This document shows, piece by piece, positions 1 through 60,662 of a stretch of DNA of 60,662 nucleotides; the first letter of the stretch is position 1, and each line of letters begins with the position of its first letter. The notes under the pieces are model-generated. The model was not told the DNA's origin and did no database searches. It saw nothing but the letters and a program-made list of their open reading frames with translations. A program made the position numbers and the translations under genes. The DNA is from an uncultured Flavonifractor sp. (lineage in GTDB: Bacteria; Bacillota; Clostridia; Oscillospirales; Oscillospiraceae): the NCBI RefSeq assembly GCF_944385615.1, contig NZ_CALWXV010000008.1, positions 1 to 60,662 of the forward strand, given 5' to 3'.

Positions 1-14
1 CTCACCACCTCCTC
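1..14 (-). promoter_or_regulatory. Ribosome binding site of a gene beyond the left edge
   Basis: Read on the minus strand this is GAGGAGGTGGTGAG, a full Shine-Dalgarno sequence running up to the window edge. A minus-strand gene should start within a few bases to the left. It follows the rplT hairpins, so it is probably a separate unit or a readthrough gene. Confidence 0.5.
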
Positions 15-33
15 TATTTTATCTCATCTAAAT

Positions 34-62
34 GAAAAAGCCCAGCTTTTGCTGGACTTTTT
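34..62 (-). terminator. Hairpin with A/T flanks downstream of rplT
   Basis: The sequence forms AAAAAG-CCCAGC / GCTGGA-CTTTTT around a TTTT loop with one C-A mismatch. The T-rich flank on either strand makes it a plausible intrinsic terminator for the rplT operon. Confidence 0.6.
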
Positions 63-70
63 CGACAGGC

Positions 71-109
71 TGAAGCCTCCGGTTTTCATCTTGAAAACCG
101 GAGGCTTGC
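71..109 (-). terminator. Perfect 15-bp stem just after rplT
   Basis: AAGCCTCCGGTTTTC pairs with GAAAACCGGAGGCTT around a five-base loop, immediately after the rplT stop. There is no long T run directly after it, so it may stabilise the 3' end of the mRNA or act together with the hairpin at 34-62. Confidence 0.5.
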
Positions 110-141
110 TATTTTCGCTATCCCGCAGGAAAACGGGGCAC

Positions 142-498
142 TCAGGCCAGCTGAGCCTTGGCCATGTCGGTCAGGGCGGTGAAGGCGGCCTTGTCGTTGA
201 CAGCCAGCTCGGCCAGCATCTTGCGGTTGATGGCCACGCCGGCCTTCTTCAGGCCGTTCATGAAGGTGGAATAGTTCATGCCGTTCATCTTGCAGGCGGC
301 GGAGATACGGGTGATCCACAGGGAGCGGAAGTCACGCTTCTTCAGCCGGCGGCCGGTGTAGGCGTAGGTCAGGGACTTCATGACCTGCTCGTTGGCCATC
401 TTGAAGTGCTTGCTCTTGGCGCCCCAGTAGCCCTTGGCCAGCTTGAGGATCTTATTTCTTCTCTTGCGCGTCATCATCGCGCCTTTAACTCTAGCCAT
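142..498 (-). CDS. rplT: 50S ribosomal protein L20
   Basis: The 118-residue basic protein begins [16 protein letters not shown] and carries the L20 core (GYWGAKSK near residues 24-31, [16 protein letters not shown] near 50-65), which binds 23S rRNA early in assembly of the large subunit. Length is normal for the family. It is the last gene of the infC-rpmI-rplT operon, 41 bases after rpmI. In Firmicutes L20 represses its own operon through the infC leader, and a matching attenuator is seen at 1347-1379. Identification is secure. Confidence 0.97.
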
Positions 499-539
499 TG
501 TAAAAAGCCTCCTATGTTAAGGTAAAAGTGGGAATTATC

Positions 540-743
540 TTATTTGTAGGGGATCATGCGCTTGATGGCGGGCTCGTTGGTCTTGTCCGCATAAGCGCCG
601 GCGCGGAGGCCTCTCTTACGCTTGGTGTCCTTGCCGTGGCCGTTGAGCAGGTGGGACTTGAACGCATGGGCGCGCTTGACCTTGCCGGACTTGGTCAGGC
701 TGAATCTCTTCTTCGCGCCGGAGTGAGTTTTCAGTTTAGGCAT
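540..743 (-). CDS. rpmI: 50S ribosomal protein L35
   Basis: The 67-residue protein begins MPKLKTHSGAKKRF and has the L35 pattern of a basic N-terminal half, the HLLNGHGKDTKRKRGLR stretch and a C-terminal IKRMIPYK. It is a component of the large ribosomal subunit. It lies between infC and rplT, the usual Firmicute order, 39 bases after the infC stop, so it is co-transcribed and under the same leader control. Confidence 0.97.
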   Translation of the reverse strand: MPKLKTHSGAKKRFSLTKSGKVKRAHAFKSHLLNGHGKDTKRKRGLRAGAYADKTNEPAIKRMIPYK

Positions 744-782
744 GGTGGTTAACTCCTTTGTCTTTGGATTTCAGAAACCGCC

Positions 783-1316
783 TCAGGACTTCTTATTGTC
801 CTTGGCGACCTTGGGAGAGAGGAACATGGACATATGCCGTCCGTCCAGCTTGGGGTCCTTATCCAACGCGGCCACCTCGCTGCACTGTTCCGCGAACTTG
901 AGCAGCAGGCCCTTGCCGATATCGGTGTGGGCCATCTCGCGGCCGCGGAAGCGGACGGTGACCTTCACCCGATTCCCCTGGGTCAGGAACTTCTGGGCGT
1001 TGCGGAGCTTGACGTTAAAATCGTTCACGTCGATGCCCGGCGACATGCGGACTTCCTTGATCTCTACGACATGCTGATTCTTCCGGGCCTCTTTTTCCCG
1101 CTTGGTCTGCTCGAACTTGTACTTGCCATAGTCCATGAGCTTACACACGGGGGGCACGGCATTGGGAGAGATCTTCACCAGGTCCAGGTTCTGCTCGATG
1201 GCACGCTCCAGCGCCTCACGGGCGGACATGATCCCCAGCTGCTCGCCGCTGTCGGAGACAAGCCGGACCTCCTTGTCGCGGATCTCTTCGTTGATTTGAT
1301 GACCCTGTTTGCTGAT
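783..1316 (-). CDS. infC: Translation initiation factor IF-3, with ATC start
   Basis: This 177-residue protein has the N domain (INEEIRDKEVRLV, AREALERAIEQNLDLVKISPNAVPPVCKLMDYGKYKFE) and the C domain (VKVTVRFRGREMAHTDIG, LDGRHMSMFLSPK) of IF-3, which binds the 30S subunit and proofreads start codons. Upstream translation stays open for about 57 codons but looks non-coding and crosses a terminator hairpin. The best start is an ATC codon at 1316, eight bases after a GGAGGT ribosome site. Non-canonical AUU/AUC/AUA starts on infC are a known device that lets IF-3 limit its own synthesis. First gene of infC-rpmI-rplT. Confidence 0.93.
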   Translation of the reverse strand: MSKQGHQINEEIRDKEVRLVSDSGEQLGIMSAREALERAIEQNLDLVKISPNAVPPVCKLMDYGKYKFEQTKREKEARKNQHVVEIKEVRMSPGIDVNDFNVKLRNAQKFLTQGNRVKVTVRFRGREMAHTDIGKGLLLKFAEQCSEVAALDKDPKLDGRHMSMFLSPKVAKDNKKS

Positions 1317-1483
1317 ACGAAAGCACCTCCAATTCACTTCTGCATACAAAAACGCGGTTACCGATCCGGTACCCGCGCCACAACAGAACAGCAACGCCGA
1401 ACACACGGCGCGCTGCTGACCTTGTTGACCTCTTTGCTTGCTGCTGGAGGTGAGGACGGGGGTACCTTCCTGCTTTATTGTGC
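1317..1483 (-). ncRNA. infC leader / L20-type attenuator
   Basis: The transcript leader is about 165 nt. On the minus strand a stem of the form CGCGGGTACC-GGAT-CGGTAACCGCG followed by TTTTTG (1347-1379) is an intrinsic terminator placed just before the infC ribosome site. GC-rich segments upstream (about 1386-1440) could form the competing fold. This matches the L20-dependent transcription attenuation known for infC-rpmI-rplT leaders in Firmicutes. The terminator is seen directly; L20 binding is inferred from the operon type. Confidence 0.75.
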
Positions 1484-1489
1484 CCAAAT

Positions 1490-1518
1490 AGTATATCAGA
1501 GTAAAAAAGCAATGTCAA
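1490..1518 (-). promoter_or_regulatory. SigA promoter of infC-rpmI-rplT
   Basis: On the minus strand a TTGACA box (1513-1518) is followed after 17 bases by TATACT (1490-1495). Transcription would begin near 1483. Spacing and boxes are near consensus. Confidence 0.85.
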
Positions 1519-1604
1519 GTATCAAATGGGAGAAAAAAGAGAGGCTACTTTGTGCTTTCTTTTTTGGCAAAATTGTGGCAGAATGGGGAAGAGGAGGGAG
1601 AATT

Positions 1605-3536
1605 ATGGTGCAGAAAGGCTTGAAGCGAATTTTTTTGGCGGTTTTGGCGGCTGCTTTGCTAGCGCTGGCCTGTCCCGCCTGGGGGGCGTCGGGGGAGAGC
1701 CATGACGCGGTGATTTTATTTACCCACGATACCCATGACCACTTCTATCCGGCGCCTTCGGAGGACGGCGGCGAATACGGCGGCTATATCCGCCTGGCTA
1801 CCCTGCTGAAGCAGGAGCGGGTGAAGTACCCCGACGCCATCACTGTGGACGGGGGCGACTTCTCCATGGGCACCCTGTTCCAGACCATCTATGCCACCCA
1901 GGCCCCTGAACTGCGGGCTCTGGGAGCCATGGGGTATGATGTGACCACGCTGGGCAACCATGAATTTGACTACCGGGCCGCCGGTCTGGCGCAGATGCTG
2001 GAGACGGCGGCGGCCAGCGGCAGCCCGGTTCCCGCCATCGTGCAGTCCAACGGCACTGTGCTGGATGGGACGGGGAGCCAGGAGCTGAAGCAGGCCATGG
2101 AGGACTACGGGGTACAGGATCATATCATCCTCACCCGTGGTGGGATCAACTATGGCATTTTTGGCCTGATGGGAGAGGACGCCGACGCCTGCGCGCCCAT
2201 GTCCGGTATGGCATTTGAACCGGTGGCCGACGCCGCCCGGCGGGCGGTGGCGGAGCTGGAGGAGGAGCTGGCCCAGCTGGAGGGTCCCTCCCTCATCGTC
2301 TGCCTGTCCCATACCGGCACGGAGAACGGAAAGGGCGAGGACTACGAGCTGGCCAAGGCGGTGGACGGCATTGACGTCATCATCTCGGGCCACACCCATT
2401 CCACCCTGGAGGAGCCCGTTCAGGTCAACGATACCCTGATCGTCTCCTGTGGGGAGTACACCACCAATCTTGGAGTGCTGGAGCTGAAACTGGACGGCAC
2501 AGGCGCCGTCACCGATTTTGATTACCGGCTGGTGCCGGTGGACGAGACGGTAAGCGCCGACGCCGATATGGAGCGGCTGGCGCAGTCCTTCCAGCCCATG
2601 GTGGAGAAGGAATATCTCTCCCAGTTTGGCCTGACCTTTGACCAGGTGCTGGCTCAGTCCACCTTTGATTTTACCCCCATCTCCCAGTTTGGAAAGGAAC
2701 ACCGGGAGGATACCCTGGGCAATCTGATTGCCGACTCCTATGTGTACGCAGTGCAGCAGGCGGAAGGGGAGAACTATGTGCCGGTGGACTTTGCGGTGGT
2801 GGCGGCGGGGGTGATCCGGGAGTCCTTTTCCGCTGGGGAGATCACCACGTCCGATGTGTTCAACGTGTCCTCTCTGGGGTCGGGGGCCAACGGCTCACCG
2901 GGCTATCCCCTGATCTCTGTGTGGATCACCGGCCGGGAGCTGAAGGATGCCTTTGAAGTGGACGCCTCGGTCACCAGTTTGATGCCTGCCGCCCAAATCT
3001 ACGGCGCGGGGATGACCTGGACCTGGAACCCCCACCGGATACTGCTCAACCGGGTGAACGACTGCGCCCAGGTGCTGCCCGATGGAACTACTGTTCCGCT
3101 GGAGGACGACAAGCTTTACCGGGTGGTCACCGGGCTTTACACCGGCCAGATGCTGGGCACGGTGAACGACCAGTCCTTTGGTATCCTCACCATCACGCCC
3201 AAGGACGCCCAGGGTAACGAGGTGACCAATTTTGAGGATCAGATCATCTACACCCCCAACGGCTCCGAATTGAAAGAATGGTACGCTTTGGCCACCTATC
3301 TTCAGTCCATGGGAACGGTGGACGGACGCTATGCCGCGCCGGAGGGCCGCAAGGTGGAGGATCTGTCCTGGAATCCTGTCAATCTGCTGAAGGGCCTCAA
3401 CCTGATCGGATGGATCGCTCTGGTAGTATGTCTGGCAGTGCTGGCCCTCATCATGTTTATTGTGTACCGGCTGGTTACCCGGAAAAGCCGCAGACATGGC
3501 GGCAAGAGGAGCGGATACCGTCCCTATCGGGGATAA
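1605..3536 (+). CDS. Membrane-anchored 5'-nucleotidase / metallophosphoesterase
   Basis: The 643-residue protein starts with a signal peptide (residues 1-28, KR followed by a long Ala/Leu stretch). The calcineurin-like metal site follows: FTHDTHDHF, DGGDFSMGT, GNHEFDY, CLSHTGT and SGHTHSTLEE. The second half is the 5'-nucleotidase C-terminal substrate domain. A transmembrane helix near residues 598-622 and a basic tail (RKSRRHGGKR) keep it on the outer face of the membrane. It probably hydrolyses extracellular nucleotides to nucleosides for uptake. The start was chosen because GAGGAGGGAG lies just upstream and the signal peptide follows; the longer open frame upstream overlaps infC antisense. 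Monocistronic, with a terminator at 3567. Confidence 0.88.
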   Translation: MVQKGLKRIFLAVLAAALLALACPAWGASGESHDAVILFTHDTHDHFYPAPSEDGGEYGGYIRLATLLKQERVKYPDAITVDGGDFSMGTLFQTIYATQAPELRALGAMGYDVTTLGNHEFDYRAAGLAQMLETAAASGSPVPAIVQSNGTVLDGTGSQELKQAMEDYGVQDHIILTRGGINYGIFGLMGEDADACAPMSGMAFEPVADAARRAVAELEEELAQLEGPSLIVCLSHTGTENGKGEDYELAKAVDGIDVIISGHTHSTLEEPVQVNDTLIVSCGEYTTNLGVLELKLDGTGAVTDFDYRLVPVDETVSADADMERLAQSFQPMVEKEYLSQFGLTFDQVLAQSTFDFTPISQFGKEHREDTLGNLIADSYVYAVQQAEGENYVPVDFAVVAAGVIRESFSAGEITTSDVFNVSSLGSGANGSPGYPLISVWITGRELKDAFEVDASVTSLMPAAQIYGAGMTWTWNPHRILLNRVNDCAQVLPDGTTVPLEDDKLYRVVTGLYTGQMLGTVNDQSFGILTITPKDAQGNEVTNFEDQIIYTPNGSELKEWYALATYLQSMGTVDGRYAAPEGRKVEDLSWNPVNLLKGLNLIGWIALVVCLAVLALIMFIVYRLVTRKSRRHGGKRSGYRPYRG

Positions 3537-3566
3537 GTTGACAAGAGATAGAGAAAGAAAAGATGG

Positions 3567-3603
3567 AGCGCCTGCCCTGGTTTCATGCCGGGGCAGGCGC
3601 TTT
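3567..3603 (+). terminator. Intrinsic terminator of the 5'-nucleotidase gene
   Basis: AGCGCCTGCCC pairs with GGGCAGGCGCT, followed by TTCT. It lies between the nucleotidase gene and the sigma-54 activator gene. Confidence 0.75.
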
Positions 3604-3667
3604 CTGTTCTATCTGAGGCCGATTGACAAACAGAGTATAATCAACATGACAAAAAGGGGGGACTGCT

Positions 3668-5011
3668 ATGGAACTGAATACCGACGCCAAAGCTGCCTTC
3701 GACGCCATGCGGGAGGGAATCACCATCATTGATACGGAAGGGCGGCTGGTGTTCTGCAACCACGCCTATCTGGAGTTTCTGCGCAAGGAGCTGGGGGAGC
3801 CTCTGGGCCCTGTGGAGGGAAAGGTGCTGCGAGACCTGCGCCCCGGCGCCCGGCTGCCCGATGTGCTGAAGGCGGGCAAGCCCATTTTGCACATCACCCG
3901 GCAGGAGATCAAGGATTTTTACTTTGTCAACCTCTATCCCATTTATGAGGAAGGTGTGCTGGTAGGCGGACTGTCGATAGTCACCTTTCTGGAGGACGCC
4001 TATCAGACCAGGGAGGAACTGGAGGCGGTGGAGGCCCGCAGCCGTCAGGTGCTGCGCAGCATCAACAAGGCCAACGGCGCCCGGTACACCTTTGACGATA
4101 TTGTGGCCGTATCGCCCGCCGTGGTCCGGGTGAAGGATCTGGCCCAGCGGGTGGCCGCCACCGACGCCACCGTTTTACTGGAGAGCGAGAGCGGCACCGG
4201 CAAGGAGCTGTACGCCCAGGCCATCCACAACGCCAGCCCCCGGCACGAGGGGGTATTTGTGGCCATCAACTGCTCCAACTTCAACGCCAATATGCTGGAA
4301 TCGGAGCTCTTCGGCTATGCGGAGGGGGCCTTTACCGGCGCCAAGCGAGGCGGCAAGGTGGGACTGTTTGAGGCAGCGGCAGGGGGGACCCTCTTTCTGG
4401 ATGAAATCTCCGAGATGGATGTGGGTCTCCAGGCCAAGCTGCTGAGGGCCCTTCAGGAGCACTGTGTCCGTCCGGTGGGAAGCATCAAGGAGGTGGAGGT
4501 GGATGTGCGGGTCATTGCCGCCTGTAATGCCAATCTGCCTGACTATGTGGCCGCCGGGAAATTCCGCAAGGATCTGTACTACCGCCTCAACACCTTTCCC
4601 ATCCATATCCCGCCCCTGCGGGAGCGGCCAGTGGATATTCCAGCTCTGGCCCAGGCCATTCTGGAGGATTTTTCCCATAAGCTTCGCCGGCCCTTTACGC
4701 TGACAGAAGACGCGGTGACCTGCCTGCAAGCCCACGACTGGCCGGGCAATGTGCGGGAGCTGCGCAATGTGCTGGAGTTTTCCGCCTACCTGACCCCCTC
4801 CGGTATCATCAACCGGGAGGCCCTCCCCAGCGATCTGGTCCAGCAGCGGGAGGATGTGGGCCTGACCCTGGCCCAGCGCACCCGGGCCTTTGAAAAACGG
4901 GTGATCCTCAATATGCTGGAGCGGAACGGTACCTCGCTGGAGGGGAAAAAACGGACTGCCGCCCAGCTTGGGATCTCTCTGGCCAGCCTTTATAATAAGC
5001 TGAACGGGTAG
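3668..5011 (+). CDS. Sigma-54-dependent transcriptional activator (PAS-AAA-HTH)
   Basis: The 447-residue protein has a PAS-like sensor (about residues 8-108, including ITIIDTEGRLVFCN), a short linker helix, an AAA+ domain (about 145-385) and a C-terminal Fis-type helix-turn-helix (about 405-447). The Walker A motif is ESGTGKE (174-180). GAFTGA (220-225), the loop that contacts sigma-54, is intact, as are the TLFLDEI Walker B and the LRERPVDI and WPGNVREL motifs. It should therefore drive a -24/-12 promoter, and one sits 208 bases downstream (5219) with three dyads between that look like its binding sites. Target: the CitMHS-AtuA operon. The effector is unknown; a carboxylate taken up by that carrier is the natural guess. 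Confidence 0.92.
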   Translation: MELNTDAKAAFDAMREGITIIDTEGRLVFCNHAYLEFLRKELGEPLGPVEGKVLRDLRPGARLPDVLKAGKPILHITRQEIKDFYFVNLYPIYEEGVLVGGLSIVTFLEDAYQTREELEAVEARSRQVLRSINKANGARYTFDDIVAVSPAVVRVKDLAQRVAATDATVLLESESGTGKELYAQAIHNASPRHEGVFVAINCSNFNANMLESELFGYAEGAFTGAKRGGKVGLFEAAAGGTLFLDEISEMDVGLQAKLLRALQEHCVRPVGSIKEVEVDVRVIAACNANLPDYVAAGKFRKDLYYRLNTFPIHIPPLRERPVDIPALAQAILEDFSHKLRRPFTLTEDAVTCLQAHDWPGNVRELRNVLEFSAYLTPSGIINREALPSDLVQQREDVGLTLAQRTRAFEKRVILNMLERNGTSLEGKKRTAAQLGISLASLYNKLNG

Positions 5012-5022
5012 TTTATTTTTCA

Positions 5023-5132
5023 ATTCTAAAATACTGGAAAGTGATTCTAATATTTTAGAATATCCTGTGGTTTCATAGGCTGTAGGCCGAAAATCCAGAA
5101 GAAAGGACTGGAGAATTCTAAAATATTAGAAA
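5023..5132 (+). promoter_or_regulatory. Three upstream activator sites, ATTCTAA-N4-TTAGAAT type
   Basis: Three 18-bp dyads share one pattern: 5023-5040 (ATTCTAA-N4-CTGGAAA, degenerate right half), 5044-5061 (ATTCTAA-TATT-TTAGAAT, perfect) and 5115-5132 (ATTCTAA-AATA-TTAGAAA, one mismatch). The first two centres are 21 bp apart, two helical turns. All lie upstream of the sigma-54 promoter and downstream of the activator gene, the standard position of enhancer sites for a bacterial enhancer-binding protein. Confidence 0.8.
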
Positions 5133-5218
5133 TCAGAGCGGGCGTTGCGGCAGAGCGGAAACGAGAAAAAGCGCCGGATTGCAAGGGAAAGAGCCGATCC
5201 TGACGGACTTTTATAAAA

Positions 5219-5235
5219 TTGGCACGGGCCTTGCT
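5219..5235 (+). promoter_or_regulatory. Sigma-54 (-24/-12) promoter
   Basis: TTGGCACGGGCCTTGCT has the -24 GG at 5221-5222 and the -12 GC at 5233-5234, exactly 12 bases apart, and fits the TGGCACG-N4-TTGCW consensus in every conserved position. It drives the CitMHS-AtuA genes, which begin at 5298. Confidence 0.92.
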
Positions 5236-5297
5236 CTTAATTTGGGCAGCGGCAGCTGGAAGAGGGGCTGCCGGAAAGATAAGAGGAGGTATCGTCT

Positions 5298-6692
5298 ATG
5301 TCACCCTTAGCAATCCTGGGGTTCCTGACGGTCGTGGTCATGCTGGTGCTGATTATGACCAAGAAGGCATCCCCGCTGGTGGCCCTCATCGTGGTTCCTG
5401 TGGTCACCGGCATCATTTCCTGTTTCTTCATCTCGGTCGTACCGGAGGGCGCCCCGGAGGGTACCCAGGGAGTGGTGGACTTTCTGGCCAACTTCAAGTC
5501 CCTAGGAGGTATGATTACCGGCGCCAAGGGCATTGGCTCTGTGGCCGCTACCGGCGTCATGTTTATTTTCTCCATCCTGTTTTTCGGTATCCTCACCGAT
5601 GCCGGTACCTTCCGGCCCATCATCAAAGGTATCCTGAATCTGGTGGGCACAGATCCCATCAAGATCGGTATCGGCACCGCCGTGTTGGCCGCGGTGGTCC
5701 ACCTGGACGGCTCCGGCGCGGTCACCTTCCTGATCTGTGTGCCTGCTCTGCTGCCTCTGTATGACGCGCTTGGGATGCGGCGGAGTACGCTTGCCACCAT
5801 TGTGGCGCTGTCTGCCGGTACCATGAACATTCTGCCCTGGGGCGGCCCCACCATCCGGGCGCACACCGCCCTGGCCGCTATGGAGGGGACGGAGGCCAAC
5901 GTTACAGAGTTCTTTATGCCGGTTCTTCCCGCTGTGCTGGTTGGTATGGTTTGTGTGTTGGTCATTGCCGCATTTTTGGGCAGCCTGGAGAAAAAGCGCA
6001 TTGGCTCTGTGGCGCTCCAGGCCGTGGGCCATACGGAGCAGGAGCTGACCGAGGAGCAGAAGGCCCTGCTGCGGCCCCATCTGTTCTGGGTCAATATTAT
6101 CCTCATCGTTGCCGCCATTGTTTCCCTGCTCATCTCCGGCTTTGCCCCCGCTGTGGTGTTCATGGTGTTCTATGTGCTGGCTACCGTCATCAACTACCCC
6201 AAGGTGAAGGACTCCAAGGCCCGGGTGGACGCCCACGCCAAGGAGGCGCTGATGATGTGCTCTGTGCTCTTCGCCGCCGGCTGCTTTACCGGCATTATGC
6301 AGGGTACCGGCATGATTTCCGAAATGTCCAGCGCGCTGGTGTCCATCATCCCCAACTCTCTGGGTAAGTTCTTCCCTGTGATCGTGGGTATCATCGGTAT
6401 GCCTGCCTCTCTGCTCTTTGACCCGGACTCCTTCTATTATGGCGTGCTCCCTGTGCTGGCCCAGACCGCCGAGGGCTTTGGCGTGGTGGGCGCCGATGTG
6501 GGCCGGGCTGCTATTTTGGGCCAGATGACCGTAGGTTTCCCCATCTCCCCCCTCACCGCCTCCACCTTCCTGCTGGTGGGCCTGGCCGGTGTGGACTTTG
6601 GCGAGCACCAGAAAAAGACCATTCCGCTGGCCTGGCTGGTGTCCATCGTTATGGTGGTCGTGGCCGTCATCATCGGCGGTATCGCTCTTTGA
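5298..6692 (+). CDS. CitMHS-family carboxylate transporter
   Basis: The 464-residue, very hydrophobic protein has about 12 predicted membrane helices and the layout of CitMHS citrate-metal:proton symporters, including the helix-rich N-terminal half (LAILGFLTVVVMLVLIMTKK) and the glycine-rich loops HLDGSGAVTFLICVPAL and LPWGGPTIRAH. The family imports citrate or related di- and tricarboxylates as metal complexes. GAGGAGG lies eight bases before the ATG. It is the first gene under the sigma-54 promoter and is followed by the AtuA pair, so its substrate is probably what AtuA acts on. Substrate identity cannot be read from sequence. Confidence 0.85.
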   Translation: MSPLAILGFLTVVVMLVLIMTKKASPLVALIVVPVVTGIISCFFISVVPEGAPEGTQGVVDFLANFKSLGGMITGAKGIGSVAATGVMFIFSILFFGILTDAGTFRPIIKGILNLVGTDPIKIGIGTAVLAAVVHLDGSGAVTFLICVPALLPLYDALGMRRSTLATIVALSAGTMNILPWGGPTIRAHTALAAMEGTEANVTEFFMPVLPAVLVGMVCVLVIAAFLGSLEKKRIGSVALQAVGHTEQELTEEQKALLRPHLFWVNIILIVAAIVSLLISGFAPAVVFMVFYVLATVINYPKVKDSKARVDAHAKEALMMCSVLFAAGCFTGIMQGTGMISEMSSALVSIIPNSLGKFFPVIVGIIGMPASLLFDPDSFYYGVLPVLAQTAEGFGVVGADVGRAAILGQMTVGFPISPLTASTFLLVGLAGVDFGEHQKKTIPLAWLVSIVMVVVAVIIGGIAL

Positions 6693-6740
6693 GATTGACC
6701 AGTTTTTAATCTGTTTCATCATTGGAAAGGAAGCTATGCC

Positions 6741-8087
6741 ATGAAAACCATCCGTATTGGCAGCGGAGCCGGTTATGCCGGTGACCGCCTGGAGCCCTCC
6801 CTGGAGCTCATCAAAAAAGGCAACCTGGATTACATCAGCTATGAGTGCCTGGCCGAGCGCACCATCGCCATCGGCCAGCAGGCCAAGCTGAAGGACCCCA
6901 CCAAGGGGTATAACGGCTTGCTGGAGCACCGCATGGAGAAGGCCCTCCCCCTGTGTTGGGAGCACAAGGTGAAGCTCATTACCAACATGGGTTCGGCCAA
7001 CCCCCAGGCCGCCGCACAGAAGTGCGTGGAGATCGCCCGCAAGCACGGCCTGAAGGGTATGAAGATTGCCTGCGTTACCGGCGACGATCTGCTGCCCGTC
7101 ATCGACAAGTACATGGACACCGAAGTGTGGGAAAACCACAAGCCGCTGAAGGAGCTGGGGGGTGAGATCGTCTCGGCCAACGCCTACATGGGGGTGGAGG
7201 GTATCCTGAAGGCCCTGGACATGGGGGCCGATGTGGTTATCACCGGCCGTGTGGCCGACCCCGCCATCTTTATGGCCCCCATGATCCACGAATTTGGCTG
7301 GTCCATGGACGACTGGGACAAGCTGGGCAAGGGGACCATCATGGGCCACCTGCTGGAGTGCGGCGGCCAGGTTACCGGCGGCTATTTTGCCGAGCCGGGC
7401 AAGAAAGATGTGCCCGGTGTGGGCCATCTGGGTTTCCCCATCATTGAGGTGTCTGAGGATGGATCCTTCTTTGTCACCAAGGTGCCTGAGGCCGGCGGTA
7501 TGGTCACTGTGGAGACCTGCTCCGAGCAGATCTGCTATGAGATTCATGACCCTGAGAACTACCTGACCCCCGATGTGGTGGCCGACTGCAAGCAGATTAA
7601 GTTCACCGAGATCGGCAAGGACATGGTGAAGGTGGAGGGCATCACCGGCAAGCCCCGCACCGAGACCTTCAAGTGCTCCATCGGCTACAAGGACTGCTTC
7701 ATCGGAGACGGTGAGATCAGCTACGGCGGCCCAGGCTGTGTGGCCCGGGGCAAGCTGGCCCTGGATATCCTGAAGGAGCGGCTGGAGCTGGTGGCCCCCA
7801 ACGTGTTTGAGGAGCTGAAGTTTGACCTCATTGGCTGCAACAGCCTGTACTGGAACCCGGATTACAAGTATCATGAAGAGCCCAGCGAGGTGCGGGTCCG
7901 GGTGGCCGGCCGGGCCAAGACCAAGGCGGAGGCCGACCTCATCGGCAATGAGGTAGAGGCTCTGTATACAAACGGTCCCGCCGGCGGCTGCGGCGCGGTG
8001 AAGCGCACCCGGGATATCGTCTCTGTGGCCTCCATTCTGGTGAGCCGCTACGACGTCAAGCCCGAGGCCGAGATCTTTGAAGTCTGA
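6741..8087 (+). CDS. AtuA-type protein, large component (DUF1446)
   Basis: The 448-residue soluble protein begins with the family signature GSGAGYAGDRLEPSLEL and keeps conserved blocks such as CVTGDDLLPV, ITGRVADPAIF and GGQVTGGYF. It belongs to the acyclic terpene utilisation AtuA (DUF1446) family, whose biochemical role is not settled. In pseudomonads AtuA is one chain of about 590 residues; here the C-terminal part is a separate gene at 8115. No AtuC/AtuF carboxylase is present, so terpene breakdown is unlikely and a carboxylic acid is a better guess. 48 bases after the transporter, same operon. Confidence 0.82.
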   Translation: MKTIRIGSGAGYAGDRLEPSLELIKKGNLDYISYECLAERTIAIGQQAKLKDPTKGYNGLLEHRMEKALPLCWEHKVKLITNMGSANPQAAAQKCVEIARKHGLKGMKIACVTGDDLLPVIDKYMDTEVWENHKPLKELGGEIVSANAYMGVEGILKALDMGADVVITGRVADPAIFMAPMIHEFGWSMDDWDKLGKGTIMGHLLECGGQVTGGYFAEPGKKDVPGVGHLGFPIIEVSEDGSFFVTKVPEAGGMVTVETCSEQICYEIHDPENYLTPDVVADCKQIKFTEIGKDMVKVEGITGKPRTETFKCSIGYKDCFIGDGEISYGGPGCVARGKLALDILKERLELVAPNVFEELKFDLIGCNSLYWNPDYKYHEEPSEVRVRVAGRAKTKAEADLIGNEVEALYTNGPAGGCGAVKRTRDIVSVASILVSRYDVKPEAEIFEV

Positions 8088-8114
8088 TTTTGGGACAGAA
8101 AGGAAGCGTCTGTT

Positions 8115-8414
8115 ATGAAACTCTGGGATATCGCCCACTCCCGCACCGGCGACAAGGGCAACATCTCCAACATCTCCCTCATTGCCTATGACCCCAAGGA
8201 CTATGAAATGCTTAAGGAAAAGGTGACTCCCGAGCGGGTCAAGGAACATTTTAAAGGTATGGTCAAGGGCGAGGTGGTCCGCTATGAACTGCCCAACATC
8301 CATGCCCTCAACTTTGTGATGTATGCCGCCCTGGGCGGCGGCGTCACCCGCTCCCTGTCTGTGGATATGCACGGAAAGGGCCTGTCCTCCTATCTGCTGG
8401 ACATGGAAATCTGA
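8115..8414 (+). CDS. AtuA-related small protein (ferredoxin-fold part of AtuA)
   Basis: The 99-residue protein begins MKLWDIAHSRTGDKGN, the signature of the C-terminal domain of AtuA proteins, and has the downstream ALGGGVTRSLSVDMHGK motif. The large and small genes are separated by 27 bases, so this is a split AtuA whose two chains probably form one complex. Last gene of the sigma-54-controlled operon; a hairpin follows at 8452. Confidence 0.82.
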   Translation: MKLWDIAHSRTGDKGNISNISLIAYDPKDYEMLKEKVTPERVKEHFKGMVKGEVVRYELPNIHALNFVMYAALGGGVTRSLSVDMHGKGLSSYLLDMEI

Positions 8415-8451
8415 GTGTTTCCCCTCTTCTCTCACATAGATACACAAAAAA

Positions 8452-8493
8452 GCGCGAAGGCCCTGTGGAACCAAATCCGCAGGGTCTTCGCGC
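8452..8493 (-). terminator. Convergent terminator between the AtuA operon and buk
   Basis: GCGCGAAGGCCCTG-TGG pairs with CCG-CAGGGTCTTCGCGC. On the minus strand the stem is followed by TTTTTT, so it mainly ends the buk transcript; on the plus strand there is no T run. Confidence 0.75.
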
Positions 8494-8533
8494 CTGTTCC
8501 GGCGGGTAAGCGGGGATGCTCCAGCCGGAGGAA

Positions 8534-9616
8534 TCAATAGCCGGGGTTCTCGTTTTTCACAAAGGTTTTGGCTTTCTCTTCGCCCCGGAGGACCCGCAGG
8601 CCGCCCAGCGCCAGAGAGCGCATTTCGTCCTCACCGGCATAGACCACAACGGGGGCGATGAAGGAGACTCGCTTCTCAATCTCACTGGTCACATACTTGG
8701 AATAGGCGATGCCGCCGGTGAGCAGGATGGCGTCCACCTTGCCGCACACGCCGGGGGCCACCTTGCCGATGTTCTTGGCAATGTTGAGGATCATGGCGTC
8801 GTACACCAGCTTGGCGTGCTCGTCACCGTTCTGGATCATCTGCTCTACTTCGCGGCTGTCGGTGGTGCCCAGGTGGGCCAGCAGGCCGCCCTTGCTCTTC
8901 ACCAGCTTCATCATGCTCTTGTAGTCGTACTCACCGGTGAAGCACATCTTGATGACGTCGAACATGGGCAGGCCGCCGGCCCGCTCGGGTGAGAAGGGGC
9001 CCTCCTCATCGTTGATGAAGTCCTCCACCTTGCCATTGTGGTGCAGGTTGACCGAGATGCCGCCGCCCAGATGGGCCACGATGACGGTGATATCCTCATA
9101 GGCCTTGCCGTTTTCCCGGGCGTAGCGCATGGCGGCGGCCCGGGTATTCAGGTTATGGCCCATGCCCTTGCGGCGGAGCAGGGGCAGGCCGGTGAGCTTG
9201 TTGATGGGCAGCAACTCGTCCACGGTGACGCCGTCGTAGATGTAGGCGGGGATATTCAGCTGGAGGCTGATGGAGCGGGCAATCATGGCGCCCACGTTGG
9301 AGGCGTGCTCGTTCTGGGGCTTGTTCTTCAGCTGCCACACCATGTCGTCGTTGACCTCGTAGGCCCCTGCCTCGATGGGGGTGAGCAGGCCGCCCCGGGA
9401 GACGATGGCGGTGAGGGACTCCAGGGGGATGTCATGGCGCTTCAGGCAGTCCAGCACTAGGTCCCGGCGGAACTCGTACTGGTCGGCCACACAGTCAAAG
9501 GGGGCCAGCTCCTCGGCGGAGTGGGTGATGGACTCCACGAACAGAGGCTCTTCACCGTCAAAGACGGCCAGCTTGGTGGAGGTGGAGCCGGGGTTGAGGA
9601 TCAAAAGGCGTTCCAT
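8534..9616 (-). CDS. buk: Butyrate / branched-chain fatty acid kinase
   Basis: The 360-residue protein belongs to the acetate/butyrate kinase (ASKHA) family: ILNPGSTSTKLAVF at the N terminus, SRGGLLTPIE, VAHLGGGISV and LTGGIAYS. It converts acyl phosphate plus ADP to the free acid plus ATP. Butyrate kinases are about 355-360 residues, shorter than acetate kinases. It is 13 bases after ptb and downstream of a branched-chain 2-oxoacid oxidoreductase, so isobutyryl-, isovaleryl- and 2-methylbutyryl-phosphate are likely substrates here as well as butyryl-phosphate. Last gene of the VorABCD-Ptb-Buk operon. Confidence 0.9.
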   Translation of the reverse strand: MERLLILNPGSTSTKLAVFDGEEPLFVESITHSAEELAPFDCVADQYEFRRDLVLDCLKRHDIPLESLTAIVSRGGLLTPIEAGAYEVNDDMVWQLKNKPQNEHASNVGAMIARSISLQLNIPAYIYDGVTVDELLPINKLTGLPLLRRKGMGHNLNTRAAAMRYARENGKAYEDITVIVAHLGGGISVNLHHNGKVEDFINDEEGPFSPERAGGLPMFDVIKMCFTGEYDYKSMMKLVKSKGGLLAHLGTTDSREVEQMIQNGDEHAKLVYDAMILNIAKNIGKVAPGVCGKVDAILLTGGIAYSKYVTSEIEKRVSFIAPVVVYAGEDEMRSLALGGLRVLRGEEKAKTFVKNENPGY

Positions 9617-9629
9617 AGATGGTACCTCC

Positions 9630-10541
9630 TTACTGTTTCTGCGCGGCGGCGGCAGAGATGACAATGGACAGATATTTCTCCTCGGCGGAGGAGCCCCGGC
9701 TGGTCATGACGATGGGGCACTGAGCGCCCACAATGAAGCCGGCCATTTTGGCCCCGCAGGTGACAGCCAGCATCTTGCCCATAATGTTGCCGGCGTGGAT
9801 GTTGGGGGCAACCAGCACGTCGCAGTCCCCGGCGCAGGGGCTGACAAAGCCCTTGAAGTCGGCGATCTCCTTGCTGACGGCACAGTCATAGGAGATGGGG
9901 CCCTCTACCACGCAGCCGGTGATCTCGCCCTTCTGGTTCATCTGTTTCAGAGCGTCGCCCTCCACGGTCTCAGGCATCTTGGGATTGAGCTTCTCCACAC
10001 AGGCCAGCACGCCCACCTTGGGATTGTCGTAGCCCATGGCCCGCAGAGCGCCTACAGTGTTTTCAATAATGGCCTTTTTCTGCTCCAGGGTAGGGTAGGT
10101 GACCATGCCGCCGTCCACGGGCAGCAGCAGCTTATGGTAGGTGGGCACCTCAAAGGCGGTGAAGTGGCTCATGACGCCCCCCTTGCCCAGGCCGTGCTCC
10201 TTGTTGACCACGGCCTTCAGCAGCACGGCGGTGTCCAGCCGGCCCTTCATCAAAAAGTCGGCCTTGCCCTCCTTCACCAGAGCCACCGCCTTGCGGGCGG
10301 CCTCGGCCAGATCGGGCTCGTCGTAGATATCCTCGGCGGGGACGCTCTCGCCCAGCTCCGCCAGCACCTGGTCAATGATGGCCTTGTCGCCCACCAGAAC
10401 GGGGGAGACGATGCCCTCGGCCCGGGCCCGGAGTACGGCCTGGAGGGTGTGCTCATCGCCGGCGGCGGCCACCGCCATGCGGGCCCGGTTGGGCTTGCCC
10501 TTCACATGGGCGATGAGTTCATCAAAGTTGTGGAATACCAT
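9630..10541 (-). CDS. ptb: Phosphate butyryltransferase
   Basis: The 303-residue protein is in the phosphate acetyl/butyryltransferase family. Visible family blocks include EGIVSPVLVGDK, GGVMSHFTAFEVP, EGPISYDCAVS and the C-terminal AGFIVGAQCPIVMTSRGSSAEEKYLSI. It exchanges CoA for phosphate on butyryl- or branched acyl-CoA, giving the acyl phosphate used by Buk for ATP synthesis. Starts with an AGGAGA ribosome site. A perfect 12-bp hairpin precedes it in the operon (10602). Confidence 0.88.
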   Translation of the reverse strand: MVFHNFDELIAHVKGKPNRARMAVAAAGDEHTLQAVLRARAEGIVSPVLVGDKAIIDQVLAELGESVPAEDIYDEPDLAEAARKAVALVKEGKADFLMKGRLDTAVLLKAVVNKEHGLGKGGVMSHFTAFEVPTYHKLLLPVDGGMVTYPTLEQKKAIIENTVGALRAMGYDNPKVGVLACVEKLNPKMPETVEGDALKQMNQKGEITGCVVEGPISYDCAVSKEIADFKGFVSPCAGDCDVLVAPNIHAGNIMGKMLAVTCGAKMAGFIVGAQCPIVMTSRGSSAEEKYLSIVISAAAAQKQ

Positions 10542-10601
10542 AAGGAAGATCTCCTTTCCGGATTGAGTCTGTAATGGGCGGGGAAAAGCCCTGTTTATGG
10601 A

Positions 10602-10633
10602 ACGCGGGCGCACAGAAGGCCGTGCGCCCGCGT
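10602..10633 (-). repeat. Intercistronic hairpin between vorC and ptb
   Basis: ACGCGGGCGCAC pairs perfectly with GTGCGCCCGCGT around an eight-base loop and no T run. It may set different levels of the oxidoreductase and ptb-buk messages by processing or partial termination. Confidence 0.6.
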
Positions 10634-10643
10634 CGGCAGGTCT

Positions 10644-11189
10644 TTATTTCTGGGCGCGGCCCAGCTCCAGGCCCTTCTCGAAGGCCTGCTTGTTCAGGGG
10701 AAGCAGCTTGGGCTTGGAGGCCAGCTTGTGCTCGATGGTGTTCCATACGATATCGGGCTGGATGACCTCGGTATAACCCACATAGACGCCCAGCATGATG
10801 ACGTTAAGCACCTTGGCGTTGCCCATCTCCAGGGCCAGCTCGGTGACGGGGGCCTTCACCAGCTTCACGTCGACCCGGCCGATGTCGTCGGAGACGATGG
10901 AGCTGTTGATGAACAGAGTGCCGCCGCTCTTCAGGGTGCCGATGAACTTAGCCAGAGAGGGGCCGTTCATGACGATCAGGTCGTCCATCACATCGCCCAG
11001 AGGGGCGCCGATGGCCTCATCGGAGATGACCACAAAGCAGTTGGCGGTTCCGCCCCGCTGCTCGGCGCCGTAGGAGGGAAAGAAGGTGACGTTCTTATCG
11101 GTGGAATTGCAGGTGGCGTCGGCCAGGAACTTGCCCAGCGTCATCACGCCCTGGCCGCCGAAACCGGCCACACACAGATTGGTTTCCAT
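10644..11189 (-). CDS. vorC: 2-oxoacid:ferredoxin oxidoreductase, gamma subunit
   Basis: The 181-residue protein begins METNLCVAGFGGQGVMTLGK, the GxGGQG nucleotide/CoA loop of the gamma subunit, and has PSYGAEQRGGTANC, the second hallmark. It completes the CoA-binding part of a four-subunit enzyme that oxidises a 2-oxoacid to acyl-CoA, CO2 and reduced ferredoxin. Fifteen bases after the beta gene. Subunit lettering varies between species; I follow the order seen in archaeal and clostridial Vor enzymes. Confidence 0.9.
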   Translation of the reverse strand: METNLCVAGFGGQGVMTLGKFLADATCNSTDKNVTFFPSYGAEQRGGTANCFVVISDEAIGAPLGDVMDDLIVMNGPSLAKFIGTLKSGGTLFINSSIVSDDIGRVDVKLVKAPVTELALEMGNAKVLNVIMLGVYVGYTEVIQPDIVWNTIEHKLASKPKLLPLNKQAFEKGLELGRAQK

Positions 11190-11204
11190 AGTTGCGTACC
11201 TCCT

Positions 11205-11942
11205 TTACCGATCCCGGATGACGCCCAGGGGGAACTCGGGCAGCATCTTCTCTTCGATGTAGTCCAGGGACTTCATGGGGTCCAGGCCCCAGTTGGTGGG
11301 GCAGCTGGTGACGATCTCCACCATGGAGAAGCCCTTGCCGTCCAGCTGATTCTGGAAGGCCTTGTGGATGGCCTGCTTGGTCTTGTTCACGTTGGCGGGA
11401 TTGTTGCAGCTGGTGCGCACCAGATAGGCAGGAGCGGTCAGCTGGTTGAGGATCTCGCACATGTGCATGGGATAGCCGTGCTCCTTGGGGTCCCGGCCCT
11501 TGGGGGCGGTGGTGGCCTTCATGCCCACCAGGGTGGTGGGGGCCATCTGACCGCCGGTCATACCGTAAATGCCGTTATTGATAAAGATAACGGTGATGTT
11601 CTCGCCCCGGTTGGCAGCGGAAATGGACTCGGCCAGGCCGATGGAGGCAAAGTCGCCGTCGCCCTGATAGGTGAATACCAGGGAGTCGGGGCTGGTGCGC
11701 TTCATGCCGGTGGCCACGGCGCAGGCCCGGCCGTGGGGGGCGGTGGTGTTGTCGTAGGCGATGTAGTCCATGTGCAGGCCGCAGCAGCCGATGCCCAGCA
11801 CACAGGCGGCCTTGTCCACCAGGTCCATCTCCTCCAGAACCTCGCCGATGAGCTTGATAACGGTGGAGTGCATACAGCCGGGGCAGAAGCCGGAGACCTT
11901 ATCTTCCTGGATGGTTTTCGTTCTTCCGTAGATCTTTTCCAT
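11205..11942 (-). CDS. vorA: 2-oxoacid:ferredoxin oxidoreductase, beta (TPP) subunit
   Basis: The 245-residue protein binds thiamine diphosphate: the GDGDFASIGLAE motif and, about 28 residues later, NNGIYGMTGGQ. N-terminal FCPGCMH and GIGCCG are typical of beta subunits that work with a separate ferredoxin subunit. One base separates it from the alpha gene, so the two are translationally coupled. The enzyme could in principle be a 2-oxoglutarate type, but co-operation with ptb-buk favours branched-chain 2-oxoacids. Confidence 0.9.
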   Translation of the reverse strand: MEKIYGRTKTIQEDKVSGFCPGCMHSTVIKLIGEVLEEMDLVDKAACVLGIGCCGLHMDYIAYDNTTAPHGRACAVATGMKRTSPDSLVFTYQGDGDFASIGLAESISAANRGENITVIFINNGIYGMTGGQMAPTTLVGMKATTAPKGRDPKEHGYPMHMCEILNQLTAPAYLVRTSCNNPANVNKTKQAIHKAFQNQLDGKGFSMVEIVTSCPTNWGLDPMKSLDYIEEKMLPEFPLGVIRDR

Positions 11943-11943
11943 C

Positions 11944-13026
11944 TTACTTCCCCTCCATGATCTTCTTGGCCGCGGCAATGACTTTGTCGCGGCTCATAAT
12001 GTTGCCGCCGGAGCACAGACAGGTCTCAATGGGGCAGCGGTCCTTCACACCCACAGCCACGTCGGTGACGAACTGGGCGGGGATGGACATCTCCACATCC
12101 AGCACGGCTTTGCACTTGTTGTAGTCGATGTGGTCATAGGACTCATAGGGGAAGGGGTGCACGGTGATGGGCCGGATCAGACCGGCCTTGATGCCCTGGG
12201 CCCGGAGCAGGTCCACGGCGGACTTGCAGATGCGGGCAGAGATACCGTAGGCGGTGAGCACGATCTCGGCGTCGGCCACCTGGTACTCCTCCACCTGCAC
12301 ATCCTTCTTCCAGGACTCATACAGGGCGGCGGCGTCCTCGTTGGCCTCCTGCATTTTGAGGGTGGACCACTGACCGGGCTGGATCCAGGACCGGTTGGCA
12401 TAGTCCAGCTGGTGGCCGACACAGGCCCAGCCCTGCTTGGAGGCCTTGATGGCGGCCACTTCCTCATCGCTCTTCATCTCAGGCAGGACAACGGGCTCCA
12501 TCATGGTACCGATGACGCCGTCGGCCAGGATGAGGACGGGGTTACGGTCCCGGTCGGCGTAGTCAAAGGCCTTATAGGTCATGTCCACGGCCTCCTGAAC
12601 GGTGGAGGGAGCAAAAACCAGCATCTGGAAGCCTCCGTTGCCGGAGGCCTTGGTGGCCTGGAAGTAGTCCATCTGGGCGGGCTGGATGGAGCCCACGCCG
12701 GGGCCGCCCCGGGAGATGTTGGCGTACACCATGGGGATGCGGGCGGCGGCGCAGTAGGAAATGCCCTCGCTCTTCAGGGCGATGCCGGGGGAGGAGGAGG
12801 AGGTCATGGACCGGGTACCGGCGGAAGCGGCGCCGTACACCATGTTCACAGAAGCCACCTCAGACTCGCCCTGGACGAATACGCCGCCCACCTCGGGCAG
12901 ACGGCGGGAAAAATACTCGGGAATCTCATTCTGCGGGGTGATGGGGTAACCGGCAAAGAACCGGCACCCGGCCCGCACGGCCGCCTCGGCAATGGCCTCG
13001 CAGCCCTTCATAAATACTCTTGCCAT
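11944..13026 (-). CDS. vorB: 2-oxoacid:ferredoxin oxidoreductase, alpha subunit (VorB type)
   Basis: The 360-residue protein has the alpha-subunit signatures AGCRFFAGYPITPQNEIPE near the N terminus, GESEVASVNMVYGAASAGTR and the RGGPGVGSIQPAQMD block. It forms the catalytic core with the beta subunit. The sequence closely matches what is usually annotated as the 3-methyl-2-oxobutanoate dehydrogenase VorB subunit in Clostridia. It follows the ferredoxin-like subunit by 15 bases. Confidence 0.9.
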   Translation of the reverse strand: MARVFMKGCEAIAEAAVRAGCRFFAGYPITPQNEIPEYFSRRLPEVGGVFVQGESEVASVNMVYGAASAGTRSMTSSSSPGIALKSEGISYCAAARIPMVYANISRGGPGVGSIQPAQMDYFQATKASGNGGFQMLVFAPSTVQEAVDMTYKAFDYADRDRNPVLILADGVIGTMMEPVVLPEMKSDEEVAAIKASKQGWACVGHQLDYANRSWIQPGQWSTLKMQEANEDAAALYESWKKDVQVEEYQVADAEIVLTAYGISARICKSAVDLLRAQGIKAGLIRPITVHPFPYESYDHIDYNKCKAVLDVEMSIPAQFVTDVAVGVKDRCPIETCLCSGGNIMSRDKVIAAAKKIMEGK

Positions 13027-13041
13027 TTTCCTTACCTCCCC

Positions 13042-13245
13042 TTACTTGAAAACCTCAATGGCGCCGTCGGGACACATCCGGCCGCAGATGGCGCAGCCGA
13101 TGCAGTCGTCCGGGTGGACGGGCACCACATATTCGTAGCCTTTGGAATTGACCTTGTCACCGATGGCCAATACCTGCTTGGGGCAGAACTTGATGCAGTA
13201 GCCGCAGCTCTTGCACCGCTCCGCCACGATTTGGACCTTTGCCAT
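13042..13245 (-). CDS. vorD: 2-oxoacid:ferredoxin oxidoreductase, delta (2[4Fe-4S]) subunit
   Basis: The 67-residue protein is a two-cluster ferredoxin: CKSCGYCIKFCP at residues 11-22 and CIGCAICGRMCP near 48-59. It passes electrons from the TPP/CoA site to free ferredoxin. It opens the vorDBAC block and has its own upstream TTGCAAGA-type sites (13267-13284), suggesting an internal GntR-controlled promoter after the ATPase gene. Confidence 0.92.
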   Translation of the reverse strand: MAKVQIVAERCKSCGYCIKFCPKQVLAIGDKVNSKGYEYVVPVHPDDCIGCAICGRMCPDGAIEVFK

Positions 13246-13266
13246 ACCGACATCTCCTTTTTATAT

Positions 13267-13284
13267 ATCTTGCATCTTGCAAAC
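13267..13284 (-). promoter_or_regulatory. Double TCTTGCA site upstream of vorD
   Basis: ATCTTGCATCTTGCAAAC holds two copies of the half-site seen in the neighbouring GntR promoter, 22 bases before the vorD start. On the minus strand TATATA follows. It probably allows the GntR regulator to act directly on the oxidoreductase genes. Confidence 0.6.
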
Positions 13285-13308
13285 TTTGGGGCGCAAGCAA
13301 ATGCCTGT

Positions 13309-14031
13309 TTAAATGCCCTCCTGCTCCGGACTGGCCCATGGATAGGTCAGATAGAGCCGGATGGGAAGTACTGGGCAGGGCAGGCCATCCGGCAGACCAA
13401 GGCACAGCTCCTTCCGAACCGTGAGGAAATCCACCGGCTTATAGGGCCCTACCATATCCACCAGCTGTTGGGCGCCAATGGCTACTTCGGCGGTGGTGGT
13501 TTCCGGTCCCAGGTTGGGGTTGCCGATGAGCCGCAGCCGGGCCAGCTCCACATGGGACACCCCTAATGTCTCACCCAACACCTTGTCGATGTGCTCCAGG
13601 GTGGCCGACCAGGGACGGAAGGGATTGATGACATAATAAATGGTGGTACCATCCCGGTTGAGCAGGGGGGCATATCCGCCGATGGACCGGGCGCCGATGT
13701 AGTCGCCCCCCACGTCCAGCACGGTGTAGCAGCCCTGGTCGTTGAGCAGCCGCCGCACGCCGCCGGTGAGGGTGGGGGCGTCCATGAACTGCTCTTCATA
13801 GTGGACCTCCACGCCAAGGTCTTCAAGCATGGACCGCTGGTCCCGGGAGCGGAACAGGGGCTTGGTCATGTCCAGATCGAAGAAGTGGACCGGCTTGTCC
13901 CCGGTTTCTGCCAAGGCTTGGGCCACGTTGAGGGCGATTTCGCTTTTTCCGCCCCCCGCCTCGCCCAGAAATACGAAGTTGGTGCTGGAGTCAAGGGGGA
14001 GCAGATCCCGGATGGAATATTGCGCAGCCAT
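13309..14031 (-). CDS. P-loop NTPase of unknown role
   Basis: The 240-residue protein carries a Walker A motif GEAGGGKS (about residues 23-30), an FFDLDMTKPLF motif like the switch region of SIMIBI-class (MinD/ArsA-like) ATPases, and VLDVGGDYIGA as a likely Walker B. No membrane segment or metal site is obvious. It is the first gene of the unit that leads into vorDBAC-ptb-buk, 63 bases before vorD, and its start overlaps GntR operator-like sites. It could be a maturation or assembly factor for the iron-sulfur enzyme, or a regulator. I do not recognise a characterised relative. Confidence 0.75.
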   Translation of the reverse strand: MAAQYSIRDLLPLDSSTNFVFLGEAGGGKSEIALNVAQALAETGDKPVHFFDLDMTKPLFRSRDQRSMLEDLGVEVHYEEQFMDAPTLTGGVRRLLNDQGCYTVLDVGGDYIGARSIGGYAPLLNRDGTTIYYVINPFRPWSATLEHIDKVLGETLGVSHVELARLRLIGNPNLGPETTTAEVAIGAQQLVDMVGPYKPVDFLTVRKELCLGLPDGLPCPVLPIRLYLTYPWASPEQEGI

Positions 14032-14052
14032 GGGTGCCGCCTCCTGTCAAAC

Positions 14053-14118
14053 AAGATATATCTTATATCTTGCAAAATTTATGAGTTAAGGATAGCACAC
14101 TTTTTGCAAATTGCAAGA
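14053..14118 (-). promoter_or_regulatory. GntR operator-like sites upstream of the ATPase gene
   Basis: Three elements lie before the ATPase start: AAGATATATCTT (14053-14064, perfect palindrome), ATCTTGCAAAA (14067-14077) and TTGCAAGA (14111-14118). They share the TCTTGCAAGA half-site of the divergent gntR promoter, so one regulator probably controls both directions. Confidence 0.65.
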
Positions 14119-14186
14119 GGGGAACAGCGGGTTTGGGAGAAATGTCAAAACAGGTCAGTACAATTTGGAGAAAATGCCGGTAAGGC

Positions 14187-14226
14187 TTGTCAGCAGGCCA
14201 AAGCACTGGTATACTATCTTGCAAGA
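14187..14226 (+). promoter_or_regulatory. gntR promoter with overlapping TCTTGCAAGA operator
   Basis: TTGTCA (14187-14192), a 17-base spacer and TATACT (14210-14215) form a SigA promoter. The perfect palindrome TCTTGCAAGA (14217-14226) covers the expected transcription start, the classic arrangement for autorepression. Confidence 0.75.
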
Positions 14227-14250
14227 AATGAGATCTTAGGAGGCGCGGCT

Positions 14251-14913
14251 ATGGCGGCGATCAAAAAGCGTTCCCTGGTGGATCAGGTTTATGAGGCACT
14301 ACGCGGCGATATTATCATGCTGCGCCGCCCGTTGGGCAGCAAGCTCAATGTCAGTGAGCTTCAGGAGGAGCTGGGGGTGAGCTGTACCCCCATCCGGGAG
14401 GCCATCAACCGGTTACAGCAGGAGGGGCTGGTGGTCTATGAGAATAATGTAGGGGCCCATATCCTGGATTTGGACCGGCATGACATTATTGAAATTGAGC
14501 AGCTGGCCATGACCCTTCACTGCGCGGCCATCCGGCTGGCCATGGAGCACGGGGACAAGGGTGCAATGGTGATGGAGCTGGAGAAGCATCTGGAGGAATA
14601 CCGGCGGGCCAAAAATGTCCAAAGCGAGGTGACGGCGGTCAACCGCTTTGTGGGGGTGTTTTACGCCCACTGCGGCAACCGGCGGCTGGACGCCAGCATG
14701 ATCTCCATCCAGGGCCAGCAGCTCTTGCTGCGGTACATCTACGCCAACTGCCTGGAAGAGCGGGGGAGCCACGCCGAGGATTTCGCCGCTATGCTGGAGG
14801 CGGCCAAGGCAGGGGAGGGGGAGAGGGTGTGTGCCCTGCTCCAGGCCAATACCGACCGGCAGATCCCGGTGCTGATGGAGTATGTGCTGCGGGAAAAGGC
14901 TGCCCGGTCATAA
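14251..14913 (+). CDS. GntR/FadR-family transcriptional regulator
   Basis: The 220-residue protein has an N-terminal winged helix (residues 5-70: VYEALRGDIIM, LNVSELQEELGVSCTPIREAINRLQQEGLV) followed by an all-helical FCD-type ligand domain, the FadR subgroup that usually senses organic acids or acyl-CoA. It is transcribed away from the ATPase-vor-ptb-buk operon, with shared TCTTGCAAGA-type sites between them. The likely ligand is a 2-oxoacid or acyl-CoA of that pathway; this is inference. Confidence 0.88.
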   Translation: MAAIKKRSLVDQVYEALRGDIIMLRRPLGSKLNVSELQEELGVSCTPIREAINRLQQEGLVVYENNVGAHILDLDRHDIIEIEQLAMTLHCAAIRLAMEHGDKGAMVMELEKHLEEYRRAKNVQSEVTAVNRFVGVFYAHCGNRRLDASMISIQGQQLLLRYIYANCLEERGSHAEDFAAMLEAAKAGEGERVCALLQANTDRQIPVLMEYVLREKAARS

Positions 14914-14942
14914 GAATCAGAATTTTGGAAACACAGAGAACA

Positions 14943-15000
14943 AAAAAGAGGCTGGTGAGCGGTTGGACATTCCATCTAATTGCTTTACCAGCCTCTTTTT
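14943..15000 (+). terminator. Terminator of gntR
   Basis: AAAAAGAGGCTGGT pairs perfectly with ACCAGCCTCTTTTT across a 30-base loop. The ends are A/T rich on both strands. Confidence 0.7.
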
Positions 15001-15098
15001 GAGGAGATGGCAAGGAGATTGCCCACAGAACCGGAGCCAGTCTGGCGGTTTTTTGTCCATTGTGACCTGTTGACGGGAGGAAACAGGGATGCTAGACT

Positions 15099-15112
15099 AT
15101 TTGTATACAAAT
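15099..15112. promoter_or_regulatory. Perfect 14-bp palindrome upstream of the YczE-like gene
   Basis: ATTTGTATACAAAT is a perfect palindrome 40 bases before the GTG start at 15153. It resembles GntR/FadR-type operators in general form but differs from the TCTTGCAAGA sites, so another regulator may bind. Confidence 0.55.
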
Positions 15113-15152
15113 AATTTGAAATACAATAGTTTTATGCTGTGGAGGGTTTGTC

Positions 15153-15827
15153 GTGAGCAAGACAGAATTGGTAAAAAGATATCTCTTTTTCGTGGTGGGC
15201 TTGTTTGTCAACTCTATGGGGATCGCGCTGATTACCCGAGCCAACTTGGGTACGTCCCCCATTTCCAGTACGCCCTATGTGCTGAGTCTGTGGCATCCGG
15301 CCCTGTCCCTGGGGATGTTTACGCTCTTTTTCAGCCTGTTTCTCATTGTGCTTCAGCTGATCGTGCTGGGTAGACGCTTCCCCAAGCATTTCTGGCTCCA
15401 GATTCCGGTTTCTTTCCTGCTGTCTGCCTTTATTGACTTGTCTATGTCCATCTTCTTTTTCGTGGATCCCCAATTCTACCCCCTCCAGATCCTCTCTCTG
15501 CTGATCGGCTGTCTGGTGCTGGGCTTTGGCGTGTTCATGGAGGTGGCGGCCAATGTGGTGATGCTCCCTGGCGAGTGTACCGTCAAGGCCATCACCATGC
15601 GCTGGCACACCGATTTCGGCAAGACCAAGATCTGCGTGGATGTGACCATGGTGGTGGTGGCCGCTGTTTTGGGCTTTGTCCTGTGCGGCACCCTCACCGG
15701 CATCCGGGAGGGATCTGTGATCTCCGCCCTGCTGGTGGGGCTCATCGCCCGCACAGTGGGCAAGCTCATCGGAGAGCCCATCCAGCGGCTGCTGTCTGAC
15801 AAGAAGGTGCCCAGCGCCTGCGTCTGA
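15153..15827 (+). CDS. YczE/YitT-like integral membrane protein
   Basis: The 224-residue protein has at least five hydrophobic segments, starting with RYLFFVVGLFVNSMGIALITRANLG, the motif of the YczE-like family (also labelled DUF6198). The family's function is unknown; some members influence lipopeptide production or act as small permeases. Start is GTG at 15153 after a GGAGGG site. Single gene between two terminators. Confidence 0.75.
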   Translation: MSKTELVKRYLFFVVGLFVNSMGIALITRANLGTSPISSTPYVLSLWHPALSLGMFTLFFSLFLIVLQLIVLGRRFPKHFWLQIPVSFLLSAFIDLSMSIFFFVDPQFYPLQILSLLIGCLVLGFGVFMEVAANVVMLPGECTVKAITMRWHTDFGKTKICVDVTMVVVAAVLGFVLCGTLTGIREGSVISALLVGLIARTVGKLIGEPIQRLLSDKKVPSACV

Positions 15828-15844
15828 TTCAAAAAAGTGCATAT

Positions 15845-15887
15845 AAAAAGGCGTGGCCAGTCTCAATCGAGACTGGCCACGCCTTTT
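15845..15887. terminator. Bidirectional terminator
   Basis: AAAAAGGCGTGGCCAGTCTC pairs with GAGACTGGCCACGCCTTTTT around a four-base loop. It ends the YczE-like gene on the plus strand and the LysR gene on the minus strand. Confidence 0.92.
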
Positions 15888-15891
15888 TGCG

Positions 15892-16776
15892 TCAATTTTG
15901 GCTGATGGCACGGACGATTTCCAGCAGGTGGGGCAGGCAGGGATTGGCGTTTTCTTCCCGCCACATCAGGCGGACGTTGGCAAAGGGAACCCCCAGCAGG
16001 GGGATGAAAGCCACCTTGCCCTGAGAGAGACAGGCCATGTCGTCGCTGAGGGTGGAGATACCAATGCCGCAAGACACCAGAGTGAGAAGTACAGGGACGT
16101 GGGTGGCTTCGGCCACCACCTGGGGAGCAAAACCGGCGTCGGCGGCGGTTTTCCAGATGAAGTCATGACCGGGGATGGAGGCGGTGCGGGCCATGACCAC
16201 AAAGGGTTCGTTCCGTACCTCTTCCATCTGGATGCTGCCACGGGTGGCCAGGGGGTGATCTATGGCGGTAATGATGCACTGATGGTTTTTGTGCAGCAGG
16301 ATGGAGGGGGCCTCCAGGCCGGTGGGGGCGGGCATGTAGTTGAGGATGGCGTCCACCTCGCCCCGTTCCAGCGCCGTCAGCAGCTTGGAATGGCTGTAGC
16401 CCCGAATCACCAGGGAGACCTGGGGATAGGCGGCCCGGAAGCGCTGGAAGAGTACGGAGAGCTTGGGCTCAAAGGTGTCCCGCATGATGCCCAAAGCCAC
16501 AGAGCCCCGATAGCCCTCCTGAGCCAGCCGGGCGGCCACCACACTGCCCCGGTACTCGTCCAGGATTTTGGGACACTCCTTGAAAAAGGCGGCGCCAGCC
16601 GGTGTCAGCGCCACACTGCGGGAGTTGCGGTAAAAGAGCTGGACCTCCAGCTCCTTCTCCAGAGCGGAGACCAGGCGGCTCAGGGCTGGCTGGGCCATAA
16701 ACAGATCATCCGCCGCTTGGGTAAAGTTTAGCCGTTGGGCCAGTACCATAAAGCACTCCAACTGATTCAGCGTCAC
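15892..16776 (-). CDS. LysR-family transcriptional regulator
   Basis: The 294-residue protein has the LysR N-terminal helix-turn-helix (LNQLECFMVLAQRLNFTQAADDLFMAQPALSRLVSALEKEL, residues 3-43 in two parts) and a periplasmic-binding-protein-like effector domain. The GTG at 16776 follows a GGGGGA site and matches the usual family start. It is transcribed away from the chalcone-isomerase-like gene, so it most likely activates that operon in response to its substrate, a plant phenolic in the working model. Confidence 0.9.
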   Translation of the reverse strand: MTLNQLECFMVLAQRLNFTQAADDLFMAQPALSRLVSALEKELEVQLFYRNSRSVALTPAGAAFFKECPKILDEYRGSVVAARLAQEGYRGSVALGIMRDTFEPKLSVLFQRFRAAYPQVSLVIRGYSHSKLLTALERGEVDAILNYMPAPTGLEAPSILLHKNHQCIITAIDHPLATRGSIQMEEVRNEPFVVMARTASIPGHDFIWKTAADAGFAPQVVAEATHVPVLLTLVSCGIGISTLSDDMACLSQGKVAFIPLLGVPFANVRLMWREENANPCLPHLLEIVRAISQN

Positions 16777-17163
16777 CAGAGATTCCCCCGTTTCCAATTG
16801 ATTTATAGAGTATATCAAACTTGGGTATGGTTTGTCACCGGTGATTTTATGCAATCCACGCATGGCTGTTATGCTCGGCGTAAAGGGAAATTCGTGATAG
16901 CCCACAGGAAAGTTAGGAGCTTTTTACAGAATTTGTCCAATTTAACGGCCTTCATTTTCCGGTATCAGGAAAATGAAGGAGAAAAATACTTTACCTAGTC
17001 TCAAATTGCATACCTGCGATTCATATACGGTATTTCACAGAAACGCGAAGAAACGGTAAGATGCATACGAAAACAAGGTGATCGGATTGGTGTATGCGGG
17101 CAGTTTTCACAAGGCCAGCTGAAACCTCGCCGTTATACCCCACCAGAAAAAGGAGGAGCCGAA
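16777..17163 (+). promoter_or_regulatory. Divergent control region between lysR and the chalcone isomerase gene
   Basis: Visible elements are: a perfect 12-bp inverted repeat CCTTCATTTTCC-N7-GGAAAATGAAGG (16949-16979); an ATACC-N14-GGTAT dyad (17010-17033); and TGCATAC at 17007-17013 and again at 17062-17068, facing GTATGC at 17092-17097. LysR proteins bind interrupted dyads of this sort. The ribosome site AAAGGAGGAGC precedes the ATG at 17164. No coding sequence is evident. Confidence 0.6.
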
Positions 17164-18000
17164 ATGTCTGTAGAATACCGTCCCATGCGCAGCGTCATTT
17201 ACGTGGATTGCGTGCGGGAAGAGTACCGGCACAGATTGCAGCGCTGGCTGTATGCCGTCCATGTGCCGGACAGCATTGGAAAATTTACCCCTTACTGCAC
17301 CAAATACGCCTTTTACAATGCCCTGCCCACCCCGCCGGAGGGGGAGCGGTTCGGCACCCGGCGGATGCAGATGACCGAGCATTACTGGATGGTCAACGAG
17401 ATGGTGCCCGAGATGAGCGTCAATTCCTTTACCGAGCGGATGCCGGTGGAGGTGCTGCGCTGGCAGGGCATGATCCCCGACGACGGGGCCGACCTGTCCC
17501 ATGAAGCAAACATGGACGGCGATTCCCACCGCGCTTCCGGCGGCGACAACGGCTGCCCGCCCTTCGTCTTTGCCCATGTGCCTATGAATTGGGAAGAGGA
17601 CTACAAGGGCAAGGGCCGCACCATTGACGACGGACCCAACTACCGCTGGCAGTTCGTGCTGCGGTGGCCCTGTGAGAAGACCGGCGAGAAGTGGTTCCAG
17701 GAGGTCTTTGTACCCTATTTCCAGAACCGGCCCGAGGTCACCCGCTTTTTGTCCAGCAAGATCTACCACGATGTGGTGGGCTGCCAGTTCCACCGGCTGG
17801 TAGAGCTGTGGTTCGATGGTCCCGAAGAGTGGTATCAGGCTGCCGTGGAGGGTACCAAGGTTCTGGAGAAGCCCGACTGGGCCCAGCAGGAGCAGTTCCC
17901 CTTCCTGAAGTCCAATTACAACATCGTTGGTATGTTCCTCTCCGACATGGCCGCCAGCGATAACCTGACCCAGTATCGGGGTTACATCACCATGCGCTAA
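17164..18000 (+). CDS. Bacterial chalcone isomerase-like protein
   Basis: The 278-residue protein matches, as I recall it, the chalcone isomerase of Eubacterium ramulus along its whole length (about 280 residues): PMRSVIYVDCV near residues 7-17, LQRWLYAVHVPDSI at 25-38, KGKGRTIDDGPNYR at 148-161, KPDWAQQEQFPFLK near 236-249 and the C-terminal NYRGYITMR-like end. His33 aligns with the catalytic histidine of that enzyme. The family interconverts flavanones and chalcones and has a ferredoxin-like fold unrelated to plant CHI. It is the first gene of an operon with a flavodoxin-fold enzyme, a membrane protein and an LVIVD protein. Substrate could differ from naringenin. Confidence 0.85.
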   Translation: MSVEYRPMRSVIYVDCVREEYRHRLQRWLYAVHVPDSIGKFTPYCTKYAFYNALPTPPEGERFGTRRMQMTEHYWMVNEMVPEMSVNSFTERMPVEVLRWQGMIPDDGADLSHEANMDGDSHRASGGDNGCPPFVFAHVPMNWEEDYKGKGRTIDDGPNYRWQFVLRWPCEKTGEKWFQEVFVPYFQNRPEVTRFLSSKIYHDVVGCQFHRLVELWFDGPEEWYQAAVEGTKVLEKPDWAQQEQFPFLKSNYNIVGMFLSDMAASDNLTQYRGYITMR

Positions 18001-18039
18001 AACCAATTTACATAACAGTTCAGAAAGGTTGGATCACGA

Positions 18040-19005
18040 ATGAAAGTTTTAGGTCTGTCCGCCGGTACCCTCAATGGCGCCAACGACTCTCTGTGTAAAG
18101 AGGCTCTGATGGCCGCTCAGGAGATGGGCGCCGAGATCGAGTTTGTCAATGTCCATCAGCTGAACATCAAGCACTGCACCGGCTGCAAGGCCTGCGTGGC
18201 CAGCCTGTTCTCCGGCCGGGGCAACGGCTGTGTCATCAAGGACGATCTGCAGTGGCTGATCGACAAGATGTTTGATGCCGACGGTATCATTTGGGCCGCC
18301 CCCATCTTTGAGAAGTGTGCCCCCGGTATCTTCCACACCATTATGGACCGCTTTGGCCCCCGCATGGACCGGGGCAACCTGATGATCGCCAATAAGATCG
18401 CCGAGGAGAAGGGCGGCAAGCCCATTGACCCCAAGTACCTGAAGGAGAAGGTGGTCACCTTCCTGGGCATCGGCGGTTCCGACTGGGCCACCCGCATCCA
18501 GTGTGACTTTGCCACCCACGCCCTCACCTGCAAGTGGACCATTATTGACAACCACTGCTTCCCCTGGTCCCTCAGCATCCTGATGAACGACGAGGCCATT
18601 GCCAAGGCTCACCAGATGGGTGCCGACCTGGCCGCCGCCGCAAAGAAGGTGGCTGACGGTACCTTCAAGCCCGGCCCCGGCGTGTTCAATGAGGACTATA
18701 AGGGCGCCGCCGGCGTGTGCCCCTACTGCCACAGCAACAACTTCTACCTCCAGGAGGACGGTACCGCCGTCTGCTGCCTGTGCGGTACCGAGGGCGTCAT
18801 GAAGAACGTGGATGGCAAGTACGTCTTTGAGTTCGACGCCGAGAAGTGGCTGCCCCATGCCCATGACTCCATCTCCGGCAAATTCATCCACGGCGACGAC
18901 ATCCAGCGCAACGAGGCCGCTTCCCGTGAGATGATGCAGACCGAAGAGGCCAAGGCCCGCAAGGCCAAGTATAAGGACTTCATCCAGTCCTCCAAGCCCT
19001 GCTGA
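18040..19005 (+). CDS. Flavodoxin-fold oxidoreductase with zinc ribbon; candidate flavone/chalcone reductase
   Basis: The 321-residue protein has an NADPH-dependent FMN reductase-like fold (residues 1-205) with the HCTGCKAC motif (C46, C49, C52) and C64 usual in Isf-like flavoproteins. After it comes an extra segment with CPYC (C227, C230) and CCLC (C245, C248), a four-cysteine zinc-ribbon arrangement, then a charged helical tail. It starts 39 bases after the chalcone-isomerase-like gene. Gut flavonoid degraders need an ene-reductase that saturates the flavone C2-C3 bond; an FMN protein here is a good candidate, but this is inference. Otherwise annotate as flavodoxin family protein. Confidence 0.75.
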   Translation: MKVLGLSAGTLNGANDSLCKEALMAAQEMGAEIEFVNVHQLNIKHCTGCKACVASLFSGRGNGCVIKDDLQWLIDKMFDADGIIWAAPIFEKCAPGIFHTIMDRFGPRMDRGNLMIANKIAEEKGGKPIDPKYLKEKVVTFLGIGGSDWATRIQCDFATHALTCKWTIIDNHCFPWSLSILMNDEAIAKAHQMGADLAAAAKKVADGTFKPGPGVFNEDYKGAAGVCPYCHSNNFYLQEDGTAVCCLCGTEGVMKNVDGKYVFEFDAEKWLPHAHDSISGKFIHGDDIQRNEAASREMMQTEEAKARKAKYKDFIQSSKPC

Positions 19006-19060
19006 TCCCGGTTATTCCGGCAAATCCGTTCCCTGTTGCATGGCGGCCAGGCCGCCAAAA

Positions 19061-19089
19061 CCCGGCCTCTCCGGAGGGGGGAGGCCGGG
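19061..19089 (+). repeat. GC-rich intercistronic hairpin
   Basis: CCCGGCCTC pairs with GAGGCCGGG between the flavodoxin-fold gene and the membrane-protein gene. No T run follows, so it may limit rather than stop readthrough. Confidence 0.6.
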
Positions 19090-19117
19090 CAAACAAAACA
19101 CGATGGAGGGATTCCTC

Positions 19118-19621
19118 ATGCTTCGCAAGGATCAGTTTGGTATTGTATTCAACACCATTTTTGCGATTGTGTTTGCTATCGTCCTGCCCCTGTATATCGA
19201 TGGCAGCAATATGTACCGGGAGGCCGGTATGATTCTCTGGGGTCCTCTGCTCCAGCAAGTTAGCAAGGACTTTATTATAGGCTTTGCCGTCAGCTTCACG
19301 ATCGGCACCTACATTGACCTGAAGGCTATGGGTGATAGTTTTGCCCGTCTGTGCGGCGTCAAGAATGAAAACGGCCTGCTGTTCCACATCCTGCGGGTGG
19401 CTTCCATCGCCTTTGTGATGGTCGTGCTGATGAGCCTCATTATGATGTTCATAACTATGGGCTACGTTCTTCCCGTGGGTACGTTCTTTATGGGCTGGCT
19501 GATGAACCTTCCCCTGACCTATGTGGTGGCTCTGGTGGTTGCCTTTGTGACCTTTGCCATTGGTATGCCCATTACCATAGCTCTGTGCCAGAAGCCCCCC
19601 AAGATGATGCCCCATCATTAA
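19118..19621 (+). CDS. Small four-helix membrane protein (DUF2798-like)
   Basis: The 167-residue protein has four hydrophobic segments (about residues 8-26, 42-66, 92-118, 126-155) separated by short loops, resembling DUF2798 proteins. Start ATG 19118 was chosen because GGAGG lies eight bases before it; the in-frame ATG at 19103 has no ribosome site. It sits inside the chalcone-isomerase-like operon. It could be a transporter subunit, a substrate channel or an anchor for the flavoprotein; nothing in the sequence decides. Confidence 0.65.
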   Translation: MLRKDQFGIVFNTIFAIVFAIVLPLYIDGSNMYREAGMILWGPLLQQVSKDFIIGFAVSFTIGTYIDLKAMGDSFARLCGVKNENGLLFHILRVASIAFVMVVLMSLIMMFITMGYVLPVGTFFMGWLMNLPLTYVVALVVAFVTFAIGMPITIALCQKPPKMMPHH

Positions 19622-19628
19622 CAAAAAG

Positions 19629-19665
19629 AGATCCAAGGCGCACCAATACCGGTGCGCCCGGATCT
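19629..19665 (+). repeat. Intercistronic hairpin before the LVIVD gene
   Basis: AGATCC-AA-GGCGCACC pairs with GGTGCGCC-C-GGATCT. Both arms match except for the bulges. It has no T run and precedes the AAGGAGG site of the next gene. Confidence 0.6.
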
Positions 19666-19693
19666 GTTTCAGAATAAAAAAAGGAGGTTCCTT

Positions 19694-21064
19694 ATGTCTG
19701 TTCCTTTTTACGCCAAGAGCCCCAATAATCAGGGCTATATCAAGAACATGGAGGTCGTGGGCTTTTCCGACCTGAACGGCATCAACGCCTTCCAGATGGC
19801 CCTCTATAAGACTGACGACGGAAAGTACTACATGTATTGCGGATCCTTCAAGGGTAACGGCGTCAACATCGTGGATGTGACCGATCCGGCCAATCCTCAG
19901 GTGGTGGGCATCGTCTACGTCAGCGACCCCAACATTTATTTCGCTCAGTCCACCCCCAAGGTCCAGGTGGCCGACGGCCTGCTCATCGTGGCCCTGGGCG
20001 GCGGCGTGCCCTTCCTTCACGGCATCAAGCCCGGCGATCCCGCCCTGGGCGGCCTGCAGATCTATGATCTGAAGAAAGATCCCCTCCACCCCGAGCTGCT
20101 CTCCCACTGGGATACCTGCGTGCCCAACGGTATGGGCGTCCACCGCTTTGCCTATAACGGCGGCAAGTATGTGTACATGCCCGCCGAGTGTCCCGGTTTC
20201 GTTGGCTTCATCGTCCGCATCCTGGACATCTCCGATCCCCGCAACCCCGTGGAGGCTGGCCGGTGGTGGCTGCCCAAGCAGTTCAAGGATGGCATGGTGG
20301 AGGGTACCTACGCCGTGGGCCATGACGCCGAGAAGTTCTGGGGCATGTGCCACGCCTGCAACATCTGCCCCGACCATCCCGACGAGCTGTACATGGGCTA
20401 CTTCGGCGGCGGCGGTATCATCCTGAACATCTCCGACCCCACCCGGCCCAAGCTGATCTCTCAGCTGATGGTGCAGCCTCCCTTTGCCGGCAAGTTCGAC
20501 GGCGCTCAGTGCCACACCTATATGCGCCTCACCGGCCGGAACTTTGCCGTGCTCACCAACGAGGGCGAGCGCTTCCCCTTCTTTACCAAGGACAAGATCC
20601 TCAACGGTGTGCATAAGGGTGCCCAGCCCATGAACAACCTGCATATGATCGACGTGTCCGATCCCGCCGATCCCACTCTGGTGGCCGAGTTTCCCTACCC
20701 CGAGGTGCCCGAGAACTTCCCCTACCCCAACTTCAACGACTGCGGCATCGGCGCGCCCGGCCCCTTCGGCCCCCACAACATCCATGAGCCCATGGGCAAG
20801 AGCTGGCTGCAGGACGACCCCAACAAGGTGTATTGCTGCTACTTCCACGCCGGTATGCGGGTGTTTGACGTGTCCGACCCCTACTACATCAAGGAGCTGG
20901 CCTATTTCATCCCGCCCAACCCGGAGAAGTTGCTCTTTGACGTGCCCGTGCCCGGCCCCATGATCGCCACCACGGAGGACTGTGTGGTGGACGACCGCGG
21001 CTATATCTATATGGATACCTGGCACGATGGTATGTATATCCTGCGCCTGAAGGACGGCATCTGA
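19694..21064 (+). CDS. LVIVD-repeat beta-propeller protein
   Basis: The 456-residue protein has about six copies of a propeller repeat of the form [VI]-x-[ILV]-x-[DN]-[VIL]-[ST]-DP-x-x-P: GVNIVDVTDPANP, LQIYDLKKDPLHP, VRILDISDPRNP, IILNISDPTRP, LHMIDVSDPADP and MRVFDVSDPYY. No signal peptide is seen, so it is probably cytoplasmic. His and Cys residues are frequent (for example MCHACNICPDHPD and APGPFGPHNIHEP), giving possible metal-binding centres like those of selenium-binding-protein or carotenoid-oxygenase propellers. Fourth gene of the chalcone-isomerase-like operon. It may be a new catalytic step; function unknown. Confidence 0.8.
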   Translation: MSVPFYAKSPNNQGYIKNMEVVGFSDLNGINAFQMALYKTDDGKYYMYCGSFKGNGVNIVDVTDPANPQVVGIVYVSDPNIYFAQSTPKVQVADGLLIVALGGGVPFLHGIKPGDPALGGLQIYDLKKDPLHPELLSHWDTCVPNGMGVHRFAYNGGKYVYMPAECPGFVGFIVRILDISDPRNPVEAGRWWLPKQFKDGMVEGTYAVGHDAEKFWGMCHACNICPDHPDELYMGYFGGGGIILNISDPTRPKLISQLMVQPPFAGKFDGAQCHTYMRLTGRNFAVLTNEGERFPFFTKDKILNGVHKGAQPMNNLHMIDVSDPADPTLVAEFPYPEVPENFPYPNFNDCGIGAPGPFGPHNIHEPMGKSWLQDDPNKVYCCYFHAGMRVFDVSDPYYIKELAYFIPPNPEKLLFDVPVPGPMIATTEDCVVDDRGYIYMDTWHDGMYILRLKDGI

Positions 21065-21081
21065 ACCCATCTGCCAACAAG

Positions 21082-21121
21082 AAAGCCGTATCACGGAAGC
21101 TGTGCTCTGTGATACGGCTTT
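21082..21121. terminator. Terminator of the flavonoid-type operon
   Basis: AAAGCCGTATCAC pairs with GTGATACGGCTTT, followed by T residues. It lies between the LVIVD gene and the converging pseudogene and could work on both strands. Confidence 0.88.
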
Positions 21122-21136
21122 TACTTGTGTGGACGG

Positions 21137-21866
21137 CTATGCCATAGGAAGCTCAGACGGTTTGACTACCACCGGCAGACGGTGGCCCAGCCGGGAGAGC
21201 AGCTCATTGGCAATGGTGCCGCACTGAACGGCTACCTCTTCGGCGGACAGGCGGTTCTTGCCGTCCTGTCCAATCAAAGTCACTCGGTCTCCGGGGGAAA
21301 CCTGATCCAAAGCAGTCACATCAACCAGCAGCTGGTCCATGCACATCCGTCCCACCATGGGGCAGAACTGCCCCCGAATCAGAACCTGGCCTCCTGACTG
21401 GGACAGGGACCGGGGCAGACCGTCGGCATAGCCGATGGTGACCACGGCCAGCGTGGTGTCCCGCTGCGCACGGAAAGCCAGCCCGTAGACAGCCGCAGCC
21501 GATCAGGGGAGCGCCGGTCAGCTCCAGCAGCCCCTGTACCGTGCCGTCCTCCCCGTTTTTTCCATGGAGGATGGGAAAAGCGGCGTCAAAGGCCAGCCTT
21601 CGGTTGGAGCCGTCCAACAGCAGCAGCTGGGGACAGCCAAAGTCCAGGGACAGGGTACAGGGGACGCCGCCGGCCTGATGCCAGGTGTCGTCCTCCAGCC
21701 GGGCCAGGGGACCGCTATAGTACAGCCAACTGCCCTCCCGGGTGATGCCCACCGTCAAAGGCTGGAAACGAGCCCGGTCCAGATGGGATAATACCCCGTG
21801 GGCTGATTGCAGAGAGACGCCGTATTCCGTGGAGCGGCCGCCAAAGAGCACCAAAATCGTTTTCAT
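21137..21866 (-). pseudogene. Deletion relic: VanG-type ligase N-terminus joined to VanT/alanine racemase C-terminus
   Basis: From the ATG at 21866 (GGAGG eight bases before) the frame reads as the first part of a D-Ala-D-Ala/D-Ser ligase: LVLFGGRSTEYGVSLQSA, VGITREGSWLYYSG and FPILHGKNGEDGTVQGLLEL, ending at PLIGCG near 21493. There the reading shifts frame into the last third of an alanine/serine racemase: IGYADGLPRSL with the catalytic tyrosine, GRMCMDQLLVDVT and AEEVAVQCGTIANELLSRLG. VanG operons run vanG-vanXY-vanT, so one deletion would produce exactly this. The ligase ATP-grasp domain and the racemase PLP lysine domain are gone, so neither enzyme can work. A housekeeping ddl-alr origin is possible but fits the motifs less well. 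Confidence 0.75.
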
Positions 21867-22201
21867 CACCAAAACCTCCCAAAGGCAAAGCGCCTTGTCT
21901 TGATACCAATATGGTAGCAGAACCGGAAGCTCGGTGTTTTTCCTTTCTCTTTCACAGTTGCGTCAAAAATCTGTGGAAAACCTTGCAATTTTCTGAAGGA
22001 TACCTGCCTTGGAGGCTGGTAATATGTCTGGAACAGGGGCGCGGCAGCGGCTGGAAGTTTCCGTTTCCGCTCTTGTATTTCTGAAATAGCCAGTATATAA
22101 TACTTTATATTAGGCTTTGCTGGAATATAGCTAGCAGGCCTTACCATCTGCCTGTTACCAGGCGGAGTGATTGCTGAATTTGTGAAGGAGGGAGCACAGC
22201 C
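21867..22201 (+). promoter_or_regulatory. Intergenic region with lrp promoter
   Basis: The 335-base gap is AT-richer than its surroundings and contains TTGTAT (22073-22078), a 17-base spacer and TATAAT (22096-22101), a good promoter for the Lrp gene, plus GAAGGAGGGAG before its ATG. No further gene is seen. Confidence 0.65.
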
Positions 22202-22678
22202 ATGAAATTGCTCCAGCTTTTGGAACAAGATTGTACCATGACGCCGGAACAGCTGGCCTCTATGGCGGATATGTCCGTGGAGGAGGTCAAGGCTGCCATC
22301 AAGCGCTATGAAGAGGAAAAAATCATTCTGGGCTATAAGGCCATTGTGGACTGGGACCGCACCGACCGGGAGGCGGTCACCGCCCTGATCGAGGTCAAGG
22401 TGACCCCCCAGCGGGGCGACGGCTTTGACCGGGTGGCCGAGCGGATCTACCAGTATGACGAGGTGGAGAGCGTCTATCTGATGAGCGGTGCCTATGACCT
22501 GACCGTCATCATCTCCGGCCGGACCCTGAAGGAAGTGGCTCAGTTCGTGGGGGAGCGCCTGTCCACCCTGGAGGATGTGACCGGGACCGCCACCCATTTT
22601 ATCCTGCATAAATATAAAGAAAAGCACCTGATCTTTGAAAAGCAGGAGAAGCAGCCGAAGGAGTGGATTTTCTCATGA
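22202..22678 (+). CDS. Lrp/AsnC-family transcriptional regulator
   Basis: The 158-residue protein has an N-terminal helix-turn-helix (LEQDCTMTPEQLASMADMSVEEVKAAIKRYEEEKIILGYKA, in two parts, residues 6-46) and a C-terminal RAM ligand domain (ALIEVKVTPQRGDGFDRVAERI, VYLMSGAYDLTVIISG). Lrp-type proteins sense amino acids. Its stop codon overlaps the start of the aminotransferase gene (ATGA), so the pair is translationally coupled and the regulator probably senses the amino acid made or used by that enzyme. Confidence 0.9.
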   Translation: MKLLQLLEQDCTMTPEQLASMADMSVEEVKAAIKRYEEEKIILGYKAIVDWDRTDREAVTALIEVKVTPQRGDGFDRVAERIYQYDEVESVYLMSGAYDLTVIISGRTLKEVAQFVGERLSTLEDVTGTATHFILHKYKEKHLIFEKQEKQPKEWIFS

Positions 22679-23868
22679 ATTACGACGAGATATTATGTAA
22701 GCGCATTCAGGATATCAAGCCTTCCGGTATCCGGCGCTTTTTTGATATTCTGGAGGAGATGAAGGACGCCATCTCTCTGGGCATCGGCGAGCCTGATTTT
22801 GTCACTCCCTGGCATATCCGGGACGCCGGTATTTACTCTTTGGAGAAGGGCTTTACCAAATACACCGGCAACGCCGGTATGGCGGAGCTGCGGCGGGAGA
22901 TCGCCGCCTATCTGGCCCGCCGCTTTGACCTGCACTATGATTTTGCCCGCCAGATCATTGTCTCCGTAGGCGGCAGCGAGGCCATTGACCTGACTCTGCG
23001 CTGCCTGCTCAACCCCGGCGATGAGGTCATCGTACCGGTGCCTTCCTTTGTGTGCTACGGCCCCCTGGCCTCCATGGCGGGGGGAACTCCGGTCTATGTG
23101 GAGCTGAAGGCGGAAAACGAGTTCCGTCTCACCCCCGAGCAGCTGAAGGCCGCCATCACCCCCCGTACCAAGGTGCTGGTGCTGCCCTTCCCCTCCAACC
23201 CCACCGGCGGCATCATGGGCCGGGAGGACCTGGAGGCCATTGCTGAGGTGCTGCGGGATACCAACATCATGGTACTCTCCGATGAGATCTACGCCGAGCT
23301 GACCTACGGCCAGCACCATGTGTCCATGGCCAACCTGCCCGATATGTACGACCGCACCATCGTGGTCAACGGCTTCTCCAAGAGCCACGCTATGACCGGC
23401 TGGCGGATGGGCTATGTCTGCGGGCCTGCCCCCATCATCCAGCAGATGCTCAAGCTCCACCAGTTCGGCATCATGTCCGCCCCCACCGTCAGCCAGTACG
23501 CCGCTATTGAGGCCATGCGCAACGGCGACAAGGACATTGAGCACATGCGGGACGAGTACGACGGCCGCCGCCGCTACCTGGTGGAGGGCCTGCGCCGCAT
23601 CGGTCTGCCCTGTTTTGAGCCCAGAGGGGCTTTTTACGTGTTCCCAGACATCCGGGGCACCGGCCTGACTTCCGATGAATTCTGTGAGCGATTCCTGATG
23701 GAGGAGAAGGTGGCGGTCATTGCCGGTTCCGCCTTCGGCCCCGGCGGCGAGGGCTTTGTCCGCTGCTGCTATGCCACCTCCATGAAGGACATTGCCGAGG
23801 CACTGACCCGTATGGACAACTTCCTGACCAACCTGAAGAAAAAGCAGGCCAGAGAGCAGGAAAGCTAA
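22675..23868 (+). CDS. Class I/II PLP-dependent aminotransferase
   Basis: The 397-residue protein shows the fold-type I aminotransferase motifs: GIGEPDFVTP, SVGGSEAIDLTLRCLLNPGDEV, LPFPSNPTGG, LSDEIYAELTYG and the PLP-lysine segment SKSHAMTGWRMGY. It belongs to the aspartate/alanine aminotransferase group. Start ATG 22675 overlaps the lrp stop. Downstream come a ThrH-type phosphatase and DUF1015, a set often seen with serine metabolism, so phosphohydroxypyruvate or alanine/pyruvate are possible substrates. Specificity not decidable here. Confidence 0.88.
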   Translation: MNYDEILCKRIQDIKPSGIRRFFDILEEMKDAISLGIGEPDFVTPWHIRDAGIYSLEKGFTKYTGNAGMAELRREIAAYLARRFDLHYDFARQIIVSVGGSEAIDLTLRCLLNPGDEVIVPVPSFVCYGPLASMAGGTPVYVELKAENEFRLTPEQLKAAITPRTKVLVLPFPSNPTGGIMGREDLEAIAEVLRDTNIMVLSDEIYAELTYGQHHVSMANLPDMYDRTIVVNGFSKSHAMTGWRMGYVCGPAPIIQQMLKLHQFGIMSAPTVSQYAAIEAMRNGDKDIEHMRDEYDGRRRYLVEGLRRIGLPCFEPRGAFYVFPDIRGTGLTSDEFCERFLMEEKVAVIAGSAFGPGGEGFVRCCYATSMKDIAEALTRMDNFLTNLKKKQAREQES

Positions 23869-23880
23869 GGAGGAGAGGAT

Positions 23881-24483
23881 ATGTACATCACCTGTCTGGA
23901 TATGGAGGGCGTTCTGGTCCCGGAGATCTGGATCGCCTTTTCCGAGGCCACCGGTATTCCAGAGCTGCGCCGTACCACCCGGGACGAGCCCGATTATAAC
24001 AAGCTGATGCAGTTCCGCCTGGACATCCTGAAGGAGCACCATCTGGGCCTGAAGGAGATCCAGCAGACCATTGCCGGCATCGACCCGCTGCCGGGGGCCA
24101 AGGAGTTTCTGGATGAGCTGCGTACCTTCAGCCAGGTGATCATCCTCAGCGACACCTTTGAGCAGTTTGCCCAGCCCCTGATGAAAAAGCTGGACTGGCC
24201 CACCCTGTTCTGCAATACCCTGGAGGTGGCCCCCGACGGCACCATTACCGGGTTCCGGATGCGCTGCCCCCAGTCCAAACTGACTACGGTGAAGGCCCTC
24301 CAGTCCATTGGCTATGACACCATCGCCGCCGGGGACAGCTTCAACGATCTGGGGATGATCCAGGCCAGCAAAGCGGGCTTCCTGTTCAAGAGCACCGACC
24401 AGATCAAGGCCGATCATCCCGAAGTGCCTGCCTATGAGGAATTCGGTGACCTGCTGGCCGCCATCCGTAGAGCCATGAATTGA
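23881..24483 (+). CDS. thrH: ThrH-type phosphoserine phosphatase / homoserine phosphotransferase
   Basis: The 200-residue HAD-superfamily protein has the ThrH form of motif I, CLDMEGVLVPEIW, in which DxEG replaces the usual DxDG, followed by ILSDTFEQFAQPL, the motif II/III lysine (QSKLTTVK) and GDSFNDLGMI (motif IV). ThrH dephosphorylates phosphoserine and can move phosphate to homoserine. It lies 12 bases after the aminotransferase gene. Length matches the family. Confidence 0.88.
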   Translation: MYITCLDMEGVLVPEIWIAFSEATGIPELRRTTRDEPDYNKLMQFRLDILKEHHLGLKEIQQTIAGIDPLPGAKEFLDELRTFSQVIILSDTFEQFAQPLMKKLDWPTLFCNTLEVAPDGTITGFRMRCPQSKLTTVKALQSIGYDTIAAGDSFNDLGMIQASKAGFLFKSTDQIKADHPEVPAYEEFGDLLAAIRRAMN

Positions 24484-24519
24484 GCGAGACCCCAACTTCA
24501 CTGGAAAAGAGTGAATGAT

Positions 24520-25794
24520 ATGCTGCAGCAATTTGACGGACTGGCCTTCCGGCCGGCCGATATCCTGCTGCCCCGGGACTGCGAATACCGCAAGTGGTCG
24601 GTGGTGGCCTGCGATCAGTATACTTCCCAGCCGGATTACTGGCAGCGGGTGGAGAACGAGGTGGGCGCCGCTCCGTCGGCCCTCCGCCTCATCCTGCCTG
24701 AAAGCTGCCTGGACGGCCCCAATGTGGAAACCGATATCATGGATGTGAACAATACCATGACCCGCTACCTGCGGGAGGAGCGGTTCAAGGTCCTGCCAAA
24801 CGCTCTCATCTATGTGGAGCGGCGGCTGGACAATCTGAAGGTGCGCCGGGGCCTGGTGGGTATGGTGGACCTGGAGCAGTATGACTATGAGTCGGGCTCT
24901 ACCACCTTGGTACGGGCCACCGAGGGGACGGTCATGTCCCGCATCCCGCCCCGGGTGGCGGTGCGTAAGAACGCCCCCCTGGAGCTGCCCCACATCATGC
25001 TGCTGGCCGACGATCCCCAGAAAACTGTGATTGAGCCCCTGGCCGCCCGCAAGGACCGGATGGAGCAGGTGTACGATTTCGACTTGATGGAGCAGGGGGG
25101 ACATATTGCCGGCTGGAAGCTGGACGAGGAGAGCATGGCCCTGGTGGCCAACGCCCTTACCGGACTGGCTGACCCCGCCGCCTTCCGGGAAAAATATGGG
25201 GATGTGCCTCTGATGGCCTTTGTCGTGGGAGACGGCAACCACTCTCTGGCCACCGCCAAGGAGTGCTACGAGCGGCAGAAGCGCCTCACCCCCAAGGATC
25301 AGTGGGACAGCCTGCCCGCCCGCTTCGCCCTGTGCGAGCTGGTGAATCTCCACGATCCCGCCCTGGAATTTGAGGCCATCCACCGGGTGCTCTTTGGTGT
25401 GGAGCCGGAGGCTGTGGTGGATGCCCTGCTGGAGACTTTCCCCGGCGCCTTCCGGGGGGAGGGGGACGGCCACGTCCTCCGCTATGTCCACGCCGGGGGA
25501 CAGGGAGCGGTTACCGTACCCCACCCCGCCACCCGAATGGAGGTAGCTACCCTTCAGCCCTTCTTGGACGCCTATACCAAGGCCAACGGCGGGCGCATCG
25601 ACTACATCCACGGGGCCGATGTGGCCCGCGCTCTGGCGGCCCGGCCGGGCAACCTGGCCTTCCTGCTGCCCGCCATGGGGAAGGAACAGCTTTTCTCCAC
25701 GGTGATCCATGACGGTACTCTCCCCCGTAAGACCTTCTCTATGGGAGAGGCTCACGACAAGCGCTTCTATCTGGAGGCGCGCAAGATCCGATAA
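24520..25794 (+). CDS. DUF1015-family protein
   Basis: The 424-residue protein starts LQQFDGLAFRPADILLP and has the conserved blocks CDQYTSQPDYW, DGNHSLATAKECY and FLLPAMGKEQLF of DUF1015. The family is uncharacterised but often sits beside serA/serC/thrH-type serine genes, as it does here. The HSLATAK block with nearby acidic residues suggests a kinase- or ligase-like active site; serine kinase activity has been described for some relatives and would fit. An in-frame GTG at 24511 is an alternative start. Confidence 0.75.
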   Translation: MLQQFDGLAFRPADILLPRDCEYRKWSVVACDQYTSQPDYWQRVENEVGAAPSALRLILPESCLDGPNVETDIMDVNNTMTRYLREERFKVLPNALIYVERRLDNLKVRRGLVGMVDLEQYDYESGSTTLVRATEGTVMSRIPPRVAVRKNAPLELPHIMLLADDPQKTVIEPLAARKDRMEQVYDFDLMEQGGHIAGWKLDEESMALVANALTGLADPAAFREKYGDVPLMAFVVGDGNHSLATAKECYERQKRLTPKDQWDSLPARFALCELVNLHDPALEFEAIHRVLFGVEPEAVVDALLETFPGAFRGEGDGHVLRYVHAGGQGAVTVPHPATRMEVATLQPFLDAYTKANGGRIDYIHGADVARALAARPGNLAFLLPAMGKEQLFSTVIHDGTLPRKTFSMGEAHDKRFYLEARKIR

Positions 25795-25805
25795 GGAGGG
25801 GGCCT

Positions 25806-26687
25806 ATGGGGGTTCTGGAGGTCAAGGCCTACGCCAAACTGAATCTTTCCCTGGATGTGCTGGGCAAGCGGCCCGATGGCTACCACGAGATGCGGATGGT
25901 CATGCAGACGGTGAGCCTCAGCGATACCCTGCGTCTGGAGACCGGCACCGGGGCGACTCTGCACATGGGGAGCAATTTGGGCTTTCTGCCCGCCAACGAG
26001 CACAATCTGGCCGCCGCCGCCGCCCTGCGGCTGTGTGAGGCGGCAGGGGTGGACCCGGGCGGGCTGTCCATCGACCTGGAAAAGGCCATCCCGGTGTGCG
26101 CCGGGCTGGCAGGGGGGAGCGCCGACGCCGCCGCCGTCCTCCGGGGCCTGAACCGGCTGCTGGGCCTGGATCTGCCGGGGGAGCGGCTGGAAGAGATCGG
26201 GGCCCTGGTGGGCTCCGATGTGCCCTACTGCGTCCGGGGGGGCACCGCCCTGGCCGAGGGCCGGGGGGAGGTCCTCACCGATCTGCCCCCCTTGCCCCAT
26301 TGCCTGGTGGTACTGTGTAAGCCCTCTTTTCCTATATCCACGCCGGAACTCTTCCGTAGCCTGGATAGCTGCCGTATCCGCCGTCGGCCGGACACCACCG
26401 GCCTGCTGGCCGCGCTGAAGGCGGGGGATTTGCAGGGGGTAGCCCGCCGTATGTACAACGTCTTTGAGGATGTGCTGCCGCCCCGGCGGGCTCAGGAGAT
26501 CGACGGCATCAAAAACGCCATGATCCAGTATGGGGCCCTGGGGGCCTCCATGAGCGGCACCGGTCCCACTGTGTTTGGACTGTTCACCCAGCAAGAGGCG
26601 GCGCAAAAGGCCTGGGAGGCGTTGAAGGAGCAGTATGCCGAGACCTTTCTGGCCCAATCCATGGAAAATTTGCTGAGGCAGGTATAA
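25806..26687 (+). CDS. ispE: 4-diphosphocytidyl-2-C-methyl-D-erythritol kinase
   Basis: The 293-residue GHMP-kinase protein has KAYAKLNLSLDVLGKRPDGYHE at residues 6-27, the ATP loop VCAGLAGGSADAAAVLRGLN near 98-117 and the C-terminal MSGTGPTVFGLF motif. IspE phosphorylates CDP-methylerythritol in the non-mevalonate isoprenoid pathway. It starts 11 bases after the DUF1015 gene with AAGGAGG and is followed directly by spoIIR, a gene order that recurs in Clostridia. Confidence 0.95.
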   Translation: MGVLEVKAYAKLNLSLDVLGKRPDGYHEMRMVMQTVSLSDTLRLETGTGATLHMGSNLGFLPANEHNLAAAAALRLCEAAGVDPGGLSIDLEKAIPVCAGLAGGSADAAAVLRGLNRLLGLDLPGERLEEIGALVGSDVPYCVRGGTALAEGRGEVLTDLPPLPHCLVVLCKPSFPISTPELFRSLDSCRIRRRPDTTGLLAALKAGDLQGVARRMYNVFEDVLPPRRAQEIDGIKNAMIQYGALGASMSGTGPTVFGLFTQQEAAQKAWEALKEQYAETFLAQSMENLLRQV

Positions 26688-26694
26688 AAAGCAC

Positions 26695-26742
26695 AATCAC
26701 CGTCCACAATGGAGGCAAACCAATGTGGACGGTGATTTTTTT
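26695..26742 (+). terminator. Terminator whose loop and 3' arm hold the spoIIR start
   Basis: AATCACCGTCCACA pairs with TGTGGACGGTGATT and is followed by seven T residues (26736-26742). It ends the ispE transcript. The GGAGG ribosome site of spoIIR is in the loop, and the GTG start codon (26725) is in the 3' arm. Confidence 0.88.
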
Positions 26743-27375
26743 ATGACACAGAGCAAAAAACTGCGCCGGTGGGAGTTGGCTCTTCTGCTGGGGGTAGCCC
26801 TGGCCGCCCTGCTGGGGGTGTGGCTGGACAGAAGCCAGACCGCCCTGGCGGATCAGGTGATCCGGCTGCATGTGCTGGCAAACTCCGATTCGGAGGCCGA
26901 CCAGGCCCTTAAGCTGAAGGTGCGGGACCGGGTGCTGGAGACGGCGGAGGAATATTTTACGCCGGGGGCTACCCTGGAGGAGACGCAGGCGGTACTGACC
27001 GCCCATCTGGCCGACATAGCCGCTGCTGGGGCTGAGCAGGTGGCGGAAGAGGGATACCAGTATCCGGTGACCGTTTCCATGGAGGAAAACTACTGGTTTC
27101 CCACCAAAGAGTACACAGACTTTGCCCTGCCCGCCGGAAACTATACCGCTTTGCGGGTGGTCATCGGTGAGGGCGGAGGACAGAACTGGTGGTGCGTGGT
27201 GTTCCCCCCTCTCTGCCTGGGATCGGTTAGTGAGACCGCCGCCCAGACCGCCCTCAGCGGCGGCTTTTCGGAGGATCAGGTTTCCCTCATCACCGGAGAG
27301 GACGAGGGATATGTGGTCAAGTTCAAGGCCATCGAGCTGTGGGAGGAGTTCCAACACTGGCTGGCCGGAGCGTGA
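26725..27375 (+). CDS. spoIIR: Stage II sporulation protein R
   Basis: The 216-residue secreted protein has an N-terminal membrane segment (about residues 18-33) and the SpoIIR signature VIRLHVLANSDSEADQALK at about 46-64, then VRDRVLE and the GGGQNWWCVVFPPLC motif. SpoIIR is made in the forespore and triggers SpoIIGA to process pro-SigE in the mother cell. GTG 26725 is preferred because GGAGG precedes it by nine bases; the ATG at 26743 has no ribosome site. The start lies inside the ispE terminator. It marks the host as an endospore former. Confidence 0.92.
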   Translation: MDGDFFMTQSKKLRRWELALLLGVALAALLGVWLDRSQTALADQVIRLHVLANSDSEADQALKLKVRDRVLETAEEYFTPGATLEETQAVLTAHLADIAAAGAEQVAEEGYQYPVTVSMEENYWFPTKEYTDFALPAGNYTALRVVIGEGGGQNWWCVVFPPLCLGSVSETAAQTALSGGFSEDQVSLITGEDEGYVVKFKAIELWEEFQHWLAGA

Positions 27376-27385
27376 TAAAACAGAC

Positions 27386-27414
27386 AAAGCTCGCCGGAAC
27401 TTCTGGCGGGCTTT
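27386..27414. terminator. Hairpin between spoIIR and ppk1
   Basis: AAAGC-TCGCC pairs with GGCGG-GCTTT around a short loop, between converging genes. CTTTTTC follows a few bases later. Confidence 0.65.
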
Positions 27415-27432
27415 GCCACTTTTTCGATAATT

Positions 27433-29571
27433 TTAGGAGTGCTTGTGGAACAAACGGCTGAAGAAACCGCTCTTCTTTTCCTGAGGAACAGGGGCGCTGG
27501 CGGCGGCCTGGGCCTCCCGCAGGGCCTGCTCCATCAAGGCTGCCTGCGCATTGACGGCGGGGGTACCCTCGCCCCGGGGGACCGGGGCATAGCTGCCGTC
27601 AGGCCCCATATTGCGGGCCTTCACATTGTCGGAGCAGAAGAGCTCTACATAGTGCCGGATCTGGCGGCGCACGTCCGGGTCCACTACCGGACAGGCGATC
27701 TCCACCCGGCGCTCCGTGTTGCGGGTCATCAGGTCGGCGGAGCCAATATAAAGGTGGGTGCCCTCTCCCACACCAAAGGCGTAGATTCGGGGGTGCTCCA
27801 GATAGCGTCCTACGATGGAAAAGACCCGGATCTGGTCGGTAAGGCCGGGCACGCCGGGCCGCAGACAGCAGATGCCCCGCACGTTGAGGGTCACCGGTAC
27901 CCCAGCCTGGCTGGCCTGGGCCAGCTTGTCGATGAGCTCCCGGTCAGTGACTGAGTTGACCTTGAAAAAGATCCGGGCGGGCTGGCCCTGGCGGGCCTTC
28001 TGGATCTCTCCGTCCATCAGCTCCAAAAGCCGGTTTTTCAGGCTGTTGGGGGCCACCATCAGCTGGTGATACTCGCCGTGGAGGTTGGAGGTGGACATAT
28101 TCTGGAAGAAAGCTGCGCCATCGCCGCCGATGGCGGGGCTGGCCGTCATGAGGCAGAAGTCGGTATACAGCTTGGCCGTCTTCTCGTTATAGTTGCCGGT
28201 GCCGATCTGGGTGATGTACTGGATGCGGCCCTTCTCCCGGCGGGTGATGAGGCAGATCTTGGAGTGGACCTTGTAGTGCTCAAAGCCATAGAGAATGGTA
28301 CAGCCCGCCTCCTCCAGCCTCTGGGCCCAGGCGATGTTGTTCTGCTCGTCGAACCGGGCCCGCAGCTCCATAAGCACCGTTACGTCCTTACCGTTTTCCG
28401 CCGCGGCGGCCAGGTACTCCACCAGCTTGGCGGTGGAGGCCAGCCGGTAGATGGTGATCTTGATGGAGAGTACCGCCGGGTCATTGGCAGCCTCCCGCAC
28501 CAGCTGGAGGAAGGGCTCCATGGAGTGGTAGGGATAGAACAGCAGCACATCCCGTCTTAAAATCTGGGGAATGAGCTTTTCCCCCTTCACCAGCCCGGCG
28601 GGCCACTGGGGAGGATAGGGGGGATAGCACAGAGCGGCGGCGCTCTCCTCGGGCAGTTTGCCCTCCAGGGAGTAGACGTACCCCATGGTAAGAGGGCTCT
28701 TGGAGTGGAACACCTGCTCAGCGGTCAGGTTCAATCGCTGACAAAGGAACTGTTGCAGCTCGGCGGAGGCCTCCCCCTGGATCTCCAGACGCACCGGAGC
28801 CAGCCGGGCCCGCTTTTTCAGCACCTTCTGCATATGGGCCCGGAAATCCTCGCCTACGTCGTAGTCCTCATCCTCCGGGCTAATATCGGCGTTGCGGGTC
28901 ACTGAGATGACGCATTTTTCCTCCACCTGATAGGTCTCAAAGAGCTGATCGGCAAAGTGGAGCACCAGCTGCTCGGTGAGCAGGTACCGCAGGCCCTGTT
29001 CCTCCAGCTGGAAGTAGGGGGGCAGAGCCTTGGGCAGGGGGACCAGGCCAAAGCAGCGGTTGCCGTTGAGCCGCAGGGTGAGGGCCACCGTCAGGCTGTT
29101 GGAGGGCAGATGGGGGAAGGGGTGGTGGCTGTCCACCACGATGGGGGAGAGAATGGGCAGCACATAGTCCTTAAACCAGCGTTCCGCCTGCTTGCGCTCC
29201 TTGCCGTCCAGCTCACTGGGGAGCAGGTTGCAGATGTTGCAGGTGCGCAGCCGCTTTTCCAGCTGGGAGATAATCTTGTCCCGCTGCTTGTACAGACCCG
29301 GCACAGTTTTAAAGATGGCCTGAAGCTGTTCGGCGGGGGTAAGGCCGCTCTTGCTGTCTACATGGGTCTGCTTGGACAGGGTCATATCGTAGATGGAGCC
29401 CACCCGGATCATAAAAAACTCGTCCAGGTTGCTGGTGAAAATGGCGGCGAATTTCAGCCGTTCAAACAGAGGAACGCTTTCGTCCTTGGCCTCCTCCAGC
29501 ACCCGCTCGTTGAAGCGCAGCCAGGATAGCTCCCGCTCCTGGGTATAGCGGGTATCCACCTCATGACGCAT
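27433..29571 (-). CDS. ppk1: Polyphosphate kinase 1
   Basis: The 712-residue protein matches PPK1 in length and motifs: ELSWLRFNERVLEEA near residues 14-28, SNLDEFFMIRVG near 49-60, KITIYRLAST, RARFDEQNNI and the phospho-histidine segment HYKVHSKICLI. The C-terminal YIGSADLMTRN motif is also present. It makes polyphosphate from ATP reversibly. Its start overlaps the end of ppx by 11 bases, so the two are coupled. The last residues (KKSGFFSRLFHKHS) form a basic tail. Confidence 0.95.
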   Translation of the reverse strand: MRHEVDTRYTQERELSWLRFNERVLEEAKDESVPLFERLKFAAIFTSNLDEFFMIRVGSIYDMTLSKQTHVDSKSGLTPAEQLQAIFKTVPGLYKQRDKIISQLEKRLRTCNICNLLPSELDGKERKQAERWFKDYVLPILSPIVVDSHHPFPHLPSNSLTVALTLRLNGNRCFGLVPLPKALPPYFQLEEQGLRYLLTEQLVLHFADQLFETYQVEEKCVISVTRNADISPEDEDYDVGEDFRAHMQKVLKKRARLAPVRLEIQGEASAELQQFLCQRLNLTAEQVFHSKSPLTMGYVYSLEGKLPEESAAALCYPPYPPQWPAGLVKGEKLIPQILRRDVLLFYPYHSMEPFLQLVREAANDPAVLSIKITIYRLASTAKLVEYLAAAAENGKDVTVLMELRARFDEQNNIAWAQRLEEAGCTILYGFEHYKVHSKICLITRREKGRIQYITQIGTGNYNEKTAKLYTDFCLMTASPAIGGDGAAFFQNMSTSNLHGEYHQLMVAPNSLKNRLLELMDGEIQKARQGQPARIFFKVNSVTDRELIDKLAQASQAGVPVTLNVRGICCLRPGVPGLTDQIRVFSIVGRYLEHPRIYAFGVGEGTHLYIGSADLMTRNTERRVEIACPVVDPDVRRQIRHYVELFCSDNVKARNMGPDGSYAPVPRGEGTPAVNAQAALMEQALREAQAAASAPVPQEKKSGFFSRLFHKHS

Positions 29572-30475
29572 GGCTGTCCACCCCCATCACCCGTTGGAGC
29601 AGGTAGCCCTCCCGGACGCCGCAGGCGCTTACCGTTACGGTGGACACCTGGTAGGCGTCTAAAATCTCCTTTAAAATGGCCAGGCCGGGCAGAATGGTGT
29701 GGACCCGGTCGGGGACCGAACGAAGGATTTGCCGCAGGGTATCCCGGTCGCTCTTTTTCAGCCCCTTATAAAGGGCGTAAATCTCGTCGGCGGGGATCAC
29801 CTTATTGTCCGGGTCGGTCCCCGACAGGTCATTGCACAGCTTGGCGGTGGCCCGGAAGGTTCCGCCCACGCCCGTCAGATGACCGCACCGCAGCCCAGCG
29901 GTTTTGGCCTTTTCCAGTTCCTCCTCCACCTCGGCCCGGATGGCCTTGCGCTCTTCCTTGGTGGGAAAGAGGCCGGAGACGTGCTTGGTGAAGAGGGACA
30001 GGGAGCCCATGGGCAGGGAGCAGCCCGAGGTGATGACCCCGTCCCGGTAGGCCACCAGCTCGGTGGAGCCGCCGCCCACGTCGGCCAGAAGGCCGTTGCC
30101 GGGGGCGCCGCCCCCCACTGTGGCTCCCAGGAAGGAGAAGGCGGCCTCGTCCGCACCGGAGAGCACTTCCACCTTCACACCGGTGACCGCCTCAATGGTC
30201 TCCAGGGCCTCCTCTGTGTTGACGATGTTGCGCAGGGAAGCGGTGCCGAAGACATGCAGATCGGCAATGTTGAAATTATTCAGCAGGGCCTTGAAGCCGG
30301 CCAGCACCCGGCAGGCCACCAGGATACCGCTGTCGGACAGCAGGCCGTTTTTGATGTAGCCGGCCAGACCGGCCATCTCTTTTTTGTTCATTAAAAGCTT
30401 GAATTTCTGTCCTTCCCAGTGGTAAATGGACAGACGGATGGTGTTGGAGCCAACATCCACAATGCCGCATTTCAT
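29561..30475 (-). CDS. ppx: Exopolyphosphatase / GppA-type phosphatase
   Basis: The 304-residue ASKHA-fold protein begins KCGIVDVGSNTIRLSIY and has GTASLRNIVNTEEAL, GLLADVGGGSTELVAY and the TGVGGTFRATAKL motif of the Ppx/GppA family. It removes phosphate from polyphosphate or from pppGpp. It lacks the C-terminal HD domain of long Ppx proteins. It overlaps ppk1 by 11 bases, so synthesis and breakdown of polyphosphate are made together. Start ATG 30475 is set by the family N terminus. Confidence 0.92.
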   Translation of the reverse strand: MKCGIVDVGSNTIRLSIYHWEGQKFKLLMNKKEMAGLAGYIKNGLLSDSGILVACRVLAGFKALLNNFNIADLHVFGTASLRNIVNTEEALETIEAVTGVKVEVLSGADEAAFSFLGATVGGGAPGNGLLADVGGGSTELVAYRDGVITSGCSLPMGSLSLFTKHVSGLFPTKEERKAIRAEVEEELEKAKTAGLRCGHLTGVGGTFRATAKLCNDLSGTDPDNKVIPADEIYALYKGLKKSDRDTLRQILRSVPDRVHTILPGLAILKEILDAYQVSTVTVSACGVREGYLLQRVMGVDSHAS

Positions 30476-30506
30476 AATAGGGTACACCTCTCTTTGGTTT
30501 CCTAGT

Positions 30507-30722
30507 TTACGCGATTTCCGAGGTATTATCAATGGGATTTACAGAAGATTTACATGAGGTGTCCCACGCCCGGCGGGCGGCAATGAGGGCGATTCCATCT
30601 CCCAGGGTACAGAAAAAGGTGGACAGGACGGCAGCCTCCTCAGCGGAGCGGCCCTGGGTGAGCTGGATGGCGGCCAGAGCGGCGACAGCCATCAGGATTT
30701 CGCCGGAGGGCGGGGTATACAC
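30507..30722 (-). CDS. Small hypothetical protein (DUF6774-like)
   Basis: The 71-residue protein has a helix pair (ILMAVAALAAIQLTQGRSAEE, then AAVLSTFFCTLGDGIALIAA) matching the short DUF6774 pattern L-x-AIA-L-x-x-GLSxxE with LGDxLAxIAA that I recall from Clostridia. Start is GTG at 30722 after AGAAGGGAG. It would be first in the unit with ppx-ppk1. Function unknown. Confidence 0.6.
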   Translation of the reverse strand: MYTPPSGEILMAVAALAAIQLTQGRSAEEAAVLSTFFCTLGDGIALIAARRAWDTSCKSSVNPIDNTSEIA

Positions 30723-30850
30723 AAAGCCTCAACTCCCTTCTCTCCAATGTATGGCGGAGACAGTTCCGGGTTGACGGCGGCGGCAGATTTGAGTACAATA
30801 GAGAATCAAATGAGCCATTTGTCTGTGGATTTTGAAGGGAGCATCCAAGC

Positions 30851-31210
30851 ATGAACATGCCTTTGGTGTTATTATATAATCTGGACAATCCCAGAGGGGC
30901 CAAGATCCGGCGGATGTGCCTGCCGCTGGGCCTGCGTACCCGGCTGGTGACGCCGGAGGAATACGGCCTGCCCTTGGGTGAGCTGGTGGAGGGGGGCACG
31001 CCGGAGACCCCTTGGGCGGGGGAGCCCTTTACCGATGAGATGCTGGTGTTGGTCAACTGCCCAGGTCCTCTGCTGGACCGGTTTCTCCAGGGCTTCCGCC
31101 GGAATAAGATCCCGTCTGTGGGGCTGAAGGCGGTGCTCACCCCCACCAACCGGACTTGGGACTCCGCAGCCCTCCACGCCGAGCTGGTGCGGGAGCGGGA
31201 GGCTATCTGA
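30851..31210 (+). CDS. DUF3783-family protein
   Basis: The 119-residue protein begins VLLYNLDNPRGAKIRRMCLPLG and has EMLVLVNCPGPLLDRFLQGFR and the KAVLTPTNRTWDSAALHAEL ending typical of DUF3783. The family is small, cytoplasmic and uncharacterised. It lies 49 bases upstream of greA and is probably co-transcribed with it. Confidence 0.75.
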   Translation: MNMPLVLLYNLDNPRGAKIRRMCLPLGLRTRLVTPEEYGLPLGELVEGGTPETPWAGEPFTDEMLVLVNCPGPLLDRFLQGFRRNKIPSVGLKAVLTPTNRTWDSAALHAELVREREAI

Positions 31211-31259
31211 GCGGGACAGGCTGCCCATCCAAAGACTGAGGCGTAAGGGGGAGGGGCAC

Positions 31260-31763
31260 ATGCACAACGAGCTGACCAAAAAGGATATCCAGATGATGCG
31301 GGAGGAGCTGGACCACCGCCGGATCGAGCTGCGGCCCCAGCTGTTGGAGGCGGTCAAGGAGGCCCGGGCCTTTGGGGATCTCAGTGAGAATTTTGAGTAC
31401 AAGGCGGCCAAGCAGGAGAAGAATCGGAACGAGAGCCGCATCCGCTATCTGGAGAACATGATCCGCACCGCCAAAGTGCTCCCTGACGAGCCGGTGAGCG
31501 ACGGGGTCAGTCTTTATGATAAGGTGACCGTGTTTTTGGAGGACGAGGGAGACACCGAGACCTACCAGATCGTCACCACCATGCGGCAGGACGCCCTCCA
31601 TGGCCGTATCAGCAAGGAATCCCCTATGGGTAAGGCTTTGCTTGGGCGTAAGGTGGGGGAGACCTTCCACATTCAGGTCAATGATAGCTATGGCTATGAC
31701 GCCAAGGTGCTGTCCATCGAAAAAGGGGAGGACGATGGCTCCGCACCCCTGACCGGATTTTAA
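31260..31763 (+). CDS. greA: GreA/GreB-family transcription elongation factor
   Basis: The 167-residue protein has the coiled-coil N-terminal domain with EARAFGDLSENFEYKAAKQEK (acidic tip residues D and E that reach the polymerase active site) and the FKBP-like C-terminal domain with SPMGKALLGRKVGETF. Gre factors stimulate RNA cleavage in backtracked RNA polymerase. It may be a second GreA paralogue, since the N-terminal half is slightly divergent from the housekeeping form. Confidence 0.88.
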   Translation: MHNELTKKDIQMMREELDHRRIELRPQLLEAVKEARAFGDLSENFEYKAAKQEKNRNESRIRYLENMIRTAKVLPDEPVSDGVSLYDKVTVFLEDEGDTETYQIVTTMRQDALHGRISKESPMGKALLGRKVGETFHIQVNDSYGYDAKVLSIEKGEDDGSAPLTGF

Positions 31764-31773
31764 GAGAATAGAC

Positions 31774-31806
31774 AAAACGCCGCCCCCAGGCGGGGGACGG
31801 CGTCTT
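31774..31806. terminator. Terminator between greA and the TetR gene
   Basis: ACGCCGCCCCC pairs with GGGGGACGGCGT, flanked by AAAA and TCTTT. It lies between converging genes. Confidence 0.82.
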
Positions 31807-31816
31807 TGAAGGAAAC

Positions 31817-32452
31817 TTACATATTGGCCTTGGTGAGGGAGGCCAGCAGCAGGCGGGCGCCGTGTTGGAGGTATTCTTCCCGACTCAGGCCCAGGGTGCG
31901 CTGGATGTAGCTTTCCCGCTGCTCGGCGGTATGGACCATGCCGGACAGGGCGGACCAGAAGAGCAGTACCGTCTCTACCGGCGGCAGCTGAGAGCGAACC
32001 GCGCCGTCAGCCGCGCCCCGCACCAGGAAATCGGCCAGTTCCTGCTCGATCTCGTCACTGACCCGCAGAATATCCGCAATGCCTTTTTGTACCGCGTCAC
32101 CGGCCTGCGCCAGAGGAATAGAGCCGGTGGCCGCGTCATAGGCGGTGGGATTTTCGTCATAGAAGCGGACAATAGCCTGACACACGGCATCATAGGCCTG
32201 GAACCAATCGGTGTGGCTTTCAATGGCTTCATGCAGTTTTTTCTTCAAAAGCACCATGCCGCTGAGGAGGATCGCGTTGATGATCTCCTCCTTGCTCTGA
32301 AAATAGACGTACAGCGTGGCTTTGCTGTACTCGGCCTCCCGGGCGATATCGTCCATGGTGGTCTTTTCGGTGCCCTTCTCCGCAAAAAGCCGCTCAGCGG
32401 CGGCCAGGATGGAGCCCCGATGGAATTCAGTCAACGCCTGTTTTTTGCTCAT
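31817..32452 (-). CDS. TetR-family transcriptional regulator
   Basis: The 211-residue protein has the TetR helix-turn-helix (ILAAAERLFAEKGTEKTTMDDIAREAEYSKATLYVYFQSKEEI, in two parts, about residues 15-57) and a helical ligand domain. No transporter or enzyme gene lies next to it, so its target is not evident; it may regulate itself through the AT-rich region at 32453-32560. Confidence 0.88.
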   Translation of the reverse strand: MSKKQALTEFHRGSILAAAERLFAEKGTEKTTMDDIAREAEYSKATLYVYFQSKEEIINAILLSGMVLLKKKLHEAIESHTDWFQAYDAVCQAIVRFYDENPTAYDAATGSIPLAQAGDAVQKGIADILRVSDEIEQELADFLVRGAADGAVRSQLPPVETVLLFWSALSGMVHTAEQRESYIQRTLGLSREEYLQHGARLLLASLTKANM

Positions 32453-32598
32453 CGCACTTCCAACCTTTCCATACCCTTTCAGTTATTGTACCTTTGGTTT
32501 AAGAAATGATATCACGATTTGATACCGATTGCAAGTTTTTTTGTAAAATTTCGGGGTGGCGTGGGGAAGGATTTTTGCGGACGTCCGCAAAAAAGCCC

Positions 32599-32627
32599 TT
32601 GCAAAACCAGGGTGGGCGTGCTATAAT
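32599..32627 (+). promoter_or_regulatory. Promoter of tRNA-Gly
   Basis: TTGCAA (32599-32604), a 17-base spacer and a perfect TATAAT (32622-32627) lie 19 bases before the tRNA. Confidence 0.85.
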
Positions 32628-32645
32628 ACCAAAGTCAATTGAATT

Positions 32646-32719
32646 GCAGGTATAGTTCAGTGGCAGAACGTCAGCTTCCCAAGCTGAATATGAGGGTTCG
32701 ATTCCCTTTACCTGCTCCA
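32646..32719 (+). tRNA. tRNA-Gly (anticodon CCC), CCA encoded
   Basis: The cloverleaf is complete: acceptor GCAGGTA/TACCTGC, D arm with AGTTCAGTGGCAGAAC, anticodon stem TCAGC/GCTGA with loop TTCCCAA (anticodon CCC), T arm GGGTTCGATTCCC, discriminator T and encoded CCA (32717-32719). Confidence 0.95.
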
Positions 32720-32755
32720 AAAAAGAAGGACATCCTCGTGGATGTCCTTCTTTTT
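32720..32755 (+). terminator. Terminator of tRNA-Gly
   Basis: AGAAGGACATCC-TCGT-GGATGTCCTTCT followed by TTTT. The same stem with a different loop follows tRNA-Leu at 39169. Confidence 0.9.
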
Positions 32756-32770
32756 GTGTCATTGCCGGTT

Positions 32771-33073
32771 TTATACGAGGCCAAACGAAGCCAGAGCGTC
32801 CCGCAGGCGGCGCCACTCCTGAAACAGCAGATCTCTTTTCTCCCGCCCGGAATCTGTGATGCGATAATATTTTCTGGTAGGTCCCCCAGACGTATTCCCC
32901 TCATATTGTACGGTGAAGCCTGCCTTGCACAGCCCGCGGAGCAGAGCGTAAATGGCGCTTTCCTGGGTGCCGGGAAAACCCTCGTGAATCCGGCGAAGGA
33001 TCTCATATCCATACAGATCTTCCGCTGTCAGCAGCTGGAGCAGGCACAACTCGATCAAATCTTTTTTCAGCAC
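32771..33073 (-). CDS. PadR-family transcriptional regulator
   Basis: The 100-residue protein is a minimal PadR winged helix: LKKDLIELCLLQLL, EDLYGYEILRRIHE, SAIYALLRGLCKAG and GPTRKYYRITDSGREKRDLL. Start is GTG 33073, overlapping the end of the upstream membrane-protein gene by seven bases. PadR genes normally stand beside a HAAS/DUF1700 membrane protein, as here, though the membrane protein comes first in this operon. It probably represses the pair through the dyad at 33834. Confidence 0.85.
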   Translation of the reverse strand: MLKKDLIELCLLQLLTAEDLYGYEILRRIHEGFPGTQESAIYALLRGLCKAGFTVQYEGNTSGGPTRKYYRITDSGREKRDLLFQEWRRLRDALASFGLV

Positions 33074-33816
33074 AGAGACACCCCCGTGCCGACGAAACCC
33101 ACCGCGCCCAGCACACACCATTTGACGGCGTAGGGGGTCCACAAATCTATTATGACCAGGCTGCCCAAAAAGGCATGGATCATCACACACACCACCAACA
33201 CCGTCAGACCCAGGATATAAAGGGCACTCCAGCGGCGGTCTGAGATCCGTGCGCGTACCAGGCCGAGCACACCGCAAGCTGCCCCCACAATACCAGCCAG
33301 AGACAGTGTCCAGTGGGCGGTCATGCCATACCACTCTGGAGGCCAATGGGTCCAAGCACCGGAAATCAGGCAGCCTAACATCCAGCCCACAGCGGCTAAA
33401 ACTGCAAGCAGGCCCAGAAGGGAAAAGCGAAGGGCTTTCGGAACGGGCGTTTTGCGGGTTCCAGGGTGGGGGTGGAACTGTATCAGACAGGCGCCCATAC
33501 CCAGAAGGAGCAGGAGCGCCATAGGGACCGTTGACGCCTGGAAAAACGTTGTCCGCAAAAGCATCACTGTGGGCAAGAGCAGGCAGCACACCATCCCGCA
33601 AAAAAGAATCAGCCATCTATAATAGGGTTTTCGCTCGGTCAGCAATCTGGCCGCCTGGTAGGGGCTCCCAAGGTCCTGCACAAGGGCGGCATCCTGATCC
33701 GTCGGCCGCTGGCCCAGCAGTTCCTCATAATCCGCCAAAACGCCATCCGCTTCCGCTTTTGGTAGTCTCCAGCGCACCTGCCAGGCAAATTGACGCATAT
33801 ATGTGTGTTTGTCCAT
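33067..33816 (-). CDS. HAAS-domain-like membrane protein
   Basis: The 249-residue protein has an N-terminal soluble part (MRQFAWQVRWRLPKAEADGVLADYEELL, about residues 6-34 in two parts) like the HAAS helical domain found with PadR regulators, then about six hydrophobic segments. Start ATG 33816 is set by AGGTGG upstream and the family N terminus; the longer open frame from 33918 is unlikely. It is co-transcribed with padR. Function is probably envelope-stress related, as inferred for other PadR-HAAS pairs. Confidence 0.75.
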   Translation of the reverse strand: MDKHTYMRQFAWQVRWRLPKAEADGVLADYEELLGQRPTDQDAALVQDLGSPYQAARLLTERKPYYRWLILFCGMVCCLLLPTVMLLRTTFFQASTVPMALLLLLGMGACLIQFHPHPGTRKTPVPKALRFSLLGLLAVLAAVGWMLGCLISGAWTHWPPEWYGMTAHWTLSLAGIVGAACGVLGLVRARISDRRWSALYILGLTVLVVCVMIHAFLGSLVIIDLWTPYAVKWCVLGAVGFVGTGVSLC

Positions 33817-33833
33817 GATGATCTTCCACCTCT

Positions 33834-33869
33834 CTACTATAAAAATAACTATTGATAATAATATAGTAG
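33834..33869 (-). promoter_or_regulatory. Dyad CTACTAT-N22-ATAGTAG, candidate PadR operator
   Basis: A perfect 7-bp inverted repeat (33834-33840 and 33863-33869) flanks an AT-rich core 18 to 53 bases upstream of the membrane-protein start, where the promoter must lie. Confidence 0.6.
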
Positions 33870-33917
33870 TTACGACTGTATGATAGCACGGAAGATCAAA
33901 GTTGTCAATGAAGATCA

Positions 33918-33954
33918 AAAGGCTGGCCGCCCTCTATTGGGGCAGCCAGCCTTT
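33918..33954. terminator. Terminator after proC
   Basis: AAAGGCTGG pairs with CCAGCCTTT with GC pairs inside, in the gap between proC and the PadR operon. Confidence 0.7.
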
Positions 33955-33968
33955 GACAGATTTCAATT

Positions 33969-34787
33969 TTAGACCTTTCCCAGTTCCACAGTCCGGCGAT
34001 AGGCGGCCTCCACCGCCTCAATGACGGCGGAGCGGAAGGCCCGGGCCTCCAGCGCGGCCACACCGGCGATGGTGGAGCCGCCGGGGGAGCACACCTCGTC
34101 CTTCAGCTGGCCGGGGTGCTTGCCGCTCTCCAGCACCAGAGCCGCCGAGCCAAGCACCATTTGGGCGGCGTACACCATAGCCTGCTGCCGGGGCAGGCCC
34201 ACCTTCACCCCGCCGTCGGCCAGAGCCTCAATGAATGGGTAGACAAAGGCAGGGCCGCAGCCCGCTACGGCGGAAAAGGCGTCGATCTGGGCCTCGGTCA
34301 GCCGCTCCACCCGGCCTGCCTTGGCCAGGATAGCCTCTACCGCCTGATAGTGCGCCTCCTGGACCTCCGGCCCGCCGGTGAGGGCCAGCATCCCCATGCC
34401 GATGGAGGCGGGGGTGTTGGGCATGATGCGCAGGATGGTGGGGGAGAAGGGCAGCTCACTGAGCCAGCCCCGGAGGGTGGCAATCTGGATACCGGCGGCG
34501 ATGGTCACCAGCACCGTGTCCGGTTTGCTGGCCAGGGCGGGGACCAGATCCTTTACCACCCCTTCCATCACCTGGGGCTTGACGCACAGAAAAACGTACT
34601 CCGCCTGACTCAGGGCGTCCCGGTTATCCACCGCTACCGTACAGCCCAGTTCCTGGGCCAGAGTTTCCGCCTTGGTGTGGGAGTGGTCGGTGATGACCAC
34701 CTGCTCCGGCCCGATGGCCTGACAGGCCGCCTGAATGAGGGCGCCGCCCATATTGCCGGCGCCGATAAATGCCGCTTTTTTCAACAT
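33969..34787 (-). CDS. proC: Pyrroline-5-carboxylate reductase
   Basis: The 272-residue region begins MLKKAAFIGAGNMGGALIQAA with the NAD(P)-binding GxGxMG loop and has VFLCVKPQVM, RIMPNTPASIGMGM, SAVAGCGPAFVYPFIEALADG and the C-terminal SPGGSTIAGVAALE signature. It reduces pyrroline-5-carboxylate to proline. A GGAAAG ribosome site precedes ATG 34787, but the frame is open upstream into a GIY-YIG domain with no stop codon between them, so a fused protein is also possible. Confidence 0.92.
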   Translation of the reverse strand: MLKKAAFIGAGNMGGALIQAACQAIGPEQVVITDHSHTKAETLAQELGCTVAVDNRDALSQAEYVFLCVKPQVMEGVVKDLVPALASKPDTVLVTIAAGIQIATLRGWLSELPFSPTILRIMPNTPASIGMGMLALTGGPEVQEAHYQAVEAILAKAGRVERLTEAQIDAFSAVAGCGPAFVYPFIEALADGGVKVGLPRQQAMVYAAQMVLGSAALVLESGKHPGQLKDEVCSPGGSTIAGVAALEARAFRSAVIEAVEAAYRRTVELGKV

Positions 34788-35048
34788 TGATCCCAGCTTT
34801 CCTTGAAAATATGAGATGAGAGCCAGCTTGTCCCGCCTGCGCAGCCGTTTGATGGCGTATTCCCGCCGGAGAGCCGCCCCCTTATCGGGGCAGGACTCCC
34901 GGTAGACCACCTCCACCGGCAGACGGGAGCGGGTGTATTTGGCCCCCTTGCCCCTGTTGTGGACCGCCGCCCGCCGGTCTACGTCGGCGGCGGTGCCGGT
35001 ATATAAGGTATCGTCGGCGCACCGGAGGATGTAGACCCAGTATGCCAT
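34788..35048 (-). CDS. GIY-YIG endonuclease-domain protein, in frame with proC
   Basis: From ATG 35048 the frame encodes an 87-residue GIY-YIG domain: YWVYILRCADDTLYTGTA (GIY variant VYI and LYTG), the catalytic RR of DVDRRAAVHNRG and RRREYAIKRL near the end, matching the small YhbQ/UPF0213 type. Those proteins normally end around 85-95 residues; here no stop occurs and the frame runs through SYFQGKLGS into the proC start, giving a possible 359-residue GIY-YIG-ProC chain. It starts five bases after the dus stop. Confidence 0.75.
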
Positions 35049-35053
35049 TGCCG

Positions 35054-36010
35054 TTACCAGTCCGGTTGGAGGACGGGGGAGAGGGCCAGTTCCCGGAACA
35101 CCGCCTGTACCGCGCTTTCGTAGTCCAGGGGGTCCCGGGCCTTTTTGATGGCCTTGGACAGCTTGTCCCCGTCCACAAACAGGCGGATCAGGTAGAACCA
35201 CACCTCTTTCATCCGCAGCATGGCGTTGCGGCGGCTGCCGAAGGCGGTGGCGTAGGATTCATAGACCTGGTCCACAAAGCCCGCCAGGGCCTCTTTATCG
35301 GCAGGGGGACCGCCCTTGAGCCGCCGGGCCAGCGCCGGGTCCCCCGCCAGCCCTCGGCCCAGCATGAGCCGCTCCGTGCCGGGGAACCGGGCCTGAAGTG
35401 CGGCCACGCCGTCGGGGGTATACAGGTCCCCGTTGTAGCACACCGGGAAGGGAGAGCCCTCCAACGCCGCCCCAAAGCAGTCCAGCCGGGGGGTGTTTTT
35501 GTACAGGTCCTTCTGGACCCGGGGGTGGGCGATGAGCTCCTCCACAGGGTATTTGCGGTAGATGGCCAGCAGGGCGGGAAACTCCGCCGGGTCTTTCAGG
35601 CCAATGCGGGTCTTGATGGAGATGGCGCAGGGGGCCTTTGTGAAAATCTCATCCAGAAACCGGTCCAGCTCCTCTGGAAAGGCCAGAAAGCCGGAGCCCT
35701 TGCCCTTGGCCACCACTGTTCCCGAGGGACAGCCCAGGTTCAGATTGACCTCCCGGTAGCCCATGGCGGCCAGTTCCCCCGCCGCCCACAGAAAATCCTC
35801 CGCCTTGCGGGTGAGCAGCTGGGGGATGGTGGGCAGCCCCTCATTCTGCTCCGGCAGGACCTCCCGCAGCTCCCGCTTGGTGAAGCGGTGGTCCTGGGTG
35901 GGGGTGAGGAAGGGGGTAAAATACCGGTCCACCCCGCCAAACCAGCGGGCCAGAGCCTGCCGGTAGTAGACTGTAGTCAGCCCCTCCATGGGGGCAAGCG
36001 CAACGATCAA
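35054..36010 (-). CDS. dus: tRNA-dihydrouridine synthase
   Basis: The 318-residue TIM-barrel flavoprotein has ALAPMEGLTTVYYRQAL at the N terminus, EVNLNLGCPSGTVVAKGKGSGF (with the catalytic cysteine) near residues 90-112, IKTRIGLKD, VCYNGDLYTPDG and LMLGRGLAGDP. It reduces uridines in tRNA D-loops with FMN. Start TTG 36010 has AAGGAG eight bases before it and gives the usual N terminus; the longer frame upstream is non-conserved. Followed closely by the GIY-YIG/proC gene. Confidence 0.9.
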   Translation of the reverse strand: MIVALAPMEGLTTVYYRQALARWFGGVDRYFTPFLTPTQDHRFTKRELREVLPEQNEGLPTIPQLLTRKAEDFLWAAGELAAMGYREVNLNLGCPSGTVVAKGKGSGFLAFPEELDRFLDEIFTKAPCAISIKTRIGLKDPAEFPALLAIYRKYPVEELIAHPRVQKDLYKNTPRLDCFGAALEGSPFPVCYNGDLYTPDGVAALQARFPGTERLMLGRGLAGDPALARRLKGGPPADKEALAGFVDQVYESYATAFGSRRNAMLRMKEVWFYLIRLFVDGDKLSKAIKKARDPLDYESAVQAVFRELALSPVLQPDW

Positions 36011-36101
36011 ACAACTCGCTCCTTCTTGATGGTCGGTTCTCCTGAAAATTGTAACAGGGCGGGCTTTTATCGTCAAGCGGCCCACAGAGCAAAAAAGAGG
36101 G

Positions 36102-36130
36102 TTGACAGGGCGGTAGTTCTGTGCTATTTT
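36102..36130 (+). promoter_or_regulatory. Promoter of the DUF3793-flavodoxin operon
   Basis: TTGACA (36102-36107), a 17-base spacer and TATTTT (36125-36130). The start point would be near 36137, directly at the first dyad. Confidence 0.75.
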
Positions 36131-36139
36131 AATGACATA

Positions 36140-36189
36140 GTTAGCGATTGCTAACCAAAAATAATCGACAGTAGTTAGCTTATACTAAC
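36140..36189 (+). promoter_or_regulatory. Two GTTAGC-N4-GCTAAC dyads, DtxR/IdeR-like metal boxes
   Basis: GTTAGC-GATT-GCTAAC (36140-36155, perfect) and GTTAGC-TTAT-ACTAAC (36174-36189, one mismatch) lie 34 bp apart over and just after the promoter start. The GTTAG/CTAAC half-sites resemble DtxR/IdeR iron boxes. The downstream genes encode a DUF3793 protein and a flavodoxin, the usual replacement for ferredoxin under iron limitation. Confidence 0.7.
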
Positions 36190-36208
36190 ATAGAGAGGAG
36201 CCGCCGCC

Positions 36209-36772
36209 ATGTCCCTGCAAGCCGCCCTGATCGAGCACTGCTCGCCCACGTTGGCGGGCCTGAAGCCCGCCAGCCTGTTCCGGTTCCAGCCGGAGGAAGG
36301 CGTGGACTTTACCGCCCAGTTTCTGGCCTGCCGGAAGGAACTGGAGGGGCGTGGCCTGGTGCTCACTCTGCTGAAGGGCTGCCGCAAGACGGGTGCCTAT
36401 CTGGTCTATCTGTATCGGGCGGACGCCCTGGAGCAATTGCTGAACAGGGCCGACCACCGGACTTTTCTCCGGGAAATGGGCTACCGGCCCTGGAAGGCGG
36501 GGCGGGACTGTCTGCGGCAGCTGGCGGCCCGGCTGTGTCTGGAAGGGGAGTTTCCCCATGAGATTGGGGTCTTTCTGGGCTATCCTCTGGAGGATGTGAA
36601 GGGCTTTATCCGCCACAAGGGAAAACACTTTACCCTCTGCGGCTGCTGGAAGTGTTATGGTGATCCGACGGAGGCGGCCCGGCAGTTCCAGCGATTCAAG
36701 GATTGTACCCAAGATTACCGCCGCTGGTTTGCCGGTGGGGCTACCCTGCGGCAGCTGACCGTGGCGGCATAA
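36209..36772 (+). CDS. DUF3793-family protein
   Basis: The 187-residue protein begins LQAALIEHCSPTLAGLKPASLFRF and has the DUF3793 core LEGRGLVLTLLKGCRKTGAYLVYLYR and FPHEIGVFLGYPLEDVKGFI, ending FTLCGCWKCYGD. The family is uncharacterised; it commonly sits next to a flavodoxin in an iron-controlled unit, as here. Conserved cysteines near the C terminus (CGCWKC) could bind iron or heme. Confidence 0.82.
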   Translation: MSLQAALIEHCSPTLAGLKPASLFRFQPEEGVDFTAQFLACRKELEGRGLVLTLLKGCRKTGAYLVYLYRADALEQLLNRADHRTFLREMGYRPWKAGRDCLRQLAARLCLEGEFPHEIGVFLGYPLEDVKGFIRHKGKHFTLCGCWKCYGDPTEAARQFQRFKDCTQDYRRWFAGGATLRQLTVAA

Positions 36773-36803
36773 TGATAAACTATCATAGAAAGGAAGGTTG
36801 TAT

Positions 36804-37229
36804 ATGAGCAAGATCGCGGTGGTGTATTGGAGCGGAACCGGCAATACCGAGGCCATGGCCAGATTGGTAGAGGAGGGCATCATCTCTGCCGGTGGTGAGG
36901 CCGATCTGCTGACACCCGCCCTTTTTACCCCTGACATGGTGGGAAACTATGACGCCATTGCCTTCGGTTGCCCCTCCATGGGCGCGGAGCAGCTGGAAGA
37001 GGAGGAATTTGAGCCTATGTTCTCTGCCGTCAAGGGCAGCCTGAGTGGTAAGACCATCGGTCTGTTCGGCTCCTATGGCTGGGGAGACGGGGAGTGGATG
37101 CGCACCTGGGCGGAGGAGTGCGAGAACGCCGGGTGCCAAATGGCGACGGAGCCGGTGATTGCCTGCGGCGCCCCGGAGGGAGAGGCCGCCGACGCCTGCC
37201 GGGCGTTGGGCAAGGCTCTGGTGGGCTAA
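36804..37229 (+). CDS. Flavodoxin
   Basis: The 141-residue protein has the flavodoxin FMN phosphate loop VVYWSGTGNTEAMARLVEEG at the N terminus and the later GSYGWGDGEWMRTW and AIAFGCPSMGAEQLEEEEFEP loops. It carries electrons in place of ferredoxin. Start ATG 36804 follows AAAGGAAGG. It is in one operon with the DUF3793 gene and under the two GTTAGC-type boxes, so it is probably induced by low iron. Confidence 0.92.
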   Translation: MSKIAVVYWSGTGNTEAMARLVEEGIISAGGEADLLTPALFTPDMVGNYDAIAFGCPSMGAEQLEEEEFEPMFSAVKGSLSGKTIGLFGSYGWGDGEWMRTWAEECENAGCQMATEPVIACGAPEGEAADACRALGKALVG

Positions 37230-37246
37230 ATCAGAGAAAACAATAC

Positions 37247-37273
37247 GGGCGTGCTGCGGTTTGCAGCACGCCC
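37247..37273. terminator. Convergent terminator
   Basis: GGGCGTGCTGC pairs perfectly with GCAGCACGCCC around a five-base loop, between the flavodoxin gene and the converging asparaginase gene. Confidence 0.85.
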
Positions 37274-37284
37274 AAAATCAGCTT

Positions 37285-38280
37285 TTATGCCATCTCACCA
37301 GCTAAAGAGCGCTCCATATAGTCCCGGATGATCTCCGGGTCGTCGGTCTGGCCCAGTACCCACATTAGTTTGGTGACCGCCGCCTCGGTGGTCATGTCCC
37401 GGCCCTGAATGACCCCCTGAGCCAGCACCTTCTGGCCCACCTCGTAGACGGAAAAGTCGCTGGGCTCGTACAGACACTGACTGCACACCACCACCGTCAT
37501 CCCAGCCTGGGCCGCCGTCTGCAATTTGGCGATCAGGTCCCGGCGGACAAAGTGGAGCCCGCCCGCCCCAAAGGCCTCGATGACAATGCCACGGTAGTGC
37601 ATCTGTAGGAGCATATCAAAAATTTCCGGGTCCAGCCCGGGGGTGAGCTTGATGAGAAAGACCTTATCGCACAGCTTATCCCGCAAAGAACAGGCCCCCG
37701 AGGGGGTGGGAATAGCCTCCCGGCAGATTTGCAGGCCCTTGCCATCCACCGCCGCGGCCAGAGGCCAGTTGACGCTTTCAAAGGCGTCAAAGTCGGTGGT
37801 ACGGGTCTTGACCGCCCGGCAGCCCAGAATCACCTTCCGGTCAAAGGCCAGAAACACGCCCGCTACCCCGGAGGCCGCCATAGCCAGGGCGGTGCGCAGG
37901 TTCTCCATGCCGTCGCTGAGGGGGTGGGTCATGGGGAGTTGAGCCCCCGTCAACACCACTGGGATAGACATACCCCGCAACATAAAGGACAGCACCGAGG
38001 CGGTGTAGGCCATGGTGTCGGTGCCGTGGGTGATGACAATGCCGTCGTAGGCGTTTCGCTGGGCGAAAACATGGCGGGCAATGGTCTGCCACTCCTCCGG
38101 CTGAATGTTGGAGGAGTCTAGGTGGAGAATGTCCTGGATGGTGATATCATAGGCGTCGGTGATCCCCCGTGGAAGCAGCTCGGCCAGATCCTCTCCGTCC
38201 AGACCGGGGGCCAGCCCCTCCGCCGTAGGCAGGGAGGCGATGGTGCCGCCGGTGGTGAGCAGCAGGATGCGGGTTTTCAC
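37285..38280 (-). CDS. ansA: L-asparaginase
   Basis: The 331-residue protein has the two catalytic threonine motifs of bacterial asparaginases, LTTGGTIAS near residue 8 and THGTDTMAYTAS near residue 83, plus the LTGAQLPMTHPLSDG and AFGAGGLHF blocks. It releases ammonia from asparagine to give aspartate. Lacking a signal peptide, it is the cytoplasmic type. Its GTG start touches the stop of the preceding flavoprotein gene, so the two are coupled. Confidence 0.92.
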   Translation of the reverse strand: MKTRILLLTTGGTIASLPTAEGLAPGLDGEDLAELLPRGITDAYDITIQDILHLDSSNIQPEEWQTIARHVFAQRNAYDGIVITHGTDTMAYTASVLSFMLRGMSIPVVLTGAQLPMTHPLSDGMENLRTALAMAASGVAGVFLAFDRKVILGCRAVKTRTTDFDAFESVNWPLAAAVDGKGLQICREAIPTPSGACSLRDKLCDKVFLIKLTPGLDPEIFDMLLQMHYRGIVIEAFGAGGLHFVRRDLIAKLQTAAQAGMTVVVCSQCLYEPSDFSVYEVGQKVLAQGVIQGRDMTTEAAVTKLMWVLGQTDDPEIIRDYMERSLAGEMA

Positions 38281-38886
38281 TTAAAACACCTCCGCCAGGG
38301 CGTCCGCCCGGCCCATGGCCTCAGCCAGAATAGCCTCCTTGTCCCGGCGAATATCGTCCAGCCCCTCGGCGGCCAGACACTGGAAGGAGGGGATACCGTA
38401 CATGGCGCACAGGGCTTCCAGCTGCCGGGCCCCCATCTCCATCCAGGCGGTCTCCGGACGGGAGAAATCCCCGCCCCGGGTGGTAATAAACAGCAGCTTC
38501 TTTGCCTTGCACAGCCCTATATTCTTACCCTGTTCGTCATAGCCAAAGGTGATGTCGGTAACCGTGATCCGTTCCAGATAGATTTTCAGGATAGCAGGGA
38601 AGGACAGCTCCCAGAATGGCGCGGCGATGACGATCTTATCGGCGGCGGCGAACTGTCGGGCGGGGGCAAACATGGGGTGGTCCAGCTGTCCCGCGTTCCA
38701 TAGGGCGTCCCGCTCTGCCAGCACCTCGGGATACTGGGGTACCAGCCGGTCTTTGCACAGATCCACTTCGGTGATCTGGCCGTTGGGGTGGGCCTTGTGC
38801 CAGCTGTCCAGAAACCGCTGGGCCAGCTTGAGCGAGCGGGACTTTTCTCCCCGCACACAGGCGTTGATAAACAAGAGATGTTCCAT
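38281..38886 (-). CDS. NAD(P)H-dependent flavodoxin-fold oxidoreductase (quinone/azo reductase type)
   Basis: The 201-residue protein has LLFINACVRGEKSRSLKLA (phosphate-binding loop), KIVIAAPFWELSFPAILKIYLERI and the GKKLLFITTRGGDF-like segment of FMN-dependent NADH:quinone/azo reductases. It probably reduces quinones or azo compounds by two electrons. Start ATG 38886 was preferred over GTG 38895 because of spacing from AGGAG. Upstream of and coupled to ansA; the functional link is not obvious. Confidence 0.82.
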   Translation of the reverse strand: MEHLLFINACVRGEKSRSLKLAQRFLDSWHKAHPNGQITEVDLCKDRLVPQYPEVLAERDALWNAGQLDHPMFAPARQFAAADKIVIAAPFWELSFPAILKIYLERITVTDITFGYDEQGKNIGLCKAKKLLFITTRGGDFSRPETAWMEMGARQLEALCAMYGIPSFQCLAAEGLDDIRRDKEAILAEAMGRADALAEVF

Positions 38887-39016
38887 ATCATTCACACTCC
38901 TAGTTTTTGTCTATGCTATCACAGATCAGGGCAGGGCGCAAGCGGCGATACCTCAGCCATGCTGCTCCTGCCCAAAACCGGCGGACAAAAAGAACTACAA
39001 AAAATGAAAAAGGGTG

Positions 39017-39045
39017 TTGACAATCTCTATTCGACGTGGTAATAT
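39017..39045 (+). promoter_or_regulatory. Promoter of tRNA-Leu
   Basis: TTGACA (39017-39022), a 17-base spacer and TAATAT (39040-39045) lie 35 bases before the tRNA. Confidence 0.8.
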
Positions 39046-39079
39046 AAACCTCGCGCTGAACGACAGCGCAACAACAGAT

Positions 39080-39167
39080 GCGCGAGTGGTGGAATTGGCA
39101 GACTCGCTAGATTCAGGTTCTAGTGTGCATTACGCACGTGCGGGTTCAAGTCCCGCCTCGCGCACCA
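39080..39167 (+). tRNA. tRNA-Leu (anticodon CAG), CCA encoded
   Basis: The acceptor stem is GCGCGAG/CTCGCGC, the anticodon stem is CTAGA/TCTAG with loop TTCAGGT (anticodon CAG), a long variable arm (TGTGC-ATTAC-GCACG region) marks a class II tRNA, and the T arm is CGGGTTCAAGTCCCG. CCA is encoded. Confidence 0.95.
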
Positions 39168-39168
39168 C

Positions 39169-39205
39169 CAAAAGAAGGACATCCGTATGGATGTCCTTCT
39201 TTTTT
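39169..39205 (+). terminator. Terminator of tRNA-Leu
   Basis: AGAAGGACATCC-GTAT-GGATGTCCTTCT followed by TTTTT; the same stem as after tRNA-Gly. Confidence 0.9.
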
Positions 39206-39223
39206 GCTGTCGGCCGAGCTTTC

Positions 39224-40598
39224 TTAAAGAGTAAGGACCGACTCACAGCAGCGGAAGTCTGTGTCAATGCTGTTTGCGATCAGCCGGACCTGGAACTGGC
39301 GGGGACTGCACAGACAGCCGCAGGACAGACTGAGATCCTCCGGCACCACAAACCGGATGCACTTGACCTGGATATCCCGGCAGTCGGGAAAATCGTGGGC
39401 GGGAATGGTCATGGTTTTCATACCCCGCTGGTGCTCCATGCCGTCCCGATCCAACTCGGTGAGAATGGCGGCCAGCGCGACCCGTTTGCCGGGACAAACG
39501 TTTTTAATCGTCGCGTCCATCTGGATGATCCGCCCTTGTCCCTCCAGAAAGACATCGCCCAGATCCACATGAATCGCATCGGAGCAGCCCTCCGCGATCA
39601 GGTCTGTGGGTGTGGGACAGGGCTCAGGATGGACTACGATATCGCATTTTACCAGCACGGAGGGGTCGGGGAAGGTGACCATGTTGCCCTCGGCGTCGGA
39701 GTAGGTGATGGACTGATTCACCAGCTTTTGCCCCTGGGTCTGGCCGATGTGGCGTACAAAAAAGTCCAATACCGCGCTTTCACTGCTGCTCACACCCAGC
39801 TGGGGAATCTTCCAGCGCAGAGTATGGGTGTCCAGTATGACGGCGGACCCCTTTGTGGGGGAGAGGAGATTGGTGATGATAAAGTCGGGGCTGACCATTT
39901 CGTCAATGACAATGTCGGTGGCGCCGGGGTTAGAGATATTTGCGGCCAGCTCCGCGAAGAGTGCCTCCAGGTCGGCGGCGTCCGGAGTTACAGCCACATG
40001 GGAGGCGTCCGGGTCGGTAGCCCAATTGTTGAGCGCATCCACATCCAGACCGTCCGAGCCGATCAGGCCAATGCAGTAGATGATGATGCCCTGTGCCCGG
40101 GCGGCGGCGGCCACCGGGGCCGGGGGAGCGCCGGTGGTGGTGTTTCCGTCGGTGAACATGACGATGACTTTGGCATTGACTGAGGCAGGATCAAACAGCT
40201 CCGTGGCTTTGGAGAAGGCGTCTGCGTGATTGGTGGTGCCTCCGGCGGACAGAGCATTCACCGCGGCTTTCAGGTCGTCCACTGAGGTGATGAGCTGAGT
40301 ATCCGCCGTGGCCAGGTTGGAAAAGCTGACTACAGCCATGCGGCTGCCCGAGCCGATCTGGCCGTCTTTTGTGCCGTCGGTGGATTCATCAATGACGTCG
40401 ATGAAGGTTTTGGCGCCCAGCTTCATATTGGATAGCGGGGTGCCGGTCATGCTGCCGGAGCGGTCCAGTACCAGCACAATATCGGTGGGGTGGGAGACGG
40501 ATATCGGGAGCGGCCGTCAACGCCAGCGTGACCCGCAGGGACCCATCGCAGGCGATCTGGTCGGTATTGATGACTTTATTGGAATTTGTAACACCCAT
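39224..40598 (-). pseudogene. Von Willebrand factor A domain protein, frameshifted near its start
   Basis: The first 33 residues (from ATG 40598: MGVTNSNKVINTDQIACDG, then LRVTLALTAAPDI) and the rest (starting VLVLDRSGSMTG) are in different frames; the shift lies near 40497-40505, where one extra C or two missing bases would restore a single chain of about 455 residues. The VWA metal-ion site is DRSGSM with later TNHADA and FTDGNTTTG. A C-terminal part has a CPGKRV and cysteine-rich region (CGCLCSP, CCES). The family occurs widely in Oscillospiraceae. It could be a true pseudogene, a frameshifted translation signal or a sequencing error. Confidence 0.75.
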
Positions 40599-40933
40599 AT
40601 GTGTTACCTCCTTCTGGGGATGGCCCCGTACTATCCTATACGCCGCGCCGCCGGACTGACACAGGCTGGGATCCTTGTCCCGGTGGAATGGGGACATGCT
40701 GAGGAATCGCCTGCCAAAAAGCAGGCAGATAGCAGGAAAAAGGATATAAAAAAGAAAAATGATCCCAATTGCGGTTTCCGGTACCAATTGATTGCTGGCT
40801 ATGGTATAATAAATAAATAAGGCATGGAGGAGCGAATACTGAATTCTGTTAGACTGCTCTATTTTACTCAAATCCTCTGGGAATTCAGTAAAATAGATCC
40901 GTGCCGCGGAAACTGAATTTATAGGAGGCGACC
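40599..40933 (+). promoter_or_regulatory. AT-rich control region with nested inverted repeats
   Basis: The 335-base gap holds an extended -10 TGGTATAAT (40802-40810) and two interleaved perfect dyads: ACTGAATTC (40838-40846) with GAATTCAGT (40881-40889), and CTATTTTACT (40859-40868) with AGTAAAATAG (40887-40896). They overlap, so only one can form at a time, as in a switchable leader. An AGGAGG site follows before 40934. Confidence 0.55.
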
Positions 40934-41449
40934 ATGACACTGATCGTAAGCGACAGGCATTTGGAGGTACCGGAAATCCAGCGTGCCGCAATAGAGTTCA
41001 TTGATCTGTCAAAGTTAAAAATAGCAAACTGCGTGGGCTGTTTTGGGTGCTGGACCAAAACGCCGGGGAAGTGCGTGATTCGGGACGACGCCGTTCAGGT
41101 CTATCCCCGCATCGCAGCCAGTGACAGACTGATGTATGTCAGCCGGGTCAGATACGGAAGCTATGACACCATCATGAAAACCATGCTGGAACGAGCCATC
41201 CCGGTTCAGCAGGCCTTTATCCGGCTTCACCACGGTGAGACACACCATTTCCAGCGGGATGTGGCGCCTAAGGAGGCGATTATTGTGGGTTACGGCGATC
41301 TGTCTGCCGAGGAGCAGGACATTTTCCGGCAGCTGATCGCACGCAATGCCAATAACATGAACTTTACACAATACCGGGTGGTGTTCGCCCAAGAGCAGGA
41401 CCTGGAGCAGACGGTAAGAAATGAGGTGCTGACATGGGAAAGATCCTGA
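40934..41449 (+). CDS. Flavodoxin-family protein with NCVGCFGCW motif
   Basis: The 171-residue protein begins MTLIVSDRHLE and has IANCVGCFGCWTKTPGKCVIRDDA, AASDRLMYVSRVRYGSYDTIMKTMLERAIP and HHGETHHFQRDV, a short flavodoxin-like family seen in Clostridia. The cysteine pattern CxxCxxCW-x5-C recalls the iron-sulfur-flavoprotein group. It overlaps the next gene by 16 bases, so the two are co-translated, probably as two parts of one redox system. Confidence 0.75.
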   Translation: MTLIVSDRHLEVPEIQRAAIEFIDLSKLKIANCVGCFGCWTKTPGKCVIRDDAVQVYPRIAASDRLMYVSRVRYGSYDTIMKTMLERAIPVQQAFIRLHHGETHHFQRDVAPKEAIIVGYGDLSAEEQDIFRQLIARNANNMNFTQYRVVFAQEQDLEQTVRNEVLTWERS

Positions 41450-42039
41450 TTATCAATGGAAGCCCCAGGGCGCCCAAGTCCAACTCCAAGCAGTATGCGG
41501 CCTTATTCTCAAAGGCCTGTTCTTGGGAGAGCCACTATAGGGATTTGACCAGGGCCAATCATCTGGAGCTCTGCCAGGCGGCAGATGAAGTTTCAGATGT
41601 GTTGTTCGTCTTTCCGTTGTACGCGGATGGAATTCCCGTCACGCTGCTGAACTTCCTGAAGACGTGGGAGGAATATGGATCCCGGCAAAAGCCCACGGTG
41701 TCTGTTCTGATTAACTGCGGCTTTCTTGAGGCGGAACAAAATAATGTTGCGGTAAAGATGATGGAGCTCTACTGCCGGGAAAACGGGCTGCCCTTCGGCT
41801 CTGTTTTGAAAATCGGCGGTGGAGAGGCCATTCTCTCCACTCCATTTCGGATTTTGGTCCAGGCAAAGATCAAAAAGCTGGCCCGGGCAATCGTACGGCA
41901 GGAAAACCGTACCTTCCAGGTCACGATGCCCCTGTCCAAAAAGATGTTTCTCAACGCCTCCACAAGCTATTGGATCCGCTATGGAGAGCGACATGGCATT
42001 ACCAGAGAACAGATGGCTTCCATGCAGATTGAGCCGTAA
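41434..42039 (+). CDS. NAD(P)H-dependent flavodoxin-fold oxidoreductase
   Basis: The 201-residue protein has the FMN loop ILIINGSPRAPKSNSKQYA at the N terminus, a DVLFVFPLYADGIPVTLLNFLKTW segment and an INCGFLEAEQNNVA block. It resembles the partner protein often found with the 171-residue family at 40934. Start ATG 41434 lies inside the end of that gene. Role unknown; a two-component flavoprotein reductase is the working idea. Confidence 0.75.
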   Translation: MGKILIINGSPRAPKSNSKQYAALFSKACSWESHYRDLTRANHLELCQAADEVSDVLFVFPLYADGIPVTLLNFLKTWEEYGSRQKPTVSVLINCGFLEAEQNNVAVKMMELYCRENGLPFGSVLKIGGGEAILSTPFRILVQAKIKKLARAIVRQENRTFQVTMPLSKKMFLNASTSYWIRYGERHGITREQMASMQIEP

Positions 42040-42499
42040 CAATATGGCGGGACTGGCGACGCTATAGACCACTCCGCAGCATGTGCTGTCCCTTCCTGAT
42101 GCGTCGGTCTCTATTACGCAAAAAAGTAAATAGCGGATAAATAGACCGGATTTTTCCCGGGAAAGGATGGGAAGAGTGGATAGGAGTAAGCTGAGAGGCA
42201 AAAATCCCAGAGAAGGGGAGCCTTCAGCTGTATAAGAATATATCCGTATTTTTGGTTAATATATGGATAGTTTTGCACTTGAAAATGGAATCGCCTTATG
42301 CTAAGATATACATAAAAAATATTGTTATTTTAGCCGTTCAATGGAAGCAGCTGAAAGTGGGGCTGTGCGTGTCGTGTTTTACCGGTACGGACAGCCTAAT
42401 CATGTCATGAATCGGACTGCCAAAGTGAGCGGCCCCTTTTTGAACCTGACTCAAGTCGGGCAAGTATGCAGAGTTTCTTTGAAAAGGAGAGAGAGGAGC
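42040..42499 (+). promoter_or_regulatory. 460-base gap with chemoreceptor promoter and long leader
   Basis: TTGAAA (42279-42284), a 17-base spacer and TAAGAT (42302-42307) form a SigA promoter, giving a leader of about 185 nt before the ATG at 42500. I see no known riboswitch core. The left part (42040-42270) holds no convincing gene. Confidence 0.55.
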
Positions 42500-44374
42500 A
42501 TGGGTACAATAGAAAAGGGTGTTAAGACCAAAAAGAATCTGCGCGGACGAATCATGGAAGGGTATTTGAAGATTATCTTCTTCTCGGCCATTTTGGGGGT
42601 CATCACAATTGTCATGTTGTGCATCCTCTCCGGCTACTACCACACCATGTCCACGCTGGAGTCTGAACGTACCCAGATTGGCGAAACCATTAATGGCCAT
42701 TATGAATTGCGTTCGGAACTGATCAGCAGCCTTGAGAAAGGCACTTCCTTTAACGGTAGCCTGGACGCGAGCACCTGTTCCTTCGGCCAGTGGCTGAGTG
42801 GGCACACAAACGACCATACTCCTTCTGAGGTTGTTTCGCTGGCACAGCAGATCACCGGCTCCCATGAGGAGATTCACAGCCTGGCGGAGAACCTGATCAA
42901 CATGCGTTCCAGTGATCGGGAGGGGGCAATCGACCAGTTTTTCTCCCAGCTGGACCCCAAGACAACTGAAGTGATCGATGGCCTGCGCAGCATTGACAAG
43001 GTCTACGCTGCTAAGATCGAAGGCATTCAGCAGGCGTTCGATGCACTGCTGATCGCTATCGTGGTCATCATCGTGGTTGTTATGTGCGCCATCGGTGCGT
43101 TTTCCATCCTCTATGCCAGACGTCTGGCCCAACAGATTGCCTCTCCCATCATGCGGGTGGCCGACTGGGCCAATCATCTGTCTTTGGGTGCGGTGGAGTT
43201 TGACTTTGACGATGAGTTTGCCAAAATGGAAAAGGAAAACTCCGATAACGAGGTTGGAGTGATGATTGCAGCCTTCCGCGCCATGGCCGACAATATCCGT
43301 GAGAATGTGGAGGTTGTCAAGCGCATCGCCGACGGCGATATGACCGCTTTCGTCAAGATCCGCTCCCGTCGTGACAGCTTGGGCAGAAGCCTGTATCGCC
43401 TGGTGCAGTCCAACGACGTCATGTTTAATGAGATCGTGGAGTCGGCCCACTCGGTGGCTGCCGGCGCCAGCGAAATCGCCAACGCCAGCCATCTGCTGGC
43501 TGAGAGCACCACGGCGCAGGCCTCCGCCGCACATAATCTCTCGGAAGAGATGGAGCATGTCAGCAGCCTGATCCACTTCAATGATGAAAAGGCTCAGGAG
43601 GCCTTCGAGATCACCAAGGCCATTGAGACCGATCTGGAAACCAACAATCAGCACATGAAGGTGCTCTTTGATTCCGTGGCTCATATGCGTGAGGCGTCCA
43701 AGAAGATTGCCACCGTTATGAAGACCATTGATGACATCACCTTTGAGACCAACATCCTGGCGTTGAATGCCGCCATTGAGGCCGCTCGGGCCGGCGCCGC
43801 CGGCAAGGGCTTTGCCGTGGTAGCCGACGAGGTGCGCGCCCTAGCGCTGAAGAGCACCGAGGCGGCCAAGGAGAGCCGCGTCCTGATCGAAAACAGCATT
43901 ACCCAGACCGACCGGGGCACCGCCATTGCCACAGAGTCCGCCGCTATTTTTGAGGAGATCAACAACAAGATCGGCAAGATCGTCAAGATCGTGGAGCAGG
44001 TTTCCGGCCTGTCCACCGATCAGCTGGAGAGCGTCAAGCACGTTGCCGAGTCGGTGGCTCAGATCACCGAGGCGGCCACCAGCAACGCAGCGGTCAGCGA
44101 AGAGTCCGATGCCTCCAGCCAGGAGATGAGCCGTCAGGCCGCGTTCCTGCGCAACCGGATGCAGCACTTCAACCTGCGCGCCCGTCAGAAGGGGCAGGCT
44201 TACATCCCCAACGAAAAGCAGAACGACGCCGAGTTTATCAAGTACGCCAACGAGGCATACAAGATCAAGGAGACTACCGGCCAGTTCGGCAACGAGTACA
44301 TCGATCCCTATGGTCAGCAGCTGGAAGAGCGTCTGATGGAAGCGGATCACAAGAGAGCCGCCAGAGATGGCTGA
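42500..44374 (+). CDS. Methyl-accepting chemotaxis protein with a CZB-like zinc sensor
   Basis: The 624-residue protein has membrane helices at about 24-45 and 182-204. Between them is a helical sensor with CSFGQWL (C93) and H68, H122 and H126, matching the one-cysteine, three-histidine zinc site of CZB domains. HAMP follows (about 205-300), then the signalling domain whose tip KTIDDITFETNILALNAAIEAARAG and the hairpin to EVRALALKSTEAAKE are intact. It is unusual to see a CZB-like site outside the membrane. AGGAGC-type ribosome site precedes ATG 42500; the frame upstream is not coding. No other chemotaxis genes are near. Confidence 0.88.
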   Translation: MGTIEKGVKTKKNLRGRIMEGYLKIIFFSAILGVITIVMLCILSGYYHTMSTLESERTQIGETINGHYELRSELISSLEKGTSFNGSLDASTCSFGQWLSGHTNDHTPSEVVSLAQQITGSHEEIHSLAENLINMRSSDREGAIDQFFSQLDPKTTEVIDGLRSIDKVYAAKIEGIQQAFDALLIAIVVIIVVVMCAIGAFSILYARRLAQQIASPIMRVADWANHLSLGAVEFDFDDEFAKMEKENSDNEVGVMIAAFRAMADNIRENVEVVKRIADGDMTAFVKIRSRRDSLGRSLYRLVQSNDVMFNEIVESAHSVAAGASEIANASHLLAESTTAQASAAHNLSEEMEHVSSLIHFNDEKAQEAFEITKAIETDLETNNQHMKVLFDSVAHMREASKKIATVMKTIDDITFETNILALNAAIEAARAGAAGKGFAVVADEVRALALKSTEAAKESRVLIENSITQTDRGTAIATESAAIFEEINNKIGKIVKIVEQVSGLSTDQLESVKHVAESVAQITEAATSNAAVSEESDASSQEMSRQAAFLRNRMQHFNLRARQKGQAYIPNEKQNDAEFIKYANEAYKIKETTGQFGNEYIDPYGQQLEERLMEADHKRAARDG

Positions 44375-44387
44375 GTTTTAAATGTAT

Positions 44388-44437
44388 GAAAAAATCCATC
44401 CCACCGGGAAAGAGAAAACCCGGTGGGATGGATTTTT
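44388..44437. terminator. Bidirectional terminator
   Basis: GAAAAAATCCATCCCACCGGG pairs with CCCGGTGGGATGGATTTTTC; a long A/T-flanked stem ending the chemoreceptor gene and the opposing LytTR gene. Confidence 0.92.
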
Positions 44438-44469
44438 CCTTGCGAAAAGCCCGGAAAAGAAGCGGGGCT

Positions 44470-45198
44470 TTATTTCTGCTGCCATGCTTTGATGTAGGTC
44501 CAGTCAATAAACTGATTTCGGATCTGAGCGGTTTGAGAGGGACTGATGGGAATGAGCGTCCCATCCGACATACGAAAGGCGTTTCCCTCCAGACTGTCCA
44601 CATAGTTCATATTCAGCAGAAAGCTGCGATGGCAGCGGAGGAAGTCAGGGCTTTGGATGGAGACTTCCAGGTCGTCCAGCCCCCGCCGTACCACCAGCAC
44701 AGATTGGGTGGTGTGGATGCGGGAGCGGTGCCCGTACACATCGATGTATTGGATGGTGGAGAGGGGCAGCTCTCGCTGCTCCCATTCCGAGTAGACAGAC
44801 AGGCACCGGACGGACTCGGGGATGTGCTCCAGACACCAGTCCAAAGCCTGAGAGACATCCTCCTGCCGGAAGGGCTTTAGCAGATAATCGGAGGCCTGCA
44901 CATCAAAGCTGTCCCGGCCGTGGTCCTGGCTGGTTGTGGCAAAGACAATGGCAGTATCGTCATGGGCAGCCCGGATCTGTCGGGCAACCTCCATACCGGA
45001 GCAGTTGGGCATGTAGATATCCAGAAAAACAATGTGAAACTGCTGGGAGCGATGAAAGGCGTCCAGCAATTCCTCCCCGCTGCTGAAGAAACAAAGCTGG
45101 ATGGGCAGATCCCGCTCCTGGCTGTAGGTTTGGATCATCCGGGCCAGATTGGCCCGTTCCTCTACCAGATCGTCGCATATTGCAATGACAACTTCCAA
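44470..45198 (-). CDS. LytTR-family response regulator
   Basis: The 242-residue protein has an N-terminal receiver (VVIAICDDLVEERANLARMI, phospho-acceptor in IVFLDIYMP) and a C-terminal LytTR DNA-binding domain (IQYIDVYGHRSRIHT, FLRCHRSFLLNMNYV). It is of the AgrA/VirR type that usually controls toxins, bacteriocins or peptides. No histidine kinase is adjacent. It lies 30 bases after a second LytTR gene, which it may partner. Confidence 0.9.
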   Translation of the reverse strand: MEVVIAICDDLVEERANLARMIQTYSQERDLPIQLCFFSSGEELLDAFHRSQQFHIVFLDIYMPNCSGMEVARQIRAAHDDTAIVFATTSQDHGRDSFDVQASDYLLKPFRQEDVSQALDWCLEHIPESVRCLSVYSEWEQRELPLSTIQYIDVYGHRSRIHTTQSVLVVRRGLDDLEVSIQSPDFLRCHRSFLLNMNYVDSLEGNAFRMSDGTLIPISPSQTAQIRNQFIDWTYIKAWQQK

Positions 45199-45228
45199 AC
45201 TGGATTCACCACTTTCTGTTGGTGTCTG

Positions 45229-45921
45229 CTATAGCTGTAGCTGTCCCTCCCGCAGCAGGCGAAACTGCTGATAGGCTTCCCATACAGCGTCCTTCTGGCA
45301 GCGGCCCAGAGGAATCTCCGTACCGTCGGAGAGAAAGGCGCTCTGCCTGGAGAGCTTTTGAATGTGGAAAAGATTGACTACAAAGCTGCGTTGGCAGCGG
45401 ACAAAAATGCGCGGGGGCAGGCGGCTTTCCAGGCTGTACAGGGGTTCCCGCACAGAAAAGGTCTGCAGGGAGCTATGGACCAGACAACCCTTTCTGGTGC
45501 CTTCGATCTGGGTCACATTGCAAAACGGGACCTGAGTCCGTACCCGGCCGGATAAGATCTCCAGCCGCTCCAGAGCGTTCCACCAAAGGGGAATGCAGCG
45601 TTTGAGAGCCGCCTCCACCTGATCCATGCAGATGGGCTTTTGCAGAAAGCCGTTGGGGTGGAAAGGGTAGCTGTGTATGGCGGCCTGGTGGTCGGCGGCA
45701 CAGACAAAAAGAGCGTGGGAGGAATCCGGCGGAAAGCGGGGGGGCAGAGTGCCGCTGTCCAGATCCCAGAAAAGAATGACCGGAGGCTGAATGGGTAGGG
45801 AGGGCTCTGTTACCAATTCCATAGGGGCGCAATAGAGCTCCATCCAGGCGCTGAGGATCTGGAAGAGCCTGGAACGCTCCTCTGTATCATGCATGTGTAT
45901 CACCAATCGGGTTTTCTCCAT
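45229..45921 (-). CDS. LytTR-domain protein with degenerate receiver
   Basis: The 230-residue protein keeps the LytTR DNA-binding domain (RIFVRCQRSFVVNLFHIQKL, FLSDGTEIPLGRC) but its first 120 residues only vaguely resemble a receiver: FWDLDSG could be the acceptor site, but the usual acidic pocket and lysine are hard to place (NGFLQKPI may be the remnant). It may act without phosphorylation. Upstream of the intact LytTR regulator in the same unit. Start ATG 45921 is favoured; an upstream in-frame ATG exists. Confidence 0.75.
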   Translation of the reverse strand: MEKTRLVIHMHDTEERSRLFQILSAWMELYCAPMELVTEPSLPIQPPVILFWDLDSGTLPPRFPPDSSHALFVCAADHQAAIHSYPFHPNGFLQKPICMDQVEAALKRCIPLWWNALERLEILSGRVRTQVPFCNVTQIEGTRKGCLVHSSLQTFSVREPLYSLESRLPPRIFVRCQRSFVVNLFHIQKLSRQSAFLSDGTEIPLGRCQKDAVWEAYQQFRLLREGQLQL

Positions 45922-46179
45922 GCCGACTGCTCCTTGTCTGTCAATTCTTCTTCTGTGCATTTCATTCCAACTATACCCTACCACAAAAAGAAGGCAGAAA
46001 GGGGACTTCCGACGTAAACGGTCTTTTATGGGCGCAAACGGCAACTTGCTGGCACGAACAACCAGTATATTACCCCATTCTTTTCCAGAAAAGGTCAGAT
46101 GAAGTGTAGCAAGAGAGGCAGACGTTCCGGGCTGATGGAGGCTGAGTTGGCAGAGGAGATATAAAATCCATCTTTCCAA
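45922..46179. other. Gap upstream of the LytTR pair
   Basis: This stretch contains the LytTR promoter region (minus strand) and a moderately AT-rich segment. I see no gene in it. The possible small ORF at 46180 follows. Confidence 0.4.
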
Positions 46180-46329
46180 ATGGCTAAAAAAGGATTACAA
46201 TATTACCAGCTATTTCTAGGTCTTGCCGCTGGGGAGACGGTCAATACCCATCGGGCCCAGCTGACCAAGCTGAAGCGGATCCGGGACAGCCTGGGGGCGC
46301 CTGTGGCTACCATTCTGAACATCAAATGA
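46180..46329 (+). pseudogene. 49-codon ORF resembling a pyruvate kinase fragment
   Basis: The frame ATG 46180 to TGA 46329 ends with HRAQLTKLKRIRDSLGAPVATILNIK-like sequence (read in two parts: HRAQLTKLKRIRDS, LGAPVATILNIK), which resembles the pyruvate kinase N-terminal segment where a helix leads to the LPVA-x-LLDTKGPE motif. The upstream part (GLQYYQLFLGLAAGETV) does not match, and a stop replaces the DTKGPE continuation. I read it as a fragment left by a rearrangement; no good ribosome site is present. Confidence 0.35.
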
Positions 46330-46330
46330 A

Positions 46331-46377
46331 AAACAAACTCCCGCTGTACCGGACCCGGCACAGCGGGAGCTTGTTTT
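46331..46377. terminator. Terminator of the transglutaminase gene
   Basis: AAACAAACTCCCGCTGT pairs with ACAGCGGGAGCTTGTTT with one bulge; it ends minus-strand transcription from the aminopeptidase-transglutaminase genes. Confidence 0.88.
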
Positions 46378-46393
46378 AGATGGGAGAATATTG

Positions 46394-48838
46394 TCAGCCC
46401 TGTTCCACCAGATGGGCGGCAATGCGGGTGAGCAGTTCCACCGAACCCACATGGTACCCGCTGACGCCGTACACGGCCTGGCCCTTGCCATTGCACACCA
46501 CCGCCAGCGGGGGTCGGTCGGGGTCGCAGGTCAGGTGGCGGGCGGCGGTCTCCAGGTCAAAGGCCCAGTCGTCCAGCAGCACCCGGATGTCCGGCCAGTC
46601 CCGGAGTACTCCGGCCAGGGTGCGCTGGTTCAGGCTCTCTTTGCCCCGGAGCAGGAACACCAGATTCACCGGCAGGGCCTGGAGGGCCTGCCGGCCGGCG
46701 GCCAGCTCATTGAGCACATGCTCGGTGGGCTCATTGCCCTCCTCCATCCAGAACAGCAGGGTGGGACGGCCGTTCAGGCGGCAGAAGTCCGGGACTTCAC
46801 TGCCCTCCAAAGTACAGGCAGGCATAACGGGCATTTCATGGCATCCCAGCAGGTCCTCCAAAGCATAGGCCCGCAGCCGCAGATCAGACTGGACGGTTTC
46901 TCCTGCCTTGACCAGCAGCACCCGGCTGGAAGCAAACTGGTTGCCGTTGGGCATCCGCACCGAGGTGGTAAGGCGATACCGCCCGGCGGGGAGGGAGGGG
47001 GTGCGTTGGCCGTTCTGCCAGTCCTCGTCAGAGAGCTGGAGCAGCTGCCAGCTGCCGCCATTCCACTGAGAGAGGGACCAGTTCTGCCGGTAGAGGGGAT
47101 TCTGATTCTCTTCGCACTGGAGGGTCAGCGTGCCCTCTGCCTGGGGGTACAGGGGGCGGAAGGTTCCGTCCTGCCAGGACTCCGGCAACCCGTCCAGCGT
47201 CCGCAGACGAGCGGGGACTCCCAAAGCCCGCAGCAGAGCCACATACAAAATACGCAGACTCCGTTCATCGCATCGCCCGGCCTGCCAGGCCTCCAGCGGG
47301 GTCCACACCAGGCCGGTGGACTGCCCGGCGTAGACCTGAGACAGGTGGGTGTCCATCCGGCGGCACAGGGTATCCCACAGAGCAGCGGGCTGAGCCCGGT
47401 AGGCCTCCGCCTCTGCCGGGGAAAACACCTGTTGTAAAGCCTGCCGCCAGGGGGTGAGGGGCTCCAGCTGGATGCGGGGGCAGAGGACCCAGGCGGTATA
47501 CACCTCTTGGGGCAGCGTATCCATATTGGGGGTGTGGGTCAGGTGGTCGGAGAGAACTTCCGTTGTTACGTCCCGCAGGTCCTTCTGGGTGAGGGTACGG
47601 AGGATGGCCTCCCGTCGGGGATCGTCGTCTTCGGACAGGAAGGCGGCGATCACGTTCCCATTGCCTCGGGCGGCCTGCACCAGGTCCCGCCACCGCTCCG
47701 GTACTTGGGCCGAGCGGTCCAGTCCCTCAAGCTTGCCCTCCCGGTGGGCGGAGCCGGTAGCCAGGACAGCGGCCCGCTCCTCCTTCTGGGCCGGGGTCAG
47801 CAGGACAGGGTGGATAGGGGCATCCTTGGGGGCGGTCATGGTAAAGTCCTGCCAATCGGTGGCCACCTGTCCGGGTTGCTCCAGCTCCAAAGTGAGGGTG
47901 GGACCGGTGCAATCCCCCTCCGCCGTCATGCCGTCCAGCTGGGCCTGCACGTGGAAGTCCCCCAGACCCAGCTCCACCTGGGCCTGCCCCGCTCCGTCGG
48001 CGGTGAGGGTAGTGATGGTGTGGAAGCTGGCCTCATTGAGGACTTGGATGTGGACCGCAGCTCCAGCGGCAGGCAGGCCGTCCCGCAGGAGCTGGAAGGT
48101 GTAGGTCCGGGTATGGGCGTAACGGGCCGTCTGGTTGTACCAGGCCACCGCCCCGGTGGAGCACAGCAGAGTGCCGTGGAGGGGAGAGGTACCGGTACCG
48201 AACAGCCGGGAGTGGACCAGAATGGCCCGGGAGGCGGCGGTGTTGAACCAGCCCCGGTCCAGAATGGGTTCGGGCTCGCAGGCCCCCAAAAAGCGCCACT
48301 GACCGTCACACAGGGCTTCTACCCAGGCGTGGTTATCGTCACAGTGGGCCCAGCGGGGGGAGTAGACCTGCCGGGCGGCAATGCCCACGCTGCGCAGGGC
48401 GGCCACCAGAAAGGCCGACTCCTCACCACACCGGCCGCTGCCGTTGCGGAACACCGTCAGGGGGGAGGCGGTGCGGTCGTCCTGAAACTGATAGGAGGCC
48501 TCCTCATGGCACCAGCGGTTTACCGCCAGCACCCGGTCCTCATCGGAGGCCAGACCGGCTACCCGCTCCCACAGGGCATTATGGAAGAGGGTGCGGTGGA
48601 AGGACAGATCCTCGTCGTTGACCCGGGGGAAGAGGACATAGTGGAGGAAAAGTTCTTCATCCAACCCGGCACACCAGGGGGCCTGCTGCCGCAGGGCCAG
48701 GGCGTGATCGGCAAACTGGAGGAAGAGGGAGAAGGGGTAACAGTACAGGTCACTGGCGGGCAGGTGGGACTGCAAAAATACCATCGCCTTTCGGCGCTCC
48801 GGGGAGAGGGATTCCAGTTGCGTATTCCAGTGTTCCAT
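46394..48838 (-). CDS. Transglutaminase-like protein, cytoplasmic, 814 residues
   Basis: The large protein has a transglutaminase/protease-like core in its first third: NGSGRCGEESAFLVAALRSVGI with the catalytic cysteine, then DDNHAWVE with the catalytic histidine and GACEPEPILDRGWF with the aspartate. The rest is beta-rich with an Ig-like look and no membrane segment or signal peptide. It starts one base after the M17 aminopeptidase stop, so it is tightly coupled to it, suggesting a role in peptide processing. Probably a cysteine peptidase or amidase rather than a cross-linker. Confidence 0.75.
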   Translation of the reverse strand: MEHWNTQLESLSPERRKAMVFLQSHLPASDLYCYPFSLFLQFADHALALRQQAPWCAGLDEELFLHYVLFPRVNDEDLSFHRTLFHNALWERVAGLASDEDRVLAVNRWCHEEASYQFQDDRTASPLTVFRNGSGRCGEESAFLVAALRSVGIAARQVYSPRWAHCDDNHAWVEALCDGQWRFLGACEPEPILDRGWFNTAASRAILVHSRLFGTGTSPLHGTLLCSTGAVAWYNQTARYAHTRTYTFQLLRDGLPAAGAAVHIQVLNEASFHTITTLTADGAGQAQVELGLGDFHVQAQLDGMTAEGDCTGPTLTLELEQPGQVATDWQDFTMTAPKDAPIHPVLLTPAQKEERAAVLATGSAHREGKLEGLDRSAQVPERWRDLVQAARGNGNVIAAFLSEDDDPRREAILRTLTQKDLRDVTTEVLSDHLTHTPNMDTLPQEVYTAWVLCPRIQLEPLTPWRQALQQVFSPAEAEAYRAQPAALWDTLCRRMDTHLSQVYAGQSTGLVWTPLEAWQAGRCDERSLRILYVALLRALGVPARLRTLDGLPESWQDGTFRPLYPQAEGTLTLQCEENQNPLYRQNWSLSQWNGGSWQLLQLSDEDWQNGQRTPSLPAGRYRLTTSVRMPNGNQFASSRVLLVKAGETVQSDLRLRAYALEDLLGCHEMPVMPACTLEGSEVPDFCRLNGRPTLLFWMEEGNEPTEHVLNELAAGRQALQALPVNLVFLLRGKESLNQRTLAGVLRDWPDIRVLLDDWAFDLETAARHLTCDPDRPPLAVVCNGKGQAVYGVSGYHVGSVELLTRIAAHLVEQG

Positions 48839-48839
48839 C

Positions 48840-50204
48840 TCAGACCTCCTGGGCGTAGCCCTTGCACAGCTCATACAGGGTGGTGACTCCGGCGCCGGTG
48901 GCCCCCTTGGTCTGGTACTCGAACCGGGGAGAATCCACCCAGGCGGTGCCGGCGATGTCGATGTGAATCCAAGGCTTGTCCTCAGCAAAGGCTCCGATGA
49001 AAAGCCCGGCGGTGATGGTGCCGCAGCCGTCGCTGGAAGTGTTGGACAGGTCGGCCAGAGGGCTTTCGATCATCTTCCGGTACTCGGGGAAGGTGGGCAG
49101 GGGCCAGTACTGCTCCCCGCTGCGGCGGTAGGCGGCCCGGAACGCGTCGGAGAAGCCGTCGTCGTTGGACAGGTATCCGGCGGTGGTAAAGCCGAACATC
49201 CCCACCACCGCGCCGGTGAGGGTGGCGATGTCCACAATCTTGGCGGCGTGCTCCTCCCGGATGGCGTAGGTCACCCCGTCGGCCAGGATGAGACGGCCCT
49301 CGGCGTCGGTGTTGCCCACCTCAATGGTCTTGCCCGACATGGAGCCGATGACATCGCCGGGGATATAGCTGTCGGGGGAGATGCGGTTTTCTACCGAGGG
49401 GATGACGGCGGTGACATTCACCGGAACGTGGTTGGCGGCCAGAGCCAGCACCGCCCCCCACACAGCGGCAGCGCCTGCCATGTCCCCCTTGATGCCCTTC
49501 ATGGAAGAGGCGGCCTTCAGGCAGTAGCCGCCGGTGTCGCAGGTGACCCCCTTGCCCACCAGACAGATGGGGTCCTCATCGCCGCCGCCCCGATAGCGCA
49601 GGACGATGAGGCGGGGGGGATGGAGGGCGCTGTTCCCCACGGTGAGAAAGGCCTCCATGCCCAGTGTGCGGGCCTGGTGCTCGTCCAGCACCTGGCACTG
49701 GATGCCCAGGGCTTCAGCCTCACGGGTCATCTCCTCCGCCATCAGGGCGGGGGTGAGCTTGTTGGCCGGGCAGTTCACCAGATCCCGGGCCAGGCAGATG
49801 GAGCGGGTAAGGTGGGCCGACTCCTGAAGGGCCTGGTCCAACCCGTCACAGTCACCATCCAGCCAGAGGGTAATGGGTTCCTTAGGGGTGCCGGTGGCAA
49901 AGGAGGGGGCCTCGTGGAGGGCCAGCTCGGCTCCCTGGGTCAGAGCGGCCCCGGCGGCGGGGCCCAGAATGGGCAGCAGGGGAGCGGCATCCAGAACGCC
50001 GGTCTTGCCCCCCAGCTCCTTCATGGTCTTGACGGCCTTGGCGGCGGCACGGCGGAGCCGCTCCGGGGTGAGCTCGTCAGAGCTGCCAACATGGACAGTC
50101 CAGGTACAAGGCCCGTCGCCGGGGGTGAGGGTCATAGACTTTTCAGAATCGGATACAAAGGACAGCCGCCACTGGGCCTGCTGTCCCTGATAACGTTGGA
50201 TCAT
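48840..50204 (-). CDS. pepA: Leucyl aminopeptidase, M17 family
   Basis: The 454-residue protein has the M17 metal and active-site motifs: VGKGVTCDTGGYCLKAASSMKGIKGDMAGA near residues 230-260 and NTDAEGRLILADGV near 300-313, with the ribosome site GGAGGTACTCCC before ATG 50204. It cleaves amino acids from the N terminus of peptides in the cytosol, natural next to the Opp importer. Sequence N-terminal to the catalytic domain is shorter than in E. coli PepA but normal for Firmicutes. Confidence 0.92.
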   Translation of the reverse strand: MIQRYQGQQAQWRLSFVSDSEKSMTLTPGDGPCTWTVHVGSSDELTPERLRRAAAKAVKTMKELGGKTGVLDAAPLLPILGPAAGAALTQGAELALHEAPSFATGTPKEPITLWLDGDCDGLDQALQESAHLTRSICLARDLVNCPANKLTPALMAEEMTREAEALGIQCQVLDEHQARTLGMEAFLTVGNSALHPPRLIVLRYRGGGDEDPICLVGKGVTCDTGGYCLKAASSMKGIKGDMAGAAAVWGAVLALAANHVPVNVTAVIPSVENRISPDSYIPGDVIGSMSGKTIEVGNTDAEGRLILADGVTYAIREEHAAKIVDIATLTGAVVGMFGFTTAGYLSNDDGFSDAFRAAYRRSGEQYWPLPTFPEYRKMIESPLADLSNTSSDGCGTITAGLFIGAFAEDKPWIHIDIAGTAWVDSPRFEYQTKGATGAGVTTLYELCKGYAQEV

Positions 50205-50220
50205 GGGAGTACCTCCTTAT

Positions 50221-50254
50221 AAAAAAGGCCCCGCCCGCCTAAGCGGACGGGGCT
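50221..50254 (-). terminator. Terminator after oppF
   Basis: On the minus strand the stem GAGCCCCGTCCGC-TTAG-GCGGGCGGGGCC is followed by TTTTTT. It separates the Opp operon from pepA. Confidence 0.85.
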
Positions 50255-50280
50255 CAGTGATAAAGCCTTTTAGAGCGGTC

Positions 50281-51249
50281 TTAGTTGACCTGGTGACAGG
50301 CCACAAAGTGTCCCGGAGCCACCTCTTTGAAGGCCGGACTCTCCGTCCGGCAGCGGTCGGTGGCGTAGGGGCAGCGGCCTGCGAAGCGGCAGCCAGGGCC
50401 CAGATTCACCGGGCTGGGGATGCTGCCGTGGAGCATGATGCGCTTGCGGTTGTTCTCCAGCTCCGGGTCGGCCAGGGGGATGGCGGAGAACATGGCCTGG
50501 GTGTAGGGGTGCAGGGGGTGGTCGAAGATCTCATCGCTGGTGGTCAGTTCCACCAGACTGCCCAGGTACATGACGCCCACCCGGTCAGAGATGTGCTTAA
50601 TCATGGACAGGTCATGGGCGATGAAGAGATAGGTCAGACCCCGCTCCTTCTGGAGATCCTGGAACAGGTTGATGACCTGGGCCTGGATGGATACGTCCAG
50701 GGCGGAGATAGGCTCGTCAGCGATGATGAAGTCGGGGTTGAGAGCTAGGGCACGGGCAATGCCCACCCGCTGGCGCTGGCCGCCGGAGAACTCATGGGGG
50801 AACCGGTTGGCGTGTTCCTGCTGCAAACCCACGGTATTCAACAGGTCAATCACCATCTGGTCCCGTTCCTTGCGGCTTTTGGCCAGGCCGTGGTTGTCGA
50901 TACCCTCGGCCACAATATCCATCACCTTCATCCGGGGGTTCAGAGAGGCGTAGGGGTCCTGGAACACCATCTGCACCCGACGGGTGAACTCCTTATGGAC
51001 GGCAGCGGACTGCTTGCCGTCCATCACCTGGCCGTCAAAGACCACATGGCCGTCAGTAGGGGGATAGAGGCCGATGATGGTACGGCCCAGAGTGGACTTA
51101 CCGCAGCCTGACTCACCCACCAGACCCAAGGTCTCGCCCTTATAGATGTCAAAGGTCACATCGTCCACGGCCTTCAGGGTCTGCTTTTTCCCCACAGGGA
51201 AGTATTTTTTCAAATGCTGGACGGAAACCAGCACCTTCTGCTCACTCAT
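50281..51249 (-). CDS. oppF: Oligopeptide ABC transporter ATP-binding protein
   Basis: The 322-residue protein has Walker [10 protein letters not shown], signature FSGGQRQRVGIARAL, Walker B FIIADEPISALD and the C-terminal oligopeptide extension with GPGCRFAGRCPYATDRC, a cysteine motif common to OppF/DppF. It powers peptide uptake with OppD. Its ATG lies eight bases inside the oppD 3' end. Dipeptide and oligopeptide systems cannot be told apart here. Confidence 0.9.
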   Translation of the reverse strand: MSEQKVLVSVQHLKKYFPVGKKQTLKAVDDVTFDIYKGETLGLVGESGCGKSTLGRTIIGLYPPTDGHVVFDGQVMDGKQSAAVHKEFTRRVQMVFQDPYASLNPRMKVMDIVAEGIDNHGLAKSRKERDQMVIDLLNTVGLQQEHANRFPHEFSGGQRQRVGIARALALNPDFIIADEPISALDVSIQAQVINLFQDLQKERGLTYLFIAHDLSMIKHISDRVGVMYLGSLVELTTSDEIFDHPLHPYTQAMFSAIPLADPELENNRKRIMLHGSIPSPVNLGPGCRFAGRCPYATDRCRTESPAFKEVAPGHFVACHQVN

Positions 51250-52243
51250 GGCTGTTTCCCTCCTCGAGATGGCATCTGGGGTCGTGGAGCCAGCAGGCGG
51301 AGGTATGACCCTCCTCAAACTGGGTGAAGGGCGGCTGATACTGCTGGCACACCTTCATGGTATGGGAGCACCGGGCGGCAAAGGGGCAGCCCTGGGGGGG
51401 ATTCATCAGGTCGGGGGGCGTTCCCAAAATGGTGTGGAGCTTGTCCGTCTTCTCGTGGAGCTTGGGCACGGCGGACAGCAGGCCCTTGGTGTAGGGGTGC
51501 TGGGGCCGGTAGAAGATATCCGCCACATTGCCGGTCTCCACCACCTGGCCGCCGTACATGACGCACACCCGCTTGGCGATGTTGGCCACCACCCCCAGGT
51601 TGTGGGTGATGATGATGATGGAGGTGTCGATCTTGTTTTGAAGCTCCTTCATCAGGTCCAGGATCTGGGCCTGGATGGTTACGTCCAGAGCGGTGGTGGG
51701 CTCGTCGGCGATAAGCACCTTGGGGTCGCAGGCCAGAGCGATGGCGATGACCACACGCTGGCGCATACCGCCGGACAGCTCGTGGGGGTACTGTTTGTAG
51801 CGCATCTCCGGGTTGGAGATGCCCACCAGCTCCAGCAGCTCCACCGCCCGCTTCTTCATATCGGCGGCGCTCATGTCCTTCCGGTGAGCCTTGAGCATCT
51901 CCACGATCTGCTTGCCCACCGTCATGGTGGGGTTCAGGCTGGTCATGGGGTCCTGGAAGATCATGGCGATATCGGAGCCCCGGATCTTCAGCATCTCCCG
52001 CTCGGAGAGGCTGATCAGCTCCCGGCCCTCCAGCTGGACACTGCCCCTGGAGATGCGGCCGTTGGAGGGGAGCAGGCGCATGGTGGCCTTGACGCTGATG
52101 GACTTGCCGCAGCCCGACTCGCCCACGATGGCCAGAGTCTCCTTGGGAGCCAGGTGGAAGCTGACCCCCCGCACGGCTTTGACGATGCCGTGATGGGTTT
52201 TGATCTCCACATGGAGATCTTTTACATTCAAAATATCATCCAT
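51242..52243 (-). CDS. oppD: Oligopeptide ABC transporter ATP-binding protein
   Basis: The 333-residue protein has Walker [10 protein letters not shown] (the last Ser/Thr of the loop is Ser-Ile here), signature [15 protein letters not shown], Walker [13 protein letters not shown] and a C-terminal [14 protein letters not shown] motif. It pairs with OppF. ATG 52243 is preferred over GTG 52252 because AGGTG lies six bases before it. Nine bases after oppC. Confidence 0.9.
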
Positions 52244-52252
52244 GCCAATCAC

Positions 52253-53194
52253 CTACTTACTCATTCTGGGGTCCAGAGCGTCCCGCAGGCCGTCGCCCAA
52301 AATGCTGAAGCACACCATGATGAGAATGATCACGATGGCGGGGCAGATGAGCAGATAGGGGGAATTCTGGAGGACAGCATAGCCGTTGTTGATGAGCACG
52401 CCCAGGGAGGCCTTGGGCTCGCTGAGGCCGATACCGATGAAGCTGAGGAAGGCCTCGGTGAAGATGGCGCTGGGGATGGTGAACATGGCGTTGATGACGA
52501 TGACGCCCACAGTGTTGGGGATCAGGTGTCGCAGGATGATGTTCTTCTGGGAGGTGCCCAGCACCTGGGCGGCCATGACGAACTCCTGGCCCTTCAGCTG
52601 GAGGATGCGGGCACGGACCAGCCGGGCCATGTTGACCCAGCCGGTGATGGCCAGGGCCACGATGATGGTGCCCACGCCGGCGGGCAGCACCATCATGAGC
52701 AGGATGACGATGATGAGGTGGGGGATGCCAACCAGCACCTCAATGATGCGCTGCATGATGGCGTCCACCTTGCCGCCCAGCAGGGCGGAGACGGCGCCAT
52801 AGGTGACGCCCACGAACAGGTCCAGGCAGGCAGCCACAAAGCCGATGAGCAGGGAAATGCGGGTGCCGTACCAGATGCGGGTGAACTGGTCCCGGCCAAA
52901 GCCGTCGGTACCGAAGAGGTGGGCGGCGCTGGGACCCTGGTAGATGGCGCTGTAGTCGGTCTGGGCAAAGTCATAGGGGCTGAAAATGGGAGCCAGCAGG
53001 GCCATAGCCACAATGACAATGATGATAAACAGGCTGACCACAGCGGCCTTGTTTTGCTTCAGGCGCAGCCAGCCGTCCTGCCAGGCGGTGAGGCTGGGGC
53101 GGCTGATCCGCTCCCGCTCGCTCTGGTCCACCTGGACGGGGACAAAGAGCTCCTGAGGGATATTGGCATTGATGTTGTTTTCTTTCGCGTTCAT
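52253..53194 (-). CDS. oppC: Oligopeptide ABC transporter permease
   Basis: The 313-residue protein has six membrane helices and the permease EAA loop LVGIPHLI-type segment followed by ARILQLKGQEFVMAAQVLG. The N-terminal cytoplasmic tail (about 45 residues, charged) precedes the first helix. It forms the pore with OppB, two bases after it. Confidence 0.9.
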   Translation of the reverse strand: MNAKENNINANIPQELFVPVQVDQSERERISRPSLTAWQDGWLRLKQNKAAVVSLFIIIVIVAMALLAPIFSPYDFAQTDYSAIYQGPSAAHLFGTDGFGRDQFTRIWYGTRISLLIGFVAACLDLFVGVTYGAVSALLGGKVDAIMQRIIEVLVGIPHLIIVILLMMVLPAGVGTIIVALAITGWVNMARLVRARILQLKGQEFVMAAQVLGTSQKNIILRHLIPNTVGVIVINAMFTIPSAIFTEAFLSFIGIGLSEPKASLGVLINNGYAVLQNSPYLLICPAIVIILIMVCFSILGDGLRDALDPRMSK

Positions 53195-53196
53195 GC

Positions 53197-54135
53197 TTAT
53201 CCCTCCTTGGTGCCCTGGATGCGGATCCGGGGGTCAATGACGCAGTAGAGGATATCCACCACAAGGATCACAAAGATATAAAAGGCGCTGTAGAAGATGG
53301 TGATGCCCATAATGGTGGAGTAGTCGTTGTTCTTGATACAGTCTACAAACAGAGAGCCGATGCCGGGCACCGAGTAGATGCTCTCCACGGCCAGAGAACC
53401 GGTGAGCAGATTGACCACCACAGGGCCCAGAATGGTGACCACCGGGATGATGGAGTTGCGCACCGCGTGGACCATCAGCACCTTGAACTGGCTCAGGCCC
53501 TTGGCCCGGGCGGTGGTGATGTAATCCTGCTCCAGCACGTCCAGCATCTCGGTGCGGATGAACCGGGCGAACATGGCGGTGGCGCTGAAGGACAGGGCGA
53601 TGGAGGGAAGCACCGAACAGAACCAGTTGGTCCAGAAGGCCACCGGCAGGATGCCCCACTTCAAACCCACAAAATATTGCAGCAGGGCGGCTACCACGAA
53701 GTTGGGGACGCTGACGCCCAGAACGGCGATGACCATGGTAAAGTAGTCAATACCACTGTTGTGTTTCCAGGCGGCTATGATGCCTAAAGTCAGGCCCACC
53801 AAAAGGCCCAGCAGAACGGCCTGGATACCGATCAGCAGGGAGGGGCCCAGACGGCTGAAGATAACGTCGGACACCGGCCGGCCGGTGTAGAGGAAGGACG
53901 TGCCCAGATCGCCCCGGAGCAGGTTGCCCAGATACTTGATATACTGTACCGGCACAGGGTCGTTGAGGCCGTATTTCTCCAGCATCTGCTCCTGCTGGGC
54001 GGGGGTCAGATTGTTGAAGCGTTCGGTATCAAAGGGGGTACCGGGGAGCTGCTTCATCAGGAAGAAGGTGACGGTAACGATAATGAGGAGAGTGAGAACG
54101 AGATATATCAGACGCTTGCCGATATATTTCAGCAT
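53197..54135 (-). CDS. oppB: Oligopeptide ABC transporter permease
   Basis: The 312-residue protein starts LKYIGKRLIYLVLTLLIIVTVTFFL and has the characteristic RAKGLSQFKVLMVHAVRNSIIPV EAA loop (near residues 205-227) and the GTSFLYTGRPV and FDTERFNNLTPAQQ regions of the OppB/DppB family. It forms the channel with OppC. It follows oppA with a 166-base gap that contains a hairpin. Confidence 0.9.
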   Translation of the reverse strand: MLKYIGKRLIYLVLTLLIIVTVTFFLMKQLPGTPFDTERFNNLTPAQQEQMLEKYGLNDPVPVQYIKYLGNLLRGDLGTSFLYTGRPVSDVIFSRLGPSLLIGIQAVLLGLLVGLTLGIIAAWKHNSGIDYFTMVIAVLGVSVPNFVVAALLQYFVGLKWGILPVAFWTNWFCSVLPSIALSFSATAMFARFIRTEMLDVLEQDYITTARAKGLSQFKVLMVHAVRNSIIPVVTILGPVVVNLLTGSLAVESIYSVPGIGSLFVDCIKNNDYSTIMGITIFYSAFYIFVILVVDILYCVIDPRIRIQGTKEG

Positions 54136-54259
54136 TCTGATTCCTCCTTTCCATGGAGTGGTTGATCCTTATCCGGTCTGAATCTGGACAGCGGCCGACG
54201 GCCGAACGGCGGTTCAGCCGCCTGCCGCGGTCCAGAGCTCCATCAAAGGACAGGAAGAA

Positions 54260-54294
54260 CCGCGCGGGGCCAAGATGTACCCGGCCCCGCGCGG
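54260..54294 (-). repeat. Perfect 12-bp hairpin between oppA and oppB
   Basis: CCGCGCGGGGCC pairs with GGCCCCGCGCGG with no T run. Such hairpins after a binding-protein gene usually lower expression of the downstream permease genes. Confidence 0.7.
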
Positions 54295-54301
54295 GTTGTG
54301 A

Positions 54302-55963
54302 TTACTCAGCGGTAGAGAAGCTGGCGTACTTGAATTCCACGGGGTTGCCCAGGGGGTGCACGATCAGGTTCTGTACGTCGCTGCGCTGCAGATAGGCAAA
54401 GCCCTTGAAATACAGGGGGGAGATAACCGCGTCGGTGTCCACCAGCAGCTTCTCGGCGTCCAGCAGGCTCTGCAGACGGGTCTCGGAGTTGGCGTCAGCC
54501 TTGGCGGAGGTGATGAGGGCGCTGTAGTCGGCGTTGCCGTAGTTGCCGCGGTAGGGAGTGCTCTTGCCGGTATCGGACTGGGCGATCCACAGATCCAGGA
54601 AGGTCATGGCGTCGTCATAGTCGGCGCCCCAGGCGGTGATGGCGAACTGGTAGTTGTTGTTGTCCATCAGCTCGTTGCGGGCCTTGCTGGTCTTGGAGTC
54701 GATGGCGACCTCAATACCCAGGTTGTCCCGGAACTGGCTCTGAACGAAGGTGGCGATCTGCTTGGTGGCGGAGTCGTCGGCGATGAGCATGGACAGCTCA
54801 GGCTCATAGCCCAGCTCCTCTACGCCCTTGGCCCAGTATTCCTTGGCCAGGTCGGCGTCGAAGGGAGACAGATTGCCGTTGAGCTCGCGGAAGGTCTGGG
54901 TGCCGTTGCCGGACACGCCGAAGGAGACCAGGCCCTCGGCGGCGGTGGAGCCGTCGGCCAGGATGGTGTCGGCCAGGATGGAGCGGTCGATGGCGTAGCC
55001 CAGAGCCTTGCGGATGTTCAGGTTGCTCATGGCAGGGTCATCCAGGTTGAACTGCAGATAGGTGGAGCGGAACTCGGTGATGGTGTGGAACTCGGGATCG
55101 TTCTGATAGGTGGGCACGTCGGCGGAGGACAGGTTGACCTTGTCCAGCCCGCCCGCCAGATAGGTGTTCAGAGCGGAGGACTGATCCTTGATGATCTTCA
55201 CTTCCACCTTGGGGATGGAGACATTGGCGGCGTCCCAGTAGGTCTCGTTCTTCACCATGCTGGTGCCCACAGCGGGGTCATAGCTGGTGATGGTGTAGGG
55301 GCCGCAGTAGATCATGTTGTCGGCGGTGATGCCGTAGTTCTCGCCCTGCTCGGTCACATAGGCCTCGTTCAGGGGGAAATACATGCTCAGGGTGGTCAGG
55401 TACAGGAAATAGGGGGTGGGGTTCTTGATGGTGACCTCCAGAGTGCGGTCATCCAGCGCCTTTACGCCCACCTGGTCGGCGGTGGCGGTGCCCTCGCCGT
55501 ACTCCAGACCGTTGACGATATAGTCGGTCATGATGAAGTTGTAGCCGTTGGTGGCGTCGGAGCTCATCTGCTTCAGCCAGGAGAACACGAAGTCATTGGC
55601 GGTCAGAGGCGTGCCGTTGGACCACTGCAGGCCCTCGCGCAGAGTGAAGGTGTACACCAGACCGTCGTCAGACACGGTGTAGCTCTCAGCCAGAGCGGGC
55701 TGGGGCTCATGGTTGGCGTCCAGGCGGTACAGGCCCTCAAAGGCGTTGTTCAGGATGGTGAAGGACTGGGTGTCGGAGGCGTCCCACTGGACCAGGGTGC
55801 GGATCTCGTTGCTGTCGTAGTACACCAGGGTGTCCCGGGTGCCGCCGCTGGTATCGTCTCCGCCGCCGCTGGGGTTTTGCGAGCTTGAGTCGGTAAAGCC
55901 GCAGCCGGTCAGGGCACCGAGAAGAAGTGTGGAGGCAAGGGCCATTGACAGTAGCTTCTTCAT
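54302..55963 (-). CDS. oppA: Peptide-binding lipoprotein of the Opp transporter
   Basis: The 553-residue protein begins with a lipoprotein signal (MKKLLSMALASTLLLGALTGC, lipobox LTGC), then a Ser/Gly-rich tether and the SBP type 5 fold: DTLVYYDSNEIRTL, ANDFVFSWLKQMS, IRKALGYAIDRSILAD and SKTSKARNELMDNN. It captures peptides outside the membrane for OppBCDF. It is the first gene of the operon. Peptide or nickel specificity cannot be told from sequence, but the aminopeptidase nearby favours peptides. Confidence 0.92.
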   Translation of the reverse strand: MKKLLSMALASTLLLGALTGCGFTDSSSQNPSGGGDDTSGGTRDTLVYYDSNEIRTLVQWDASDTQSFTILNNAFEGLYRLDANHEPQPALAESYTVSDDGLVYTFTLREGLQWSNGTPLTANDFVFSWLKQMSSDATNGYNFIMTDYIVNGLEYGEGTATADQVGVKALDDRTLEVTIKNPTPYFLYLTTLSMYFPLNEAYVTEQGENYGITADNMIYCGPYTITSYDPAVGTSMVKNETYWDAANVSIPKVEVKIIKDQSSALNTYLAGGLDKVNLSSADVPTYQNDPEFHTITEFRSTYLQFNLDDPAMSNLNIRKALGYAIDRSILADTILADGSTAAEGLVSFGVSGNGTQTFRELNGNLSPFDADLAKEYWAKGVEELGYEPELSMLIADDSATKQIATFVQSQFRDNLGIEVAIDSKTSKARNELMDNNNYQFAITAWGADYDDAMTFLDLWIAQSDTGKSTPYRGNYGNADYSALITSAKADANSETRLQSLLDAEKLLVDTDAVISPLYFKGFAYLQRSDVQNLIVHPLGNPVEFKYASFSTAE

Positions 55964-56030
55964 GATTCATTCTCCTATCTTTTATAATTTGTTAAAATGC
56001 GCGCAGGCATATTAACCGGAGGGAGGGGGG

Positions 56031-57200
56031 TTACTGGCACATGGCCCATAGAATATGCTGCAGGGCCGCAGCGCCGCCGCCGATGAGGGCGCCATTGACG
56101 CCAAAGGACTCCAGTTTGAGCTGGAAGGTATTTTTCATATGTTCGTTCAAATTATCCCGGCAGCTGCCGACGAGCAGCTTGGGGAGCAGGGGATGGGCAC
56201 GCAGCAGGCTGCCGCACAACAGCAGAACATCGGGGGCGTAGGTGTTGGCCAGCAGGTTGATGGCGATGGAGGTATAGGAAATCAGCTGGTGGATGACCCC
56301 TACGGCAAAGGGCTCCCCGTTCTGGTAGTGCTCCAGAAGCTCCGGCAGAGTGACGCCGGGATAGACTGTGCCCGCCTCGGCCAAAATGGCCCGGAGGGAG
56401 AGGTGGGTTTGCAGACAGCCCACCTTGCCGCACTCGCAGATTTTGCCTGCCGGGTTGAGGGTGATGTGGCCGATCTCACCGGCCATGTTGTCCCGGCCCC
56501 GGTAAATCTCCCCGTTGAGGATGACCGCCGCGCCGATGCCGTCGCTGAGGTTGAGTACCACCAGGTTCCGGCAGCCCGCGCAGGCGCCGAAGCTGTGCTC
56601 TGCCAGCGCCACTGCCTTACAGTCGTTTTCCATCACAAAGGTATAGCCGGGCAGAGCCTGCTCCAGTTGGGAGACCACCGGTACGCTCCGCCAGCGAAAA
56701 TTGGCAGAAAACTCCAATTGGCCCCGCTCAATATCCAGGATGCCAGGCATCACCACTCCCACAGTTTTTTGAAAGCCCATGTCCTGGTGGGCTGCAAGGA
56801 AGCGGCGCAAATGTTCCGACATCCAGGGCAGCACCTGCTGGGGTGTAAAGTCCATGTGGGGGATGGGATGGGCCTCCTGACGGTGGAGGATACCGGTGGG
56901 ACTGACCAGTCCCAGGTACAGACAGTCCCGGTCCAGAAACACGCTGGGACACAGCAGATGCTCTTCATTTAAGGAGAGCACCCTGGGGGGACGGCCGATC
57001 CCGCCGTCCTTTTCCTGCTCCCGCAGGACGCCCCGCTCGATCAGTTCATCCGCAATGCGGCCCACGGTGACGATGCTCATGCCGGTGGCCTCGGCAGCCT
57101 GGGCCCGGGACATTTCGCCTGCGGTGCGGATGGCGGTCAGCACCAGGCAGGTATTATTTTGGCGCATCAGGACCCGATCTACCTTTTTTCCCGCAACCAA
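56031..57200 (-). CDS. ROK-family transcriptional repressor
   Basis: The 389-residue protein has an N-terminal winged helix (MSRAQAAEATGMSIVTVGRIADELIERGVLRE) and the ROK sugar-kinase-like fold with the zinc motif CECGKVGCLQTH. The usual Glu after the second cysteine pair is Gln here, and the nucleotide loop DGIGAAVILNGE is kept. TTG 57200 has AGGAGG eight bases before it; an upstream ATG at 57227 is possible. It lies between Opp and cutC, divergent to cutC. Ligand probably a sugar or sugar phosphate; target uncertain. Confidence 0.85.
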   Translation of the reverse strand: MVAGKKVDRVLMRQNNTCLVLTAIRTAGEMSRAQAAEATGMSIVTVGRIADELIERGVLREQEKDGGIGRPPRVLSLNEEHLLCPSVFLDRDCLYLGLVSPTGILHRQEAHPIPHMDFTPQQVLPWMSEHLRRFLAAHQDMGFQKTVGVVMPGILDIERGQLEFSANFRWRSVPVVSQLEQALPGYTFVMENDCKAVALAEHSFGACAGCRNLVVLNLSDGIGAAVILNGEIYRGRDNMAGEIGHITLNPAGKICECGKVGCLQTHLSLRAILAEAGTVYPGVTLPELLEHYQNGEPFAVGVIHQLISYTSIAINLLANTYAPDVLLLCGSLLRAHPLLPKLLVGSCRDNLNEHMKNTFQLKLESFGVNGALIGGGAAALQHILWAMCQ

Positions 57201-57306
57201 AATCCGACCCTCCTGAATTACTAACATGAAATTAAAAATACGTTTTCGTTCAATTTCGTTGATATTTCATATTATACGCAAAGGAGGGGAGAAAATCAAG
57301 ATGCGA

Positions 57307-57335
57307 TTGACAAAATAGACAAAAAATATTATAAT
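57307..57335 (+). promoter_or_regulatory. Consensus SigA promoter of cutC
   Basis: TTGACA (57307-57312), exactly 17 bases, then TATAAT (57330-57335); both boxes are perfect, suggesting strong constitutive expression unless a repressor binds. Confidence 0.9.
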
Positions 57336-57377
57336 AATGATAGCGCACATAAAGTAATTATTAAGGTGATGATAAAA

Positions 57378-58130
57378 ATGAGCAGTGTGATTCTGGAAGT
57401 CTGCTGCGGCAGCGCAGACGACGTGATTCAGGCCCATAAGGCGGGGGCTCATCGGGTGGAGCTGAACAGCAATCTGTTCCACGGCGGACTGACCCCCACC
57501 ATCGGCGAGCTGGTGGTTGCCAAGCGGGAGACCGGGATGAAGATCATGACCATGGTGCGGCCCCGGGAGGGCGGCTTCTGCTACACCGACGGGGAATTTG
57601 CCACCGCCATCGAGGACGCCAAGCAGCTGCTGGCCAACGGGACCGACGGCCTTGTGTTTGGTTTTCTCCATCAGAACGGCACGCTGGACCTGGAGCGCAC
57701 CAAGATTCTGGCCCAGTTGGCCCAAGAGGCGGGGAAGGAGACCGTGTTCCACCGGGCCATTGATGTGGTGCCCGACTGGAAGGAGACTCTGGACGCCCTG
57801 ATCGAGCTGGGGATCACCCGGGTGCTCACCAGTGGCCAGGAGCCTGATGTATCTCTGGGTACTCAGACGGTCCATGAGATGATCCAGTATGCCGCCGGCC
57901 GTATCCAGATCCTGCCCGGCGCCGGCATTACCGCCCGGAATATGGACCGGGTCATTGCTGAGACCGGCTGTGATCAGATCCACCTGGCCGCCCACAAGGC
58001 TCAGTATGATACCTCGGTGAACAACAACCGGGCCATCTATTACGGCGGCGCGCTCTATCCCCCGGAGGACCGGTTCAATGTCATCGACAGCGACTATGTA
58101 GGCGGCATGGTGCGCCGTCTGCCCGGCTGA
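57378..58130 (+). CDS. cutC: CutC-family TIM-barrel protein
   Basis: The 250-residue protein has the CutC signatures ILEVCCGSADDVIQAHKAGAHRVELNS, MVRPREGGFCYT, GLVFGFLHQNGTLD and HRAIDVVPD, forming a TIM barrel with a possible metal site. CutC was linked to copper handling, but that role is doubtful and the enzyme activity is unknown. Start ATG 57378 follows AAGGTGAT at seven bases. Divergent to the ROK gene, whose product may control it. Confidence 0.88.
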   Translation: MSSVILEVCCGSADDVIQAHKAGAHRVELNSNLFHGGLTPTIGELVVAKRETGMKIMTMVRPREGGFCYTDGEFATAIEDAKQLLANGTDGLVFGFLHQNGTLDLERTKILAQLAQEAGKETVFHRAIDVVPDWKETLDALIELGITRVLTSGQEPDVSLGTQTVHEMIQYAAGRIQILPGAGITARNMDRVIAETGCDQIHLAAHKAQYDTSVNNNRAIYYGGALYPPEDRFNVIDSDYVGGMVRRLPG

Positions 58131-58136
58131 AAAAAG

Positions 58137-58176
58137 ACGCCGGCTTGCTGGTATCAAAACCAGTAAGCCGGCGTTT
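58137..58176 (+). terminator. Terminator of cutC
   Basis: ACGCCGGCTTGCTGG pairs with CCAGTAAGCCGGCGT (one mismatch), followed by TTTT. Confidence 0.9.
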
Positions 58177-58243
58177 TGTGCAGTTGGATCCTGCGTCCAT
58201 TGGCTCGCCCGATTTTTCCTTGAAGTTTGAAGGAGACTTGAAC

Positions 58244-59830
58244 ATGGATATTATGCAAATCTGGAGTGCTTACCAGAAAAACGCAGATCCCGAAACCATC
58301 TTTCCCATGTATCAGGAGTGTGCGCTCAATGCAAAAGCGGTGGGCTATGGCGACGCTAATTTGCTGCATATCGCAAGCCAGAATGCCCACCCGGAGGCGG
58401 TTGTCTGGCTGCTGGAGCAGGGGCTGAAACCGAACGAAGCGTCCGGCTATGGCGAGCTTCCGCTGTTTCTTCTGGCAAGAAAGGGTTTTTCCTGCGGCTA
58501 TCTTCCAAGGAAGGGGGATATCTACCGGACAGCGCAGGCTCTTCTTGATGGGGGAGGGAACGTGCTGCGCCGGGATTCCGATGGGAGGTTCTGCTACCAC
58601 CATGCCGCGCAGGCAGGCAACGTGGAGTTTCTGCGCGCGCTGGCGGAGCGCGGCGTGAAGCTGAATAAGGCCGACCGGGAGGGAAATACGGGGCTGCATC
58701 TGATCGCGCAATCCTGCTATAATCCGTTGGAAAATCTGGAGTATGTAAACAGAGAGATCGAGGAGAAGCGCAACGAGGATTCCCTGCCGGTCAAGCAGCG
58801 CAGCCCGATCTCCATGGAAGAGCTACAACAGCGGAAAAAAGCAATTGAGGGAGAGCTGGACAATTTGTTCCGCTGTGCCGTGATTCTGCTGGACGCGGGG
58901 GTGGACCCGGAGGCGGAAAACAACATGCTGGAGACTGCCCACACGCTGGCGGTGCGCGCGGGTGCTAAGAAGCTCGCGGCGCTGCTTGATGGCAGCTATT
59001 CTCCGGAAGAAGAAAATTCCCCGGAGGGACAGGAAAAAATCGCGGCAGGCGGCATGACGCTCCATCAGGCGGTACGCAAGGGCGACGAGGAGGCGGTGCG
59101 TGCACTGGCGGCCATGGGAGAGGATCTCAACGAGATCAGCGAACAGGAAACCTTTGAGGGGCTTTCTCCGTTGGCGGTGGCCTGCCAGACCTGTAATATC
59201 CAAATGGCCTCTTTGCTGCTGGAGCTGGGAGCGGACCCCGCTCAGAAAAATGGAGTGGGGGAACAGCCTATTGTGGCGCTGTTTGGCCAGCAGATTATGC
59301 TGCATACGCCGCGGAACTTTTACCGGGACAGGCTGGCGGAACAGCTGGTGGCTCTTCTGGCGCAGTACGGCTTTGATCCAGACAGCAGCCTGAACGATGA
59401 AGGTGACTGCCTTCTGGGACTGGCATGCGCCTCGATGAATGGCAGAGGTGTGGGCAGGGACAGTGTGATCGATATGGTGGTGGAAGAAGCGATTCGCCTG
59501 GGGGCGGATGTGAACCGGAAAAACGACGCAGGCCAGACGCCGCTGATGCTGTCCTGTACGGGCAATTTCCGGACGATGGAAGAGGTGCAGACGGTGCTTC
59601 TGGAAGCCGGGGCGGATGTGACGCTTCGGGATGTGCAGGGGAATACAGCGCTGCATTACGCAGCGTACCAGACTTCCCGTCTGGATGCGGTGGCAATGAC
59701 AGAGCTGATGCTGGACTTTGGGGAGCCGGATGTAAACGCGGTCAACCTGTTTGAAAAAACAGCCATGGATTATGCAGTGGAGCGGGACAATACCCCTCTG
59801 GTCAAGCTGCTGCTTCCATATGTGGAATAA
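58244..59830 (+). CDS. Ankyrin-repeat protein, 528 residues
   Basis: About eight or more ankyrin repeats are seen: NLLHIASQNAHPEAVVWLLEQGLKPN, YHHAAQAGNVEFLRALAERGVKLN, GLHLIAQS, LAVRAGAKKLAALLDG, TLHQAVRKGDEEAVRALAAMGEDLN, LAVACQTCNIQMASLLLELGADP, TPLMLSCTGN and LHYAAYQTSRLDAVAMTELMLDFG. No signal peptide. ATG 58244 follows AAGGAG. Codon use is less GC-biased than in the neighbouring genes, which suggests acquisition. A second ankyrin gene follows 21 bases later. Role unknown; ankyrins bind proteins and often occur in toxin-immunity or mobile loci. Confidence 0.85.
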   Translation: MDIMQIWSAYQKNADPETIFPMYQECALNAKAVGYGDANLLHIASQNAHPEAVVWLLEQGLKPNEASGYGELPLFLLARKGFSCGYLPRKGDIYRTAQALLDGGGNVLRRDSDGRFCYHHAAQAGNVEFLRALAERGVKLNKADREGNTGLHLIAQSCYNPLENLEYVNREIEEKRNEDSLPVKQRSPISMEELQQRKKAIEGELDNLFRCAVILLDAGVDPEAENNMLETAHTLAVRAGAKKLAALLDGSYSPEEENSPEGQEKIAAGGMTLHQAVRKGDEEAVRALAAMGEDLNEISEQETFEGLSPLAVACQTCNIQMASLLLELGADPAQKNGVGEQPIVALFGQQIMLHTPRNFYRDRLAEQLVALLAQYGFDPDSSLNDEGDCLLGLACASMNGRGVGRDSVIDMVVEEAIRLGADVNRKNDAGQTPLMLSCTGNFRTMEEVQTVLLEAGADVTLRDVQGNTALHYAAYQTSRLDAVAMTELMLDFGEPDVNAVNLFEKTAMDYAVERDNTPLVKLLLPYVE

Positions 59831-59851
59831 GGAAGGAGAGGAAAAAGCATC

Positions 59852-60190
59852 ATGCCGGTGAATCTCGACAATATGCTGCTGACAGCCTGCAAGAATGGGC
59901 AAAAAGGGATTGTCCAGGCGTTTTTGAAAAAGGGAGGGCTCCAGCTGGATAAGCGCGACGGACAGGGGGCCACGCCTCTGCACTACGCCAGCGCCAAGGG
60001 GTCCCGGGATATTGTGAAGCTGCTGCTGGACGCGGGAGCGGACGCATCTATCGCGGATAATCAGAGCCGCACAGCGCTGCATCTGGCCTGCCAGGTAGGG
60101 AATAAGGATATCATCCGTCTGTTGAGCTTCGGAGGGATAAGTCCCGATGGAAAAACTGTTGAGGCTTTGAGCAAAGGCTCGCTGGGCCAG
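59852..60190 (+). pseudogene. Second ankyrin-repeat gene, 3' end lost at a junction
   Basis: From ATG 59852 (GGAAGGAGAGG upstream) the frame gives three clear repeats: NLDNMLLTACKNGQKGIVQAFLKKGGLQLD, TPLHYASAKGSRDIVKLLLDAGADAS and RTALHLACQVGNKDIIRLLS. After about residue 112 (near 60190) the protein loses the ankyrin pattern and runs out of frame into a different gene, whose coding frame is shifted by two. The intact homologue would continue; here the C-terminal part was replaced. Confidence 0.7.
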
Positions 60191-60192
60191 TA

Positions 60193-60662
60193 TTCGGCAG
60201 TGCTTCAAATGTTGAACTTGCGGACGAGCTGGAAACACTGCAAACGGGAGACTATGACAGCATTGACATACAGGGACAACCCCCAGCCTGGAAAGAGGTG
60301 GTGGCCGTCTTTGCTGTCAAGACCGCCGGAGGGGACGATGGTGTGGATGTAGCCGCGCTGACCCCAGACCGGATAGAGCGCCTGCGTGCTGTCTTTTGGG
60401 ATATGTGTCAAATCACCACAGAGACGGAGACGGTGGAAGGGGAGGACTCCACAGAAACGATCCTTCATATCACCATTACTCCCAAAACCGCCGATGATAT
60501 GCGGACAGTCTATTCCTTCTCGGAGTTTCAAAACAAAACCTTGACCGAACTGCTGGAGGAGCTGGACGCACTGGATGGACTGCTGGGGGATCTTGCTATC
60601 ACCCAGGCAGACGCAGTGGAACTTCTGCAAAATCTCCCGGAGGATCTTTCCCCGGAGCGCCG
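60193..60662 (+). mobile_element. Fragment of a conjugative-element protein (CD1108 type), 5' end lost
   Basis: In the frame starting near 60193 the sequence reads ELETLQTGDYDSID, PPAWKEVVAVFAVKTAGGDD, VDVAALTPDRIERLRAVF, ILHITITPKTADDMRTVYSF and LTELLEELDAL, which I recall as typical of the CD1108-family transfer proteins of Tn916-like integrative elements. It runs off the window. It lies out of frame with the ankyrin gene before it, so its N-terminal membrane and peptidase parts are missing or interrupted. This marks the edge of an integrated or decaying element. Confidence 0.7.

Follow-up and report, generated by a model that had tools for sequence, protein, structure and literature searches.

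A Flavonifractor-type flavonoid operon and a neighbouring oxidoreductase operon may together encode an auronol branch of flavonol breakdown, a tentative reading whose chance of being right we put a little short of even. Both operons lie in a stretch of 60,662 nucleotides from an uncultured Flavonifractor sp. that was analyzed as a whole (the window). The five genes of the flavonoid operon that had been predicted from the sequence alone were all found between positions 15892 and 21064, including the LysR-type regulator on the opposite strand (294 aa, GTG start, 15892..16776 on the minus strand; LysR_substrate 2e-27, HTH_1 1e-20). Divergent from this regulator, the plus strand carries genes for a bacterial chalcone isomerase (CHI; 278 aa, 17164..18000), the flavone reductase FLR (321 aa, 18040..19005), a small membrane protein (167 aa, 19118..19621) and an LVIVD beta-propeller (456 aa, 19694..21064), separated by gaps of 39, 112, and 72 bp, respectively. 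Stretches resembling ribosome-binding sites are clear for CHI and LVIVD and weaker for FLR and the membrane protein. A promoter-like site is present at 17034-17062, in a region where the count of six such sites is not clearly higher than in shuffles (3.6, sd 1.5). Between the two operons sits a GntR/FCD regulator (14251..14913, plus strand, start set by eye; GntR 3.5e-16, FCD 3e-9) that is divergent from the oxidoreductase operon.

The original prediction of a flavonoid-conversion operon with a bacterial CHI is borne out by the homology of CHI and FLR. As had been claimed, CHI is a near full-length relative of the E. ramulus enzyme (ErCHI), with residues 4-278 matching its structures in a search of PDB sequences (3zph/4d06, E = 5e-93) and a further match to the Pfam family Chalcone_N (PF18232, 2e-56); judging from the sequences, chance is excluded as the source of this match. 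The catalytic His33 is indeed kept, both in the alignment to the ErCHI structures and in an alignment of 81 sequences composed of the window CHI and 80 open reading frames from other CHI loci. In the latter, position 33 is His in 77 sequences, position 73 is His, position 91 Glu and position 101 Gln in 79 each, and position 36 is Asp in 67 and Glu in nine; the window CHI keeps His33, Asp36, His73, Glu91, and Gln101. The CHI locus of E. ramulus ATCC 29099 differs in sequence from the solved ErCHI, and residues were mapped via the ErCHI structure alignment. Counted by hand on that alignment, ErCHI Asp79, described as hydrogen-bonded in the taxifolin complex, is replaced by Glu in the window CHI. 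The same position is Glu in 41, Pro in 36 and Asp in one of the 81 aligned sequences, and Asp79 is therefore no fixed feature of the CHI family. Omega values (NG86) of 0.065 against the CHI locus L002 and 0.28 against the more distant F. plautii locus L028 indicate purifying selection, and isomerase activity of the window CHI on a chalcone or flavanonol is predicted.

The second enzyme had been described as a flavodoxin-fold reductase. It is a reductase but not an anonymous one, since it is homologous to FLR, a flavone reductase already known: residues 1-320 align to 1-307 of PDB entry 7d38 (4e-123), i.e., over the full length including the C-terminal tail, and it also matches FMN_red. Among the FLR residues named in PMC7862272, His271, Ile275, Glu34, and Pro307 are kept, and Thr305 and Lys282 are both replaced by Ser (mapped by hand on the 7d38 alignment); omega against L002 is 0.10. 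The small membrane protein, whose membrane nature was read from its sequence, has no match in Pfam or NCBIfam, relatives in eight of 80 CHI loci and an omega of 0.12 against F. plautii L028.

LVIVD matches PF08309 (3.5e-13; 49.1 bits against a cut-off of 20.2), and the Pfam search found no DAPG hydrolase domain (PF18089, the phloretin hydrolase domain) in it. The original prediction had counted it and the membrane protein as two proteins of unspecified role, and our literature searches for LVIVD or LVIVD repeat found no reported activity for the family and, judged by title, no paper linking LVIVD with flavonoids. Its AlphaFold2 model (pLDDT 88.6, pTM 0.91) is closest to the propeller hydrolase 5hrm (Foldseek 4e-18, next match 5e-9; TM 0.62 by query), which we take to carry a metal centre. 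A profile comparison also reached 5hrm at 4e-10, adding up several weak matches through LVIVD-like repeats; a single-sequence search of solved structures found no LVIVD relative, i.e., 5hrm was found by profile and fold only. Residues R151, Y154, H274, E290, H361, N362, and R389 are invariant in 14 diverse members, and H150 is kept in 13 of them; H220 is invariant in one alignment (A2) but not in that of the 14 members. We propose that LVIVD may be a C-C hydrolase that depends on a metal and takes the product of CHI as its substrate. Its omega is 0.018 against L002, 0.024 against L005 and 0.47 against F. plautii L028. The last value exceeds those of CHI and the membrane protein, and LVIVD is thus not the most constrained protein in every comparison; we counted it against the auronol branch, together with the CHI loci that have no LVIVD or oxidoreductase nearby.

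A pattern scan for fairly close CHI relatives (best segments 47-94% identical) found 89 loci, 80 of which were kept; locus counts take in close relatives and contigs cut short, and 40 loci have full flanks. LVIVD lies within the fetched stretch of 54 of the 80 loci (32 of 40 with full flanks), and in 47 of these 54 it is on the same strand as CHI with starts less than 3.5 kb apart. It is absent nearby in eight of the 40 full-flank loci, and 17 of all 80 have neither FLR nor LVIVD. At the genome level, all 16 genomes that were chosen from among the CHI loci encode LVIVD: 12 already showed it at the locus, and four whose locus has none (L041, L042, L050, and L053) carry it elsewhere. In a sample of the order, CHI occurs in four of 295 genomes, three of them from one genus, and LVIVD in the same four. 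In a sample of the class, CHI occurs in six of 391 genomes and LVIVD in four, all among those six and from four families; no LVIVD was detected in the other two (G469 and G529, the latter with a CHI of only 31% identity). In both samples, LVIVD at E <= 1e-30 is confined to CHI-positive genomes.

The classical enoate reductase and hydrolase had been called absent. This holds for the window, where the operon has neither an OYE-type reductase nor a phloretin hydrolase, but not for the genome, which carries homologues on another contig (C21, 28000-40171). There, an FLR paralogue, a membrane-protein paralogue (L084:8566-9072), an OYE-family reductase (a 704-aa open reading frame), a phloretin hydrolase homologue (PF18089, L084:11226-12056) and a LysR-like gene (assigned by reading) are found, with the membrane-protein paralogue in the phloretin-hydrolase operon. 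In L005, the CHI and phloretin-hydrolase sets share one contig.

The suspicion of a different pathway branch is retained in our best model, though the adjacent operon at 8534-14031, which is the best clue to its possible nature, had been overlooked. All on the minus strand, it encodes a P-loop NTPase as its first gene (13309..14031; CbiA 7e-4, 20 bits, under the 25.4 cut-off), a translated small ferredoxin-like protein of 67 aa (13042..13245, counted by hand; relatives in 12 of 80 CHI loci), the alpha (11944..13026; NF005507, 433 bits, cut-off 399), beta (11205..11942; TPP_enzyme_C 4e-22) and gamma (10644..11189; POR 1.5e-33) subunits of a 2-oxoacid:ferredoxin oxidoreductase (KorABC, or KOR), a phosphate butyryltransferase-like protein (Ptb, 9630..10541; PTA_PTB 1e-40, above cut-off; best NCBIfam model phosphate butyryltransferase, 5e-97, under its cut-off) and a butyrate kinase (Buk, 8534..9616; NCBIfam 8e-141, above cut-off). 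By profile, KOR belongs to the VorB (branched-chain 2-oxoacid) family, an observation that speaks against the auronol branch. KOR alpha is found in 11 of 80 CHI loci, where its copy number in 16 CHI genomes would predict 0.48 (relatedness not corrected), and IOR alpha, of the indolepyruvate type (above the TIGR03336 cut-off in L031, slightly below in L044), in four; the two never occur together, and neither was seen in 65 of 80 loci (30 of 40 with full flanks). In L034, L045, L047, L054, L044, and L013, KOR or IOR lies in line with CHI or LVIVD, a short distance away and on the same strand; in the Enterococcaceae locus L034, the KOR operon lies between the two. The IOR operon of L030 and L031 is flanked by a relative of the window's GntR/FCD regulator. 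Nearly all Mogibacterium-type CHI loci have neither oxidoreductase, and KOR is encoded elsewhere in the two such genomes examined. KOR alpha at E <= 1e-150 occurs in three of 285 genomes, all CHI-positive, and not in the fourth CHI genome (G210). The NTPase was rejected as a marker of such operons, as its relatives, mostly distant ones, turn up in 157 of the 295 genomes sampled from the order; among the matches listed, identities of at least 61% are confined to the four CHI genomes. An Acetoanaerobium stretch carries on one strand phloroglucinol-pathway-like genes, a short phloretin-hydrolase-like gene, FLR, CHI, Ptb, IorAB, and Buk; no LVIVD was found in it, and at E <= 1e-20 neither the window nor L084 nor any of the 80 CHI loci gave a match to its phloroglucinol-pathway-like genes.

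The homology of FLR, CHI, KOR, Ptb, and Buk, their neighbourhoods and their co-occurrence are observed directly, and the reactions of FLR and CHI are known from papers on characterized relatives; we infer the reaction of LVIVD, an arylpyruvate as intermediate and the action of this KOR on that intermediate. FLR would reduce a flavone or flavonol, and CHI would open the ring and, with flavanonols as substrate, contract it to an auronol, e.g., alphitonin. LVIVD, as a propeller metallohydrolase, would then cleave the auronol, or the 1,2-diketone that is its open form, by hydrolysis into phloroglucinol and an arylpyruvate, which KorABC and the ferredoxin would oxidize to arylacetyl-CoA; from this, Ptb and Buk would yield arylacetate and one ATP. 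Gut bacteria are described to convert quercetin via alphitonin to 3,4-dihydroxyphenylacetate, with dihydroxyphenylpyruvate as hypothetical cleavage product (PMC11170127), and the alphitonin-cleaving enzyme was called "unknown" in 2025 (PMC12203004). It is possible, if somewhat doubtful, that LVIVD is this missing enzyme, a metal-dependent beta-propeller C-C hydrolase that with KOR or IOR, Ptb, and Buk would support an energy-conserving flavonol fermentation (reduced ferredoxin and ATP), in a set that would move between families and whose FLR-CHI-LVIVD core would also occur on a plasmid. Alphitonin reportedly decays spontaneously in culture medium (PMC11007074), and a cleaving enzyme is therefore possibly not needed. 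With a gene that tracks CHI and a plausible downstream energy pathway, the gap at alphitonin cleavage becomes directly testable; if true, the model would explain why CHI is retained although flavanones are opened by Fcr alone, and it would assign a function to the LVIVD family.

Both later enzymes are encoded in the genome, and LVIVD repeats have been treated as repeats of cell-surface proteins (PMC2447325). The locus might thus be an ordinary flavone/flavanone operon in which FLR and CHI act first, the C21 reductase and phloretin hydrolase finish and LVIVD plays an accessory part in binding or as a scaffold. We consider this quite improbable given that nine of 12 genomes with CHI and LVIVD have no phloretin-hydrolase match (E <= 0.01) while LVIVD is in all 16 genomes picked, and given the invariant His/Glu/Arg set of LVIVD. 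Its co-occurrence with CHI would fit equally if LVIVD were a flavonoid enzyme with another reaction, i.e., an isomerase or racemase of flavanone or flavanonol enantiomers, a tautomerase of the CHI diketone or a hydrolase of another substrate. CHI is reported to be enantiospecific (PMC9694015), and a racemase would therefore be useful. More distant LVIVD relatives lie on plasmids of 105 records, and in four such stretches, with relatives of 28-34% identity, neither CHI- nor FLR-like products are listed; LVIVD substrates may therefore vary. We nevertheless find another reaction improbable, as it leaves unexplained both the recurrent KOR/IOR-Ptb-Buk genes and the frequent lack of phloretin hydrolase.

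Compatible with these alternatives, and hence not exclusive of them in probability, is that KOR-Ptb-Buk serves the fermentation of branched-chain or aromatic amino acids or butyrate formation from phloroglucinol, and that chance or a loose linkage places it close to CHI. The VorB-family profile of KOR alpha and the wide spread of NTPase relatives agree with this, as does butyrate kinase among the proteins of C. scatologenes grown on phloroglucinol but not on glucose (PMC10470551). We rate it as unlikely, if still to be reckoned with: chance linkage sits poorly with the excess of KOR loci (relatedness not corrected), the L034 arrangement and the IOR subfamily that fills the slot in four further loci and in Acetoanaerobium.

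Among the known systems closest to the window's operon is the F. plautii FLR/CHI locus (ATCC 29863, L028, and the related L057), where FLR, CHI, membrane protein, LVIVD, and LysR occur together as in the window, with CHI 74% and FLR 57-58% identical. The gene order differs, with CHI first in the window. In F. plautii, the locus tags of FLR and CHI follow directly on one another (A4U99_05915/05920; PMC7862272), and the text of that paper available to us names just these two genes of the locus, with no mention of the word LVIVD. The E. ramulus CHI (3zph, 4d06, 8b7r) shares full length, His33, His73, and Gln101 with the window CHI and differs at Asp79; at the chi locus of E. ramulus ATCC 29099 (L042, not the sequence of the solved CHI), LVIVD is not adjacent, yet is present in the genome. 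The nearest solved fold to LVIVD, the haloalkylphosphorus hydrolase/phosphotriesterase of Sphingobium TCM1 (5hrm, 5ioj), has 18% identity and another substrate and context; the likeness is at the level of the fold. The Fcr-phloretin hydrolase pathway of E. ramulus and C. butyricum starts from the same flavanones and does not need CHI (PMC11868195). Homologues of its two enzymes form the second locus of the window's genome, and it yields propionic acids from flavanones, whereas the proposed LVIVD branch would yield acetic acids via a 2-oxoacid. Polyphenol-degrading wetland MAGs for which expression of CHI, FCR, and phloroglucinol reductase is reported also expressed an indole-pyruvate oxidoreductase, suggested to convert phenylpyruvates to phenylacetates (PMC8084988), and that half of our model is therefore not new; the proposal there is based on expression, and its available text has no CHI gene neighbourhood, cleavage enzyme or Ptb-Buk.

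The operon at the centre of the original prediction is real and mostly of a known kind, though it had been misread in two points. Its four genes, all on the forward strand, encode a chalcone isomerase (CHI; 17164-18000), a reductase (18040-19005), a membrane protein of 167 amino acids (19118-19621), and an LVIVD beta-propeller protein (19694-21064), with a LysR gene (16776-15892, reverse strand) diverging from them. The solved E. ramulus enzyme aligns with this CHI over its full length (5e-93), and the reductase, previously left anonymous, proves homologous to the F. plautii flavone reductase FLR (7d38; 4e-123). Homology makes it nearly certain that CHI and FLR belong to flavonoid conversion. 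According to the FLR paper (PMC7862272), the F. plautii genes for FLR and CHI carry adjacent locus tags, and FLR reduces both flavones and flavonols; of 14 proteins linked to chi and phy in STRING that were tried on apigenin, it alone was active. The closest named CHI loci found by pattern scan are those of Flavonifractor sp. AGMB03687 and An82 (94% identical).

The later enzymes of the known flavanone pathway, i.e., an Fcr-type reductase of the OYE family and phloretin hydrolase, had been described as absent, which is true of the window (contig C8) but not of the genome, because both are encoded on another contig, C21, of the same assembly (Flavonifractor-like, 2.69 Mb, 87 contigs, completeness 89.6%). 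The genome has a single homologue of each, and the two are neighbours there, in the order LysR-like gene, FLR paralogue, membrane-protein paralogue, reductase (an ORF of 704 amino acids), and phloretin hydrolase. Both gene sets share a single contig in L005, one of the other CHI loci.

Small proteins of ca. 160 amino acids beside CHI or FLR are of three different kinds across lineages (window 19118-19621, L056:6210-6713, and L056:8875-9366), one being DUF1097 and all appearing membrane-like by reading; they may be interchangeable parts for flavonoid uptake or export. A strong hairpin of 20 pairs (15844-15889) between a DUF6198/YczE-like gene and the LysR gene is possibly a bidirectional terminator, and the count of terminator-like sites around the operon is not above the shuffle mean.

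Among recurrent CHI neighbours, LVIVD is the most frequent without an assigned reaction. To collect CHI loci, 84,980 species genomes were pattern-scanned once, and 80 of the 89 relatives reported were kept. The fetched stretches include an LVIVD relative in 54/80 cases, FLR in 59/80, both in 50/80, and neither in 17/80, and LVIVD is present at 32 of the 40 loci with full 8-kb flanks. It lies on the CHI strand with starts less than 3.5 kb apart at 47 of the 54 loci. All 16 genomes picked from CHI loci encode it (best match 42-99% identical), both the 12 that had it in the locus beforehand and the four that did not (L041, L042 of E. ramulus, L050, and L053). An order sample of 295 genomes has CHI and LVIVD in the identical four genomes, three of one genus (both at E <= 1e-30), while CHI occurs in six and LVIVD in four genomes of a class sample of 391, all four within those six (four families). 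The hypergeometric chance of this co-occurrence, uncorrected for relatedness, is 3e-9 and 1.6e-8, respectively. G469 (CHI 56%) and G529 (CHI 31%) are the class-sample genomes with CHI and without LVIVD.

LVIVD genes also occur in other settings. Flavonifractor AGMB03687 has three of them, two of which (99% and 66% identical to that of the window) stand in tandem away from the CHI contig (G004:C11:89669-92482, partly in L090). The flavonoid operon is also carried by a 163-kb plasmid of another family, pZ1322HCD0102-2 of C. difficile (L105:7650-12849), where LVIVD is followed by FLR, a small protein, a DUF1097 membrane protein, and CHI, with a LysR gene opposite. A second LVIVD kind, for which a different substrate seems likely, neighbours transporter-, short-chain-dehydrogenase-, and glyoxalase-like genes (read by eye) in E. 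ramulus (L086:6760-10799) and, on a plasmid from Rhodobacterales (L110:4784-8221), genes annotated as glyoxalase and SDR. Relatives of ca. 33% identity are found on symbiosis plasmids such as pSymA of Sinorhizobium medicae (L107:6902-8242), whose hosts are legume-nodulating bacteria exposed to plant flavonoids.

An AlphaFold2 model of LVIVD (pLDDT 88.6, pTM 0.91; built on 34 aligned sequences drawn from window and pattern scan) has as its top Foldseek match the Sphingobium TCM1 phosphotriesterase (5hrm; 4e-18), a haloalkylphosphorus hydrolase with a binuclear metal centre, followed by other propellers from 5e-9. A profile search found the same enzyme, with the 4e-10 summed over weak partial matches. 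In a set of 14 diverse LVIVD proteins, four of them plasmid relatives of about 28-34% identity, Arg151, Tyr154, His274, Glu290, His361, Asn362, and Arg389 are constant and His150 varies once, whereas the invariance of His220 in the 34-sequence alignment is not upheld. We infer a polar pocket that possibly binds metal. Simple NG86 estimates of omega indicate strong constraint on LVIVD relative to L002 (0.018) and L005 (0.024) but not relative to F. plautii L028 (0.47; CHI 0.28).

Next door, on the reverse strand from 14031 to 8534, lie genes for a P-loop NTPase, a ferredoxin-like protein, the KorA/VorB, KorB, and KorC subunits of a 2-oxoacid:ferredoxin oxidoreductase (KOR), phosphate butyryltransferase (Ptb), and butyrate kinase (Buk), in this order. 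Of the 80 CHI stretches, 11 have a KorA relative, against an expectation of 0.48 based on its copy number across 16 CHI genomes (uncorrected for relatedness). In Enterococcaceae L034, CHI and LVIVD flank the entire KOR operon, all on one strand; in L013 the operon precedes CHI, and in L054 its genes from NTPase to KorC follow LVIVD. At four loci (L030, L031, L032, and L044), an indolepyruvate:ferredoxin oxidoreductase (IOR) takes the place of KOR, accompanied by Ptb and in three of the four by Buk; the two types never share one of the 80 loci. F. plautii ATCC 29863 (G003) has a complete KOR operon on a separate contig, in CE91-St43 (G011) the genes for Ptb, Buk, NTPase, and Kor subunits lie 5 to 12 kb past LVIVD, and the Kor genes of E. 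ramulus are distant from chi (KorA 84% identical). The NTPase gene (13309-14031) heads the KOR operon and moves with it in the loci seen, starting 4 bp past CHI in Butyrivibrio L045 and Oribacterium L047. Adjoining the butyrate kinase end, genes for a PAS/sigma-54 activator-like regulator (read by eye), a citrate-transporter-family protein, and an AtuA-family protein (3668-8087) are possibly a further acid-catabolism unit.

In published work, CHI is described to convert flavanonols to auronols (PMC9694015) and Fcr to cleave flavanones independently of CHI (PMC11868195), while the enzyme splitting the auronol alphitonin is termed unknown (PMC12203004) and dihydroxyphenylpyruvate is its proposed, hypothetical product (PMC11170127). 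By chemical reasoning, hydrolysis of the bond between A ring and carbonyl in the open 1,2-diketone form would release phloroglucinol and an arylpyruvate, from which a 2-oxoacid oxidoreductase, Ptb, and Buk would make arylacetate and ATP. Such an auronol branch would explain why an acetate-type product is reported, why two oxidoreductase types recur beside CHI, and why 9/12 CHI+LVIVD genomes gave no phloretin-hydrolase match (E. ramulus, F. plautii, and G015 did). The oxidoreductase half was already anticipated, since a study on wetland MAGs suggests that indole-pyruvate oxidoreductase, expressed by the same MAGs as CHI and FCR, converts phenylpyruvates to phenylacetates, a proposal drawn from expression and not from gene neighbourhood (PMC8084988).

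Several objections lead us to hold the combined prediction (FLR, CHI, cleavage by LVIVD, oxidoreductase, Ptb, and Buk) tentatively, with the balance tipping slightly against it. Auronols decay spontaneously in medium according to another report (PMC11007074), nearly all Mogibacterium-type CHI loci are without KOR nearby (L054 being the exception), and the KorA of the window is of the VorB family. Moreover, Ptb and Buk could instead serve butyrate formation from phloroglucinol, and LVIVD may work as a racemase or tautomerase. LVIVD together with the oxidoreductase operon is a specific, testable candidate for an open step of flavonol degradation.

The IOR version is repeated beside CHI in Acetoanaerobium noterae, where LVIVD was not found in the 20.9-kb stretch. 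One gene run (L106:2489-16198) comprises phloroglucinol-pathway-like genes, a short phloretin-hydrolase-like gene (22.1 bits, slightly below the 22.7 cut-off), a regulator related to the window gene at 3668-5011, FLR, CHI, Ptb, IorAB, and Buk; a short phloretin-hydrolase-like gene follows CHI in L046, too. This run looks like a flavonoid catabolism island, and its upstream genes (short-chain dehydrogenase, 3-hydroxyacyl-CoA dehydrogenase, cyclase, and BKACE) resemble the phloroglucinol pathway of C. scatologenes.
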